From an uncultured Bacteroidota bacterium (GTDB lineage Bacteria > Bacteroidota > Bacteroidia > Bacteroidales > GCA-2748055), in the NCBI GenBank assembly GCA_937129385.1, contig CAKZNC010000218.1, forward strand, positions 1 through 47,761: DNA of 47,761 nucleotides, read 5' to 3'. A program made the translations under genes and the position numbers. The notes under the pieces are model-generated. The model ran no database searches. It was given only the letters and a program-made list of their open reading frames with translations, and had not been told where the DNA came from. The number at the start of each line of letters is the position of its first letter. Positions within the stretch are counted from its first letter, which is position 1. Shown here in pieces: positions 1 through 47,761 of the stretch.

Positions 1-752
1 CATCCCCCTTTTCTTCGCTGAAAGGAAGAAAAGTGCTGGTTGTTGATGACATTGAAATGAACCGGCAGCTGGTGGAGTCTTACCTGGAAGATGATGTAAT
101 GGAGATCATGCATGCTGCTGACGGAAAGGAGGCAGTGGAGGTCGCTACCTCGCAACAGCCGGATATCATCCTGATGGACATTGTTATGCCAGGGATGGGA
201 GGATTGGAAGCTGCAAGTATACTGAAAAATGATGCCAGGACCCGTCACATTCCCATTCTCCTGGTGACAGCAAGTCTGAATAATGATTTAAACGAGGAGA
301 TCCAGTCAGGACGCATCGACGGTTTGCTGCATAAGCCGGTGACCCGGCAATTGTTGTTCAGTGAGATCAGAAGGCTGGTCAGGCCGGTTGATGAGGTCCC
401 TCCACAGTCCGGTGACAAGAATGGTTCAGGGGCGATGCTCGCGGATGAATTCAAAGATATGGATCCTGCGATCGTTGCTGTATTGCCACAGGTTGTTGAG
501 CGCATGGAATCCGAGCTTATGCCTGTGTTCCGGGCGGTGAAGAAAACTTTTATCATGAGCAGGATCAGGGATTTTGCACACCAGGTCGATCAGTTCAACA
601 GGGAATATGGCATCCCTGCACTCGAAAAATGGTCGGAACAAGTACAGGAGTATGTCCGAAGATTTGACATGTTAAATCTGCCCGTATCACTCGAAGCGTT
701 CGGGCAGATCATGGAACAATTAAAAACTTATGAAATCAGAGCCGATGAATGA
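1..752 (+). CDS. Hybrid sensor histidine kinase, C-terminal fragment (receiver domain)
   Basis: The reading frame is open to the left edge (codons in phase from base 3). A GTG at 33 lies inside the receiver start, so this is almost certainly the 3' end of a longer hybrid kinase and not a gene starting at 33. The residues before it (LKGRKVLVVDD) are the usual linker-receiver junction after an ATPase domain. The receiver is intact: acidic pair VVDD, phospho-acceptor Asp in LMDIVMP (codon 177-179), Thr/Ser in LLVTAS and Lys in LHKPV. About 110 residues follow with a helical tail (FAHQVDQFNREYG onward). This resembles a C-terminal module seen in other hybrid kinases and lacks the HxxKG core of an HPt domain. 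The end overlaps the next gene, so the two are translationally coupled. The sensor part lies outside the window. Confidence 0.85.
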   Translation, partial: SPFSSLKGRKVLVVDDIEMNRQLVESYLEDDVMEIMHAADGKEAVEVATSQQPDIILMDIVMPGMGGLEAASILKNDARTRHIPILLVTASLNNDLNEEIQSGRIDGLLHKPVTRQLLFSEIRRLVRPVDEVPPQSGDKNGSGAMLADEFKDMDPAIVAVLPQVVERMESELMPVFRAVKKTFIMSRIRDFAHQVDQFNREYGIPALEKWSEQVQEYVRRFDMLNLPVSLEAFGQIMEQLKTYEIRADE

Positions 753-1884
753 ACAACAGGATACTCAATTGGTGCTAATTGTGGATGATTCGCCCCAGAA
801 CCTGCAGATACTCGGGATTCTTCTGGAGGAGATCGATTGTGATATTGCAGTGGCATCCAATGGAAAAGATGCGGTTGACATTGCCAGGGAGCAGCATCCA
901 GACCTGATTCTCCTTGATATCATGATGCCGGTCATGGATGGATATGAAGTCTGCCGGATTCTACAGGAGGATCAAAACACCAGTGATATCTCCATCATTT
1001 TCCTTACCGCACTGTCTAATCCGGATGACCTGGTGAAGGGGTTGAAGCTGGGCGCCGTGGATTATGTTGCAAAACCCTTTAAAGGGGTCGAGCTGTTGGC
1101 AAGGGTACGCAATCATTTGCGTACCAGGAGCATGATGAAGGAGCTTGCTTACCTGAATGCAACAAAAAACAAGTTCTTCTCCATCATTGCGCATGACCTT
1201 AAAAATCCATTTTACACCATTATCGGATTTTCAGAGATGCTCATGAAAAATATCGACACGCATACCCGGGAGGAGCAGCTGAAGTTCATGCAGATGATCT
1301 ATAATTCCGGGAAGGATGCACACGGACTGCTTGAAAATCTGCTGAACTGGTCGCGCATCCAGATAGGGTCCATCAGGGCTGAATTGACCACACTCAGTTC
1401 ACTGGACCTGGTGGAGCGGACAGTTGCATTCCTGGAGCCCATGGCAAAGAAGAAATCCATTCGGCTGGAGCAGGAGGAAGATTCAGCATATGAATTCCGC
1501 GGCGATGAGAACATGATGCAGACCATACTTCGGAATCTTGGCAGCAACGCAATCAAATTCACTCCTCCCTCTGGAGAGGTACTAATCCTCACCCGGGAAT
1601 CGGAAGACGGAAGCGGGGTTGAATTCATCGTGAAGGACAATGGAATCGGGATGCCGGAAGAGGTACAGTCGCAGCTGTTCAGGATCGATGCCAGGGGGAC
1701 GAGAAAAGGGACGGATAAAGAGGCCGGAACAGGGCTTGGGCTGATCCTGTGCAAAGAGTTTGTAGAGTTCCAGGGCGGAGATATTGCAGTTGAAAGCAGG
1801 GAGGGAGAAGGAAGCGTATTCACGGTACACATACCATATGTTGAAGGGGAGGCAGCGAATGAAAAATCAGAAGTTAATGCATGA
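745..1884 (+). CDS. Response regulator-histidine kinase fusion (REC-HisKA-HATPase)
   Basis: A soluble kinase of about 379 residues. It has an N-terminal receiver (VDDSPQN, phospho-Asp in LLDIMMP at about residue 58, Lys in AKPF), then a HisKA helix with the acceptor His in IIAHDLKNP (about residue 150). A HATPase_c domain follows, with N-box NAIKFT, G1 DNGIGMP and G2 GTGLGL. All catalytic residues are present. With the sensor replaced by a receiver, this type takes phosphate or a conformational signal from another kinase, probably the hybrid encoded just upstream. I chose ATG 745, an 8-base overlap with the upstream gene, because the receiver begins soon after; ATG 730 is an in-frame alternative adding five residues. 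The end overlaps the next gene by 4 bases (ATGA), pointing to one operon. Confidence 0.88.
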   Translation: MNEQQDTQLVLIVDDSPQNLQILGILLEEIDCDIAVASNGKDAVDIAREQHPDLILLDIMMPVMDGYEVCRILQEDQNTSDISIIFLTALSNPDDLVKGLKLGAVDYVAKPFKGVELLARVRNHLRTRSMMKELAYLNATKNKFFSIIAHDLKNPFYTIIGFSEMLMKNIDTHTREEQLKFMQMIYNSGKDAHGLLENLLNWSRIQIGSIRAELTTLSSLDLVERTVAFLEPMAKKKSIRLEQEEDSAYEFRGDENMMQTILRNLGSNAIKFTPPSGEVLILTRESEDGSGVEFIVKDNGIGMPEEVQSQLFRIDARGTRKGTDKEAGTGLGLILCKEFVEFQGGDIAVESREGEGSVFTVHIPYVEGEAANEKSEVNA

Positions 1885-4800
1885 GGGATTCATTTAAGAT
1901 GGCAGTCAGGCAAAAAAATAAAAGCACATTCCCGATCATCATGCTGGCAGCGGATGAGAAGCAGGCGGCGATCTTCAGTGAGAAATTGAATGAGAGCAAT
2001 TATACGCACCTGGAATTTGTCACTTCCGGGGATAAATTGTTGGAAAGTATCTCGCAGGAGAAGTACCGGCTGGCCATAATCGACCTGGAGTTTTCGGGTA
2101 GGGGCAGTGGAATCGAGGTCGCCTGTACGGTTATGGAAGAGCAAGACCTGCCGATGATCTATATCGGGAAGGAGATTGACAGACAGGATTTTCAGAAGGT
2201 CAGGGAAACGCTGCCGTGGGCAGTTTTCACAAAACCGGTGAACTGGGTGGAGCTTATCTCCGCCATCGATAATGCCGTAGTCAGGTCAGCCGACATGGAT
2301 TGTACGATCGACCGGCATATCTGTCCGATCGCCGACAAATCGGTCCTTGGTCACCAGTCCCTGGATAAGAATGGAAATATCGTTTATATCAACCAGAGAT
2401 GGCTGGAGATGACAGGTTATGAAAGCCGCGAGGAGGTGATGGGCCGGAATTTTTCCGAATTCATTGTGGACAGTGACAAGCCGGTATTCAAAAAGCGGTT
2501 CCCGAAATTCAAAAAGAGGGGGGAGGTGCTGAATGCTCCCTTTACCCTGAAAAGGAAGGATGGGGGAATCGTGCAGGTCGTTGTGAGCGGCAAGATCGTA
2601 TATGCTCCTTCCGGCCGGTTTGTCAGAACCCATTGTATGCTGAATGATATATCGTTGCAGGAGCGCCAGAAAAAGGAATTGGAGGAGATGCTCCACAACC
2701 TGGAGGAGGCGGAGCGCATCGGAAAAATGGGGAGCATGGTGCATGAAGGCAGGTTGAAAAAGAGCTTCTGGTCCAGGATGATGATGGTCCTGCACGGGAT
2801 GGATCCTGACAGGGACGAGGTCCCTGCATTTGGCCAATACACGGAGCTGGTGCATCCCGATGACCGGCACATTATGCAAAAGTCATATGATCGTGCATAC
2901 AGGGAGGGGAGCGTCACTACCGAGTACAGGATCGTTCGGAAGAATGACGGTAAAGTGAGGTTTTTAAGGCTTGAGGGAGAGGTTACGGATAAGCAGGATG
3001 CTGACAACGGGATCTTCAGGGGTATGCTTAAAGATATCACAGAGGAGAAGGATTCTCTTTTCAGGAACGAACTGCTGGGGAAGGCGATCGAAAGTAGCCT
3101 GACCGGGTTTCTGATCGTTGACGAAAGAATCCAGATCACCTATGTCAACCACTCCTTGCTTGTCATGTGCGGTTATGACACAGCTGAAGAATTGCTTGGG
3201 AAAGATCCTGATGTATTGTTTTCCGAACCAGAGCAGGGTTCAGCGGTCAAAGAGGAGCTGGACCGGAACGGGGAGTGTGTGATGGAGGTCAGGGGCAAGC
3301 GGAGGGACGGGACCCTTTTTGATGCACTGGTCTATTACAGCAAAAGAAAAGATCCAAATAACAGGGACATCTATTTTGGTTCAGCCATCGATATCACGGG
3401 GCAGAAAGAATCCGAGAAAGAGTTGATCCTGAGTGAACGACGTTTCAGGTCCTCTTTTGATAAATCGGTGATCGCGATGGCGATTGTCAGCCCGGACGGT
3501 ACACTGACCTCCGCAAATGCATCCGCCTGCAGGTTCTTTGGATACAGTGAATCGGAACTACTGCAGAAAAGTTTCGAGGACCTGACCCACCGGGAGGACA
3601 TGGAGCGCTCAAGGCAATATTACAATGACTTACAGTTTAGAGGGAAATCTTATCAGCTCCAAAAAAGATATATTGACAAATCAGGTACAGTCAAGCACGG
3701 GATCACTTCTTTGACACCTGTATTTGACAGTGGAGGAGAGCTTCTTTATACTGTTGCCCATATCCTGGATATTACTGAACAGGTAAAGGCAGAAGAGAAC
3801 CTGGAAGAGCGGGAAGTCTATTACAGGACTTTGTATGAATCGGCCAGGGAGGGGATCATCCTGATCAAAGACAATAAGGTTGTGGATTGCAATGCCATGA
3901 CCGCAGTCATACTGGGTCAAGATTCCCCGGATGATATCATCGGGACACAGCCCCTGGAATTTGCACCGGAAATGCAGCCTGACGGCCTGGCATCACTTGT
4001 GAGGGCAAAGGATCACCTTGCTGGTGCCGAAGCAGGAAATGAGCAGACTTTCGAATGGATGTTCAGCAGAAAAGACGGTTCGACTGTTCCCGTCGAGGTT
4101 TCACTCTATGCCATCCAGGTACGTGGAGAACAGGTGATCCAGGCAACGGTGCGAGACATTACCCTGCGAAAACAAAGTGCCAGGGAGCTTGAACGGGCCG
4201 GGGTGATCCTCGATGCCACTTCAGATGCCGTGCTAACCATGTCACCCAAAGGAAAAATAAGGTATTGGAACAAAGGGGCAGAACGCATCTTCGGTTACAG
4301 CCAGGAGGTGGCCATTGGCGAACACTTCAGTCTGATCTACAAGGAAAATGACCGTGGGGTGATCGCCTCCACGATGACAAATCTTAAAGATGGAGACGGG
4401 GTTTCCGAAATCGAAACCCGGGCGGTCACGCTTGAAGGACGTGTGATCGATGTGCTGTTGTCCCTTTCTGCGGTGAAGAACAACGATGGATCGATCGAGG
4501 AGATCGTGCTGGTTGCCAAGGATATTTCGGCAAGTGCCGAAGCGACCCGCGCCCTGGAGGAGAGTGAAAACAGGTACAAGGACCTCGTGGAGAAATCGGG
4601 TGTGGCGATCCTGGTGGATGACCGGGATGGGAAGATCGTCTTTTTTAACCAGGATTTTGCCAGTCTTTTCGGCTACCAGGCTTCAGAGATCAGGAAGAAA
4701 AAGCGGGAGGACCTGGTGCATCCCGATTCAATTGATGCCGTGGCCAGGCATCATCAATTGCGCATGGATGGAGAGGCCAGCGAGGATCAATACCAGGTAA

Positions 4801-5615
4801 AGGGGGTACGGAAAGATGGTTCTGAATTCTGGCTGGAAGTGAAGACCACTACCCTGAAAGAGGAGGGCAATATCTATGGAACAAGGAACTACATGTGGGA
4901 TATCACGGATCAGAAAGAGTTTGAGCAGCGGTTAAAAAGAAGCAACGAAGAGATCACCCGGCTTTCGCGCCATGTGGTTGCGATCAGGGAGGAGGAGCAG
5001 CGCATGATCTCCTCCAACCTTCATGACGATCTCGGACAGCTGCTTACAGCATTGAAAATGGATGTGAGCTGGATCAGGTCCAATGCACCTGCTGAGGAGA
5101 AAAAGATCAGGTTCAGAGCCGAATCGGCCATTACGATCACCGACCAGGCAATGTCTGCGATCAGGGAGATCACCTCCCAGCTGCGTTCCCCTGTGATCGA
5201 TAATCTCGGGCTACCGGATGCCATCGATAACCTGGTCGCGACCTACAGGGAGCGGAGTGACCTGAAGATCAAACTGGAGTTGCCTTCCTCGGGCAATGAG
5301 ATCTTCGGAGAGATCGCCACATCGATCTACCGGATCATCCAGGAGTCCCTGACCAATATCCTGCGTCATGCAAGGGCCTCCAAGGTGCTGATCAGGCTGG
5401 AGATCAAAGGAGATGCGCTTGATCTGACCATTAAGGATGACGGAATTGGGATCGATTTGAAATTTCCGGGATCAGGAAAATCTTTCGGGATCATCAGCAT
5501 GCGTGAACGTGCATTGCAGCACAGCGGATTGTTCCGGATCGGTCGTGCCGAGGAAGGAGGAACCATCATACAGGTGAAGTTGCCACTTGGCAAGCCAAGG
5601 ATGGTAAATGAATGA
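1881..5615 (+). CDS. Multi-PAS sensor kinase of the NarX/DegS (HisKA_3) type
   Basis: A 1244-residue protein without membrane segments. Residues about 15-130 form a receiver-like domain: Asp in AIIDLEF and Lys in FTKPV are present, but the usual Thr/Ser is Gly in MIYIG. Seven consecutive PAS domains of about 115-125 residues each follow, several ending in the DIT(E/D) PAC motif. The C-terminal 220 residues hold a HisKA_3 dimerisation helix with acceptor His1048 in SSNLHDDLGQ and a HATPase with NILRHA, DDGIGI and a SMRERA end. This kinase class normally phosphorylates NarL/LuxR-type regulators; the only one in the window is at 8102-8728. Start ATG 1881 overlaps the previous stop by 4 bases; ATG 1899 is an alternative. 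The ligands of the PAS domains cannot be told from sequence. Confidence 0.9.
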   Translation: MRDSFKMAVRQKNKSTFPIIMLAADEKQAAIFSEKLNESNYTHLEFVTSGDKLLESISQEKYRLAIIDLEFSGRGSGIEVACTVMEEQDLPMIYIGKEIDRQDFQKVRETLPWAVFTKPVNWVELISAIDNAVVRSADMDCTIDRHICPIADKSVLGHQSLDKNGNIVYINQRWLEMTGYESREEVMGRNFSEFIVDSDKPVFKKRFPKFKKRGEVLNAPFTLKRKDGGIVQVVVSGKIVYAPSGRFVRTHCMLNDISLQERQKKELEEMLHNLEEAERIGKMGSMVHEGRLKKSFWSRMMMVLHGMDPDRDEVPAFGQYTELVHPDDRHIMQKSYDRAYREGSVTTEYRIVRKNDGKVRFLRLEGEVTDKQDADNGIFRGMLKDITEEKDSLFRNELLGKAIESSLTGFLIVDERIQITYVNHSLLVMCGYDTAEELLGKDPDVLFSEPEQGSAVKEELDRNGECVMEVRGKRRDGTLFDALVYYSKRKDPNNRDIYFGSAIDITGQKESEKELILSERRFRSSFDKSVIAMAIVSPDGTLTSANASACRFFGYSESELLQKSFEDLTHREDMERSRQYYNDLQFRGKSYQLQKRYIDKSGTVKHGITSLTPVFDSGGELLYTVAHILDITEQVKAEENLEEREVYYRTLYESAREGIILIKDNKVVDCNAMTAVILGQDSPDDIIGTQPLEFAPEMQPDGLASLVRAKDHLAGAEAGNEQTFEWMFSRKDGSTVPVEVSLYAIQVRGEQVIQATVRDITLRKQSARELERAGVILDATSDAVLTMSPKGKIRYWNKGAERIFGYSQEVAIGEHFSLIYKENDRGVIASTMTNLKDGDGVSEIETRAVTLEGRVIDVLLSLSAVKNNDGSIEEIVLVAKDISASAEATRALEESENRYKDLVEKSGVAILVDDRDGKIVFFNQDFASLFGYQASEIRKKKREDLVHPDSIDAVARHHQLRMDGEASEDQYQVKGVRKDGSEFWLEVKTTTLKEEGNIYGTRNYMWDITDQKEFEQRLKRSNEEITRLSRHVVAIREEEQRMISSNLHDDLGQLLTALKMDVSWIRSNAPAEEKKIRFRAESAITITDQAMSAIREITSQLRSPVIDNLGLPDAIDNLVATYRERSDLKIKLELPSSGNEIFGEIATSIYRIIQESLTNILRHARASKVLIRLEIKGDALDLTIKDDGIGIDLKFPGSGKSFGIISMRERALQHSGLFRIGRAEEGGTIIQVKLPLGKPRMVNE

Positions 5616-5629
5616 TCCGACCTGTCAGG

Positions 5630-5659
5630 TTGCCAGTTGATTTTAATGGCGTATATTGT
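5630..5659 (+). promoter_or_regulatory. Candidate promoter before the cobalamin-binding protein gene
   Basis: A TTG at 5630-5632 is followed after 19 bases by TATATTGT at 5652-5659, which matches 6 of 8 positions of the Bacteroidota minus-7 element TAnnTTTG. The gene starts 30 bases further on. A promoter here would let the B12 protein and kinase pair be made independently of the upstream kinases. Confidence 0.3.
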
Positions 5660-5688
5660 ATCCTGATCATTTTTAAAAAGAGACTAAA

Positions 5689-6747
5689 ATGAAAAGTCAA
5701 ATAGGTTGTCTGCAGCTGGAGGAAAAGATGGCTGACCTGGTAGAGGTAACAACGCAGGAGATCTTCAAAGCTTTTCCCGGAATGGAGGAGCGATATGGAA
5801 AAGAAGGGTTGCAGCGTTGCAGGGAGGATATTGGTTTTCATTATGCCTACCTCAAAACTGCGATCTGTTTTGACGAGAAGGAACTTTTTGCAGATTATTT
5901 CAAGTGGGTGCACCACTTTTTCAAGAGTATCAATCTGCCTGCAGCATATACCGATGAACCTTTCGAGATCATTGTAAGGGTATCTGGCTCTTTGCTGGAT
6001 TCCGGACCGGCAGGTGAAGTGAAAGAATATATCCGCTATGCGCTTGAACAAGGGGCAGGATCTTCTGCACCCCCGGCAAGTTTTATTGCGGACGATAATC
6101 AACTGAACCTGCTTGCCACGCAATACCTGAATGCACTTCTCAGGAGAGACCGTGCCCTGGCTGAAAGGCTTATCAGTGATGCCCTGGAGAACGAGGTTTC
6201 GGTCAAAGATATCTACCTGCATGTATTTCAGCCTGCGCAGCTGGAGATAGGCAGATTGTGGCAGGAAAACAAGATATCGGTGGCCATGGAGCACTATTTT
6301 ACTGCGGCCACGCAGTTCATCATGTCCCGACACTATCATTATATCTTTTCTTCAGAGAAGATGCCCTGGAACATGGTGGCAACAAGTGTTTCGGGTGAAT
6401 TGCATGAACTTGGGATCAGGATGGTGTCCGACTTTTTTGAACTGGAGGGGTGGAACACCACTTACCTTGGTTCCAATACGCCTGACAATGCCATTGTGAA
6501 TATGCTACGGGAAACAGATGCGGATGTGCTTGCCATTTCAGCAACCATCCCTTTCAATCTTCCAAACGTGACACAGCTGATCCGGTTCGTCAGGGGAGAA
6601 ATGAAAAATGATGCTCCCCGGATCCTGGTAGGCGGAAGAGCATTCAGCAGCAATCCTGAGCTCTGGAAGAAGATGGAGGCCGACGGGTTTGCAACAGATG
6701 CAGAAGGGGCAGTGAAGACAGCCGGGAATTTGATCAACCTGAAATGA
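5689..6747 (+). CDS. Cobalamin-binding protein with CarH-type photoreceptor signature
   Basis: A 352-residue soluble protein with no DNA-binding domain. Residues 1-135 are helical and of unclear role. Residues about 140-225 match the B12-binding cap (four-helix) domain and 228-352 the Rossmann-like B12-binding domain. Two motifs stand out. The cap has Trp191, nine residues, then Glu201-His202, the W-x9-E-H signature of the light sensors CarH/LitR, where these residues surround the adenosyl group of AdoCbl. The binding domain has E-L-H239-x-x-G, whose His ligates cobalt. The C-terminal VGGRAF segment fits the nucleotide-tail pocket. Unlike CarH there is no MerR helix-turn-helix, so output probably goes through protein contact with the kinase encoded 3 bases downstream. 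Alternatives are a cobalamin-level sensor or a methyl-transfer corrinoid protein; the latter is less likely given the motif and the neighbours. Confidence 0.85.
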   Translation: MKSQIGCLQLEEKMADLVEVTTQEIFKAFPGMEERYGKEGLQRCREDIGFHYAYLKTAICFDEKELFADYFKWVHHFFKSINLPAAYTDEPFEIIVRVSGSLLDSGPAGEVKEYIRYALEQGAGSSAPPASFIADDNQLNLLATQYLNALLRRDRALAERLISDALENEVSVKDIYLHVFQPAQLEIGRLWQENKISVAMEHYFTAATQFIMSRHYHYIFSSEKMPWNMVATSVSGELHELGIRMVSDFFELEGWNTTYLGSNTPDNAIVNMLRETDADVLAISATIPFNLPNVTQLIRFVRGEMKNDAPRILVGGRAFSSNPELWKKMEADGFATDAEGAVKTAGNLINLK

Positions 6748-6750
6748 TAT

Positions 6751-7920
6751 ATGGTAACAGGACTGGTAATCAATTGTGAAAAGGATCTGCGTATCCGTGA
6801 GCTGCTCTTCAACAGCCTCGGGGATTCGGTTGTACCCGACATCCCTGGGTCGCTATATGACATTGTTGAAGGAGACGACGCAGATAAACTGCGTGCATTT
6901 GCAGATGACCTGGAAAATACCGGGTTCGTATTTGAGCGGGAGATCAACCTGCAAACAGCCATTTTTCCACTGCCCCTGAAATTCACCGGGGGAAAGCTGG
7001 ATGATGGTTATTTCATTTTTGTCGTGAGGACCAATGATGATATTCCCTTTCTTTACGAGGAGTTGATGAAGGTGAATAACGAGCAGGCCAACTATCTCCG
7101 GTCCATGGCAAGCAAGTATACACAGACCAACTCGGCCCTTAAAGAACAGGATGAACTTTACAATGAGGTCTCCCGCATGAACAATGAACTTTCCAACCTG
7201 CATCGGGCACTGGAGCAAAAAAATGCGGAACTCAACAGACTCAACAGGCAGAAAAACGAATTCCTGGGCATTGCTGCACATGATCTGCGTAATCCACTTT
7301 CCAGTGTGATGTTTTACCTGGATTTCATCATGGAGGATGCCGACCGGCTGAGCGAGGAGCAAAAAGAGTTTGTCGGACAGGTAATGCTGTCCTGCCGTTC
7401 CATGCTGAACCTGGTAAATGAGCTGTTGGATGTATCGGCCATTGAATCGGGAAAGATCAGGCTGGAACTGGGCGAGGTTCACCTGGATCAACTGGTGGAG
7501 GAAACCATTCAGTCTTACAGGAACCTGGCCGAACAGAAAGAGATCGAAGTTGAGATCGAGCTTCAGCAGAAGGGGATCATGGTCCGCGGTGATGCCGAGC
7601 GGCTCAGGCAGGTGCTGATCAATCTTTACACCAATGCTGTGAAATTTTCTGAAAGAAAGACCCGGATCCTGGTAAAGGTACTGCAAAAAGAGAGCGGAGG
7701 TCAGCTGGTCGTCATGGACCAGGGCAAGGGGATCGCACCAGGGGAGTTAGACATGTTGTTCCATCCATTTCAGAAGACAGGTACCCAGTCCACCGGGAAT
7801 GAAAAGAGCACCGGTCTTGGATTGTTTATCGTAAAAAAGATCGTCGACGCGCACCAGGGAAAGATCGATGTGAGGAGTACACCCGGAGAAGGTACCGTTT
7901 TTACAGTTACACTTCCCTGA
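6751..7920 (+). CDS. Sensor histidine kinase paired with the cobalamin-binding protein
   Basis: A 389-residue soluble kinase. Residues 1-105 form a small domain that may be a divergent PAS fold. A long charged coiled coil (about 110-170) leads into HisKA with acceptor His177 in GIAAHDLRNP. The HATPase has N-box NAVKFS, G1 DQGKGI and G2 STGLGLF, all intact. Start ATG 6751 lies 3 bases after the stop of the cobalamin-binding gene, so the two are co-translated and probably interact. The coiled coil could carry a conformational signal from a bound partner. No receiver or output domain is fused, so phosphate must go to a separate regulator; the LuxR-type protein 181 bases downstream or one of the hybrid receivers nearby are candidates (inference). 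Confidence 0.9.
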   Translation: MVTGLVINCEKDLRIRELLFNSLGDSVVPDIPGSLYDIVEGDDADKLRAFADDLENTGFVFEREINLQTAIFPLPLKFTGGKLDDGYFIFVVRTNDDIPFLYEELMKVNNEQANYLRSMASKYTQTNSALKEQDELYNEVSRMNNELSNLHRALEQKNAELNRLNRQKNEFLGIAAHDLRNPLSSVMFYLDFIMEDADRLSEEQKEFVGQVMLSCRSMLNLVNELLDVSAIESGKIRLELGEVHLDQLVEETIQSYRNLAEQKEIEVEIELQQKGIMVRGDAERLRQVLINLYTNAVKFSERKTRILVKVLQKESGGQLVVMDQGKGIAPGELDMLFHPFQKTGTQSTGNEKSTGLGLFIVKKIVDAHQGKIDVRSTPGEGTVFTVTLP

Positions 7921-7970
7921 GATCTCCTTTCTTCCATATTCTCCTGAAGGATCCAGGGGAATGCATGATA

Positions 7971-7996
7971 CTCTTTTCCTTAAGGATGAAAAAGAG
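7971..7996 (+). other. Possible stem-loop in the 181-base gap after the kinase gene
   Basis: CTCTTTT at 7971-7977 can pair with AAAAGAG at 7990-7996 around a short CCTTAAGG-containing loop. It has no clear U-run after it. It could be a weak terminator or chance; the rest of the gap shows no convincing promoter. Confidence 0.25.
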
Positions 7997-8101
7997 ATTT
8001 AAACGTACTTCTTTGAAAAGATGGAAAAAAGCGATACCTTGGCTTTGCAAGTCGATCGACGAACATTCAGATCCGGAGATTGCTTCTAAATTAACCAGTT
8101 T

Positions 8102-8728
8102 ATGATCAGTTTTCTTGTTGTTGATGATCACCCGATAGTGCGTAAAGGTATTTGTCAGATCCTGGATGACTATGCGGTAGATACACAGATCGTTGAGGCT
8201 GGTGATGCCTCTGAAGCGATGAAGAAATTCAGGGAGCATAAGTATGATTTGATACTTCTGGATATCAATCTTCCCGGAAGAGGAGGGCTGGACCTCCTGG
8301 AAGATATCAAGGGGTATGAACCAGAGGTGAGGGTGCTCATGGTGAGCATGTACCCGGAACAGCAGTATGCGATTCGTGCCCTGCGTACAGGTGCCGCAGG
8401 GTATCTTACAAAAGAGAGCGCCGCAGATGAGTTGATCGTTGCCATTGACAAAATTCTAAAAGGAGGCAGGTACATTACACAATCCATCGCAGAGCAGATA
8501 TTCGATGCCATCGACAAGCAGGGACCACCTCATGAGTCTTTGAGTAACAGGGAGTTGGAAGTTTTGATCCAGATCGCTAAAGGGCGCAGCCTGAAAGAGA
8601 TAGGTGAAATGCTGGCATTGAGTGAAAAGACGATCAGTACCTATCGCAGCCGTATCCTGGAAAAGATGTCCATGAGTTCCAACGCCGACCTGGTCCGGTA
8701 TGCCCTGCAGAACAAGATGATCGACTGA
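8102..8728 (+). CDS. Response regulator, NarL/FixJ family (REC-LuxR HTH)
   Basis: A 208-residue transcription regulator. The receiver has acidic pair VDDHP, phospho-acceptor Asp54 in LLDINLPG, Ser in MVSMYP and Lys in LTKES. A LuxR-type helix-turn-helix fills residues 143-205 (LSNRELEVL ... SEKTISTYRSRI). Full length and complete. This family is usually phosphorylated by HisKA_3 kinases, and the seven-PAS kinase at 1881-5615 is the only such kinase here, so they are the likely cognate pair despite the two genes between them. It is the only DNA-binding output in the signalling region, which makes it the best candidate transcription factor for the cluster. It is separated from neighbours by gaps of 181 and 237 bases, so it may have its own promoter, which I could not place. 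Confidence 0.92.
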   Translation: MISFLVVDDHPIVRKGICQILDDYAVDTQIVEAGDASEAMKKFREHKYDLILLDINLPGRGGLDLLEDIKGYEPEVRVLMVSMYPEQQYAIRALRTGAAGYLTKESAADELIVAIDKILKGGRYITQSIAEQIFDAIDKQGPPHESLSNRELEVLIQIAKGRSLKEIGEMLALSEKTISTYRSRILEKMSMSSNADLVRYALQNKMID

Positions 8729-8965
8729 GAACCGGGACAGTGTGATAATGCCGGTCACCAATACTGCATGAATGCAGTCGGAGAAGGTCGGTTTTCTGAT
8801 TGATCTGCAATTTGTAAGTATTTCCCTACACCGACACTTCAGTTTTCTTCCCACTCCTGCAGACCATTCCCACTACATTTATAGAATCTGCCTACAGATG
8901 ATATGCTTCCTCTTTACAGTGCCAGGTCCCCGGAATCTTTACATTTATACAATAAAATCGAAGCG

Positions 8966-9367
8966 ATGAATTACTTTGATGCACCCTACCTGTCCATCAA
9001 CTGGGACGACGATTGCAATTGTGTCTGCATGGAGTGGAAGAAATTTGTAAAAGGCAGGGGTTACAGGGATGGACTTGATAAAGGGCTGGAACTGGCAGTA
9101 TCAAAAAGTACTGAAAGATGGCTGGCTGATCTTCGTATGATGAACGTGGTGGATATTGAAGACCAGGCATGGTCGAACGAGGACTGGTTTCCGAGAGCCA
9201 TAGCAGGTGGGATCAGGTATATGGCGATCGTGATTCCCAAGGATGTATTTGCGAAGATGTCGGTCAATTCGATCATGGGAAAAGTTCCGGAATCGGCCAT
9301 CCAGGTTGCCTATTTTGAGGAAAACGGGGAGGCCAAACAATGGCTTAAGAAACAACCCGGACAGTGA
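8966..9367 (+). CDS. SpoIIAA/STAS-like small conserved protein
   Basis: A 133-residue soluble protein. I start it at ATG 8966 (MNYFDAPYL); an upstream in-frame ATG at 8903 adds a tail with no conserved look. The pattern WLADLRMMNVV followed by DQAWSNEDWFPRA and IVIPKDVFAKMSV is shared by a family found widely in Bacteroidota, which appears to adopt the SpoIIAA/STAS-like alpha/beta fold. No clear phosphorylatable DSSG-type motif is visible. The gene lies 12 bases before a hybrid kinase and upstream of a SpoIIE-type phosphatase, so a partner-switching role is plausible, but this is inference from fold and context only. A kinase-regulating adaptor is another option. Confidence 0.8.
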   Translation: MNYFDAPYLSINWDDDCNCVCMEWKKFVKGRGYRDGLDKGLELAVSKSTERWLADLRMMNVVDIEDQAWSNEDWFPRAIAGGIRYMAIVIPKDVFAKMSVNSIMGKVPESAIQVAYFEENGEAKQWLKKQPGQ

Positions 9368-9379
9368 AAGGATAAGCAG

Positions 9380-11560
9380 ATGGAGAAGAGGGCACGCATA
9401 CTTGTTGCAGAGGACAGCCGGACACAGGCTGAGATGATCGGTTACATACTGGAGGAGTCCGGATATGATTTCCGGATCGCATCCGACGGGAAAAAGGCAC
9501 TACGGGAAATTCCTGGCTTTGATCCGGAACTCGTCATTTCAGATGTGATCATGCCTGAAATGAATGGGCATGAACTTTGCAAACGTCTCAAAGCCAATGA
9601 AGCGACGCGAGATGTTCCTGTGCTGTTGCTGACCAGCCTGGCTGGGCCTGAAGACATCCTTGCTGGTCTTGAATCGGGTGCAGACTCCTACCTGATGAAG
9701 CCCTATGATGAGAAGATTTTGCTGGAAAAGATAGAATTGCTGTTGCAAAAAAGCGGATCATCTGGGAACAAGCCGGGGCAGAAAACCTATAAGTTTATTG
9801 TGGAAAAAGCTTCTTATGAGTTGAAGACCAGCAGGAGGAACATGCTGGATATGCTGCTGGCCGTCTGCGATTCTGCGATCCAGGATAACAGGAAATTGCA
9901 GACAGCACAGGAGGATCTTTCAGAAATAAATGCGACCCTCGAGGAACGTGTCGAGGAGAGCACCAGGACCCTGCAGGAAAAGCTGGAACTGGGCCGTTCC
10001 ATGGAGGAACTCCTGGAGAAGAACAGGGAGCGCTACACACGTTTGGCACACAGTGCCAATGTGGGGATCATCCTGGTCGACCTGGACGGCAGGATCGAGT
10101 TCGCCAATGCAGCGATGGCAAAGATCCTGGATACCAGGTCTGAAAAAGATCTCGGCGGGAGCGATTTCAGTACATATTTCTCCTCGAAGGAGGAATACAA
10201 TGAGATCTTTGAAAGATTAAGATCTTCTGGTAAGCTTCATGATGAGGAACTAAAACTATACACCCCCAAGCGGATGCCCAGGTGGGTTACCATGAACCTG
10301 GTAAGGCAGGAGGACAGAATCAGCGGGATGATCTTTGATAAGACAGGTAAAAAATTTCTTCATGAGCGTGACCTGCATTACCGGGAGGTACTCAGGAATA
10401 CAAAAGAAAATGCGGAACGGTCTGACAGGCAGAAATCGTTTTTTCTCAAAGGGATGGCGAACCAGGTGAAAGGTCCCCTGAACCAGGTAAGCGCGTATGC
10501 CAGCCTTCTTGCTGAAGCGAAACCCGGTGATCTCAGGGCAAGGTCCTATAAGAACAGGATCAGCCTGAATGTTTTTGAGCTGAGGAACAAGATATCTCAT
10601 ATGCTTGATCTTTCGAAAATTGAGGCGGGGCAGGTCCGCCCGATCGAGAAGGAACTCCCCGTGGTTCAAAAATGCAGAGAGGTATGTGAAGAATACAGGC
10701 AAATATTGAAACTGATGGGACGGGAAGAGATCAGCATCCGTTGCCGGACGGAAGCCATTGAAGAGCAGGCGGTCATCATAACCGATTCATCACTGTTTAT
10801 ACAGATCGTCAGGATACTGATTGACAACGCGGTAGGTTTCTCTGAACGAGGAAATATCGACGTGATTATCAAGCGCATGGACGACAACCTGGAGGTACAT
10901 ATCAGGGATGAGGGCCCCGGGATCGGGAAAGAACGTCTGGAAGAGATCATCCGAAAAGCCGGCAACGGCAATTACCTGGAAGATAACCAGGAGCTGGGCC
11001 TGGGGCTGCATGTTGCCAAAAAGCTCGTCGAAATGCTGAAAGGGAAGCTTCACGCACTGTCTGCACCAGGTAAAGGGTCGGACTTCTTTTTTTCAATGCC
11101 GTTGAAGGAAAAGAAACAGGACAGTTTTCAGGAGGATGTAGAGGAATTGGCCTATTATATTTCCCATCTAAGTGATAAAACGATCATGGTGGCAGAGGAT
11201 ATGTACGACAACTACGTCTTGCTATCTGCTTACCTGGAACATACGGGAGCAAGGCTCATCTGGGTGAAGAATGGCGAGGAGGCGATCAGGAAATTCGAAT
11301 CAGGGACGAGGATCGATATGATCCTCATGGACATTAAAATGCCTGTAAAAGATGGATTCCAGGCGATCCGCGCCATCCGAGTGGTCAACAAACAGATCCC
11401 CATCATCGCAGTTACAGCTTTTGAAAGTCCGGAACACCGGTCCAAAGTAAAAGAGCTGGGAGTGAATGCATTCATCAGTAAACCGGTTGAACAAAACGAG
11501 CTCCTGGAAACACTTTCCGATTGTTTTGCCGGGAATAAACAAACAATCGAAAATGGATGA
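9380..11560 (+). CDS. Hybrid sensor protein REC-PAS-HisKA-HATPase-REC lacking the acceptor histidine
   Basis: A 726-residue soluble protein. It has an N-terminal receiver (phospho-Asp in VISDVIMP, Lys in LMKPY), a coiled coil (about 145-215) and a PAS domain (about 220-335). Next come a HisKA-like helix, a HATPase domain (IDNAVGFSE, DEGPGI, ELGLGL) and a C-terminal receiver (Asp in LMDIKMP, Lys in SKPV). Where the H-box should read SHExRTPLN, the sequence reads MANQVKGPLN, with Asn361 at the histidine position. The protein therefore cannot autophosphorylate in the normal way, though the ATP site and both receivers look intact. It may act as an ATP-dependent scaffold or phosphatase, or be phosphorylated by other kinases on its receivers. 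It starts 12 bases after the SpoIIAA-like gene and overlaps the phosphatase gene by 8 bases. Confidence 0.9.
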   Translation: MEKRARILVAEDSRTQAEMIGYILEESGYDFRIASDGKKALREIPGFDPELVISDVIMPEMNGHELCKRLKANEATRDVPVLLLTSLAGPEDILAGLESGADSYLMKPYDEKILLEKIELLLQKSGSSGNKPGQKTYKFIVEKASYELKTSRRNMLDMLLAVCDSAIQDNRKLQTAQEDLSEINATLEERVEESTRTLQEKLELGRSMEELLEKNRERYTRLAHSANVGIILVDLDGRIEFANAAMAKILDTRSEKDLGGSDFSTYFSSKEEYNEIFERLRSSGKLHDEELKLYTPKRMPRWVTMNLVRQEDRISGMIFDKTGKKFLHERDLHYREVLRNTKENAERSDRQKSFFLKGMANQVKGPLNQVSAYASLLAEAKPGDLRARSYKNRISLNVFELRNKISHMLDLSKIEAGQVRPIEKELPVVQKCREVCEEYRQILKLMGREEISIRCRTEAIEEQAVIITDSSLFIQIVRILIDNAVGFSERGNIDVIIKRMDDNLEVHIRDEGPGIGKERLEEIIRKAGNGNYLEDNQELGLGLHVAKKLVEMLKGKLHALSAPGKGSDFFFSMPLKEKKQDSFQEDVEELAYYISHLSDKTIMVAEDMYDNYVLLSAYLEHTGARLIWVKNGEEAIRKFESGTRIDMILMDIKMPVKDGFQAIRAIRVVNKQIPIIAVTAFESPEHRSKVKELGVNAFISKPVEQNELLETLSDCFAGNKQTIENG

Positions 11561-12509
11561 CCGGAATTCAAATATCAGTGATCGTAATCTACTCGACATG
11601 AAAATGATGCTGGAGAAGAAGCAGAAAGAGATCAGGCGTCTTAAGAAAGACCTTGTACTTCAGGAGAGCGAAATCGATGCGCAGAAAGAGATCATTGAAA
11701 ATCAGCGTGATGTAGCACTCAGGCAACGTGATGAGGTTGCATTCCAGCAAAAAGAGATCAGGGCGAGTTTTACTTATGCAAGCAGAATACAATCGGCGCT
11801 GCTAACTTCGGATGAACAGTTCAGTAAAAACTTCAGGGAGTACTTTATCCTGTACAAACCGAAGGATATCGTTAGCGGAGATTTTTACTGGATGACCAGC
11901 GATGAGAAAAAAATTGTGCTTACTGCTGCAGATGCAACAGGGCATGGTGTGCCGGGTGCTTTTATGAGCCTGATGGGCATGGTCTTCCTGAACGAGATCG
12001 TTGATTCCATGGGTGTGGATGAACCAGCTGAAGTACTCGAGATGATGCGGAAGAGGATCACCAGTGCGTTTTACAAGGAGGAGGGGGTGGAGCAGATCAA
12101 CGCCGGCATGGACATGTCGATGGTAAATATTGATAAAAAGACCCTGGAGATGAGATGCGCCGGTGCATTCAACTCGGTCATCGTGATCAGTAAAGGAAAA
12201 CTTCATGAGATCCCTGCCAATAAAATGCCGATCGGGTACCATCCCTACCTGATGGAAAAACAATTTACAACGCGGACACATCAACTTGAGGAAGGTGACC
12301 GTATCTACCTCTTTTCCGATGGTTTTATTGATCAGTTCGGCTGGCGAAACAATAAGAAATTCATGAAACGAAACTTCAAGGAGTTATTGCTGGAGATTCA
12401 GAACGTCCCCGTGCAGGCTCAGAAGGTATTGCTTGAGAATAGTCTGAATAACTGGAAAGGAGATCTTGAACAGTTGGATGATATCATTGTCATCGGAATC
12501 GAGGTTTGA
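11553..12509 (+). CDS. SpoIIE/RsbU-type PP2C protein phosphatase
   Basis: A 318-residue protein starting at ATG 11553, overlapping the previous stop by 8 bases; an upstream in-frame ATG at 11466 lies inside the preceding gene. Residues about 15-75 are a strongly charged coiled coil. The rest is a SpoIIE-type metal-dependent Ser/Thr phosphatase, with SGDFYW, DATGHGVPGA (metal-binding Asp), GMDMSMV, LFSDGFIDQFG and the C-terminal QLDDI motif. Such enzymes dephosphorylate STAS anti-anti-sigma proteins, or couple receivers to phosphatase activity. Here the receiver is not fused but encoded directly upstream, and a SpoIIAA-like gene opens the same operon. I see no anti-sigma kinase of the RsbW type in the window, so the substrate is unknown. 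Confidence 0.9.
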   Translation: MDDRNSNISDRNLLDMKMMLEKKQKEIRRLKKDLVLQESEIDAQKEIIENQRDVALRQRDEVAFQQKEIRASFTYASRIQSALLTSDEQFSKNFREYFILYKPKDIVSGDFYWMTSDEKKIVLTAADATGHGVPGAFMSLMGMVFLNEIVDSMGVDEPAEVLEMMRKRITSAFYKEEGVEQINAGMDMSMVNIDKKTLEMRCAGAFNSVIVISKGKLHEIPANKMPIGYHPYLMEKQFTTRTHQLEEGDRIYLFSDGFIDQFGWRNNKKFMKRNFKELLLEIQNVPVQAQKVLLENSLNNWKGDLEQLDDIIVIGIEV

Positions 12510-12528
12510 ATGAAAACCAGGAGTCATA

Positions 12529-14721
12529 ATGGAGGATAGGATAATTTCGAAAGTGAATGAAGTGCTGATCGTTGAGGACAGTCCGACACAGTCCGACAAC
12601 CTGAAATATATGCTACAGGGAACAGGGATGCAGGTTGTGCAGAGCTATAACGGATCAGAAGCGCTTACTTTAATGAAAAGCATTCGTCCCGACCTCATCA
12701 TCACTGATGTCATGATGCCGGAGATGAATGGTATTGATCTTTGCACGCACCTGAAGAACAACCCCGATCTGAGAGATATCCCGGTGATCATTCTGACCAC
12801 TCTCGACAGTGTGGATGACATATTGACAGCACTTGCTGCGGGCGCTGACGGTTATGTGATGAAACCCTACAATAGAACAAACCTGCTCTCAGGGATCCAA
12901 CAGGTAATTGACAACAGGGAGATTCTTAAAAGCGGGGAAGAGGAAGAACACTTGCAGCTGACCTATAATGGGAAAAACTATGTGATCCATGCCAATGGTG
13001 CGAAAATATTAAGTATGCTCTTTACTTCCTATGAATCGGCCAAAATGAAAAGTGCTGATCTGAAGGAGAAAAAGGAGGAGTTGCTTGTAGTAAGTAATCT
13101 TCTGAAATCAAAGATTGAGAAACGAAAGAGTGAGCTTGGTGATCAGCTGGATAAGATCAGGGATGCCGGATCAGAGATCAGGAAATCTGAGAAGAGATAC
13201 ATTGAACTTATCGAATATGCACTTACCGGAATTTTCATTCTGGATAAAGCGGGCAATATCGTACAAACCAATCTCGCTTTTTTAGCCATGCTGGGTAAAG
13301 ATGCCAACAGGGAAGAACCGATAAGTAGTGCAGAGATCTTTGAGAGTGACGAAACATGGCAGGGATTCCGGGATGCATTGCATAGCAAACAATCGGTTGC
13401 TGAATTTGAGACCCGGCTGAAACATGAAAAAGGTGAAAAGATCGTAGTATCGGTCAATGCCTTTTTAGACGAAGGAGAGATCTCATGTGTTGTAACGGAT
13501 ATCACTGAACAGAAGAAAGAGGAAGAACAATTGAAAGAGATGATGGAAGAACTGATCAATGCGAAAGAGAAGGCAGCGCAGTCTGAATCCGTCAAGACCT
13601 CTTTCCTGGCCAATATGTCGGACCGGATCCTGCAGCCCGTAAAAGTGATGTTAAAAGAAGTTGAGCAGGTTGGGGGAGAAAACCTGGCAGGGGAGAATTT
13701 ACGGTTTCAATTGAACGAGATCATTGATATTGGGAATTACCTGTCAAACCTTATCGACAGTACGATCGATGTCGCCATGCTTGAGGCAGCGGAGGCAAAA
13801 TTCAGACTTGATGATTGTTTCATTAACCAGTTGCTGATCGATATTTTTGCTGACCAGCAGAAGAAACTGGAAGAAAAGGGGATGGAGGGGCCGGAACTCA
13901 GATTGCGGCGGCAGATCAAGGACACTGGATTTATGATCAGGAGCGAAGACTACCGGCTCAAAAGAATATTTCAAACCCTGCTTGAAAATTCATTCAAATA
14001 TACACAGAAGGGGATCATCGAATTTGGCTATAAAATATATGCACAATCTTCAGGCAAGGAGGGTGTGCTGCTTTTTTATGTCAAAGATACCGGAGCTGGA
14101 ATGCCTGAGCAGAAGGTGCGACATATTTTTGACCGGTTTGGGTCCGGGGAGGAGGAGGGGAGGAGGAATGATTATCATGCAGCAGGCCTCGGCCTGTCAC
14201 TCTCACGCGGGTATGTGGAAATGCTGGGCGGTAGGATCTGGTGTGAATCCGAGCCGGAGAAGGGAACAGGGTACTTTTTTACCCACCCGGTTGAAAACAG
14301 TGATGCGGTTAGGGCTTTATCTTCCGAAAAACTGGCTACACGAAGCCTGAAAATGATCACCCAGGGAAAGAAGGTGTTGCTGACCGAACATATTGATGAA
14401 CAGTATGAGCTGTTAATCAGTATCCTGGAGCCATTGAATATGGTCATTGAACGGGCCGTTTCGGGTAAAGATTTGGTCGACCAACTGAAATCCGGGAAAA
14501 AGTATGACCTGTTATTTGTCAACCTGAAATCGTCAATTGTAACCGGACAGGAGCTGGTGACTGAAATACGGCGACTGAACAACAAGGTTCCGGTGATCGT
14601 TCGCTCGACATTTTTTTCAGATGAGGAAACGCATCTGCTCAGGGAGTTTGGATGCGATCACTTGGTTACCAAGCCGGTAGACCCGAAGGTCCTGTTCAGT
14701 ATGATCGGGAGCTTGCTCTGA
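12529..14721 (+). CDS. Hybrid sensor protein REC-PAS-HisKA-HATPase-REC with dead H-box and dead C-terminal receiver
   Basis: A 730-residue paralogue-like neighbour of the 9380 protein with the same domain order. The N-terminal receiver is intact (VEDSPTQ, Asp in IITDVMMP, Lys in VMKPY), followed by a coiled coil and a PAS domain (about 225-335). The H-box reads NMSDRILQPVK with Asp365 in place of the acceptor His. The HATPase has ENSFKYT, DTGAGMP and AAGLGL, so ATP binding looks possible. The C-terminal receiver reads LLFVNLKSS with Asn665 instead of the phospho-Asp, and its acidic pair is TEH, so it is a pseudo-receiver. Only the N-terminal receiver can be phosphorylated. An AGGAG at 12519-12523 supports ATG 12529. 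It closes the operon that starts with the SpoIIAA-like gene. Confidence 0.9.
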   Translation: MEDRIISKVNEVLIVEDSPTQSDNLKYMLQGTGMQVVQSYNGSEALTLMKSIRPDLIITDVMMPEMNGIDLCTHLKNNPDLRDIPVIILTTLDSVDDILTALAAGADGYVMKPYNRTNLLSGIQQVIDNREILKSGEEEEHLQLTYNGKNYVIHANGAKILSMLFTSYESAKMKSADLKEKKEELLVVSNLLKSKIEKRKSELGDQLDKIRDAGSEIRKSEKRYIELIEYALTGIFILDKAGNIVQTNLAFLAMLGKDANREEPISSAEIFESDETWQGFRDALHSKQSVAEFETRLKHEKGEKIVVSVNAFLDEGEISCVVTDITEQKKEEEQLKEMMEELINAKEKAAQSESVKTSFLANMSDRILQPVKVMLKEVEQVGGENLAGENLRFQLNEIIDIGNYLSNLIDSTIDVAMLEAAEAKFRLDDCFINQLLIDIFADQQKKLEEKGMEGPELRLRRQIKDTGFMIRSEDYRLKRIFQTLLENSFKYTQKGIIEFGYKIYAQSSGKEGVLLFYVKDTGAGMPEQKVRHIFDRFGSGEEEGRRNDYHAAGLGLSLSRGYVEMLGGRIWCESEPEKGTGYFFTHPVENSDAVRALSSEKLATRSLKMITQGKKVLLTEHIDEQYELLISILEPLNMVIERAVSGKDLVDQLKSGKKYDLLFVNLKSSIVTGQELVTEIRRLNNKVPVIVRSTFFSDEETHLLREFGCDHLVTKPVDPKVLFSMIGSLL

Positions 14722-14884
14722 GAAAGTATCCTGACCGGAGAAACAACCTATGTCGGATAGGCATTCCCTTACATACAGAGTTCAGTTTTTCCATATTCGG
14801 TTTGCAAGTTCCCTGATTCGACGATTGTACAATGATTACATCCTATGACATATCATCTTTACAGTGGAGGCCCTTTAGATTGGG

Positions 14885-14892
14885 TATCTTTG
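14885..14892 (+). promoter_or_regulatory. Minus-7 promoter element before the PAS-PAS kinase gene
   Basis: TATCTTTG is an exact match to the Bacteroidota consensus TAnnTTTG. It lies 32 bases before ATG 14925 in a 203-base gap. No clear TTG at minus 33; TTTA at 14858-14861 is a weak candidate, about 23 bases upstream. It would start a separate transcript for the 14925-19325 kinase group. Confidence 0.5.
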
Positions 14893-14924
14893 AGTTAAGT
14901 TATTCCAGTGCTTAAAGAAATTGC

Positions 14925-16424
14925 ATGGTTACAAAAGAATCTGTTCATATTGACTTCAGGGTGCTTGCTGAGAAAGCGGGGATCGGGATGGCTGTGCTTG
15001 ACGGTTCTTTCAGGTTCATATATGTCAATCCCAGGCTGTCAGAACTTCTCGGATTCGAAAACGATGAGCTGACATCGCTTGCATGCATGGAGATCAGTCA
15101 TCCTGATGACCTGGATGAGATCATGCATGATCTTGAGCAGCTGAAGAGGGGTGAGTCAAGGGAGATATCCCTTAGGAAAAGATTCAGATGTAAGAACGGT
15201 GACTATTTGTGGACCAGGTATACGGTCAGTCATGCCGGGAAAATGGGAGATATCAGTGATGCCTATATAGGTGTTGTGGAACGCTCCGGATTTGGCAGTG
15301 TTCCTGACTCAGACTTTCGCCAAATCTTCCAGAATACTCCGGACATGATCTTTGTTACAGATCGCGAAAAAATGCTGATTGATTTTAACTCCAGTTTTGT
15401 GAAGGCAACAGGGTATGGTCATTCTGAACTCACAGGGAAAAAGTTGGAGACGTTTATGGCAGATGAAAGCCGCAGCGTTCTGAATGAGGTATTTTCTACC
15501 ATTGAAAAAGGAGAAAAGTATAATGATTACACCCTCAGAACGATCAGAAAGGATGGCCGGAGCCTGCATATGCTGGTAACAACGGTACCTCAGTACAAGA
15601 ATGGAGATTTTGTTTCTGCATGGTCCATCGCGCGGGATGTTACAGACAAAAAACGGGGCCAGATGGAGGCGAACCGGATCAACAAGCAGTTAATTGAGAA
15701 GAACAGGGAACTGGAGCAGATCGTCTATGTGACCTCGCATGACCTTCGTTCTCCGCTGGTGAATATCCAGGGCTTTACCCAGGAGCTTGAAATTTCTATC
15801 CAGGACCTGAAGAAGTTGCTGGAGACTATGTCGATCCCTGAAAAATATCGCAACGAGATCGAGTATATTGTTGACACCGAGATCCCGGAATCCATTGATT
15901 ATATTAATTCAGGTACCTACAAAATGGACCAGCTGCTGAAAGGATTGCTCACGATCTCAAGGCTGGGAAGGAGACCGCTTGAGAAAGTTGAGCTCGACAT
16001 GAACAGTGTTGTTAAGGAGATTGCCAAGAGCCTTGAATTCCAGTTGAAGGAGGAAGGGATCAGTCTGGAAACAGATCCGCTTCCTCCATGCATAGCGGAT
16101 GAATCACAAATTCTCCAGGTGTTTTCCAACCTGCTGGATAATGCGATCAAATATATGCGTGAAGATGAGAAGGGCAAGATCAGGATATCTGGTGAAAAGA
16201 TCAGTTCGGGCGTGCGGTACATGGTCAGTGACAATGGCAGGGGGATTCCGAAGGATAAACATGAACGGGTATTTGAGATTTTCTACAGGGATGAGCAAGG
16301 TGAGAGCGGCGATGGCCTGGGGCTCACCATTGTCAGGAAGGTGATCGAAAAACACATGGGTGAAGTTTCGATAGAATCAAGTCTCAACCAGGGTACATCT
16401 GTGATAATTACAATTCCCAATTAA
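14925..16424 (+). CDS. PAS-PAS sensor histidine kinase
   Basis: A 499-residue soluble kinase. Two PAS domains (about 8-120 and 125-245) are joined by a short helix to HisKA with acceptor His272 in VTSHDLRSPL. The HATPase has DNAIKYM, DNGRGIP and GDGLGLT. The H-box style (Y-V-x-S-H-D-L) is the one found in phytochrome-like kinases that pair with Rcp1-type single-domain regulators. Such a regulator follows 5 bases downstream. There is no GAF-PHY chromophore module, so the stimulus is whatever the PAS domains sense. The 203-base gap upstream holds a good minus-7 element, making this the first gene of its transcript. Confidence 0.92.
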   Translation: MVTKESVHIDFRVLAEKAGIGMAVLDGSFRFIYVNPRLSELLGFENDELTSLACMEISHPDDLDEIMHDLEQLKRGESREISLRKRFRCKNGDYLWTRYTVSHAGKMGDISDAYIGVVERSGFGSVPDSDFRQIFQNTPDMIFVTDREKMLIDFNSSFVKATGYGHSELTGKKLETFMADESRSVLNEVFSTIEKGEKYNDYTLRTIRKDGRSLHMLVTTVPQYKNGDFVSAWSIARDVTDKKRGQMEANRINKQLIEKNRELEQIVYVTSHDLRSPLVNIQGFTQELEISIQDLKKLLETMSIPEKYRNEIEYIVDTEIPESIDYINSGTYKMDQLLKGLLTISRLGRRPLEKVELDMNSVVKEIAKSLEFQLKEEGISLETDPLPPCIADESQILQVFSNLLDNAIKYMREDEKGKIRISGEKISSGVRYMVSDNGRGIPKDKHERVFEIFYRDEQGESGDGLGLTIVRKVIEKHMGEVSIESSLNQGTSVIITIPN

Positions 16425-16429
16425 CAATT

Positions 16430-16894
16430 ATGAGAAAAGACATCGTAATATTGATCGCAGAAGATGATGATGGCCATGCAGCGCTTGTACAGCGAAACCT
16501 GAAACGTTCGGGGATCGCCAACAAGATGATCCGATTCAACAATGGAGAGGAGGTCCTCAAATTCCTTATTAAAGAGGAGGGGGATGAAGGTCCTGTATTA
16601 AGTACCCCTTATTTACTACTCCTGGATATCAGGATGCCAAAGGTGGATGGCATCGAAGTTTTAAAGAGGCTGAAATCTCATCCTGAATTGAAAAAGATGC
16701 CGGTGATCATGGTAACCACAACGGACGATCCCAGGGAAGTCAATCGGTGCCATGAATTGGGATGCAATAATTATGTCATCAAGCCAGTCGATTATGAAAA
16801 ATTCGTAAAAGCGATTCGGCAACTCGGGCTTTTCCTAAAAGTCGTGCGTATACCTGAATTTGAAGACAATGTGACGATTGAAAAAACAGATTGA
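16430..16894 (+). CDS. Single-domain response regulator, Rcp1-like
   Basis: A 154-residue lone receiver. It has the acidic triplet AEDDDGH, a long beta3-preceding loop (EEGDEGP) typical of the Rcp1 subfamily, phospho-acceptor Asp66 in LLDIRMPKVDG, Thr in MVTTTD and Lys in VIKPVD. There is no output domain, so it acts as a phosphate shuttle or by protein contact. Start ATG 16430 is 5 bases after the PAS-PAS kinase stop, which is its probable donor. The next gene, a REC-kinase, starts 10 bases after its end and may be its target. Rcp1 relatives usually serve phytochromes, but no phytochrome is present here. Confidence 0.93.
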   Translation: MRKDIVILIAEDDDGHAALVQRNLKRSGIANKMIRFNNGEEVLKFLIKEEGDEGPVLSTPYLLLLDIRMPKVDGIEVLKRLKSHPELKKMPVIMVTTTDDPREVNRCHELGCNNYVIKPVDYEKFVKAIRQLGLFLKVVRIPEFEDNVTIEKTD

Positions 16895-16904
16895 AACGAA
16901 TTCA

Positions 16905-19325
16905 ATGGCAGAAGTAAAAAAAATACTGGTAGTTGAGGATAACGAGGGATTGAATCACCTCATCTGTCGGAAGCTTAGTAAGGAAGGCTTTGAAACTGAA
17001 GGAGTGCTTTCCGGAAAAGCGGCCATCCGTTCGATCGAGAATTTGAGTCCGGACCTGATGCTACTTGATTACCAGATGCCGGGGATGGGAGGCAAAGAGG
17101 TCATTGAACAACTGCAACAAAAATCCATCAAGGTTCCCTTTATGGTCGTTACCGGGAATGGCGATGAACGGGTGGCCGTGGAGATGATGAAACAGGGCGC
17201 ACGCGATTACCTTGTGAAAGATGCCGATTTCAATCAGATCCTTCCCGAAAAGGTAAAACAGGTTATCAGGACCCTCTCGACAGAAAAGGAGCTTCAGGAA
17301 TCAAGGAAACTACTGGAAATGGAGGAGGAGCGATACAGGTTGCTTGCTGAGAACTCCGTGGACGCGATATGGCAAATGGACCTTCGTATGAAGTTTACTT
17401 ACGTGAGTAGGGCATCTGAGGTCATTCTTGGTTATCCACCTGCCGAAATGGTCGGTAAAAACCTCTGGGAATTTGCAAGACGGAAGGACTTTTTCCAGAT
17501 GGGCAGACATTTCCTGGGTGCACTCAAAAACAGCAAGGATTTTTCCCACATCAACTTTGAATCTTCGATGGTCCATAAGTACGGCTCGACAGTGCCGGTG
17601 GAAATAACAGGGAGATTGCACAGGGACAGGCAGGACAGGATCGTTGGATTCCAGGGATCGACGAAGAATATCTCAGAGCGGATCAGGGTGAGGGAGCAGA
17701 TCAGCTACCAGCAAAATTTACTGAAGACCCTGATCGATAATATACCTGATCAGATCTATGTAAAGGACACGGACAGCAAATACCTCCTCAACAATGAGGG
17801 CCACAGGAGGGAGCTGGGTGTGAAGAGCCAAAAGGAGATGGTCGGGCGCTCAGATAATAACTTCTTTGATAAAGATCTTGCAGATGAATTCCAGGCGGAT
17901 GAAAAACGGATCCTGGAAAGCGGTGTGCCGATCATTAATAAGGAGGAGTACAAATCATATCCCGGGGGAAATTACAGGTGGACACTCACCACAAAGGTGC
18001 CCATTCATAACGGATCAGGAAAGATCATCGGACTTGCCGGGATCAATCGTGATATCACCGACAGGAAAGAGCAGGAAGAGGAGCTGATCAGGTCAAGATA
18101 CGAACTGGCGCTGAAAAACAGGATTGCAAACACCTTCCTGCTGGAGGATCCCTCAGCAGTGGCAGATAAGATACTGGCGGTCTTCCTGGATGAGATGCGC
18201 AGCCCTGATGGATTTATCGGCTTTATCACCTCCGGGAAGTCTCTTCAGCTCAGGGCCATATCACATCACCTGCTTGAAATACCGAAAGAGCCGGATGACG
18301 CTTTTCTGATGCTGACCGAGAGGGAATGGACCGGAGCCTGGGGAGAGGCGCTCAAAAAGCAGGAGACGGTTGTTGCAAATAATGATCTGAAACTGTTTGA
18401 ATCGGGAAAAGAGGTCAGAAATGCACTTGCCGTACCTGTCAGGAAAGGAAAGAAGATCTTCGGCATCATCACTGTTGCCAACAAGCCAGGAGGATATTCC
18501 CCAATTGAGGTCAGTCTTCTTGAAAACCTATCCGGTTTCATCGCTCCTGTGATGGAAGCCCAGATGCATGCCGAAGAGATGCGCCAGGAGAAGGAGCAGA
18601 CATTTGCAGATCTCGTTGTTGCTAAAGAGAAGGCAGAGGAATCAGATCAATTAAAATCTGCTTTCCTCCTGAACCTTTCACATGAGGTCCGCACACCGCT
18701 GAATTCGATTATCGGATTTGCCAACCTGCTTTCAGGAAAATTCAAAGACGATCCTCAGACAAAGCAATTCGCAGAGATGATCGATATTGCCGGCAGGGAT
18801 CTGATCAAAATGATCGATGATACGATCGACATTTCCAGGCTGGAAAATAATGATGAGGAATTCAACATTTCAAATACGGAATTGATCCCCCTGTTGGATG
18901 ACCTGTATAAGGATTTCAAGGGGCAATTCAAAGCGCGGAATCCGCAGCTTCAATTTAGATTCGATAATGCAGGTTCCCGTGTGCAGGTCCGTGTAGACCC
19001 CGCCAAGCTCAAAAAGGCAATTGCAAAGATCCTTGACAACTCCGGGAAATTCACAGAGACGGGGAAAATAGAGATGCGTTGGGAGCGAAATGGTGAATTT
19101 GCACGGGTAATCATTGAAGATACAGGAATCGGGATTCCGGAGGAACTGACTGATGCTGTGTTTGAGAAATTCAGAAAGATCGTAAACAAAGATATGTTGT
19201 ACAGGGGAAACGGGCTCGGTCTCACCATCGCAAAAGGACTTCTGGGTGCAATGAATTGCAGAATATCCCTGGATTCAAGAGTAGGAGAGGGTACGATTAT
19301 CACCATGAATATACCACTTGCATGA
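16905..19325 (+). CDS. REC-PAS-PAS-GAF sensor histidine kinase
   Basis: An 806-residue soluble kinase. It has a receiver at 5-120 (VVEDNEG, phospho-Asp55 in LLDYQMPGM, Lys in VKDAD), PAS domains at about 145-265 and 268-395, and a GAF domain at about 400-555. HisKA follows with acceptor His593 in LSHEVRTPLN, then a HATPase with DNSGKFT, DTGIGIP and GNGLGLT. Catalytic residues are complete, so this is the one active kinase of its architecture among the large proteins here. I chose ATG 16905 because the receiver starts right after it; an in-frame TTG at 16878 overlaps the previous gene. The receiver front end suggests it takes a signal from the Rcp1-like regulator or the PAS-PAS kinase encoded immediately upstream. 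Confidence 0.9.
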   Translation: MAEVKKILVVEDNEGLNHLICRKLSKEGFETEGVLSGKAAIRSIENLSPDLMLLDYQMPGMGGKEVIEQLQQKSIKVPFMVVTGNGDERVAVEMMKQGARDYLVKDADFNQILPEKVKQVIRTLSTEKELQESRKLLEMEEERYRLLAENSVDAIWQMDLRMKFTYVSRASEVILGYPPAEMVGKNLWEFARRKDFFQMGRHFLGALKNSKDFSHINFESSMVHKYGSTVPVEITGRLHRDRQDRIVGFQGSTKNISERIRVREQISYQQNLLKTLIDNIPDQIYVKDTDSKYLLNNEGHRRELGVKSQKEMVGRSDNNFFDKDLADEFQADEKRILESGVPIINKEEYKSYPGGNYRWTLTTKVPIHNGSGKIIGLAGINRDITDRKEQEEELIRSRYELALKNRIANTFLLEDPSAVADKILAVFLDEMRSPDGFIGFITSGKSLQLRAISHHLLEIPKEPDDAFLMLTEREWTGAWGEALKKQETVVANNDLKLFESGKEVRNALAVPVRKGKKIFGIITVANKPGGYSPIEVSLLENLSGFIAPVMEAQMHAEEMRQEKEQTFADLVVAKEKAEESDQLKSAFLLNLSHEVRTPLNSIIGFANLLSGKFKDDPQTKQFAEMIDIAGRDLIKMIDDTIDISRLENNDEEFNISNTELIPLLDDLYKDFKGQFKARNPQLQFRFDNAGSRVQVRVDPAKLKKAIAKILDNSGKFTETGKIEMRWERNGEFARVIIEDTGIGIPEELTDAVFEKFRKIVNKDMLYRGNGLGLTIAKGLLGAMNCRISLDSRVGEGTIITMNIPLA

Positions 19326-19366
19326 TTTTTTTTGTAACTTATGGAGCCTAATTAGCTTAACCAGCC

Positions 19367-20767
19367 ATGAAACTGAAACGTAAAATCTTTCTGCTCGCAA
19401 TTCTTCTCAGCCTCCTGTTTTTTATAATTGACGCATTGATTGGTGCAACCTATTACAAGGACCTGGGATTTATAGAGGTTTTGCTGACCGCAACACCGTA
19501 TCATGATTTTTATTCACGATTGATTGCATTTGCACTGGTGGTAATCTTCGCCCTCATCGTAAACGCATATTTGGATGACAAGCCAAAAGGGTCCGGGCAG
19601 TCCAACCAGGAAAAGAAGAAATTCTCCTCAGATCCAATGCTGATGGTCAACGTTTCAAATCACATCCGTACCCCCCTGAATGCTATCCAGGGATTTATTG
19701 AATTGTTGAATGATCCGGGCATTAATGAAAGTTCCAAGAAGTTATACATCAACCATATAAAGACCAGTTCAAAATATTTGCTGGAGCTGGTCAATAACGT
19801 AACAGACATTACCCTGCTTGAGTCGAATTCCATGTACATCGACAAGGGGGATTTTTTGCTCAATGAATTGATGGCGGATCTACATACCAGGTACAGCAAC
19901 ATCATTCGGGAAAAGGACAAACGCGACCTGGCCATTTTATTGAAGACGAATATCAAGGATGACCAGTTAAGTGTGCGTGGCGATAAGAAAAGGATCAAAC
20001 AGGTATTTGAAAACCTGCTTGAAAATGCAACTACCTTTACAGATGAGGGGGTGATCGAATTCGGGTACCATGCGAAGCAGGACGGGAAGATCGATTTTTT
20101 TGTACAAGACAGTGGCGCCGGGATCTCACCCGAAAGACTGGAAATTGTTTTTTCGAGCGACCGTAAAGTGATCAATAACCGGATGGCCCCCTTCGACCTG
20201 GCTTCACTGCGAATGACTATTGCCAAGCAGCTTGTTAAGCTGATGGGTGGGGATTTGAGTGCCACATCTGAGATCAATGTTGGTTCTGAATTCAGGTTCG
20301 AACTCCCGGTTGCGATTCAGGAGATGGATGAACAGGAGGAGATGGAGGAGAAGGCCAGCGCTTATGAAAAGGAAGAGGAGGTCCCGGAGAAAAAGCAGAA
20401 GTGGTCAGACAAAACAATCCTGATTGCGGAGGATGTTGAATCCAATTTTATTTACCTCCAGGAGATTCTGAAAGATACCGGGGTCAAGGTAATATGGGCG
20501 GAAAACGGTAAAATTGCCTATGAGAATGCAATCAGCAATACCGGGATCAACCTTATACTGATGGACATCCTGATGCCTGAGATGGATGGATATGAAGCGA
20601 CGATCAAGATCAAAAAAGAGATGCCGCATATGCCGGTCATAGCACAAACCGCCTATCACCTGGATGAGAATGACTATAAGGACGCACGGCTCTATTTCGA
20701 TAAGATCCTGATCAAGCCCATCTGGTCACACGATCTGCTGGCTGCGCTGTCTGACTGGTTCAATTAG
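19367..20767 (+). CDS. Membrane-anchored hybrid pseudokinase (2 TM-HisKA-HATPase-REC)
   Basis: A 466-residue protein. Two hydrophobic segments (about 7-27 and 48-67) enclose only about 20 external residues, so there is no real periplasmic sensor. The H-box reads VSNHIRTPLN: Asn98 sits at the acceptor position and a His is shifted to the next residue. In the HATPase, G1 (DSGAGI) is present but the G2 glycine lid is lost: FDLASLRM at about 276-283 replaces GxGLGL. An acidic linker (about 325-345) leads to an intact receiver (AEDVESN, Asp400 in LMDILMP, Lys in IKPIW). It is probably unable to make its own phosphohistidine and may be a membrane docking or receiver platform for nearby kinases. The shifted His99 as acceptor cannot be ruled out. 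Confidence 0.88.
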   Translation: MKLKRKIFLLAILLSLLFFIIDALIGATYYKDLGFIEVLLTATPYHDFYSRLIAFALVVIFALIVNAYLDDKPKGSGQSNQEKKKFSSDPMLMVNVSNHIRTPLNAIQGFIELLNDPGINESSKKLYINHIKTSSKYLLELVNNVTDITLLESNSMYIDKGDFLLNELMADLHTRYSNIIREKDKRDLAILLKTNIKDDQLSVRGDKKRIKQVFENLLENATTFTDEGVIEFGYHAKQDGKIDFFVQDSGAGISPERLEIVFSSDRKVINNRMAPFDLASLRMTIAKQLVKLMGGDLSATSEINVGSEFRFELPVAIQEMDEQEEMEEKASAYEKEEEVPEKKQKWSDKTILIAEDVESNFIYLQEILKDTGVKVIWAENGKIAYENAISNTGINLILMDILMPEMDGYEATIKIKKEMPHMPVIAQTAYHLDENDYKDARLYFDKILIKPIWSHDLLAALSDWFN

Positions 20768-20781
20768 ATACCGGGGGCAGG

Positions 20782-20796
20782 CCTGTTCAAAACAGG
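20782..20796 (+). terminator. Stem-loop after the signalling cluster
   Basis: CCTGTT and AACAGG form a perfect 6-base-pair stem with a CAA loop, 15 bases after the stop at 20767. No long U-run follows directly, so termination strength is uncertain, but the position at the end of the signalling cluster fits. Confidence 0.4.
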
Positions 20797-20846
20797 TAAG
20801 AACGTATCAACTTTTGTCATTCCCGGAAAATCTGCAAACATTTTCC

Positions 20847-20854
20847 TATTTTTG
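20847..20854 (+). promoter_or_regulatory. Minus-7 promoter element before the MDR dehydrogenase
   Basis: TATTTTTG matches TAnnTTTG exactly and lies 16 bases before ATG 20871. No TTG is found at the expected minus-33 distance; the nearest TTTTG is about 30 bases upstream. The leader would be very short. Confidence 0.45.
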
Positions 20855-20870
20855 AGGAAAAGAACAATCG

Positions 20871-21884
20871 ATGAAGTACCGGAAAGTTTTCGTTACAGCA
20901 CCCTGGGAGATTGTGCTCAGGGAAGACAATTTTACCCAGGGAATCGAAGGTCCCCATGATGTGATCATTCAGAACATGTATTCCCACCTGAGTGCGGGTA
21001 CCGAGATGGCCTGTGTTTCCGGCATCGAAGACTGGTTCAACATCCCGGATGTCCCCGGCTACACGGCTGTTGGGAAAGTGCTGAAAAAAGGAGCTGAAGT
21101 CAAACATGTCGAGGCAGGAGATGTAGTATTCACATACGGTCCGCATGCAGGTATTTTTCGCATTGATGTGACAGACCGTTGGCATGGTGTGTGTGTGAAA
21201 GTCCCTGACGGACTTGATCCTGCAATTGCAGCATTCACCCACATGGGAGTGATCGCGATGACGGCCTTGCGGAAGTCGGATATCGAACTGGGAGATTTTG
21301 TCGCCGTATCCGGCATGGGTGCCATCGGTAACCTGGCTGCCCAGTTTGCACAATTCCAGGGAGCAAGGGTCATTGGCATAGACATCAACCAGTCACGCCT
21401 GGATATGGCTGAAAAATCAGGGGTGGGTGTTACCATTCATTCTGCAAAGGAGGATATTGGCGAGATGCTGCGGCTGATCACCGGGGGTGAGATGATCTCC
21501 ACCTGGATCGATGCCACCGGACAATCAGCGGTGGTGAATGAATCGATGCACCACATCGCTTCCAATGGAGAGATGATCCTGCTTGGAAGTCCGCGTGCAG
21601 CCTATGAAACCAACCTGACTCCATTTCTCCAGAAGATCCATTTGCTGGATGGCATTACCGTGAAAGGAGCGCTGGAATTCCTGTTGCCCACACACAGGAA
21701 TGAATTCACCAAGCATTCCATCGAGAAGAATGCCTCCCTGATCATGGAATTGATGCGCCAGGAGGTGTTGCAGATTGCACCGATATTTTCGCACAGGATG
21801 GACCCGGCGGATGCTTCAACAGCCTACCATGGCTTGAAAAATGATCCAGATAACTATATCGGGGTGGTTTTTGACTGGACCTAG
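20871..21884 (+). CDS. Medium-chain dehydrogenase/reductase (zinc-type family, zinc site missing)
   Basis: A 337-residue cytosolic oxidoreductase. The N-terminal GroES-like half holds a SAGTE motif and PGYTAVGKV. The second is where zinc alcohol dehydrogenases carry PGHEGxG, so the catalytic His/Glu is absent, as is the four-cysteine structural zinc lobe. The Rossmann half has the NAD(P) motif GMGAIG and an acidic residue after beta2 (GIDIN), favouring NAD over NADP. The SAGTE/PGY style recalls the branch that includes BchC-like dehydrogenases. Substrate unknown. It is monocistronic: a stem-loop lies upstream, an exact minus-7 element sits 16 bases before the start, and the downstream genes converge on it. 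A sugar or polyol oxidation role is possible given the DUF1080 neighbour but is not shown. Confidence 0.85.
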   Translation: MKYRKVFVTAPWEIVLREDNFTQGIEGPHDVIIQNMYSHLSAGTEMACVSGIEDWFNIPDVPGYTAVGKVLKKGAEVKHVEAGDVVFTYGPHAGIFRIDVTDRWHGVCVKVPDGLDPAIAAFTHMGVIAMTALRKSDIELGDFVAVSGMGAIGNLAAQFAQFQGARVIGIDINQSRLDMAEKSGVGVTIHSAKEDIGEMLRLITGGEMISTWIDATGQSAVVNESMHHIASNGEMILLGSPRAAYETNLTPFLQKIHLLDGITVKGALEFLLPTHRNEFTKHSIEKNASLIMELMRQEVLQIAPIFSHRMDPADASTAYHGLKNDPDNYIGVVFDWT

Positions 21885-21992
21885 TTGTTTTTCTTTTTCG
21901 AGGAACCTGTTTTTTTTCACTGATTTTTTTCCAGCAGATCCACTTCCACCTTCATAACTATCGAAAATTTTTGGCTTGTATTTACCCCTTCC

Positions 21993-22028
21993 TGTATGCA
22001 CTAACATACAATGACAGGTTTTGTCATT
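21993..22028. terminator. Two adjacent stem-loops between convergent genes
   Basis: TGTATG/CATACA (21993-22010, 6 bp, 6-base loop) and AATGACA/TGTCATT (22010-22028, 7 bp, 5-base loop) lie between the ends of the plus-strand dehydrogenase and the minus-strand small gene, whose stop begins at 22031. Both stems are perfect. They probably serve as terminators or transcript 3' ends, more likely for the minus-strand pair. Confidence 0.4.
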
Positions 22029-22313
22029 CTATAGCAGTGACCTGGCGATCTCTTCCCACTCGCGATCCAGTCCATAGGCGGGTTTTGGTCTGCCCGCCCT
22101 GTTGTACCAGTAGGATGCATTCCATTGGTCACCCTCTTTCCGGTGGAGGTACGCGTGGACCCATGCTCCATTTGCTGACGGATCATCCTGGGCGATCTCA
22201 TGGGCCCGGTCCCAATCCCCACGTGCATCGATCAACAGTGCCCGCAGCAGGGGAGAAAGCCCATCCCCCGAATCAGTTTTATCACACAATTCTTTAAATT
22301 CTTCGAAGGTCAT
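22029..22313 (-). CDS. Conserved small hypothetical protein
   Basis: A 94-residue soluble protein. Its two recognisable blocks, a helical DWDRAHEIAQ segment and NGAWVHAYLHRKEGD followed by ASYWYNRAGRP, are strongly patterned in aromatic and charged residues. I recall this pattern from a widespread uncharacterised family. The helices look TPR-like. No signal peptide or catalytic motif is visible. Its start codon overlaps the stop of the DUF1080 lipoprotein gene by 4 bases (ATGA), so the two are co-translated. That linkage hints at a shared task, but the function is unknown. Confidence 0.8.
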   Translation of the reverse strand: MTFEEFKELCDKTDSGDGLSPLLRALLIDARGDWDRAHEIAQDDPSANGAWVHAYLHRKEGDQWNASYWYNRAGRPKPAYGLDREWEEIARSLL

Positions 22314-23362
22314 TTTACGATTGGTGTAAGTTCTATGTTCCGGTAAGCAACAGCACCGTGGTCACCCTGCAGGTAAATGGGGCCCGGAGCAAACTCATCG
22401 GCTGTGATGGCACCACCTGTCACTCCCCTGACCGGCTGATTTTCAATAATCGGTATTCCATTCAGGATGACTGTCAGATACCTGTCGTACAAAGTGATGT
22501 CCAGGTCCTGCCAGCTGCCGGCGGGTTTTTCAGCACTCACCGACGGTTCTATCCGGCTGTACAATGCTCCCATGTTGTGGGAATCAGTCTCTTTTCCATA
22601 ACTGTCGGAAACCTGTACCTCATAGATTCCCCGCAGGTAAATTCCGCTATTGCTTCCTTCAGGTACATTGACCTCGAGGGTTAACCGGAAATCTTCGTAT
22701 TCCTCCGTGGTCTTCAGGTTGCCATAATGGATGTGCTCTCCTTCTTTATTTTGCACCGGGTCGTTACGCAGCACACCATCCGTAACGCTCCATCCGTTCA
22801 CAGCTCCCTTTTCAAGCAAAACCCATCCATCCAGACTGTTCTCACTGATAAGAGAAACAGGATCGCCAAAATCAACCGTGGAAAGATCAGGTTTTTCAGT
22901 AGCTTCCGGGATTCTTTTACCACTAAAGTTTACCTTTTCCATTTTCAGTCCGCTTGCTGAAGGGAAGTAAGCAATCCCGCCGATCTTGTCATCACCGGTT
23001 TTCACGATGTTCAGCCAGTTGATGGCATGGTGGGTTTTGGCAGCATTGCCTTCAGCGTCCTTTTCGCGTACGATATTTCGGCCACGGGTAACAAAAAACT
23101 GGCCGTCTGTGTAAAAAGCAAATTCGACCGGTGTGACACTGCCCCAGCGCCAGAGCAGTTCTGCATCCAGGTAATCGTTTTCCTTGCTGATGTTCAGCCA
23201 TCCGGCAGTGTTGTTTTCGTAATCCAGATCCAGGGCCCAGGATCCAAGGAAATAGTCGGCAGGTGTGTCTGCAGGTTCTGCCGTGCTCGAAGATGATTTG
23301 TCTGTTGCGTCATTGCATGCTGTAAAAATGACTGCAAGTGCAAGGAAAATGTATTTTTTCAT
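22310..23362 (-). CDS. DUF1080 (3-keto-disaccharide hydrolase-like) lipoprotein
   Basis: A 350-residue lipoprotein. A short signal peptide ends in the lipobox FTAC with Cys16 as the lipidation site, so it is probably anchored in the outer membrane or periplasm. Residues about 30-150 form an extra N-terminal beta domain. From about 165 onward the sequence matches the DUF1080/concanavalin-like fold: GWVLLEKGAVNGWSVTDGVL, EDFRLTLEVNVPEGSNSGIYLRG-type strands, and GAVAYRNIEL at the end. Related proteins hydrolyse 3-keto-glycosides; others only bind sugar, so activity is inferred. It is the first gene of a two-gene minus-strand operon, and a TACCTTTA element lies 24-31 bases upstream of its start. 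Confidence 0.85.
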   Translation of the reverse strand: MKKYIFLALAVIFTACNDATDKSSSSTAEPADTPADYFLGSWALDLDYENNTAGWLNISKENDYLDAELLWRWGSVTPVEFAFYTDGQFFVTRGRNIVREKDAEGNAAKTHHAINWLNIVKTGDDKIGGIAYFPSASGLKMEKVNFSGKRIPEATEKPDLSTVDFGDPVSLISENSLDGWVLLEKGAVNGWSVTDGVLRNDPVQNKEGEHIHYGNLKTTEEYEDFRLTLEVNVPEGSNSGIYLRGIYEVQVSDSYGKETDSHNMGALYSRIEPSVSAEKPAGSWQDLDITLYDRYLTVILNGIPIIENQPVRGVTGGAITADEFAPGPIYLQGDHGAVAYRNIELTPIVK

Positions 23363-23385
23363 GATTCAGGGTTTGATTGTTTGTA

Positions 23386-23393
23386 TAAAGGTA
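23386..23393 (-). promoter_or_regulatory. Candidate minus-7 element for the DUF1080 operon
   Basis: Read on the minus strand this is TACCTTTA, 7 of 8 positions of TAnnTTTG, 24 bases before the ATG at 23362. A T-rich stretch lies upstream but no clear TTG. Confidence 0.35.
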
Positions 23394-23539
23394 AGCTGAA
23401 AAGGGAAAAATAAAAACTGATTCGTTTAATGTAGGCATTCTGGTCGTCGAAGTGTAAGCATCCGGGTCCAGGATTGTACAACTATTTCAGGTCGGCATGT
23501 AGGGTTAAATTGTTTTTAGTTGCATCGGGCCGCAGCATA

Positions 23540-23570
23540 TTGACTGCCAGTGATCATTGCTTTACATTTA
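23540..23570 (+). promoter_or_regulatory. Candidate promoter before the OmpA/TPR/PD40 gene
   Basis: TTG at 23540-23542, 20 bases, then TACATTTA at 23563-23570 (7 of 8 of TAnnTTTG). The gene starts 87 bases after the element. The 294-base divergent gap holds nothing else I can name. Confidence 0.35.
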
Positions 23571-23656
23571 TCAGCTGAATCGAAAAAATCACCTTGACAG
23601 CAGAAAGCTTTACAACATCATACGGCACTGAATAGCCTTTAATAAAATTAAATCAC

Positions 23657-25915
23657 ATGAAACTAAGGAACCTCTTATTTCTTATTGTTGCGCTTCAGGT
23701 TGTGACAGCTGTACCAGCATATTGCCAGGATACCCGGGCCATCAAAAGACTTTTTCGTGATGCAGAATATTATTACCTGCTGGAGGAATATGATGAAGCG
23801 ATCAATTACTACCAGGAGTTGCTTGATATCGATCCGGGGAACAGCAACGTTCATTACCTGCTGGGACATAGTTATATTGAGGCGGGCAAAGGGTTGGAAC
23901 TTGCCATACCACATCTGCAAAATGCCGTCAAAGAGGTGACGGAGGACTATCGCGAAGGATCATATAAAGAGCGCAAAGCTCCATTGCTTGCCTGGTTCAT
24001 GCTGGGACGTGCCTACCACAGTACTGAGATGTTCGACAAAGCGATTGAGGCTTACCAGTCGTACAGGGAAAAAATCGATTACATGCAATTTGCTGAGATC
24101 GAATATGTGAAGCGACAAATCAAATCCTGTGAACTTGCCAAAAGCATGGTGAAAAATTCCCGGGATCTCTATTTTAAAGAGCTGGATGAGATCAAATACA
24201 GGAATTTCCCGGTCAGTCATCCGGTTGTCTCCGGCAATGATTCGCTGCTTATATTCAGCATAGAAAAGCCTGATGGAAGTTCCATTGCCATGACTTCGCG
24301 GGAGGGTGACAAATGGTCAAAGCCGAGAATCATTGATTCAGAACTTCAGGTTGAGGGAATGTTCTTCCCGGTATCTGTATCATTCAAGGGAGACGAACTG
24401 TTCCTGGTCTACAGGGATTACATGACTGCTGATCTGTTTGTGAGTAAAAAAGACGGGAGACGCTGGTCTCCGGCAGTGCCGCTGGGAAAGGAGATCAATT
24501 CACGTTACCTGGAGACACATGCCAGCATCAGTGCGGATGGGGAGCTTCTGTATTTTACAAGCAACAGGCCCGATGGATGGGGTGGACTGGACATCTACCG
24601 TTCTCGACGGGCAGAGGACGGTACATGGATGGAACCCGAAAACCTGGGATTTGGAATAAATACATATTATAACGAAGAGACACCGTTTATTTCTCAGAAT
24701 GATTCCGTACTCTATTTCAGCTCGGAAGGTATGAAGACCATGGGGGGATATGATGTTTTTCATACCCGGATTGATGAGGAGGGGTATTTCACTGTTCCTC
24801 AAAACCTGGGGTATCCGATTTCCACCACCATGGATGACCTGTTTTATAATCCTGGCTGGCAAGGCACCCGGGGGTACCTGGCAAAAAGGGAGGGGAATGA
24901 ATCTGAACCTACTCAATTATATGCTGTGTTGAAGGAAGGTCCTGATGGTGAAAGCGAAGGAGCCATCGCCCAGACTGTCGTCAATACCTCCTCCGAAGGA
25001 AACAGACGGCTGTCCGAATACTACTATATCATGAACAATATCCTGTTTAGCTATAACGAATCCATCCTGGATAATGAAGCCATCAGGGAGGCAGAACGGA
25101 TCTATGCCATGATGAAACAAAATCCCTCTGTCGAGATTGAACTTACAGGTCATACCGACTCACGGGGATCGGCAAGATACAATCGCATCTTGTCGGAGAA
25201 AAGGGCACAAAGTGTAAAGAATTACCTTGTTCAGCGGGGGATTGAAAGTGAGCGTATCATCCTGCTTGCTGCTGGTGAAGAAGATCCTGTCGCCATCAAC
25301 AAGTATGAAGACGGATCCGATGCCCCTGAGGGAAGACTGCTGAACCGGAATGTTTCTATCCGGATCTCGAATATGGCAACTCGACAGGTCAGACTGGCCG
25401 AGGTATTTGTCCCCAGGCACCTGGTCCCGGATAACGACAAGGTCTATTCTGTGTTGCTCACCGAGAGCAAGCAGATGATCGATACCATGCCGGGTGAGAT
25501 CCTGGGACAACCGGTATCCCTGGTATCAACAGATGAGTCCATGATGTATACCCTGGGGAAGTATGATGACCGAAGCCAGGCCCAGGAAGCTCTCAATATG
25601 GTGCTCGACAATGGTTTTCCCAATGCCTATGTGACGGAAAAACGTGATTTTGAGCATACCATCCGGAAGCGGACAATGGGAGATAAGGCGGAAAAGCTCC
25701 AGTATACGATCCAGATCATTGCTCTACGTAACCCGGTTGATCCGTCTTATTTCAAGGATTTGAATGTCAGGCAATTCGTTGGGAGGGACGGATTCCACAG
25801 GTATGTCTTTGGTGTGTTTGAGAGTATCAATGAAGCCATAGAAGTACTTCCTCTTGTAAAGGACAAAGGATATGAAGGCGCTTTTGTAAAGCCGCTTTCG
25901 CATTATGAAAAATGA
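23657..25915 (+). CDS. OmpA-family envelope protein with TPR, PD40 and SPOR-like parts
   Basis: A 752-residue exported protein with a signal peptide ending near AYCQ (about residue 24). Residues 25-155 contain TPR helices (EEYDEAINYYQELLDIDPGN). Residues about 180-420 hold PD40/WD40-like beta-propeller strands, for example YFTSNRPDGWGGLDIY and YFSSEGMKTMGGYDVF. An OmpA C-terminal domain follows at about 455-570, with the peptidoglycan-binding pattern TGHTDSRGSxxYN and LSEKRAQSVKNYL. The last 150 residues hold two SPOR-like repeats with aromatic-rich FVGRDGFHRYVFG. Proteins of this build bind peptidoglycan and occur in gliding/type IX secretion (PorE-like) and other envelope complexes in Bacteroidota. 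It lies upstream of the exopolysaccharide cassette, though 244 bases separate them, so a functional link is only a suggestion. Confidence 0.88.
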   Translation: MKLRNLLFLIVALQVVTAVPAYCQDTRAIKRLFRDAEYYYLLEEYDEAINYYQELLDIDPGNSNVHYLLGHSYIEAGKGLELAIPHLQNAVKEVTEDYREGSYKERKAPLLAWFMLGRAYHSTEMFDKAIEAYQSYREKIDYMQFAEIEYVKRQIKSCELAKSMVKNSRDLYFKELDEIKYRNFPVSHPVVSGNDSLLIFSIEKPDGSSIAMTSREGDKWSKPRIIDSELQVEGMFFPVSVSFKGDELFLVYRDYMTADLFVSKKDGRRWSPAVPLGKEINSRYLETHASISADGELLYFTSNRPDGWGGLDIYRSRRAEDGTWMEPENLGFGINTYYNEETPFISQNDSVLYFSSEGMKTMGGYDVFHTRIDEEGYFTVPQNLGYPISTTMDDLFYNPGWQGTRGYLAKREGNESEPTQLYAVLKEGPDGESEGAIAQTVVNTSSEGNRRLSEYYYIMNNILFSYNESILDNEAIREAERIYAMMKQNPSVEIELTGHTDSRGSARYNRILSEKRAQSVKNYLVQRGIESERIILLAAGEEDPVAINKYEDGSDAPEGRLLNRNVSIRISNMATRQVRLAEVFVPRHLVPDNDKVYSVLLTESKQMIDTMPGEILGQPVSLVSTDESMMYTLGKYDDRSQAQEALNMVLDNGFPNAYVTEKRDFEHTIRKRTMGDKAEKLQYTIQIIALRNPVDPSYFKDLNVRQFVGRDGFHRYVFGVFESINEAIEVLPLVKDKGYEGAFVKPLSHYEK

Positions 25916-26055
25916 CGGAACATTTTGATAAAAATTCAGCGTAGAGCTTCGCTGGAAGCCTGTCGATTGGTTGTCTTCTGTATCACCTTTGTTCATGGAT
26001 ATAATCCGTTCCTGTAATAATGCATTATTTACATCGAAATCACCTAACATTATTC

Positions 26056-26063
26056 TACATTTG
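26056..26063 (+). promoter_or_regulatory. Minus-7 promoter element for the exopolysaccharide cassette
   Basis: TACATTTG is an exact match to TAnnTTTG. It lies 97 bases before the response regulator start, and a perfect stem-loop begins 13 bases downstream. No good TTG at minus 33. Confidence 0.5.
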
Positions 26064-26075
26064 ATGTTATAATTT

Positions 26076-26100
26076 AAAGGACCAGATACAGAGGTCCTTT
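26076..26100 (+). promoter_or_regulatory. Stem-loop at the 5' end of the cassette mRNA
   Basis: AAAGGACC (26076-26083) and GGTCCTTT (26093-26100) form a perfect 8-base-pair stem with a 9-base loop. If transcription starts about 7 bases after the minus-7 element, the hairpin would sit at the very 5' end of the leader. It may protect the mRNA, attenuate it, or terminate read-through from the OmpA gene. Confidence 0.4.
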
Positions 26101-26159
26101 CCGGAGCAGGAATGGCACTCATCTCGTACCATTTTTCAACGGGAAATATTTGAACTCTG

Positions 26160-26534
26160 ATGACTGAAAAACAGAAAGTGCTTGTATGTGAAGATAATAA
26201 ACTCACTCAAAAAGTGTTGGAAGCTGCACTAAAAAAGATGGATTTTGATGTGATCCTGGCGAAGGACGGGGATGAAGGTATCAGCCACATAAAGGAAGAC
26301 AATGTTGATCTGATTCTTACCGACATCAACATGCCTTATAACAACGGGTTGGAACTTGTCGAATATGTCAGGAAAAATTTTGAGCGAAAGATCCCGGTGA
26401 TCATCGTAACGAACATCAATCTGGAAGATACCCGCAAGCACGCCATGGAACTGGGAGCAGATGCATATATTACCAAGCCTTTCGATCCGGGAGAATTAAG
26501 AAAAGCAATTGAGTTACTTCAAATTCCGGATTAA
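26160..26534 (+). CDS. Single-domain (CheY-like) response regulator
   Basis: A 124-residue lone receiver with acidic pair CEDNK, phospho-acceptor Asp55 in LTDINMP, Thr in IVTNIN and Lys in ITKPFD, so it is fully competent for phosphorylation. It has no output domain. It is the first gene of a tight cassette: the YaiO-type gene begins 13 bases after its stop, followed by overlapping HEAT and glycosyltransferase genes. This suggests direct protein-level control of the exopolysaccharide machine rather than transcription control. No kinase is adjacent; a kinase of the 1-20 kb cluster or one elsewhere must supply phosphate. A 97-base leader with a stem-loop precedes it. Confidence 0.92.
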   Translation: MTEKQKVLVCEDNKLTQKVLEAALKKMDFDVILAKDGDEGISHIKEDNVDLILTDINMPYNNGLELVEYVRKNFERKIPVIIVTNINLEDTRKHAMELGADAYITKPFDPGELRKAIELLQIPD

Positions 26535-26547
26535 GCTGCAATACGTC

Positions 26548-27801
26548 ATGAAGATATACTCCATCCTCCTTATGCTGGGTTGCGGTCTCACTTTTTCTTT
26601 GAACGGACAAACCAATGATCCGGAATTACAGTATGATCAGATGAAAACGCTTGCTGAAACCGGCAAACCCGGTGAAGCAATAGATCTTGGATACGAGATC
26701 CTTGGGGAATATCCCGGATATACAGATGTACAGGTTTACCTGGCCCTGATCCACGGAAGGGAATCACAATATGACATGGGATTGTCATTGCTTGAGCCGG
26801 TACTCGCACTGGAACCGGATCATATGGATGCACACCTTGCAAAATGTTCACTGCTTTTCTGGAGCAACAGTTGGGAGGAGTTACTTGAAGCAACAAGGGA
26901 GGCCCTGGAACACGATCCGCTAAACAATCAATTGCTCTATCTGAAAGCACTTGCCAGCTATAAGCTTGGTGATATTTCCGGGGCACTGCAAGGGCTGAGG
27001 CAGCTACTTGCAGAAGATCCAGGGAACGAAAAGGCCCGGTCGCTGCGGACTGACATATATCTCCAGTCGGAATACCCCGAAATTTTTGGTCGCTACCTGT
27101 ATGACCATTTTCAGCAACCCTACCTGCGCAGATGGCACATGGTTACACTTGGTGGGAATTATCCCATTTCCAGGGGAACGATCTCACCCTCCTTCAGCAC
27201 GGGTCATTTTGTGGATGAAGCCTCGGGGTTTCTAGCAACTTCAGCCTTCCAGCTGAATGCCGATGCATATCTGAACATCACTGAAACAAACTACCTGCTG
27301 GCAGGATACGGGATCGGAACAGGGACCTACCTTCCACGCCACAGGGCAATCCTTCATTTCTGGCAGGTTTTGCCTGCCGGATGGGCAGTGTCTGGCGGCG
27401 CCCGGTATTTCTACTTTGACCGTCACTACTTGTTTTATGCGATAGGTGCAGAGAAATATCTTGGAAATTACTGGCTTGAACTGAAGAACTATATATTCAA
27501 CAAGGATTACGGGATCTCTCTCTCAAGTTACCTTACGGTGAGACGCTACCTGGCTAACAAATTCAATTACATTTCACTGACCGCCGGATATGGTACGTCT
27601 CCCGATGAGCCCTACACCAGCATCGCAGAATTACAAAGGTTGAATGCCCTTTCCCTGCGGGTGGCCCTGATGAAGCAATTGACGGGAAGGGTGCGGATCA
27701 GTGCGGGAGCGGGTTATCAATACGAGGAGTACCGTGAAATGGAATACCGGCATCGATTCAGCTTCCAGGCCGGAGTCTATTATAAGATCAACAGGAATTG
27801 A
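26548..27801 (+). CDS. YaiO-family outer-membrane beta-barrel with TPR domain
   Basis: A 417-residue exported protein. ATG 26548 begins a clear signal peptide (MKIYSILLMLGCGLTFS, cut near LNGQ). Residues about 25-175 are TPR-like repeats (AIDLGYEILGEYPGY, ALEHDPLNNQLLYLKAL). The rest alternates short aromatic beta strands (YFYFDRHYLFY, YQYEEYREMEY) and ends in hydrophobic residues, as in the YaiO outer-membrane family. TPR plus barrel is the layout of polysaccharide export porins such as PgaA and AlgK/AlgE, so this is a probable exit channel for the polymer made by the glycosyltransferase two genes on. Its stop overlaps the next start (TTGA). Confidence 0.85.
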   Translation: MKIYSILLMLGCGLTFSLNGQTNDPELQYDQMKTLAETGKPGEAIDLGYEILGEYPGYTDVQVYLALIHGRESQYDMGLSLLEPVLALEPDHMDAHLAKCSLLFWSNSWEELLEATREALEHDPLNNQLLYLKALASYKLGDISGALQGLRQLLAEDPGNEKARSLRTDIYLQSEYPEIFGRYLYDHFQQPYLRRWHMVTLGGNYPISRGTISPSFSTGHFVDEASGFLATSAFQLNADAYLNITETNYLLAGYGIGTGTYLPRHRAILHFWQVLPAGWAVSGGARYFYFDRHYLFYAIGAEKYLGNYWLELKNYIFNKDYGISLSSYLTVRRYLANKFNYISLTAGYGTSPDEPYTSIAELQRLNALSLRVALMKQLTGRVRISAGAGYQYEEYREMEYRHRFSFQAGVYYKINRN

Positions 27802-29060
27802 AAACAGATCGTCACATAGCGCACCGTTTTATCCTGGCCCTATTGGTGCTGGTATCGATTCCCCTGTCCGGAGCTGAGGATGTTGAGGCACAGATCGCTG
27901 AAGCGCAGGACAGTGTCGCCACATCGGAGGTGAGTGAAGCGTCCCCTGTCGTTGATATCAGCAGGTTTGAGCGCATTTTCAACACCTTTGAAAAGTCACC
28001 TGCCCTCATCACGGTGCTCTATGTGGTGATCATCTATTCCATCATCACACTGATCGTTCTGACGATTTTTATCTTGCTGAACAGGTCACGTATGCAAAAA
28101 GTAGAGGAGCTGACACAGGAGCTGAATGAGCAATATCAGCAACTGTTGATCGATTACCTGTTTGAAGAAGAGAACCGGAATGATGTATTCAGGAAGATCG
28201 CAAGAATTGCCTCCAGTGATTTCAAACGCCAGATCCTTATCAAACAGATCATGGAGCTGAGTGTGAATATGCAGGGGAAAGCGAAACAGGACCTGAGAAA
28301 TCTCTACCTTGATGTGGGCCTGAAAAAGGACTCACTGAAAAAGGCATACAGCCGCAAATGGCATGAGAACGTGAAAGGTTTCAGGGAGTTGGCTTTTATG
28401 GATATCAGGAGTGCGAATGATCAAATCCTCAAATGTCTGAACTCATCCAACCAGATCCTTCGCATGGAGGCACAAATTGCCCTTGTGCGCCTGTCGGACG
28501 AAAATCCCTATACTTTCCTTGACCTGCTTGAGAAGCCGCTTGCGAAATGGGAGCAGATCACCCTGCATGAGCTGCTTGAACAACATAATCTGAATGTACC
28601 GGATTTCAAGCAATGGTTTGACAGCGAAAACCTGACCATCCTGATCTTTAGTCTGCAGATGGTTGCCTGGTTCAAGCAAAAGGATGCTTTGGGTGAAGTG
28701 TTAAGACTGTTGGAACATGAGGATGAGAATGTGCGTAACCGTGCCATCAAGACTTGCGGTGAACTTGGTGTTAAAGAGGCGCTGCCTGCTTTACAGAAAA
28801 GGTACGCAGAAGAGTCCTACAGGAACCGGCTGGATATTCTGACAGCATTTGGCAGGATTCCGGATGAGGCATACCTGGAATTTATGAATGGGGTGCTCGA
28901 TTCGGAAGATGATGTCCAGCTGCAGATCCTTGCCACCAAAGCCATGGAGAACATGGATGAGCCTGGTATTGCAAGGCTGATCAAACTCATGAAAAAGAAA
29001 ACTGATTATAAAAATTACCAGATCATCATCCGGCATGTACTGGATGGAAGAATATACTGA
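27798..29060 (+). CDS. HEAT-repeat membrane protein of the exopolysaccharide cassette
   Basis: A 420-residue protein. The only start that keeps the signal-like segment RFILALLVLVSIPLSG is TTG 27798, overlapping the previous stop by 4 bases; the next in-frame Met lies after the membrane helix. A transmembrane helix covers about 71-94 (TVLYVVIIYSIITLIVLTIF). The remaining 320 residues are helical, with HEAT-type repeats in the last third (EDENVRNRAIKTCGELG, EDDVQLQILATKAM). The topology suggests a short external N-terminus and a cytoplasmic HEAT solenoid, which could hold the glycosyltransferase or the lone response regulator. It has no enzyme motif. The combination is conserved-looking, but I cannot assign a characterised family. 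Confidence 0.82.
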   Translation: MKTDRHIAHRFILALLVLVSIPLSGAEDVEAQIAEAQDSVATSEVSEASPVVDISRFERIFNTFEKSPALITVLYVVIIYSIITLIVLTIFILLNRSRMQKVEELTQELNEQYQQLLIDYLFEEENRNDVFRKIARIASSDFKRQILIKQIMELSVNMQGKAKQDLRNLYLDVGLKKDSLKKAYSRKWHENVKGFRELAFMDIRSANDQILKCLNSSNQILRMEAQIALVRLSDENPYTFLDLLEKPLAKWEQITLHELLEQHNLNVPDFKQWFDSENLTILIFSLQMVAWFKQKDALGEVLRLLEHEDENVRNRAIKTCGELGVKEALPALQKRYAEESYRNRLDILTAFGRIPDEAYLEFMNGVLDSEDDVQLQILATKAMENMDEPGIARLIKLMKKKTDYKNYQIIIRHVLDGRIY

Positions 29061-30475
29061 TGAGAGAATTCTGGGAAATACTGGGTCTGCTTGTCAATAA
29101 TGCTGTATTTATCCTTACAGTGATCATCTTCAGCGCCTACCTGTTGCTGATGATCTTCTCGGCAATATCCCTCAGGAAATACCTCAGGAAGAACAGCTAT
29201 GTCGATTACAACGCGATCATTACCTCACCCATTGCACCAACGCTTTCCGTAATCGCCCCGGCTTACAATGAGAGTGCCACGATCGTGGATAATATCCGGA
29301 CGCTGCTCTCACTCTATTACAACAACTTTGAGATCGTTGTGGTGAATGATGGCAGCACAGATGATACCATGGAAAAGATCAAAGAGACGTATGAACTGGA
29401 GAAGGTGAACTATTATTTCGATTACAGGCTTCCGTGTGAACGTATCAGGGGAGTGTATAAGTCGAAAAACAGGTCTTTCAAAAAGCTAATGGTGGTAGAC
29501 AAACGCAACGGGGGTAAAGCTGATGCGCTGAATGCAGGATTGAATGTCACCAAGAATGAACTGGTTGTCAGTATCGATGCAGATTCGATCATGGAGCAGG
29601 ATGCCCTGCTTAAACTGGTTAAGCCATTCCTGGAGCAAAAGGAGAAAAAGGTGATCGGAGCCGGGGGTGTGATCAGGATCGCAAATTCATGCGAGGTTAC
29701 AGGTGGGCATATCAAGAAGATTCATCTGCCCGGGAAATGGCTCCCCAGGGCACAGGTCATGGAATATACACGTGCATTCCTGATGGGGCGGATGGCCTGG
29801 AGTGAGCTGGACGGACTACTCCTGATCTCGGGAGCATTGGGGATGTTCGACCGGGAGGTGGTGATCCAGGCGGGTGGATACAACACAAAGACAGTGGGGG
29901 AAGATATGGAACTGGTGGTTCGCATCAGGCGCTACATGGCCGAACGAAATATCGATTACCAGGTGGAGTATATTCCCGATCCACTTTGCTGGACCGAGGT
30001 GCCTTCCACCATCAAAGACCTTGCAAGGCAGCGCAGCAGGTGGACACGCGGAACCATTGAAACCCTTTATACCCACAGAAAATTGTTCCTGAACAGGAAG
30101 TATGGGAAACTCGGCCTCATGGGGTACCCATACTGGTTGTTTTTTGAATGGCTGGCACCCATCGTGGAATTCATCGGGATCCTGTGGTTCGCAACCCTGG
30201 CCATCATGGGGCGACTCAATGTTCCTTTTTTCCTGCTGCTCCTGGGCTTTGTATACTTTTTTGCAGTTTCACTTTCCATATGGTCGGTGCTGTTCGAAGA
30301 GATCACCTTTCACAAATATGAAAAACGCAGGGATGTCCTGAAACTCATCTTTACAGCTTTCCTTGAACCATTCTTCTATCATCCCCTGGTACTCGTTATG
30401 AATATCAAGGGGAACTTCGATAAGCTGATGAAGAAATCCACCTGGGGAAGCCATTCCAGGCGCGGATTTAAATAA
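29060..30475 (+). CDS. Membrane family 2 glycosyltransferase (processive, PgaC/hyaluronan-synthase-like)
   Basis: A 471-residue inner-membrane enzyme. It has an N-terminal TM helix (about 13-36), a cytosolic GT-A domain, and three C-terminal TM segments (about 350-420). The motifs of processive beta-glycosyltransferases are all present: NDGS with Asp97, DAD at 173-175, GED at 280-282 as catalytic base region, and QRSRW at 324-328. There is no PilZ domain, so it is not a BcsA-type cellulose synthase. PgaC-like poly-N-acetylglucosamine or a related exopolysaccharide is more likely, but the sugar cannot be read from sequence. The start overlaps the HEAT gene by one base (TGATG). It forms the synthase of the cassette regulator-YaiO-HEAT-GT2. 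Confidence 0.93.
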   Translation: MREFWEILGLLVNNAVFILTVIIFSAYLLLMIFSAISLRKYLRKNSYVDYNAIITSPIAPTLSVIAPAYNESATIVDNIRTLLSLYYNNFEIVVVNDGSTDDTMEKIKETYELEKVNYYFDYRLPCERIRGVYKSKNRSFKKLMVVDKRNGGKADALNAGLNVTKNELVVSIDADSIMEQDALLKLVKPFLEQKEKKVIGAGGVIRIANSCEVTGGHIKKIHLPGKWLPRAQVMEYTRAFLMGRMAWSELDGLLLISGALGMFDREVVIQAGGYNTKTVGEDMELVVRIRRYMAERNIDYQVEYIPDPLCWTEVPSTIKDLARQRSRWTRGTIETLYTHRKLFLNRKYGKLGLMGYPYWLFFEWLAPIVEFIGILWFATLAIMGRLNVPFFLLLLGFVYFFAVSLSIWSVLFEEITFHKYEKRRDVLKLIFTAFLEPFFYHPLVLVMNIKGNFDKLMKKSTWGSHSRRGFK

Positions 30476-30490
30476 AAGGCTGTCAAAATG

Positions 30491-30547
30491 GCGCAAACAA
30501 CATGGATAATTGCCATTATGATAGATAATAATGGTTGTTTATTGCGC
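30491..30547 (+). terminator. Extended stem-loop after the glycosyltransferase gene
   Basis: Nested pairing: GCGCAA (30491-30496) with TTGCGC (30542-30547), ACAA with TTGT, and CCATTAT (30513-30519) with ATAATGG (30528-30534), with an internal loop on the left side. It begins 16 bases after the stop. No U-run follows, so it may be a 3'-end stabiliser or a folded RNA rather than a simple terminator. Confidence 0.4.
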
Positions 30548-30587
30548 TGAAGGGAAGCATGTTTTGCTGTCTGTCCCCGGTAAATAG

Positions 30588-30616
30588 TTGTTATTTGAAA
30601 AAGATTCCTACCTTTG
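30588..30616 (+). promoter_or_regulatory. Bacteroidota-type promoter of the RNA helicase gene
   Basis: TTG at 30588-30590, 18 bases, then TACCTTTG at 30609-30616, an exact TAnnTTTG match followed by CGGC. This is the best-formed promoter in the window. It implies a leader of about 230 bases before the helicase start at 30856. The leader is rich in short runs but I see no known riboswitch in it. Confidence 0.65.
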
Positions 30617-30855
30617 CGGCTCGAAACAAAGAGGAAGAAGGCGACCCGAGTTTTTGTATACCGCGAATGCGTTCCCGGCCACGGGGTAAAATCCGATGAT
30701 TTTTGTCTCCAGCTACCTTTTCGGATCGGTATATAAAAACAATATTTCAATTTCTATTTGACAGTGCAGGATGCGCTTTATCCATGATGCGTATGGAACG
30801 GGTTCATGGACAGGGTAAATGCGCTGGAAATAAGGTTGGAACAAAAGAACAAAAA

Positions 30856-32691
30856 ATGAAAAATTTCAGTGAAATGGGGCTTTCAGCTCCCATTCAAAAA
30901 GCTGTGGCCGAACTCGGTTTTACGGCACCCACACCTATTCAGTCGGAGGTGATCCCCATTATTAACGACAGCAGGAAGGACCTGATTGCGCTTGCGCAGA
31001 CAGGTACGGGGAAGACTGCTGCATTCGGACTGCCGCTCATACAGCAGGTAAACCTGGAGGAGAAATCTGTACAGGCGATGATCCTCAGTCCGACCCGCGA
31101 ACTGTGTATGCAGATCGCCGGTGACCTGCAGGATTTTTCCAGGCATGTCAAAGGATTCAATGTTGTCCCGGTGTATGGAGGCGCTGCCATCGATGGTCAG
31201 ATCCGCCAGTTGAGAAGAGGGGCGCAGATCGTTGTGGGAACCCCGGGAAGGATGCGTGACCTCATTGGCCGCGGAGTGCTCAGGATCGACCAGATCCGAT
31301 GGCTGGTACTTGATGAGGCTGACGAGATGCTGCAGATGGGTTTCAGGGAGGAGCTGGATGCCATATTAAGTACGACACCTGCAGATAAACAGACCCTGTT
31401 GTTCTCGGCCACAATGCCGGCGGAGATACGCAGAATGAGCGGACAATATATGCACGAACCGGTCGAGATATCGGTCGGGACCATGAATGCTGGTGCAGAT
31501 GACGTTGAGCACGATTATTATGTGTCTCATGCAAAGCATCGTTACCAGGTGCTGAAACGTATTGCTGATATGCATCCTGATATTTACGGGATCGTATTTT
31601 GCCGTACCCGTCGGGAGACAAAAGAGGTGGCGGACAAGCTGATGAATGACGGCTACAATGCGGATGCGCTGCACGGGGATCTCTCCCAGGCACAGCGTGA
31701 CTACGTGATGAACAGGTTCCGCAAAAGACAGCTGCAGATGCTTGTTGCCACGGATGTGGCGGCACGCGGACTGGATGTGAATGACCTGACCCATGTGATC
31801 AATTACAACATGCCGGATGAACTGGAGGCTTATATCCATCGAAGTGGACGGACCGGCAGGGCAGGAAAGAAGGGCATCTCCATCTCGATCCTTCATACGA
31901 AAGAGACCGGGAAAGTCAGGCAGCTCGAAAAGATCACCAAAAAGAAGTTCAACCATGCCAGGATCCCGGGAGGGGAGGAGATCTGCAAAAAGCAGTTATT
32001 CAACATGGTACAGAACATGGAAGGTGTTGAAGTGGCCGACAGTCAGATCGACCAGTTCCTTCCGGAAATCTATCAGCAACTGGAGGGGCTCAGCAAGGAA
32101 GATATTATCAAAAAATTTGTATCCGTTGAATTCAACCGTTTCCTTGCCTATTACAAGAACTCGGCAGACCTGAATGTGCGTCCGGCCAGTAGCGGCCGCG
32201 AAATGCGTTCAGATGTTCCTTCCGGAGCAGGCAGGAAGGAAAAAAGGAGCAACAGGAGTGATCTGCGCGACGATGGTTCCGCCAGGAAGGAGAGGGCAGG
32301 CAATTCTGAATTTGTACGTTTCTACATCAACCTGGGAAGCAAGAACAACATAACACCGCCCCGGTTGATCGGACTGATGCTCGATACAACGAACAACAGG
32401 GAACTGAATGTCGGGAAGATCGACATCATGAAGGGATTTTCCTTTTTCGAGGTGGAAGCACGATTTGCAGACCTTATAATGCAATCCTTCAGCCGGAACA
32501 TCAAACATGAAGGATCGAAGGTGAAGGTTGAACTTTCCAACGGCGATGGCCAGGGGGAGAGAAGTGCCGCGAAGCCTGAATACCAGGGCAAACGTGCCAG
32601 AAAGGATGCGTCCGTGGCCGGTAAACATTCAGCATACACCCCGGGTAAACAAAAGAAAAAGCACAGAAAAGGCGTGAAGAGCCGGTATTAG
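30856..32691 (+). CDS. DEAD-box ATP-dependent RNA helicase with DbpA-type RNA-binding domain
   Basis: A 611-residue cytosolic helicase. Its motifs in order: Q motif (GFTAPTPIQ), I (AQTGTGKT), Ia (PTRELCMQ), II (DEAD in VLDEADEML), III (SAT), V (ATDVAARGLD) and VI (HRSGRTGRAG). A linker of about 100 residues and a DbpA-like C-terminal domain follow (about 500-575; FYINLGSKNNITPPRLIGL ending SFFEVE). The last 40 residues are a basic tail (KKKHRKGVKSRY). It unwinds RNA, and such DbpA domains bind structured RNA such as rRNA during ribosome assembly. ATG 30856 follows an A-rich stretch and opens straight into the conserved core; the frame extends upstream to 30703 without conserved sequence. The long leader resembles those of cold-regulated helicases, which is only an inference. 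Confidence 0.93.
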   Translation: MKNFSEMGLSAPIQKAVAELGFTAPTPIQSEVIPIINDSRKDLIALAQTGTGKTAAFGLPLIQQVNLEEKSVQAMILSPTRELCMQIAGDLQDFSRHVKGFNVVPVYGGAAIDGQIRQLRRGAQIVVGTPGRMRDLIGRGVLRIDQIRWLVLDEADEMLQMGFREELDAILSTTPADKQTLLFSATMPAEIRRMSGQYMHEPVEISVGTMNAGADDVEHDYYVSHAKHRYQVLKRIADMHPDIYGIVFCRTRRETKEVADKLMNDGYNADALHGDLSQAQRDYVMNRFRKRQLQMLVATDVAARGLDVNDLTHVINYNMPDELEAYIHRSGRTGRAGKKGISISILHTKETGKVRQLEKITKKKFNHARIPGGEEICKKQLFNMVQNMEGVEVADSQIDQFLPEIYQQLEGLSKEDIIKKFVSVEFNRFLAYYKNSADLNVRPASSGREMRSDVPSGAGRKEKRSNRSDLRDDGSARKERAGNSEFVRFYINLGSKNNITPPRLIGLMLDTTNNRELNVGKIDIMKGFSFFEVEARFADLIMQSFSRNIKHEGSKVKVELSNGDGQGERSAAKPEYQGKRARKDASVAGKHSAYTPGKQKKKHRKGVKSRY

Positions 32692-32716
32692 CATATTAAA
32701 CGCGCATATCTCTTTC

Positions 32717-34588
32717 TTAATAGTGCTGTGCGGTTAAATATTTCAGTCTTCGTCTGACCTCACCGTGGTCCCGGATGGTTTCGGGGATCAAATGCGGATC
32801 GACCGGGATCTCATAATTACGGGGTCCGTCGTGCATCAATACGATGGCATTCAGGATCAGCAATGCTTCGGCAGGGCTGGTGGTGGCATACAGTGCCCTG
32901 GACATGGTCGTCCCGGGATGGGCGATCCCGGTAATACCCATGTATTCGGCAGCCCTTGTCCGGTTGACAGGTTCCGGGTCAGCGGAAGCAATTTCTTTTA
33001 CCCGTGCGACCAGGTCGCTGTCCACTTCAGCATAGCTGCAGCACACGACCAGGGCCCAGTACCTTGCCCAAGGATCCTTTGCATCCAGGGCGAGGAGAAT
33101 TTTTTCTTTTGCTGAATGAAAACCGGCCAGCTGAAGATCTGCGATCTCCACGTAACGGCTGATATCTTCCAGGTGGTCTCTGCCAAACGCGACAGGGTTG
33201 TCCAATGCACGATTTACCAGGTAATGTTCGGGATAAAAAGAGAGGTCGGGCATCCCGGTTACCCAGTTCCTGAGACTGTCGCGCAATTCTTCGAGCACTA
33301 TGGCATGGCCCGGATCGCCCGACAGATCTGTGGTTTCGTATGGATCCTCCTCCACGTTGAATAGCATCTCGGCCGGCCTTGTCTTAAAAAAACGTGATTG
33401 AACCGGATCGAGCTCTCCTTTCCTAAAAAGCTCGTTCCATTGCCGGTATGCGAGCTGGAGGTACCTGTAATTGTTCATGAGTCCGTCGAAATTGAAGGGT
33501 TGGTAACTCCTGATGTATTTGTAGGGTCCTATTCTGCATGATCGTACCATGTCGTATTTCTCATCGAACCTGTCGGCGTATCCAAAAGTTACCTCCCGGT
33601 CATCCAACTCCTCGCTGGAAATATCTTTTCCGAGGAAGGGCTTGCCGTCCATCTCTTCCGGAATTTCCACTCCGGCGAGTGAGAGGACAGAGGGTGCGAA
33701 GTCGACAAAACTGACAAACCCGCCAGGTTGGGATCCGGCTTTGAGATCCACCAATTCTTTGTATCTATCCGGAACATGGATCACCAGCGGGACATGCAGT
33801 CCGGTCTCATATAGATAACCCTTGCTTCCGGGGAGAACGCCGCCATGGTCTCCGAAGTAGAAGATGAATGTATTGTCCATCAGTCCGGCTTCCCGGATCT
33901 CATTCACCACTTTACCGACGATGCTGTCCATTTGCATGATCTTATCTCGGTAATATGCACCTGTGTACCTGAACAGGTCCGTATCGGGATGGACAGGCAT
34001 GACCTCAAATGAGGCCGTATCGGTCATGGTTTGGTAATGCTGCATCTCCTCCTGCGAAAAATGAAGCCTGCTTTCATGGGTGGTATGGATGTTATATACG
34101 TGAAAGAATGGTTGTTCATTGTTCCTGTTCTTCCAGCTGGCCTGGTTGGATGATTCGTCCCATACACTGTCACCCTTGATGAGGTTGTAATCCTCCTTGG
34201 CATTGTTGGTGGTATAGTAACCTGCGCGGCGCAGGTATGCCGGGAACATCTCCAGGTTACCCGGCATAGGGGCGATCCTGATCTTTCGGTGATAGTTGGA
34301 GCCGATACGCGGACCGTAGCATCCGGAGATCAGTGCTGACCTGGCGGCACTGCAGACGGGCGCATTGGAAAAGGCATGTGTGAAAAGCAACCCGTTTTCT
34401 GCCAGCGAAGCGATGTGCGGGGTGGGGGCGCCCCCTTCAGCATACAAATTCATGTAATGTATGGAATTGTCTTCCGAGGTGATCCAAACGATGTTGGGTT
34501 TAGGTTGCTCGGTTCCCTGGTCCTTGCATGCCGTGAAAGACAGGAACAGCCAGGTGATCAGAATGAGGGGTATTCGCATTTTAGGCAT
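32717..34588 (-). CDS. Sulfatase lipoprotein (arylsulfatase family, sulfamidase-like)
   Basis: A 623-residue lipoprotein. I start it at ATG 34588; an in-frame ATG at 34630 adds 14 residues before the signal peptide. The signal ends in lipobox FTAC with Cys21. The sulfatase motif CSAARSALISG places Cys79 as the residue converted to formylglycine (C-x-A-x-R). ITSEDNS supplies the first metal ligands, and FYFGDHGGVLPGSKG the second metal and sulfate site. The C-terminal 180 residues are helical and HEAT-like (DPWARYWALVV, EPVNRTRAAEYMG). The overall look is closest to heparan N-sulfatase-like members of Bacteroidota. It probably removes sulfate from a polysaccharide at the cell surface or periplasm. 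It is an isolated gene converging on the helicase. The maturase is not in the window. Confidence 0.9.
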   Translation of the reverse strand: MPKMRIPLILITWLFLSFTACKDQGTEQPKPNIVWITSEDNSIHYMNLYAEGGAPTPHIASLAENGLLFTHAFSNAPVCSAARSALISGCYGPRIGSNYHRKIRIAPMPGNLEMFPAYLRRAGYYTTNNAKEDYNLIKGDSVWDESSNQASWKNRNNEQPFFHVYNIHTTHESRLHFSQEEMQHYQTMTDTASFEVMPVHPDTDLFRYTGAYYRDKIMQMDSIVGKVVNEIREAGLMDNTFIFYFGDHGGVLPGSKGYLYETGLHVPLVIHVPDRYKELVDLKAGSQPGGFVSFVDFAPSVLSLAGVEIPEEMDGKPFLGKDISSEELDDREVTFGYADRFDEKYDMVRSCRIGPYKYIRSYQPFNFDGLMNNYRYLQLAYRQWNELFRKGELDPVQSRFFKTRPAEMLFNVEEDPYETTDLSGDPGHAIVLEELRDSLRNWVTGMPDLSFYPEHYLVNRALDNPVAFGRDHLEDISRYVEIADLQLAGFHSAKEKILLALDAKDPWARYWALVVCCSYAEVDSDLVARVKEIASADPEPVNRTRAAEYMGITGIAHPGTTMSRALYATTSPAEALLILNAIVLMHDGPRNYEIPVDPHLIPETIRDHGEVRRRLKYLTAQHY

Positions 34589-34814
34589 CGTTACATGGAT
34601 ATATCCGCAAGGTATGAAATTTAGATGCAAAACAGGGTAGCGAAACGGGGTTTGAACGCCATTTTAAGGGGAAAAAGACGAATTCCTTGTGGTGATCTCT
34701 TCCCATGGTGAGAAGCCCTGGGCCCCTTTCTGCTCCTGTGTTTTCCATCAGGGCTGCGGTTCCGGTGTGACCCCCTGAATGGCAAATAAATATGGGGAAA
34801 TCGGCAATAATTGT

Positions 34815-34822
34815 TAATTTTG
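34815..34822 (+). promoter_or_regulatory. Minus-7 promoter element of the ablAB operon
   Basis: TAATTTTG matches TAnnTTTG exactly, 27 bases before ATG 34850. A minus-33 TTG is not evident. The 261 bases between the sulfatase start and ablA show no other clear signal. Confidence 0.5.
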
Positions 34823-34849
34823 TTCCTCTAGAATTAAAATTCAGACTGG

Positions 34850-36172
34850 ATGATATTTGACGAGGCGCAGCAGGAAATTGCGAAACGAATTGACAACAAT
34901 AAAAACATATCGAACTGGAGAAACTGGAAGTGGCAGTTAAAACATGCGATCAAATCGCTCGACCAGTTTGAAACCATTACAGGGATCAATTTCAAAGGCA
35001 AAGAGAGAAAAGACCTTGAGAAGACCTTTGATAGGTTTCCCCTTTCCATCACGCCGTATTACCTGTCACTGATCGATCCTGAGAACTTCAGGAACGATCC
35101 TGTATTCAAACAGGCATTTGGAGGAATCGAGGAGCTGATCACACAGCCGTCGGAACTCTCCGACCCGCTTGCAGAGGATCATGACAGTCCGGTTGAAGGA
35201 ATTACACACCGTTATCCCGACAGGGTGCTGTTTCATGTGAGCAATATATGTTCCATGTACTGCCGGCACTGTACCCGGAAGCGGAAGGTGGGGGATGTGG
35301 ATTTCGTGCCCACGAAAGACCAGTTGAGGAAGGGGATTGAGTATATCCGGAAGACACCGCAAGTGCGTGATGTGTTGCTTTCGGGCGGAGATCCGTTCAT
35401 GCTTCCGGATGAAAAGATTGACTGGTTGCTGTCGGAGATCAGTAGCATTGAGCATGTGGAGGTTATTCGTATTGGAACGAGGATGCCGGTAGTGCTGCCT
35501 TACCGGATCACCGACGAGTTGATCTCGATCTTAAAGAAATACCAGCCGGTATGGATCAACACCCATTTCAACCATCCACGTGAGATCACGACCTCATCGA
35601 AAGAGGCACTGGCCAGGCTGGCAGATGGTGGATTCCCGCTGGGCAACCAGTCGGTGCTTCTTGCCGACGTGAATGATTGTCCGCGTATCATGAAGTCGCT
35701 GCTTCATAAACTGGTAAGGAACCGTGTACGTCCGTATTACCTGTACCAGTGTGATCTTTCCGAGGGACTTTCGCATTTCAGGACACCCATCGGTAAAGGG
35801 ATCGAGATCATGGAGAGCCTTGTCGGACATACCAGCGGGTTTGCTCGTCCCACTTACGTGATCGATGCACCTGGCGGAGGTGGGAAGATTCCGGTGATGC
35901 CCAATTACATCATCTCGTGGTCGACCAATCGCGTGGTGCTCAGGAACTATGAAGGGGTGATCACTACCTACAAGGAACCCGATAGTTATGAGGCAAAATT
36001 TTGTGACAGGGATTGTGAAAGCTGCAACCTTGACCTGGAATTGGGTGAGGGGAATGAGTCCGATGCCATAGGGATCGAAATGCTTCTCCAGGATGAGAAC
36101 GATACGATCTCGCTGGTTCCGGAGAATAACGAAAGATTACAAAGAAGGGATGACAATGCAGGACAGGATTGA
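34850..36172 (+). CDS. ablA: L-lysine 2,3-aminomutase
   Basis: A 440-residue radical-SAM, PLP-dependent enzyme that converts L-lysine to L-beta-lysine. The 4Fe-4S/SAM motif CxxxCxxC is Cys134-Cys138-Cys141 (CSMYCRHC). GGDPF-type SAM contact (LSGGDPFML) follows, and the PLP lysine is Lys346 in PGGGGK. C-terminal cysteines (CDRDCESC) match the zinc-binding tail. Length is close to the characterised clostridial enzyme (about 416), with an acidic extension of about 40 residues. The next gene, overlapping by 17 bases, is the matching acetyltransferase, so this pair makes the osmolyte N-epsilon-acetyl-beta-lysine. Salt induction is known for such operons in methanogens; here only a minus-7 element is visible upstream. 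Stand-alone kamA in lysine fermentation is the alternative, but the ablB neighbour argues against it. Confidence 0.95.
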
Positions 36173-36989
36173 GATCATTGGAAGAAATACTATCATACAA
36201 CATGGGGAGCACAATAAAAGGGTCTACCTGATCAAGCTGGATGAGCAGGACATCGACCAGGTGACCCTCCTGTTGAACAAGCTTGCCAGGGATGAAGGTT
36301 ATACCAAGATCTTCTGCAAGGTTCCTGCATGGGCAGCGCCTTTGTTCAATGCTGATGGATACATCATGGAGGCCCATATCCCCCGGTTCTACAATGGTAA
36401 GGTTGGGGTGAGCTTCATGTCAAAGTTCCTGAACTCAGACCGGTTACTGGGTATCGAACGTGAAAAACTTGCGGAGTTAAGCAATTTGATTCACGAAATC
36501 GATCCCGATGAGGAGCAGACTGACAAAGGGAAGGAGGATGTACTCGAGATGGAACCCGCGCATGCTGAGGAGATCTCAGCTGTCTACAGGGAGGTATTTA
36601 AAAGTTATCCCTTCCCGATTCATGATCCCGGGTACATTGAGAAGACCATGAATGAAAACATCAGGTATTTCGGAGTGCGTGACGGGAGTAAACTGATTGC
36701 ACTTTCCTCAGCGGAGATGGACCGGGAGGCACAGAATTCCGAGATGACTGATTTTGCGACTTTGCCTGAAGCACGGGGAAGGAAATTGTCAAGACGACTA
36801 CTGGCGCATATGGAGGAGATCATGGCAGGCGAAGGGATTCGTACATTGTACACGATCGCAAGATTGAATTCGATACCGATGAACAAGACTTTCCTTGGCA
36901 GTGGTTACTCTTTTTCAGGGACCCTGATCAACAATACCAATATTGCCGGGAACATTGAGAGCATGAATGTATTGTATAAACACATATAA
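36156..36989 (+). CDS. ablB: Beta-lysine N-acetyltransferase
   Basis: A 277-residue GNAT-family enzyme that acetylates the epsilon-amino group of beta-lysine. I chose ATG 36156 because AAGAAGG at 36142-36148 sits 7 bases before it; ATG 36150 is an alternative two codons earlier. The N-terminal half has the AblB-specific pattern ([28 protein letters not shown]). The C-terminal half is the GNAT fold with an acetyl-CoA-binding stretch around [18 protein letters not shown] (a degenerate RxxGxG/A loop) and [16 protein letters not shown]. The 17-base overlap with ablA shows translational coupling. Together the two genes form the complete pathway from lysine to the compatible solute. Confidence 0.93.
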
Positions 36990-36990
36990 A

Positions 36991-36998
36991 TATATTTG
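36991..36998 (+). promoter_or_regulatory. Minus-7 promoter element before the winged-helix/symporter pair
   Basis: TATATTTG matches TAnnTTTG exactly and begins 2 bases after the ablB stop. TTG at 36972-36974 is 16 bases upstream, slightly short of the usual spacing. Confidence 0.4.
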
Positions 36999-37005
36999 AA
37001 GGAGA

Positions 37006-37027
37006 CCTGGGGAGATCATACCCCGGG
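37006..37027 (+). promoter_or_regulatory. GC-rich stem-loop between ablB and the winged-helix gene
   Basis: CCTGGGG (37006-37012) pairs with CCCCGGG (37021-37027), 7 base pairs including one G-T, with an 8-base loop. It lies 17 bases after ablB, so it could terminate that transcript. It also sits right after a minus-7 element, so it could instead be a 5' hairpin of the next transcript. Confidence 0.35.
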
Positions 37028-37107
37028 CATTGCATTTCCGGACAGGTTTTTCCGGGATGCAGGTCCCTCGAGGTTTCAAAAAAAAAGAAAAAGGAACGTT
37101 ACATATT

Positions 37108-37320
37108 ATGAGTCAACAAAATCTGGAAAAGGAGTTGGATCCTTATGAAAGGAAGATGCTGAAGTTGTTTAAGGAACGTGGACAGATGAAATTCGGGCAA
37201 ATCATAATGCGACTTGGGTTATCTGCAAATCATGGTCAGCGTGTGTTGAATTCACTACTTGATAAAGAACTCGTGGTGCATGGTGACGGTTCCCGTTACT
37301 GTATGCCAGAACATAAGTAG
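37108..37320 (+). CDS. Small winged-helix DNA-binding-like protein
   Basis: A 70-residue protein started at ATG 37108, where the conserved-looking part begins; an upstream in-frame extension to 37030 is low-complexity lysine and unlikely. The sequence DPYERKMLKLFKERGQMKFGQIIMRLGLSANHGQRVLNSLLDKELVVHGDGSRY reads as a compact three-helix winged helix with a beta wing at the end (shown here only by its key residues: ERG, SANHGQRVL, VVHGDGSRY). It lies 2 bases before the symporter gene. It could repress or tune the symporter or ablAB operon. No ligand domain is present. Confidence 0.72.
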   Translation: MSQQNLEKELDPYERKMLKLFKERGQMKFGQIIMRLGLSANHGQRVLNSLLDKELVVHGDGSRYCMPEHK

Positions 37321-37322
37321 AT

Positions 37323-38741
37323 ATGCATATAATTGATATACTCATCATCTGCCTCTACCTCATGGTCATTCTCGGGGTAGGGTTTTACTTTTTTAAAAAG
37401 AACAAAGACATCGATGAGTATTTTGTCGGTGGACGAAAAATGAGCAGTCTGCATATCGGTCTGTCTGTTGTGGCAACTGATGTGGGAGGCGGATTTTCGA
37501 TCGGACTGGGCGGACTTGGTTTTGTCATGGGAGTGTCGGGCAGCTGGCTGCTTTTTACCGGATTGGTGGGTGCATGGATGAGTGGTATCTTCCTGATCCC
37601 GTTGGTTTCAAAGGTGGCGAGGGAACGAAATTTTTACTCCTTTCCGCAATTCCTTGAATATATTTTCGACCGTCGAGTAGCGCTTATTGCCGGGGTGATT
37701 TCCGCCATTGGCTACCTTGGATTTACCAGTTCACAGATCCTGGCCGGTGCCAAGCTGGCCTCCTCCACCTTTGAGGGGCTCACCCTCGACCAGGCACTAT
37801 TGGTGATGGGGGAGATCACGGTAGTGTATACCGTGTTCGGCGGTATCAAGGCAGTGATTTATACCGATACGATTCAGTGGATCATCCTGATGGGCGGACT
37901 GACGCTGATCGGTTTGCCTTTTGCATATCATAGCATAGGGGGGATGGAGGCCATCAGGGAGACACTGGCGCCTGCCTTCCTCAAACTGAACAATGTAAGC
38001 TGGCAACAGCTGGTCAACTGGGCATTTACCATCATCCCGATCTGGTTTGTGGGGATGACCCTCTACCAGCGGATCTATGCTGCCCGGGATACGAAGACTG
38101 CGAGGAAAGCATGGTTTATTGCCGGACTTTTTGAGTATCCGCTCATGGCCTTCATCGGTGCTTTGCTGGGAATGTTTGCCAGGGTGGCACTCGACCAGGG
38201 AGTGATCACCGGTTATACCATTGCCAATATCGATCCGGAGATGGGACTTCCGCTGCTGCTGAAAACGGTGCTGCCCGTAGGGTTGCTCGGACTGGTGATC
38301 TCCGCATATTTTTCTGCGATCATGTCGACGGCCGACAGCTGCATGATGGCATCTTCGGGAAACATTCTCACAGATGTAATCCGGAAACATGAGTCGGTCA
38401 ACAGTTTACGCTATTCACAGGTGCTGACTTTTACGATCGGGGCTACGGCACTGGTGCTTGCGATGTCCATGGAAAATGTACTTGAGCTGATGCTGCATTC
38501 CTATGCATTTATGGTAGCCGGAATGTTTATCCCGGTGGTTGCTGCGCTGGTACATAAGCGACCTAACCCGGTGGCAGCCCTGTTTTCTATGGTGACCGGC
38601 GGAGCGCTTGCATTGGGACTGATCCCTTTTGCAGATGACCTTCCGATGGGATTGGATCCGATTGTATTTGGTATTGCAGGAGGCGCATCGGCCTATTTAC
38701 TTGTTATTTTTATTGCGGGTAGAAGGAAGCAGTCAACCTGA
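37323..38741 (+). CDS. Sodium:solute symporter (SSS family)
   Basis: A 472-residue inner-membrane carrier with about 13 hydrophobic helices. The N-terminal DEYFVGGRKMSSLHIGLSVVATDVGGG segment and the central GGIKAVIYTDTIQ plus SAIMSTADSCMMASS stretches are diagnostic for the SSS family; the last holds the conserved Na2-site serines. Substrate is not readable from sequence. The gene is coupled (2-base gap) to the small winged-helix gene and follows ablAB, so uptake of an osmolyte, lysine or a related amino compound is a reasonable guess. Sugar or carboxylate transport is equally common in this family. The downstream GH3 gene has its own promoter 250 bases on. Confidence 0.92.
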   Translation: MHIIDILIICLYLMVILGVGFYFFKKNKDIDEYFVGGRKMSSLHIGLSVVATDVGGGFSIGLGGLGFVMGVSGSWLLFTGLVGAWMSGIFLIPLVSKVARERNFYSFPQFLEYIFDRRVALIAGVISAIGYLGFTSSQILAGAKLASSTFEGLTLDQALLVMGEITVVYTVFGGIKAVIYTDTIQWIILMGGLTLIGLPFAYHSIGGMEAIRETLAPAFLKLNNVSWQQLVNWAFTIIPIWFVGMTLYQRIYAARDTKTARKAWFIAGLFEYPLMAFIGALLGMFARVALDQGVITGYTIANIDPEMGLPLLLKTVLPVGLLGLVISAYFSAIMSTADSCMMASSGNILTDVIRKHESVNSLRYSQVLTFTIGATALVLAMSMENVLELMLHSYAFMVAGMFIPVVAALVHKRPNPVAALFSMVTGGALALGLIPFADDLPMGLDPIVFGIAGGASAYLLVIFIAGRRKQST

Positions 38742-38901
38742 TCAAATTTGGTATACCCGGGGTGCAAGTAAAATCACAGGTATAGAATTGGTGTTACATC
38801 AGTTTCCTGCTTATCCTGATGCCCTGGTTTTCAAATATGTATTCAGAAACGGGCTGCGTGGTAAAAGTGAAATATGCCGGAGTTTACCTTTTTTTTTACC
38901 G

Positions 38902-38930
38902 ATTGTACTATATTTGTCTGTGCGTACAAT
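38902..38930 (+). promoter_or_regulatory. Operator-like inverted repeat around the GH3 promoter
   Basis: ATTGTAC (38902-38908) and GTACAAT (38924-38930) form a perfect 7-base inverted repeat with a 15-base spacer, 22 bases centre to centre (two helical turns). The spacer contains the minus-7 element. This arrangement fits a dimeric repressor covering the promoter. No matching regulator gene is adjacent. Confidence 0.45.
38909..38916 (+). promoter_or_regulatory. Minus-7 promoter element of the GH3 gene
   Basis: TATATTTG matches TAnnTTTG exactly, 82 bases before ATG 38998. A T-run (38889-38897) lies in the minus-33 region. Confidence 0.5.
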
Positions 38931-38997
38931 TTACGTTAAGCTATGCATTCACCGATAGCAGTGCAGGCATCAAACTCAAACAAAACCAAACAACCCA

Positions 38998-41223
38998 ATG
39001 AAACAAAGTGGCAGAAAAGTATTCGGATTCATGACAAAAGGCATTATTTCAATTGTAATTGCCCTGGTATTGGTCCCTGGCATTTCATTTGCCCAGGACC
39101 CTGAATTTTTATGGCTGGACAATACGCTCTCCATTGAGGATCGGGCAGAGGCACTTGTGGAGGCAATGACCCTTGAAGAGAAGATCGGACAGCTCATGGA
39201 CCAGGCCCCTGCCATCCCCCGGTTAAATGTCCCCCAGTATGGATGGTGGAATGAGTGTTTGCATGGAGTTGCCCGAAATGGCAGGGCGACAGTGTTTCCG
39301 CAGGCGATCGCATTGGGAGCCACATTCGATGAAGACCTGATCTATCGTGTCTCAACGGCGATCTCTGATGAAGCAAGAGCCAAGTTCAATGTGGCCATTG
39401 CAAATGGGAACCGCTCGAAATATGCAGGTCTGACCTTCTGGTCACCGAATGTCAACCTCTTCCGTGACCCACGCTGGGGCAGGGGGCAGGAGACCTATGG
39501 AGAGGATCCTTACCTGACTTCCAGGATCGGTGTTGCCTTTGTACGCGGAATCCAGGGAGATGACCCGGACTACCTGAAAGCAGCAGCCTGTGCAAAGCAT
39601 TACGTGGTGCATTCGGGTCCTGAAGCATTGCGCCATGAATTCAACGCAGTGGTTTCGGAGAAGGACCTTTGGGAAACCTATATGCCGGCATTCGAGGCAC
39701 TGGTCACAGAGGCCGGAGTGGAAGGTGTGATGGGTGCATATAACCGCACCAACGGTGAATCCTGCAGTGCAAGTCCCTACCTCATGACAGAGGTGTTAAG
39801 GAGAAAGTGGGGATTTGACGGCTATTTTGTCTCAGACTGTGGTGCAGTCAAAGATATCTGGCGAGATCACCAACTCACCGACAGTCCGCAATCAGCCGCC
39901 TCCATGGCAATCAAGGCCGGGATGAACCTAAATTGCGGAACTACCTTTCGCCATCTCGATGAGGCAGTGCGTGAAGGACTCTTATCCGAAGCAGAGATCG
40001 ATGAGGCATTGATCCAGCTGACCAAAACCAAATTCAGACTTGGTCTTTTCGATCCGGCCGATGAGATACCTTTCAGTGACATTACTGGAGAAGTAGTCGG
40101 ATCAGAACAGCACGTGTCACTGGCCAGGGAGGTTGCCCAAAAGTCTATCGTGCTGGTAAAGAATGATGGTGTGCTGCCGCTTGACCGGGAGATAAAAAAT
40201 CTGTTTGTGACCGGTCCGATGGCTGCCAATGCAGATGTACTGATGGCCAACTATTACGGGATATCGGGAAACACGGTCAACTTCCTTGACGGACTTGCTT
40301 CCGCGGTGAGTGTTGGCACAACCATTGAGTATAAATACGGTCAGCTGCCTTACAGGAAGAATGAGAACCCGATTGACTGGACCACCGGTGGTGCCGCTGC
40401 TGCAGACGCATGTATTGCGATCATGGGAATCGACGGCAGGTGGGAAGGTGAAGAGGGCGAATCGATTGCCTCATTCAATAAGGGAGATAATACGGATTGC
40501 CGGCTGCCGCAGCCGCAGCTTGATTTTCTTAAAAAAATACGCCGCCAGGGGGACAACCCCCTGATCGTTGTAATCACAGGTGGCTCGCCGGTGATCATTC
40601 CTGAAGTATTTGAATTTGCCGACGCCGTGATCTATACATGGTATCCTGGAGAGCAGGGAGGAAATGCCCTTGCAGATATCATATTTGGCGACGTGGCACC
40701 TTCCGGCAGGATGCCATTTACCGTGCCCTACAGCATTGAAGATATTCCCCCGTACGAAGACTATGCGATGGAAGGTAGGACATATCGTTACATGGAAAAG
40801 GAGCCCCTCTTTCCGTTCGGTTTCGGACTCAGCTATACCAGCTTCGGTTATTCAGATATTGGGGTTGACAAGGATGAAGAGGAACTAACCGTTTCAATTA
40901 AGGTCTCCAACAACGGAGATGTTGATGCTGATGAGGTAGTGCAGCTGTACATCTCCTCACCCGGAGCCGGAATGGAGCATCCAATCTGGTCATTGCGCAG
41001 GATCCAGCGAGTGGACCTGGGTGCCGGAGAGAGTGAGATCATCAGTTTTGACCTTGATCGCGAGGCATTCATGCAGGTGAATGAAGAGGGAGAAAAGTAC
41101 CTGCCTAAGGGAGATTATGTGATCTCGGTGAGTGGATCGGTACCCTCTGGTCGAAGCCAGGAGCTGGGAGCTTCAGCTCCGGTTGTGGCAGTGGTTGACT
41201 GGAAGATGGTGAAAAAGCTATGA
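38998..41223 (+). CDS. Glycoside hydrolase family 3 (beta-xylosidase/beta-glucosidase-like)
   Basis: A 741-residue exported enzyme. The signal peptide runs to about residue 32 (VPGISFAQ); ATG 39031 would give a shorter, equally good signal. The GH3 N-terminal barrel shows WWNECLHGVAR, FWSPNVNLFRDPRWGRGQETYGEDP-type sequence, KHYVVHSGPE, and the nucleophile Asp280 in GYFVSDCGAV. The alpha/beta sandwich (GIDGRWEGEEGE) and the C-terminal fibronectin-like domain (PFGFGLSYTSF onward) complete the family layout. The WNE-LHGVAR and NLFRDPRWGRGQE patterns are those of the xylan 1,4-beta-xylosidase branch. It likely releases sugars from plant or algal oligosaccharides in the periplasm. It is probably monocistronic and controlled by the promoter and inverted repeat upstream. 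Confidence 0.93.
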   Translation: MKQSGRKVFGFMTKGIISIVIALVLVPGISFAQDPEFLWLDNTLSIEDRAEALVEAMTLEEKIGQLMDQAPAIPRLNVPQYGWWNECLHGVARNGRATVFPQAIALGATFDEDLIYRVSTAISDEARAKFNVAIANGNRSKYAGLTFWSPNVNLFRDPRWGRGQETYGEDPYLTSRIGVAFVRGIQGDDPDYLKAAACAKHYVVHSGPEALRHEFNAVVSEKDLWETYMPAFEALVTEAGVEGVMGAYNRTNGESCSASPYLMTEVLRRKWGFDGYFVSDCGAVKDIWRDHQLTDSPQSAASMAIKAGMNLNCGTTFRHLDEAVREGLLSEAEIDEALIQLTKTKFRLGLFDPADEIPFSDITGEVVGSEQHVSLAREVAQKSIVLVKNDGVLPLDREIKNLFVTGPMAANADVLMANYYGISGNTVNFLDGLASAVSVGTTIEYKYGQLPYRKNENPIDWTTGGAAAADACIAIMGIDGRWEGEEGESIASFNKGDNTDCRLPQPQLDFLKKIRRQGDNPLIVVITGGSPVIIPEVFEFADAVIYTWYPGEQGGNALADIIFGDVAPSGRMPFTVPYSIEDIPPYEDYAMEGRTYRYMEKEPLFPFGFGLSYTSFGYSDIGVDKDEEELTVSIKVSNNGDVDADEVVQLYISSPGAGMEHPIWSLRRIQRVDLGAGESEIISFDLDREAFMQVNEEGEKYLPKGDYVISVSGSVPSGRSQELGASAPVVAVVDWKMVKKL

Positions 41224-41402
41224 TTGCCTGCTGAGGATGGCGCCAAAATGATGATGTTCACAACCAGGAAGGGTAATTACACATTCGTACCCTGGAAAAT
41301 TTTTACCGCGAGTTGCTGAACAACATCTGCTAAGACTCCGAACAAAGCGGCTGGAGGATTGATATACTATATGTTATCATAGAATTATCAATTCGCCTGA
41401 TC

Positions 41403-42422
41403 ATGACATCCAATTACCATCCGCCAACGCTTTCTGAATTTATCAATGAGCAGCAGACCGCCTTCCCCTTTGCAAAGGGGGACCTCACCAGGTTGCTGAA
41501 CCATATCGGGGTAGCTTCCAAGCTCGTCAACCGGGAGGTCAGGGCTGCAGGACTGGTTGATATTCTGGGCAAGGCCGGTAAGAGTAATATCCAGGGTGAA
41601 GATGTGATGAAACTGGATGAATTCGCCAATCACAAATTCATTAAAGTGCTGAGTTCAAGTGGTGAGGTTTGTGGAATCGCTTCTGAGGAGAACCACGACA
41701 TCATTACTTTTGACAAATCGTTTGCAAAAGAGGGCAAATATGTGGTATGCATTGACCCTTTGGACGGCTCCTCGAACATCGACGTGAATGTATCCATCGG
41801 AACAATTTTCTCTATTTACAGGCGGGTCACTGATCCCGGTACTGATCCGGATGAGCGGGACATTCTTCAGCCCGGTAATAAGCAGGTGGCAGCAGGATAC
41901 GTGATTTATGGCTCTTCTACCATGCTTGTATATACGACGGGATTGGGTGTGACGGGCTTTACTTATGACCCGTCCATTGGGGAATTCTGCCTTTCACATT
42001 ATAAAATTGATATGCCGGATGATGGAAATATCTATTCCGTGAATGAAGGATATTACAGGCAATTTTCGCCAGGGATCCGGGAATATATCGACAGGTGCAA
42101 AGGATCTGATGAGACTGGTGGAGATGCCCTCTCGGCACGATATATCGGATCACTGGTTGCCGACTTTCACCGGAACCTGATGAAAGGAGGGATCTATATG
42201 TATCCTTCGACGGCTCAGCAGCCCGGTGGAAAGCTCAGGTTACTTTATGAATGCAATCCGATTGCATTTCTGGCCGAGCAGTCTGGCGGTCTTGCCACAG
42301 ACGGCAAGGGTCGGCGCATCATAGACCTGGTACCGGAGGCGATCCATCAGCGTACCCCGTTTTTTGCAGGTTCAAAGAAGATGGTGAAAGAGGTGGAAGC
42401 GATGATCCGTTCGTACGGGTGA
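41403..42422 (+). CDS. fbp: Fructose-1,6-bisphosphatase class I
   Basis: A 339-residue cytosolic enzyme of gluconeogenesis that hydrolyses fructose 1,6-bisphosphate to fructose 6-phosphate. Metal and phosphate motifs are all visible: [34 protein letters not shown] (metal-binding Asp pair), and GGIYMYP followed by [20 protein letters not shown] near the C-terminus. Length is standard for class I. ATG 41403 opens straight into the conserved N-terminus. It stands alone, with gaps of 179 and 251 bases on either side. An imperfect AT-rich inverted repeat (ATTGATA/TATCAAT, 41358-41392) lies just upstream but no clear promoter. Confidence 0.96.
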
Positions 42423-42673
42423 TTCAAATTGCAGCCCGGTAGCCGTTTAATGTTCAGCGTAACAATGCGCAATGCACAGGATTCGGTCTCACCATATTGG
42501 ATATGAAAGGAATGCTTCATTTTTTTTCGTGGTTGTAGCAGATGGATGTTTGAAAATAACCTGTATATTGGGGGGCATGCAGCTGTTGCCGGCGTGTAAA
42601 TAGGGAGGTGATTGGAAAGGAGTTCCGGTAAGTGTATTGCAAACTGTGATCAGACAACCTAAACTGCCCGGAA

Positions 42674-43996
42674 ATGACAAGACAACAGGTCAAGCAGGTC
42701 GTTGTTCCTGCTGGTTTAACATTGCCTTTTATCTTAATCACCATTTGTTTCCCCCTGTGGGGTTTTGCAAATGACATCACCAACCCGATGGTCTCATCAT
42801 TCAAGACCATCCTGCTGACGCCCAATTGGCAGAGTGCGTTGGTGCAGATGGCCTTTTACGGTGGCTACTTTGCGATGGCATTTCCGGCTGCCCTTTTTAT
42901 CAAACGATTCAGCTATAAATCAGGGATCCTGATGGGACTAGGGCTTTACGCAGTGGGTGGATTGTTGTTTATACCGGCCTCTTTCCTGGGTGTATTTGCG
43001 CCGTTCATATTGGCCTATTTTATCCTAACATGCGGACTATCTTTCCTTGAGACAAGTGCGAATCCCTACATACTGTCCATGGGGCCGGAAAGCACGGCAA
43101 CGCAACGGCTTAACCTTGCACAGGCCTTCAACCCGCTGGGTTCACTGCTTGGCATGTATACTGCGAAACACTTCATCCTGGACAGGATCAATCCGGCAGA
43201 ATTTGAAGATCGTGCACAGCTCGCTGTTACAGATCCCGGGGCATACCAGGCCATGACCAATGCCGATCTTTCCATTATTCGGAATCCCTATGTTGTCCTG
43301 GGAATCGTGATCATGGTTTTCTTTGTCATTATCGCATTTGTAAGAATGCCCAAGCCCGGACAGGAGCATAAGATCCACTTCATGGATTCCATTCGCAGGT
43401 TGCTGAGACGGAAACGTTATACCGAGGGGGTGATCGCACAGTTCTTCTATGTTGGTGCCCAGATCCTGTGCTGGACATTTATCATCCAGTACGGTGAATC
43501 CATTGGACTGACCAAGACACAGGCCCAGGGATACAACATGGTGGCCATGGTTCTTTTTGTGAGCAACAGGTTCATTGCCACTGCGCTGATGCGGTATATC
43601 CGGCCTGGGAGGTTGCTGATGTATTACGGGATATTTGCTGTCACCTGTACCGTGGGTGCGATGGTGCTGCCGGGGAAGGCCGGGCTGATCAGCCTGGTGG
43701 GCATCTCTGCCGGAATGTCCCTGATGTTTCCGACCATCTACGGGATCGCTTTGAAAGGTGTAGGCGAGGATTCCAAGTTCGGGGCCGCTGGGCTGATCAT
43801 GTCCATCGTGGGCGGATCGGTGCTTCCGCCCTTGCAGGCGTTGGTATTTGACCTGGGCGGTCCAGGTTACAATGACATCAGCATTTTGGGGATGAACGAG
43901 GTGCGGATCTCCTTTGTCATCCCGTTGATCTGCCTGCTGATCGTGACCCTGTATGGGCGCAGGACCGAGTTGGTCCACGACAGGGACGAGGGTTAG
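42674..43996 (+). CDS. fucP: FucP-type sugar:proton symporter (major facilitator family)
   Basis: A 440-residue inner-membrane carrier with about 12 helices. The FucP subfamily signatures are present: the start PFILITICFPLWGFAND, the helix-2 region YGGYFAMAFPA, the SFLETSANPYILSMG stretch, and a central loop followed by GAQILCWTFIIQYGE. In E. coli FucP, acidic residues in the first helices take part in proton and sugar binding, and an Asp is conserved in WGFANDIT here. The transported sugar may be L-fucose, glucose or galactose, since related carriers differ. It is a single gene 251 bases after fbp; TATATTGG at 42564-42571 is a weak minus-7 candidate. Confidence 0.9.
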   Translation: MTRQQVKQVVVPAGLTLPFILITICFPLWGFANDITNPMVSSFKTILLTPNWQSALVQMAFYGGYFAMAFPAALFIKRFSYKSGILMGLGLYAVGGLLFIPASFLGVFAPFILAYFILTCGLSFLETSANPYILSMGPESTATQRLNLAQAFNPLGSLLGMYTAKHFILDRINPAEFEDRAQLAVTDPGAYQAMTNADLSIIRNPYVVLGIVIMVFFVIIAFVRMPKPGQEHKIHFMDSIRRLLRRKRYTEGVIAQFFYVGAQILCWTFIIQYGESIGLTKTQAQGYNMVAMVLFVSNRFIATALMRYIRPGRLLMYYGIFAVTCTVGAMVLPGKAGLISLVGISAGMSLMFPTIYGIALKGVGEDSKFGAAGLIMSIVGGSVLPPLQALVFDLGGPGYNDISILGMNEVRISFVIPLICLLIVTLYGRRTELVHDRDEG

Positions 43997-44089
43997 CTCC
44001 CAAGGGGAATCTTTATCTGTCCCCGTGCAACCAACGCTCTCCTGAATAGTCCGTGAAAGCCTCGTGACAGCAATGTTATTGATCAGCAG

Positions 44090-45049
44090 TTAGCTTGCCG
44101 GATAGGTGAACAGCGGTTCGGTGTTCATTGCCCTCTTCTTCATCTCCAGGATATCGTCCTGGTCCATGGGTTCAAATTCTGCAGCCAGTCTGAGCCCCAT
44201 GCTGAACAGGTTTTCATCTCCCGGGGGAATGGCCGCGGTCACCGGGTGAGAGAGGGTGAACCGCAGGCCTTTACGCGCGTCCTCCTTATCAGTGAGTGGC
44301 TCATACCAGGCCTTATCAATTGTTTTTTCTGCTCCTTCCGGCCAGGGACGGTATGCCATTGCTTTCAGGGCAAGGATTCCCATTTCCCTTTTCTTCGCCA
44401 TCTCCAGAACCTGCGGTCCGAAGTTCCCGTGGTACCAGCAGGCGTAGTTGAATGGGAACAGGATGGTATCGAAATCAAAGCGTTCCATCAATGCAGTGGC
44501 TGCCTCCACCGAATGAGCAGAAAAACCAAGGTTTTTTACCAGTCCTTCTTCCCTTGCCTGCCTGAACGCCTGTATCGCACCGTCATCTGAAAAAATTGTA
44601 TTCACATCTTCCATGGTAGTGACCGCATGCAGCTGGTAGAGATCGAAATGATCGGTACGCAGTTTCTCCAGGGATTCCTCGAGTTCCCTCCGGGCTCCAT
44701 CCTTTTTGCGCTGACCGGTCTTGCAGGCAAGGAATACCTTTTTCCTGTAGGGCTCCAGTGCCGGTCCGAGCATCTCTTCAGCGTTGCCATAAGTTGGAGC
44801 CACATCAAAATAATTCACCCCGTAATCGATGGCCTCCTTTACCCTGGCGGCAGCCTGTTCAGTTGTGGCGTTCATCACTACGATGCCTCCAAACCCAACG
44901 ACTGATAGTTTCCACCCGGTTTTTCCCAATTCTCTCTTTTCGATTTTCCCTTTCTTATACTCTCTTCCAATTGAGGAAAGGTCGGCAGGGAACATACTGA
45001 GCATGGGGACCGACATGGCCGTTTTTGCGATGAAATCTCTTCTTTTCAT
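44090..45049 (-). CDS. Exported aldo/keto reductase (Tat signal)
   Basis: A 319-residue protein. The start MKRRDFIAKTAMSVPMLSM has a twin-arginine motif and a hydrophobic core, so folded protein is probably sent to the periplasm by the Tat system. The AKR catalytic tetrad is visible as Asp82 (NYFDVAP), Tyr87 (TYGNAE), Lys110 (LACKTG) and His141 (LYQLHA). The barrel continues to LKAMAYRPW and the C-terminus. Many Bacteroidota carry such Tat-linked AKRs next to Gfo/Idh oxidoreductases or DUF1080 proteins in sugar gene clusters, but none is directly beside this one. Substrate unknown. The gene is divergent from the PQQ-like pair across 449 bases of repeats. Confidence 0.9.
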   Translation of the reverse strand: MKRRDFIAKTAMSVPMLSMFPADLSSIGREYKKGKIEKRELGKTGWKLSVVGFGGIVVMNATTEQAAARVKEAIDYGVNYFDVAPTYGNAEEMLGPALEPYRKKVFLACKTGQRKKDGARRELEESLEKLRTDHFDLYQLHAVTTMEDVNTIFSDDGAIQAFRQAREEGLVKNLGFSAHSVEAATALMERFDFDTILFPFNYACWYHGNFGPQVLEMAKKREMGILALKAMAYRPWPEGAEKTIDKAWYEPLTDKEDARKGLRFTLSHPVTAAIPPGDENLFSMGLRLAAEFEPMDQDDILEMKKRAMNTEPLFTYPAS

Positions 45050-45111
45050 AGGTTTGATTTTAAGAGCGTAAGTTAAGGAAAATAGTGGTTTGGGGCAAGG
45101 GGGTTTGTCGG

Positions 45112-45160
45112 TCGGCAGTTCGCAGTCGGCAGTTGGCAGTCGGCAGTCGGCAGATTGCAG
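45112..45160 (+). repeat. Heptanucleotide repeat array, consensus TYGGCAG
   Basis: Seven contiguous 7-base units starting at 45112, four of them TCGGCAG, the others TTCGCAG, TTGGCAG and ATTGCAG. The phase is perfect for 49 bases. Confidence 0.8.
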
Positions 45161-45204
45161 GTGATTGAATTTTAGCCGATGCTTTTGTGCCGTGAGCCTT
45201 TCGA

Positions 45205-45246
45205 AAGGCAGTCTGCGGATCGCAGTTCTCAGTTCGCAGTTGGCAG
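45205..45246 (+). repeat. Second, degenerate heptanucleotide array of the same family
   Basis: Six in-phase 7-base units, most ending in CAG (for example ATCGCAG, TTCTCAG, TTCGCAG, TTGGCAG). It is related to the 45112 array but in a different phase from it. Confidence 0.65.
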
Positions 45247-45289
45247 TGGATATGCAACCGGCGAAGGTGGGAGCTGGTGCCGACCGCTA

Positions 45290-45345
45290 ACTGCCCACTG
45301 CCCACTGCCCACTATCTCTCGACTCTCGACTCTCGACTCTCGACT
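45290..45345 (+). repeat. Heptanucleotide arrays ACTGCCC and CTCGACT in one register
   Basis: Three ACTGCCC units (45290-45310), one transition unit, then four exact CTCGACT units (45318-45345), all in a single 7-base phase. ACTGCCC is close to the reverse complement of the TYGGCAG units, so the arrays face each other and could pair; for example GGCAGTGG (45242-45249) with CCACTGCC (45302-45309). The rest of the 45050-45498 gap holds the minus-7 element of the next gene and no other clear structure. Confidence 0.8.
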
Positions 45346-45416
45346 GACCTTAAAAAGAATGATTCTGAATTGTCTCTAAATTGCCTCCTGGACCCCACAA
45401 AACAGCAGTTATGTAA

Positions 45417-45424
45417 TAAATTTG
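45417..45424 (+). promoter_or_regulatory. Minus-7 promoter element of the PQQ-like gene pair
   Basis: TAAATTTG matches TAnnTTTG exactly, 75 bases before ATG 45499. No TTG at minus 33. Confidence 0.45.
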
Positions 45425-45498
45425 ATGCTCTCTGAAATCATTGGTTTTAATGAGATAACGGAGCAGATTAGAAAATTGAAATTTTAAGATATAAAGCA

Positions 45499-46707
45499 AT
45501 GAATGTAAGGATATTATTATTTCTGTTCGCAATAGCAACAACAGGAGCCTGTCAGGCACAGGAACCGACTGCATGGAGAAACGGCACGGACGGGATCTAC
45601 CCGGCAAGTAATTTAATGGATCAATGGCCCGAAGATGGACCGGAGATTATATGGACATACGAGGAATTGGGGCAGGGACACTCATCTCCGGTTGTGGCGA
45701 ATGGGTTTGTGTATGCCACAGGTATGGAAGAGGGAACAGGTTATCTCTTCAAGTTCGATATGGAAGGAAACCTGGTATACAGGAAGGCCTACGGTCCTGA
45801 ATACAAAGAGAGTTTTTACGGACCGAGAGGTACACCGGTCATAGTTGGAGACAGGGTCTATCTTATCAGCGGCTATGGAAATGTCTATTGCCTGGATGAA
45901 AGTGATGCGGGCAAAATATGGGAAACCAACATGGTCGACGATCTCGGCGGAGAAGTCATCACCTGGGGATATAATGAGACCCCGGTGATCGATGGTGACA
46001 AGATCTATTGTACACCCGGAGGAAAGAAAAACAATGTTGTTGCATTGAACAGGTTCAACGGCAATGTGATCTGGAGCTGCCCCGGGAAACAGGAATTGAG
46101 TGCCTACTGCACACCGCTTCTCTTCAACCACAACGGAAGAAAGATCCTGGCCACGCATACTGCATCACATTTGCTGGGTATTGATGCAACAACCGGTAAA
46201 TTACTATGGTCGCACAAGCATCCCAACAGGTATTCGGTCCATGCGAATACACCGCTCTACAGGGATGGCGGACTCTTCTTTTTCAGTGGGTACGGAAAAG
46301 GATCGGGTAAATTGCTTCTCAGTGCTGACGGAACATCCATCGGACTGGAATGGAACAACCCCATGGACAGCAGGATGGGGGGAGCTGTATACCTGGATGG
46401 CTATATCTACGGTTCGGGTGACAACAACCGGGACTGGAGGTGCATCGACTGGGCAACGGGAAAAGACATGTATACCAGCTCTGAGTTGGGAAAAGGGGTT
46501 GTGATCGCTGCAGATGGAAAATTATACTGTTACTCCGACAGGGGTGAGCTGGCACTGGTGAATGTCACGCCCGATAAATATGATCTTGTAAGCGAAACCC
46601 GCGTGGTAGAAGGTTCGGAACAACACTGGTCACACCCTGTGATCCACAACGGAATATTATACCTGCGACACGGAAAGGCACTTATCGCATATCAAATAAA
46701 AAAATAA
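45499..46707 (+). CDS. PQQ-like beta-propeller repeat protein
   Basis: A 402-residue exported protein with a signal peptide of about 20 residues (LLFLFAIATTGACQA; the GAC could serve as a lipobox). The mature part is built of PQQ-type beta-propeller blades with the recurring GDRVYLISGYGNVYCLDE and GKLLWSHK patterns and tryptophan docking residues. It lacks the catalytic features of true quinoprotein alcohol dehydrogenases, so it is more likely a binding or scaffold propeller than an enzyme. An opening W-R-N-G-T-D-G-I-Y-P motif is shared with the next gene, which starts 8 bases after its stop; the two are tandem paralogues. A heptamer-repeat region and an exact minus-7 element precede it. Confidence 0.9.
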   Translation: MNVRILLFLFAIATTGACQAQEPTAWRNGTDGIYPASNLMDQWPEDGPEIIWTYEELGQGHSSPVVANGFVYATGMEEGTGYLFKFDMEGNLVYRKAYGPEYKESFYGPRGTPVIVGDRVYLISGYGNVYCLDESDAGKIWETNMVDDLGGEVITWGYNETPVIDGDKIYCTPGGKKNNVVALNRFNGNVIWSCPGKQELSAYCTPLLFNHNGRKILATHTASHLLGIDATTGKLLWSHKHPNRYSVHANTPLYRDGGLFFFSGYGKGSGKLLLSADGTSIGLEWNNPMDSRMGGAVYLDGYIYGSGDNNRDWRCIDWATGKDMYTSSELGKGVVIAADGKLYCYSDRGELALVNVTPDKYDLVSETRVVEGSEQHWSHPVIHNGILYLRHGKALIAYQIKK

Positions 46708-46715
46708 AGAACCAG

Positions 46716-47761
46716 ATGATGATCAGAACAGGAATTGCAATTACTCTCTTATTTGTTTTCTCATGGGCACTGCCCCAGGAGGTACAATGGCGTGGGCCTG
46801 AACGCGACGGAATCTATCCGGCGGAAGGACTTTTAAAGCAGTGGCCGGCAGACGGACCTGAACTGCTCCTGCAGAAGGAGGGACTTGGTGGAGGGTATTC
46901 AACCCCGGTGCTCTACGACGGGATCTATTACGTGACCGGGCGTCGGGATACCCTGGAGGTAGTGACCGCTCTGAACCAGGACGGGAAGGTCCTTTGGGAG
47001 ACGATTTACGGGCATCCCTGGATGGAGTCTTTCCAGGAGACCAGGAATACCCCCGCAATTGAAGACGGGCGGCTCTATATCACGGGTGCCATGGGCCAGG
47101 TGAATTGTATCGATGTAAAAACCGGACATATTCTGTGGTCGCGGAACACGCATGAAGAATTCGATGCGGGCTTTCATCGCTGGGGTATGGCGGAGTCTGT
47201 ATTGCTTACAGAAGATGCGGTGATCTCTTCACCGGTGGGTGATCAGACCGTCGTTGTTGCTCTTGACAAAGAGGACGGTTCGCTGATCTGGAAGACAAAA
47301 AGCACCGGGGGAGTACGTTCATATGTTTCTCCACTGATGGTCGAGCACAATGGGCTCCGGATGATCCTTGCCACAACTTCAGAAAAACTTGTTGCAATTG
47401 AAGCTGCAAAAGGGGAGATCCTCTGGGAACTTGATCTTGTTACCGATTACACGGAAAGGGAGAGACGGAACAGTACAAATACTCCCCTGTATCACAACGG
47501 GGAGATATTTGTTTCCAGCGGATACGATGATATTTCGCTTATGATTTCCCTCTCGGAGGATGGGCGGACCCCTTCAGTAAAATGGACCAGCGATGTGCTG
47601 GATGTACATCACGGGGGCATGGTCCTGGTGGATGGCTATATCTATGGATCCAACTGGATCAGCAACGGGAAAGGCAATTGGGTATGCCTTGACTGGGATA
47701 CCGGGGAGGTAATGTACGAACAGGAATGGCATAACAAGGGCTCGATCATCTATGCCGACGG
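46716..47761 (+). CDS. PQQ-like beta-propeller protein, cut by the window edge
   Basis: The frame from ATG 46716 (or ATG 46719) stays open to the last base, giving at least 348 residues, so the gene continues beyond the window. It starts with a signal peptide (IAITLLFVFSWALPQ). A W-R-G-P-E-R-D-G-I-Y-P motif follows, as in the preceding gene, and then propeller strands such as GRLYITGAMGQVNCID, DGSLIWKTKS and GYIYGSNWIS. It is a clear paralogue of the 45499 protein and shares its transcript (8-base gap). Such pairs are common in Bacteroidota sugar and envelope regions, but no role can be assigned from sequence. Confidence 0.88.
   Translation, partial: MMIRTGIAITLLFVFSWALPQEVQWRGPERDGIYPAEGLLKQWPADGPELLLQKEGLGGGYSTPVLYDGIYYVTGRRDTLEVVTALNQDGKVLWETIYGHPWMESFQETRNTPAIEDGRLYITGAMGQVNCIDVKTGHILWSRNTHEEFDAGFHRWGMAESVLLTEDAVISSPVGDQTVVVALDKEDGSLIWKTKSTGGVRSYVSPLMVEHNGLRMILATTSEKLVAIEAAKGEILWELDLVTDYTERERRNSTNTPLYHNGEIFVSSGYDDISLMISLSEDGRTPSVKWTSDVLDVHHGGMVLVDGYIYGSNWISNGKGNWVCLDWDTGEVMYEQEWHNKGSIIYAD

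Follow-up and report, generated by a model that had tools for sequence, protein, structure and literature searches.

How does a cobalamin-binding protein that lacks a DNA-binding domain pass on its signal, and is that signal light? The question is raised by a gene of an uncultured Bacteroidota bacterium that lies in the window (the whole stretch of DNA analyzed here, 47,761 nucleotides) and is separated from a downstream histidine kinase gene by three bases (6748-6750), the spacing given in the preliminary description of the locus. We consider it probable that the two genes form a photoreceptor-kinase system in which a photocobilin-type sensor acts on the adjacent HisKA kinase. The features on which this reading is built are the following.

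5689-6747, + strand: sensor gene of predicted photocobilin type, globin-first, 352 aa, with an N-terminal photoglobin and a C-terminal adenosylcobalamin (AdoCbl)-binding domain
5692-6054, + strand: predicted photoglobin, a phycobiliprotein-like globin (aa ~2-122, six predicted helices), with Cys44 (5818-5820), Asp47 (5827-5829) and Trp73 (5905-5907)
6100-6345, + strand: predicted helical cap, part of the B12-binding module (aa ~138-219) and carrying Trp191 (6259-6261), Gln192 and Glu201-His202 (6289-6294)
6358-6744, + strand: predicted Rossmann-type B12-binding domain (aa ~224-352), with the putative lower-ligand His239 (6403-6405) and G261-x3-P265
6751-7920, + strand: partner histidine kinase gene, 389 aa
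6751-7032, + strand: PAS-like N-domain of the kinase (aa ~1-94), matching no Pfam family
7078-7248, + strand: long signalling coiled coil (aa ~110-166), with the conserved N-N-E-L / Q-R-E-L-x-K-K-N-x-E-L motif
7249-7917, + strand: kinase core, comprising HisKA with the phospho-acceptor His177 (7279-7281) and HATPase_c with N-, G1-, F- and G2-box residues
8102-8728, + strand: response regulator of the NarL/LuxR type that follows the kinase after 181 nt, a possible partner

Two of these domains, the globin at sensor residues ~2-122 and the PAS-like domain at kinase residues ~1-94, had gone unseen in the preliminary description.

The sensor open reading frame (5689-6747) contains the motifs W191-x9-E201-H202 and E237-L238-H239-E240-L241-G242, as previously described, and matches the Pfam families B12-binding_2 (residues 143-213, 57 bits, cut-off 23) and B12-binding (229-341, 66.8 bits, cut-off 32.1). 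The absence of a DNA-binding domain also held: no HTH family was found in the sensor at E <= 1 in the Pfam scan. The W-x9-EH signature of the sensor is not a chance motif. It occurs once in the window across all six frames, in the sensor frame, and W191, E201, H202 and the x9 spacing are present in all 94 distinct relatives (window included), with H239 in 93 of them. This set was reduced from 101 rows, 80 of which were fetched by a scan with two seed patterns; as one of these patterns contained EH, that pair is invariant partly through the design of the scan, whereas W191 and H239 were absent from both patterns. All four SignatureFinder elements of light-responsive B12 proteins, GxxW, EH, GxxH and GxxxP (PMC11796333), are found in the sensor as GRLW, EH, GELH and GSNTP; the Gly of GxxH is kept in 77 of the 94 distinct relatives, and Gln occupies position 192 in 89.

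Alignment with the photocobilin SasPcob equates W191 with Trp61, E201 with Glu71, H202 with His72, H239 with His108, D47 with Asp270 and W73 with Trp296, so that the six SasPcob chromophore residues examined, whose roles are described in the relevant sections of PMC10979010, are all present in the sensor. The top PDB sequence matches are likewise photocobilins (8j2x/8j2w, E 1.3e-23; 8j2y, 2e-20), followed by CtMerR (8.9e-15) and CarH (7e-14). In VIA-align, the AlphaFold2 model (pLDDT 94.7, pTM 0.90) comes closest to 8j2w, with a Z of 26.1 and an rmsd of 1.8 A over 208, followed by 8j2y (Z 25.8) and 8j2x (25.7), ahead of a corrinoid protein (23.0), methionine synthase (22.5) and CarH (about 20); these matches cover the B12 module and are uninformative on the globin fold. 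By sequence, the sensor belongs to the photocobilin type, with the globin first, and is predicted to bind AdoCbl. Among the genomes of the family to which this bacterium belongs, the other 27 searched contain no full-length copy, which counts against the reading.

The assignment of sensor residues ~2-122 to the globins of the phycobiliprotein/photoglobin kind comes from profile comparison. A profile of 32 sequences matched allophycocyanin/phycocyanin (best E 1.1e-8) and the SasPcob globin (1.1e-7), and Phycobilisome (PF00502) was detected at E <= 0.05 in 26 of the 32 members; the window globin itself scores 22.0 bits against PF00502, just under the cut-off of 22.2. Asp47 and Trp73 are conserved in 87 and 90, respectively, of the 91 distinct relatives with a residue there. 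Cys44 corresponds to the attachment position of phycobiliproteins and is a Cys in 51 of the 94 distinct relatives, the others having Ser, Thr or Tyr, and covalent attachment of a bilin at this position was rejected as a family trait on this count.

The 236 contigs of this bacterium's genome (99.7% complete) yielded no canonical heme oxygenase (PF01126), and neither did any of the 16 carriers of the kinase N-domain in the phylum sample, in which 43 of 395 genomes were positive overall; among the genomes of sensor relatives, 2 of 49 encode it. HutW, another possible source of bilin, had no match above the cut-off in any of the 16 genomes; the matches below the cut-off are presumably HemN/HemW-type proteins. 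A contig gap could in principle conceal a heme oxygenase in this particular genome, but not in all 16 carriers. Since no canonical heme oxygenase was found, a bilin is doubtful as the second chromophore in this organism, and this is the least certain part of the explanation.

The same AdoCbl pocket would also suit a sensor of AdoCbl supply, or of cobalamin redox or alkylation state, in which case the kinase would answer to B12 status and light would merely destroy the ligand. Such a role is in keeping with the failure to detect heme oxygenase in nearly all carriers tested and with the relatives, which include many metagenome-assembled genomes of Anaerolineae, Marinilabiliales, Cloacimonadota and other groups that we take to be rich in anaerobes. 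We nevertheless consider it unlikely: the light-responsive W/EH signature that holds the adenosyl group is kept nearly family-wide, the window contains neither a cobalamin riboswitch nor any other Rfam match, and DNA_photolyase was detected at E <= 0.001 in this genome and in 12 of the 15 other carriers of the phylum (one of these matches being below the curated cut-off). An earlier argument that light is irrelevant here for want of a photolyase, drawn from the lack of PF03441 matches in this genome, was dropped once PF00875 revealed a photolyase domain in it, as a fragment truncated by a contig start. The genome further encodes an AdoCbl adenosyltransferase and a CarH-like MerR regulator with W-x9-EH.

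Alternatively, a linear tetrapyrrole in the photoglobin could be the main antenna of a red-light sensor and B12 its switch, the arrangement of holo-SasPcob. Conservation of Asp47 and Trp73, the profile kinship with bilin-binding globins and the frequent Cys at the attachment position fit this possibility, but the failure to find heme oxygenase, or HutW above the cut-off, and the variability of position 44 make it distinctly improbable.

The pairing of the two genes, which supports the photoreceptor-kinase reading, is real and near-constant. The conserved neighbourhood anticipated in the preliminary description was found in many phyla: among the best 80 of 414 relatives, to which these counts apply, a kinase is encoded directly downstream in 73 loci, and 78 have a partner frame immediately downstream on the same strand. 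These 78 partners consist of 69 with the N-domain and a kinase, four kinases without the N-domain, three with the N-domain and coil only (L100, L113 and L140, which retain nothing else), one with N-domain, PAS and GGDEF, and one cut by the contig end. Of the two loci among these best 80 that lack a downstream partner, one is at a contig end and the other encodes a sensor-kinase fusion. Two natural fusions were identified, L116 among them, and both lack the N-domain. Family members without such a kinase exist as well: L047 and L064 and, in a second sample of 82 genomes, 6 of the 28 places with the globin. The idea, suggested by L046, that the globin and the kinase N-domain are lost together was rejected via L069 and L108, which have no fused globin (in L069, only about 0.6 kb of sequence precedes the B12 domain), keep the N-domain and encode a separate small globin-like protein after the kinase.

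The partner kinase of the window matches HisKA (167-234) and HATPase_c (280-389), both far above the cut-off, has intact box residues (H177, N295, D323-x-G325-x-G327, F337/F340 and G355-x-G357) and no predicted membrane part. Its residues ~1-94 appear to form a separate PAS-like domain, judging from the predicted topology (b-b-a-b-b-b, block pLDDT 69-88) and a very weak hhalign match to PAS domains of the window (probability 8%, P 0.004); none of 32 N-domain members has a Pfam PAS match. The phylum sample of 395 genomes has the N-domain at 16 places, and a sample of 82 genomes of another order has it at 22; at all 38 places in these two samples (477 genomes), it adjoins a sensor. Of the coupling originally proposed, the module type and the linkage to the kinase stand, the linkage being strong and wide, but a CarH-like module alone was rejected because the N-terminus of the sensor is a globin; likewise, the coiled coil invoked as the connection is present and conserved, but the coupling element is probably the dedicated PAS-like domain ahead of it. 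That sensor and kinase are merely co-transcribed and functionally separate is very improbable given the exclusive association of the N-domain with sensors in the 477 genomes, the natural fusion L116 and the partners pared down to N-domain and coil.

The response regulator at 8102-8728 is a possible cognate partner of the kinase. Of the loci of the best 80 of 414 relatives, 23 have a receiver in the 3 kb downstream, 15 have one in the 2.5 kb upstream and 35 have one on at least one side, and no response regulator is a constant neighbour across these 80. A HisKA_3 kinase encoded at 1881-5615 competes as a partner for the same regulator.

The remaining alternative, a corrinoid methyl-transfer carrier that lies next to a kinase by chance, has in its favour a distant resemblance of the B12 domain to MtbC/MtgC/MetH-type carriers, but is hardly credible, and was rejected, given the near-constant kinase, a methyltransferase near only one of the 80 loci of the best 80 of 414 relatives and the lack of W-x9-EH in L002, the methyl-transfer-type corrinoid protein of this genome. 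The preliminary description had named a constant location in corrinoid methyl-transfer operons as an observation that would speak against it, and the loci do not bear this out. The methyltransferase count comes from one query, modelled on the gene beside L002, in flanks extending at most 5 kb to either side (less than 4.8 kb upstream in 17 loci and downstream in 13); a corrinoid-protein query near the same best 80 loci matched only the sensors themselves.

We propose that His239 of the C-terminal module would keep AdoCbl base-off, with the adenosyl group packed on Trp191 and Glu201-His202 at a dimer interface, and that the photoglobin with its conserved bilin-type pocket (Asp47, Trp73) would sit N-terminal to the B12 module. 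Light would split the Co-C bond, the adenosyl group would leave, and, like SasPcob, the sensor would then take on another shape or oligomeric state. The dedicated PAS-like N-domain of the kinase would dock the sensor, and the N-N-E-L coiled coil would carry the state of the sensor on to the kinase core, with an effect that may be of either sign.

A broader proposition, that widespread globin-first photocobilins signal in trans to their own kinase via a PAS-like docking domain serving no other purpose and that B12 photochemistry here drives two-component systems for the first time, appears to us nearly balanced, leaning slightly to the negative; under this proposition, most carriers would work without a canonical bilin supply, so that the photoglobin may hold another ligand or be a built-in transmitter. 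Photocobilins are already known; in the papers available to us, we have not found a dedicated partner kinase described. Our literature search brought up no partner kinase for either a photocobilin or a photoglobin, and kinase neighbours may have been mentioned before; neither "histidine kinase" nor "kinase" occurs in PMC10979010 or PMC11796333 (main texts), and the sole mention of "histidine kinase" in the available portion of PMC11908464 concerns engineered LOV fusions. Zhang et al. call the function of standalone photocobilins "less clear" in a passage of PMC10979010. The pairing suggests how this puzzling class of B12 light sensors relays its signal, and a large set of standalone photocobilins gains a specific, testable partner and a candidate interface. 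If the proposal is true, B12 joins the chromophores that control two-component signalling, and a split green-light sensor/kinase becomes available for optogenetics. It also raises the question of why a bilin pocket is conserved in organisms without a recognizable heme oxygenase.

Among known systems, the photocobilins SasPcob and AbDPcob (8J2W/8J2X/8J2Y) share with the window protein the B12 module fused to a phycobiliprotein-like globin, the W/E-H residues and the lower-ligand His, and SasPcob also the bilin residues Asp270 and Trp296 and the Gln after Trp. Zhang et al. 2024 describe, in parts of PMC10979010, groups of photocobilins that have their AdoCbl domain at one end or the other, as well as a separate enzyme regulated in trans. 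The window protein differs in having the globin first and the B12 domain last, in a genome without a detected heme oxygenase, and its output would be a separate kinase with a docking-type domain rather than a fused cyclase or unknown partner. CarH/LitR proteins (5C8D and others) have the AdoCbl cap and Rossmann module, W-x9-EH and the lower-ligand His in common with the sensor, which lacks their MerR DNA-binding domain and has an extra globin and a kinase partner. The sensor has Gln192 where TtCarH has His132; therefore, the bis-His light state of CarH is not expected.

In AerR/CrtJ and AppA/PpsR, a B12-module protein without a DNA-binding domain acts via a partner protein. The AerR and AppA structures align with the sensor model at Z of about 20-21; AerR is a co-regulator of CrtJ, as stated in part of PMC9144470. 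In contrast to the window pair, the partner in these systems is a transcription factor, not a kinase, and there is no globin. In the photoglobin family of Schneider et al. 2022 (CSBJ 20:261), fusions of globin and B12 domains are reportedly predicted light sensors, said to be tied to signal-transduction domains by domain fusion and gene neighbourhood. Finally, LOV/PAS-coiled-coil kinases (4GCZ; SB2F1, 8A6X), which we take to include YF1, share the PAS - coiled coil - HisKA - HATPase layout with the partner kinase, and Foldseek aligned 408-409 columns of the kinase with 4GCZ and 8A6X, the rmsd across the long coil being 17-29 A. Unlike in YF1/SB2F1, the chromophore of the window system would reside outside the PAS domain, in a separate protein.

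The sensor gene of the window and the kinase gene that follows it form a pair that is conserved across many phyla, and the sensor itself combines a photoglobin with a predicted AdoCbl-binding module of the photocobilin type.

5689-6747, forward strand: sensor, 352 residues
sensor residues about 2-122: all-helical N-terminal domain, phycobiliprotein-like globin by Pfam and profile searches
sensor residues about 138-352: cobalamin module, helical cap plus Rossmann domain (Pfam B12-binding_2 and B12-binding, both over the cut-off)
6751-7920, forward strand: partner kinase, 389 residues

Re-reading of the sensor ORF placed Trp191-x9-Glu201-His202 and His239 exactly where the preliminary description had them, and W-x9-EH occurs only once across the six frames of the window. 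The B12 part of the light-sensor module proposed there holds, with both Pfam families over cut-off, but the N-terminal globin had been overlooked. Globins of this kind are called photoglobins. The window copy falls just under the Pfam Phycobilisome cut-off (22.0 bits against 22.2), and 26 of the 32 alignment members, the window's included, match this family at E <= 0.05. A profile of the 32 globin sequences matches chains of allophycocyanin and phycocyanin (E about 1e-8) as well as the globin of the known photocobilin SasPcob (1.1e-7).

In sequence comparison, the photocobilins 8j2x, 8j2w and 8j2y come out as the top PDB chains, followed by the module of CtMerR (8jbs) and CarH. The AlphaFold2 model of the sensor, built with 64 sequences (pLDDT 94.7, pTM 0.90), yields structure matches for the B12 module only: VIA-align ranks 8j2w (Z 26.1), 8j2y (25.8) and 8j2x (25.7) at the top, with rmsd of 1.8-2.1 A over 208-211 residues, then a corrinoid protein and methionine synthase (22-23) and CarH (about 20), and the Foldseek E-value order puts CtMerR ahead of the photocobilins. 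Sensor residues W191, E201, H202 and H239 align with Trp61, Glu71, His72 and His108 of SasPcob, and D47 and W73 with Asp270 and Trp296, the pair of SasPcob bilin residues that PMC10979010 (section 7) names; for this mapping, chain index and residue number were taken to differ by six, a shift consistent with all six residues and with the VIA-align numbering. The His that replaces Asp270 in another photocobilin, AbPcob, is also aligned with D47.

Conservation was counted over 101 aligned sensors, 94 of them distinct. W191, E201, H202 and the x9 spacing are invariant, the EH partly by construction because it was present in one seed pattern of the relatives scan; H239 is found in 93 and Gln192 in 89 of the 94. 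Among the 91 distinct sensors with a residue at the position, D47 is present in 87 and W73 in 90; Cys44, which occupies the position where phycobiliproteins attach their bilin, is present in only 51/94. His51 (window 5839-5841), four residues past the bilin-type Asp47, recurs in 82/94 distinct relatives, and its SasPcob counterpart is not His; it is a putative subfamily-specific pocket residue.

Scanning 84,980 species genomes yielded 414 relatives, and the best 80, from many phyla, were retained. The pairing of sensor and adjacent kinase put forward in the preliminary description is borne out by this neighbourhood search: of the best 80 of 414 loci, 78 have a partner ORF immediately downstream in the same orientation. 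The 80 loci are not independent of one another, with 11 coming from Azospirillum or its near kin L097. With the nearest start codon taken, the partner starts at most 140 nt away in 77/78 (at 417 nt in L078); one of the two loci lacking it is L065, where the sensor stops at the contig end. In 69 of these 80 loci, the partner consists of an N-terminal domain (N-domain, kinase residues 1-94 or so) and a kinase core. Four partners are kinases that lack the N-domain (L080, L111 with HisKA_3, the hybrid L126 and L135 with HisKA_2), three, all in Hymenobacteraceae, retain the N-domain and the following coil with no kinase, one (L119) joins the N-domain to PAS and GGDEF, and one (L099) is truncated by the contig end. 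The Hymenobacteraceae proteins, of 163-171 aa (L100:6018-6533, L113:6014-6508, L140:6019-6510), may be read as an adaptor or a remnant. The other locus is a Verrucomicrobiales contig, L116, which carries two natural single-chain fusions of photoglobin, B12 domain, N-N-E-L coil, PAS and kinase, at 4968-7553 (forward strand) and on the reverse strand, both without the N-domain. Beyond the best 80, the Ilyobacter sensor L063 has an overlapping GGDEF gene, and L047, covered for 1.4 kb downstream only, and L064 have no adjoining same-strand kinase.

The two nearest Bacteroidales relatives, L108 and L069, show a three-gene version, in which the sensor ORF lacks the fused globin and a globin-like ORF of its own, about 157-161 codons long, comes after the kinase (L108:6898-7383, L069:2432-2902; profile E 1e-7 and 6e-9); by eye, these two are most like the Ilyobacter globin. 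One contig that was binned with Lokiarchaeota also has the pair (L085:4986-6044), which could reflect transfer into archaea or faulty binning.

The N-domain, profiled from an alignment of 32 sequences, had no family in Pfam and no relative in the PDB. In a phylum sample of 395 whole genomes it occurs at 16 places in 16 genomes, all 16 directly after the sensor by coordinates (in one genome the globin and B12 domain of the sensor are split over two frames). This sample, to which the window's genome belongs, is Bacteroidota in the broad sense, as one of its sensors is identical to that of a Melioribacteraceae MAG. The second sample, 82 genomes from the order that surrounds an Azospirillum genome, is the one on which the photoglobin profile was run. 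Here the N-domain occurs at 22 places in 21 genomes, each starting about 0.7-0.8 kb beyond a same-strand photoglobin match of the same contig, the space taken up by the B12 domain; 6/28 photoglobin places there lack it. Both samples together give 38/38 beside the sensor, for a profile trained on sensor-adjacent kinases that could miss distant relatives elsewhere. In the kinase model (pLDDT 82), residues 1-94 have a PAS-like strand-helix order and lead into a long coiled coil, behind which come HisKA and HATPase; in Foldseek, almost the entire chain aligns with structures of LOV kinases (for example, 4gcz and 8a6x) with high rmsd, and by sequence the PAS assignment is a very weak match.

The genome that the window comes from (4.28 Mb in 236 contigs, 99.7% complete) encodes a PduO-type adenosyltransferase, as do 15/15 carriers of the N-domain searched, and a photolyase domain cut by a contig start; 13/16 carriers have a photolyase match at E <= 0.001, 12 of them over cut-off. 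PF01126 heme oxygenase was detected neither in this genome nor in any of the 16 phylum-sample carriers, against a background of 43/395 phylum-sample genomes, and in 2/49 genomes of relatives (completeness not given, some overlap with the phylum sample); it was not found in nearly all carriers, and we claim no significant depletion. The same genome encodes a MerR regulator (L003:1138-2025) with the full AdoCbl light signature (GVLW-x9-EH, GEWH, GQSVP), a predicted CarH-like AdoCbl photoreceptor, which lies upstream of a gene that by eye resembles one for an ECF sigma factor; the genome's methyl-transfer-type corrinoid protein lacks W-x9-EH. In the B12-module tree, the window groups with the Bacteroidales MAGs L069 and L108 (99/86; bootstrap not fully settled), with Melioribacteraceae and Caldithrix next out. 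No full-length sensor copy was found in the 27 other genomes of the family searched, only 9 of which are clean and at least 90% complete; the pair thus has a patchy distribution, probably the result of transfer.

The response regulator at 8102-8728 is of the NarL type. Regulators of this kind usually partner with HisKA_3 kinases, one of which is encoded at 1881-5615. Signalling genes, including receivers and hybrid kinases with many PAS domains, are dense at 33-19325. Upstream of the sensor in six loci of Azospirillum and near kin (L072, L073, L074, L079, L097, L114), a small receiver-domain ORF recurs (about 170-180 codons, starting 1.7-3.5 kb before the sensor ORF end), which may be the cognate regulator in these bacteria. 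STAS and SpoIIE proteins are predicted interactors of SasPcob (PMC10979010, section 9), and the window encodes:

8903-9367: SpoIIAA-like protein
11466-12509: SpoIIE phosphatase

Globin-B12 fusions had reportedly been predicted to be light sensors, and photocobilins, among them ones whose AdoCbl domain is C-terminal, are already published (PMC10979010, section 9); the part of the literature covered names no partner kinase for them. The pair described here lends itself to a clear experimental test. In the dark, the sensor would bind AdoCbl and be dimeric, by analogy with SasPcob; light would cleave the Co-C bond, adenosine would be lost and the E201-H202 helix would rearrange, as in the SasPcob account (PMC10979010, section 7). 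The sensor would act by contact with the PAS-like N-domain of its partner, the natural candidate interface given that this domain was found only with the sensor in the genomes searched, is absent from the L116 fusions and is kept with the coil where the kinase is lost; the four partner kinases without it among the best 80 argue against such a contact. Action in trans has precedent, as AbPcob and SasPcob can modulate a cyclase domain on another protein through direct contact (PMC10979010, section 8). Sensor Gln192 occupies the position of His132 in the CarH-type regulator TtCarH, and SasPcob likewise has Gln there, so by analogy the light state should be water-ligated as in SasPcob, rather than bis-His.
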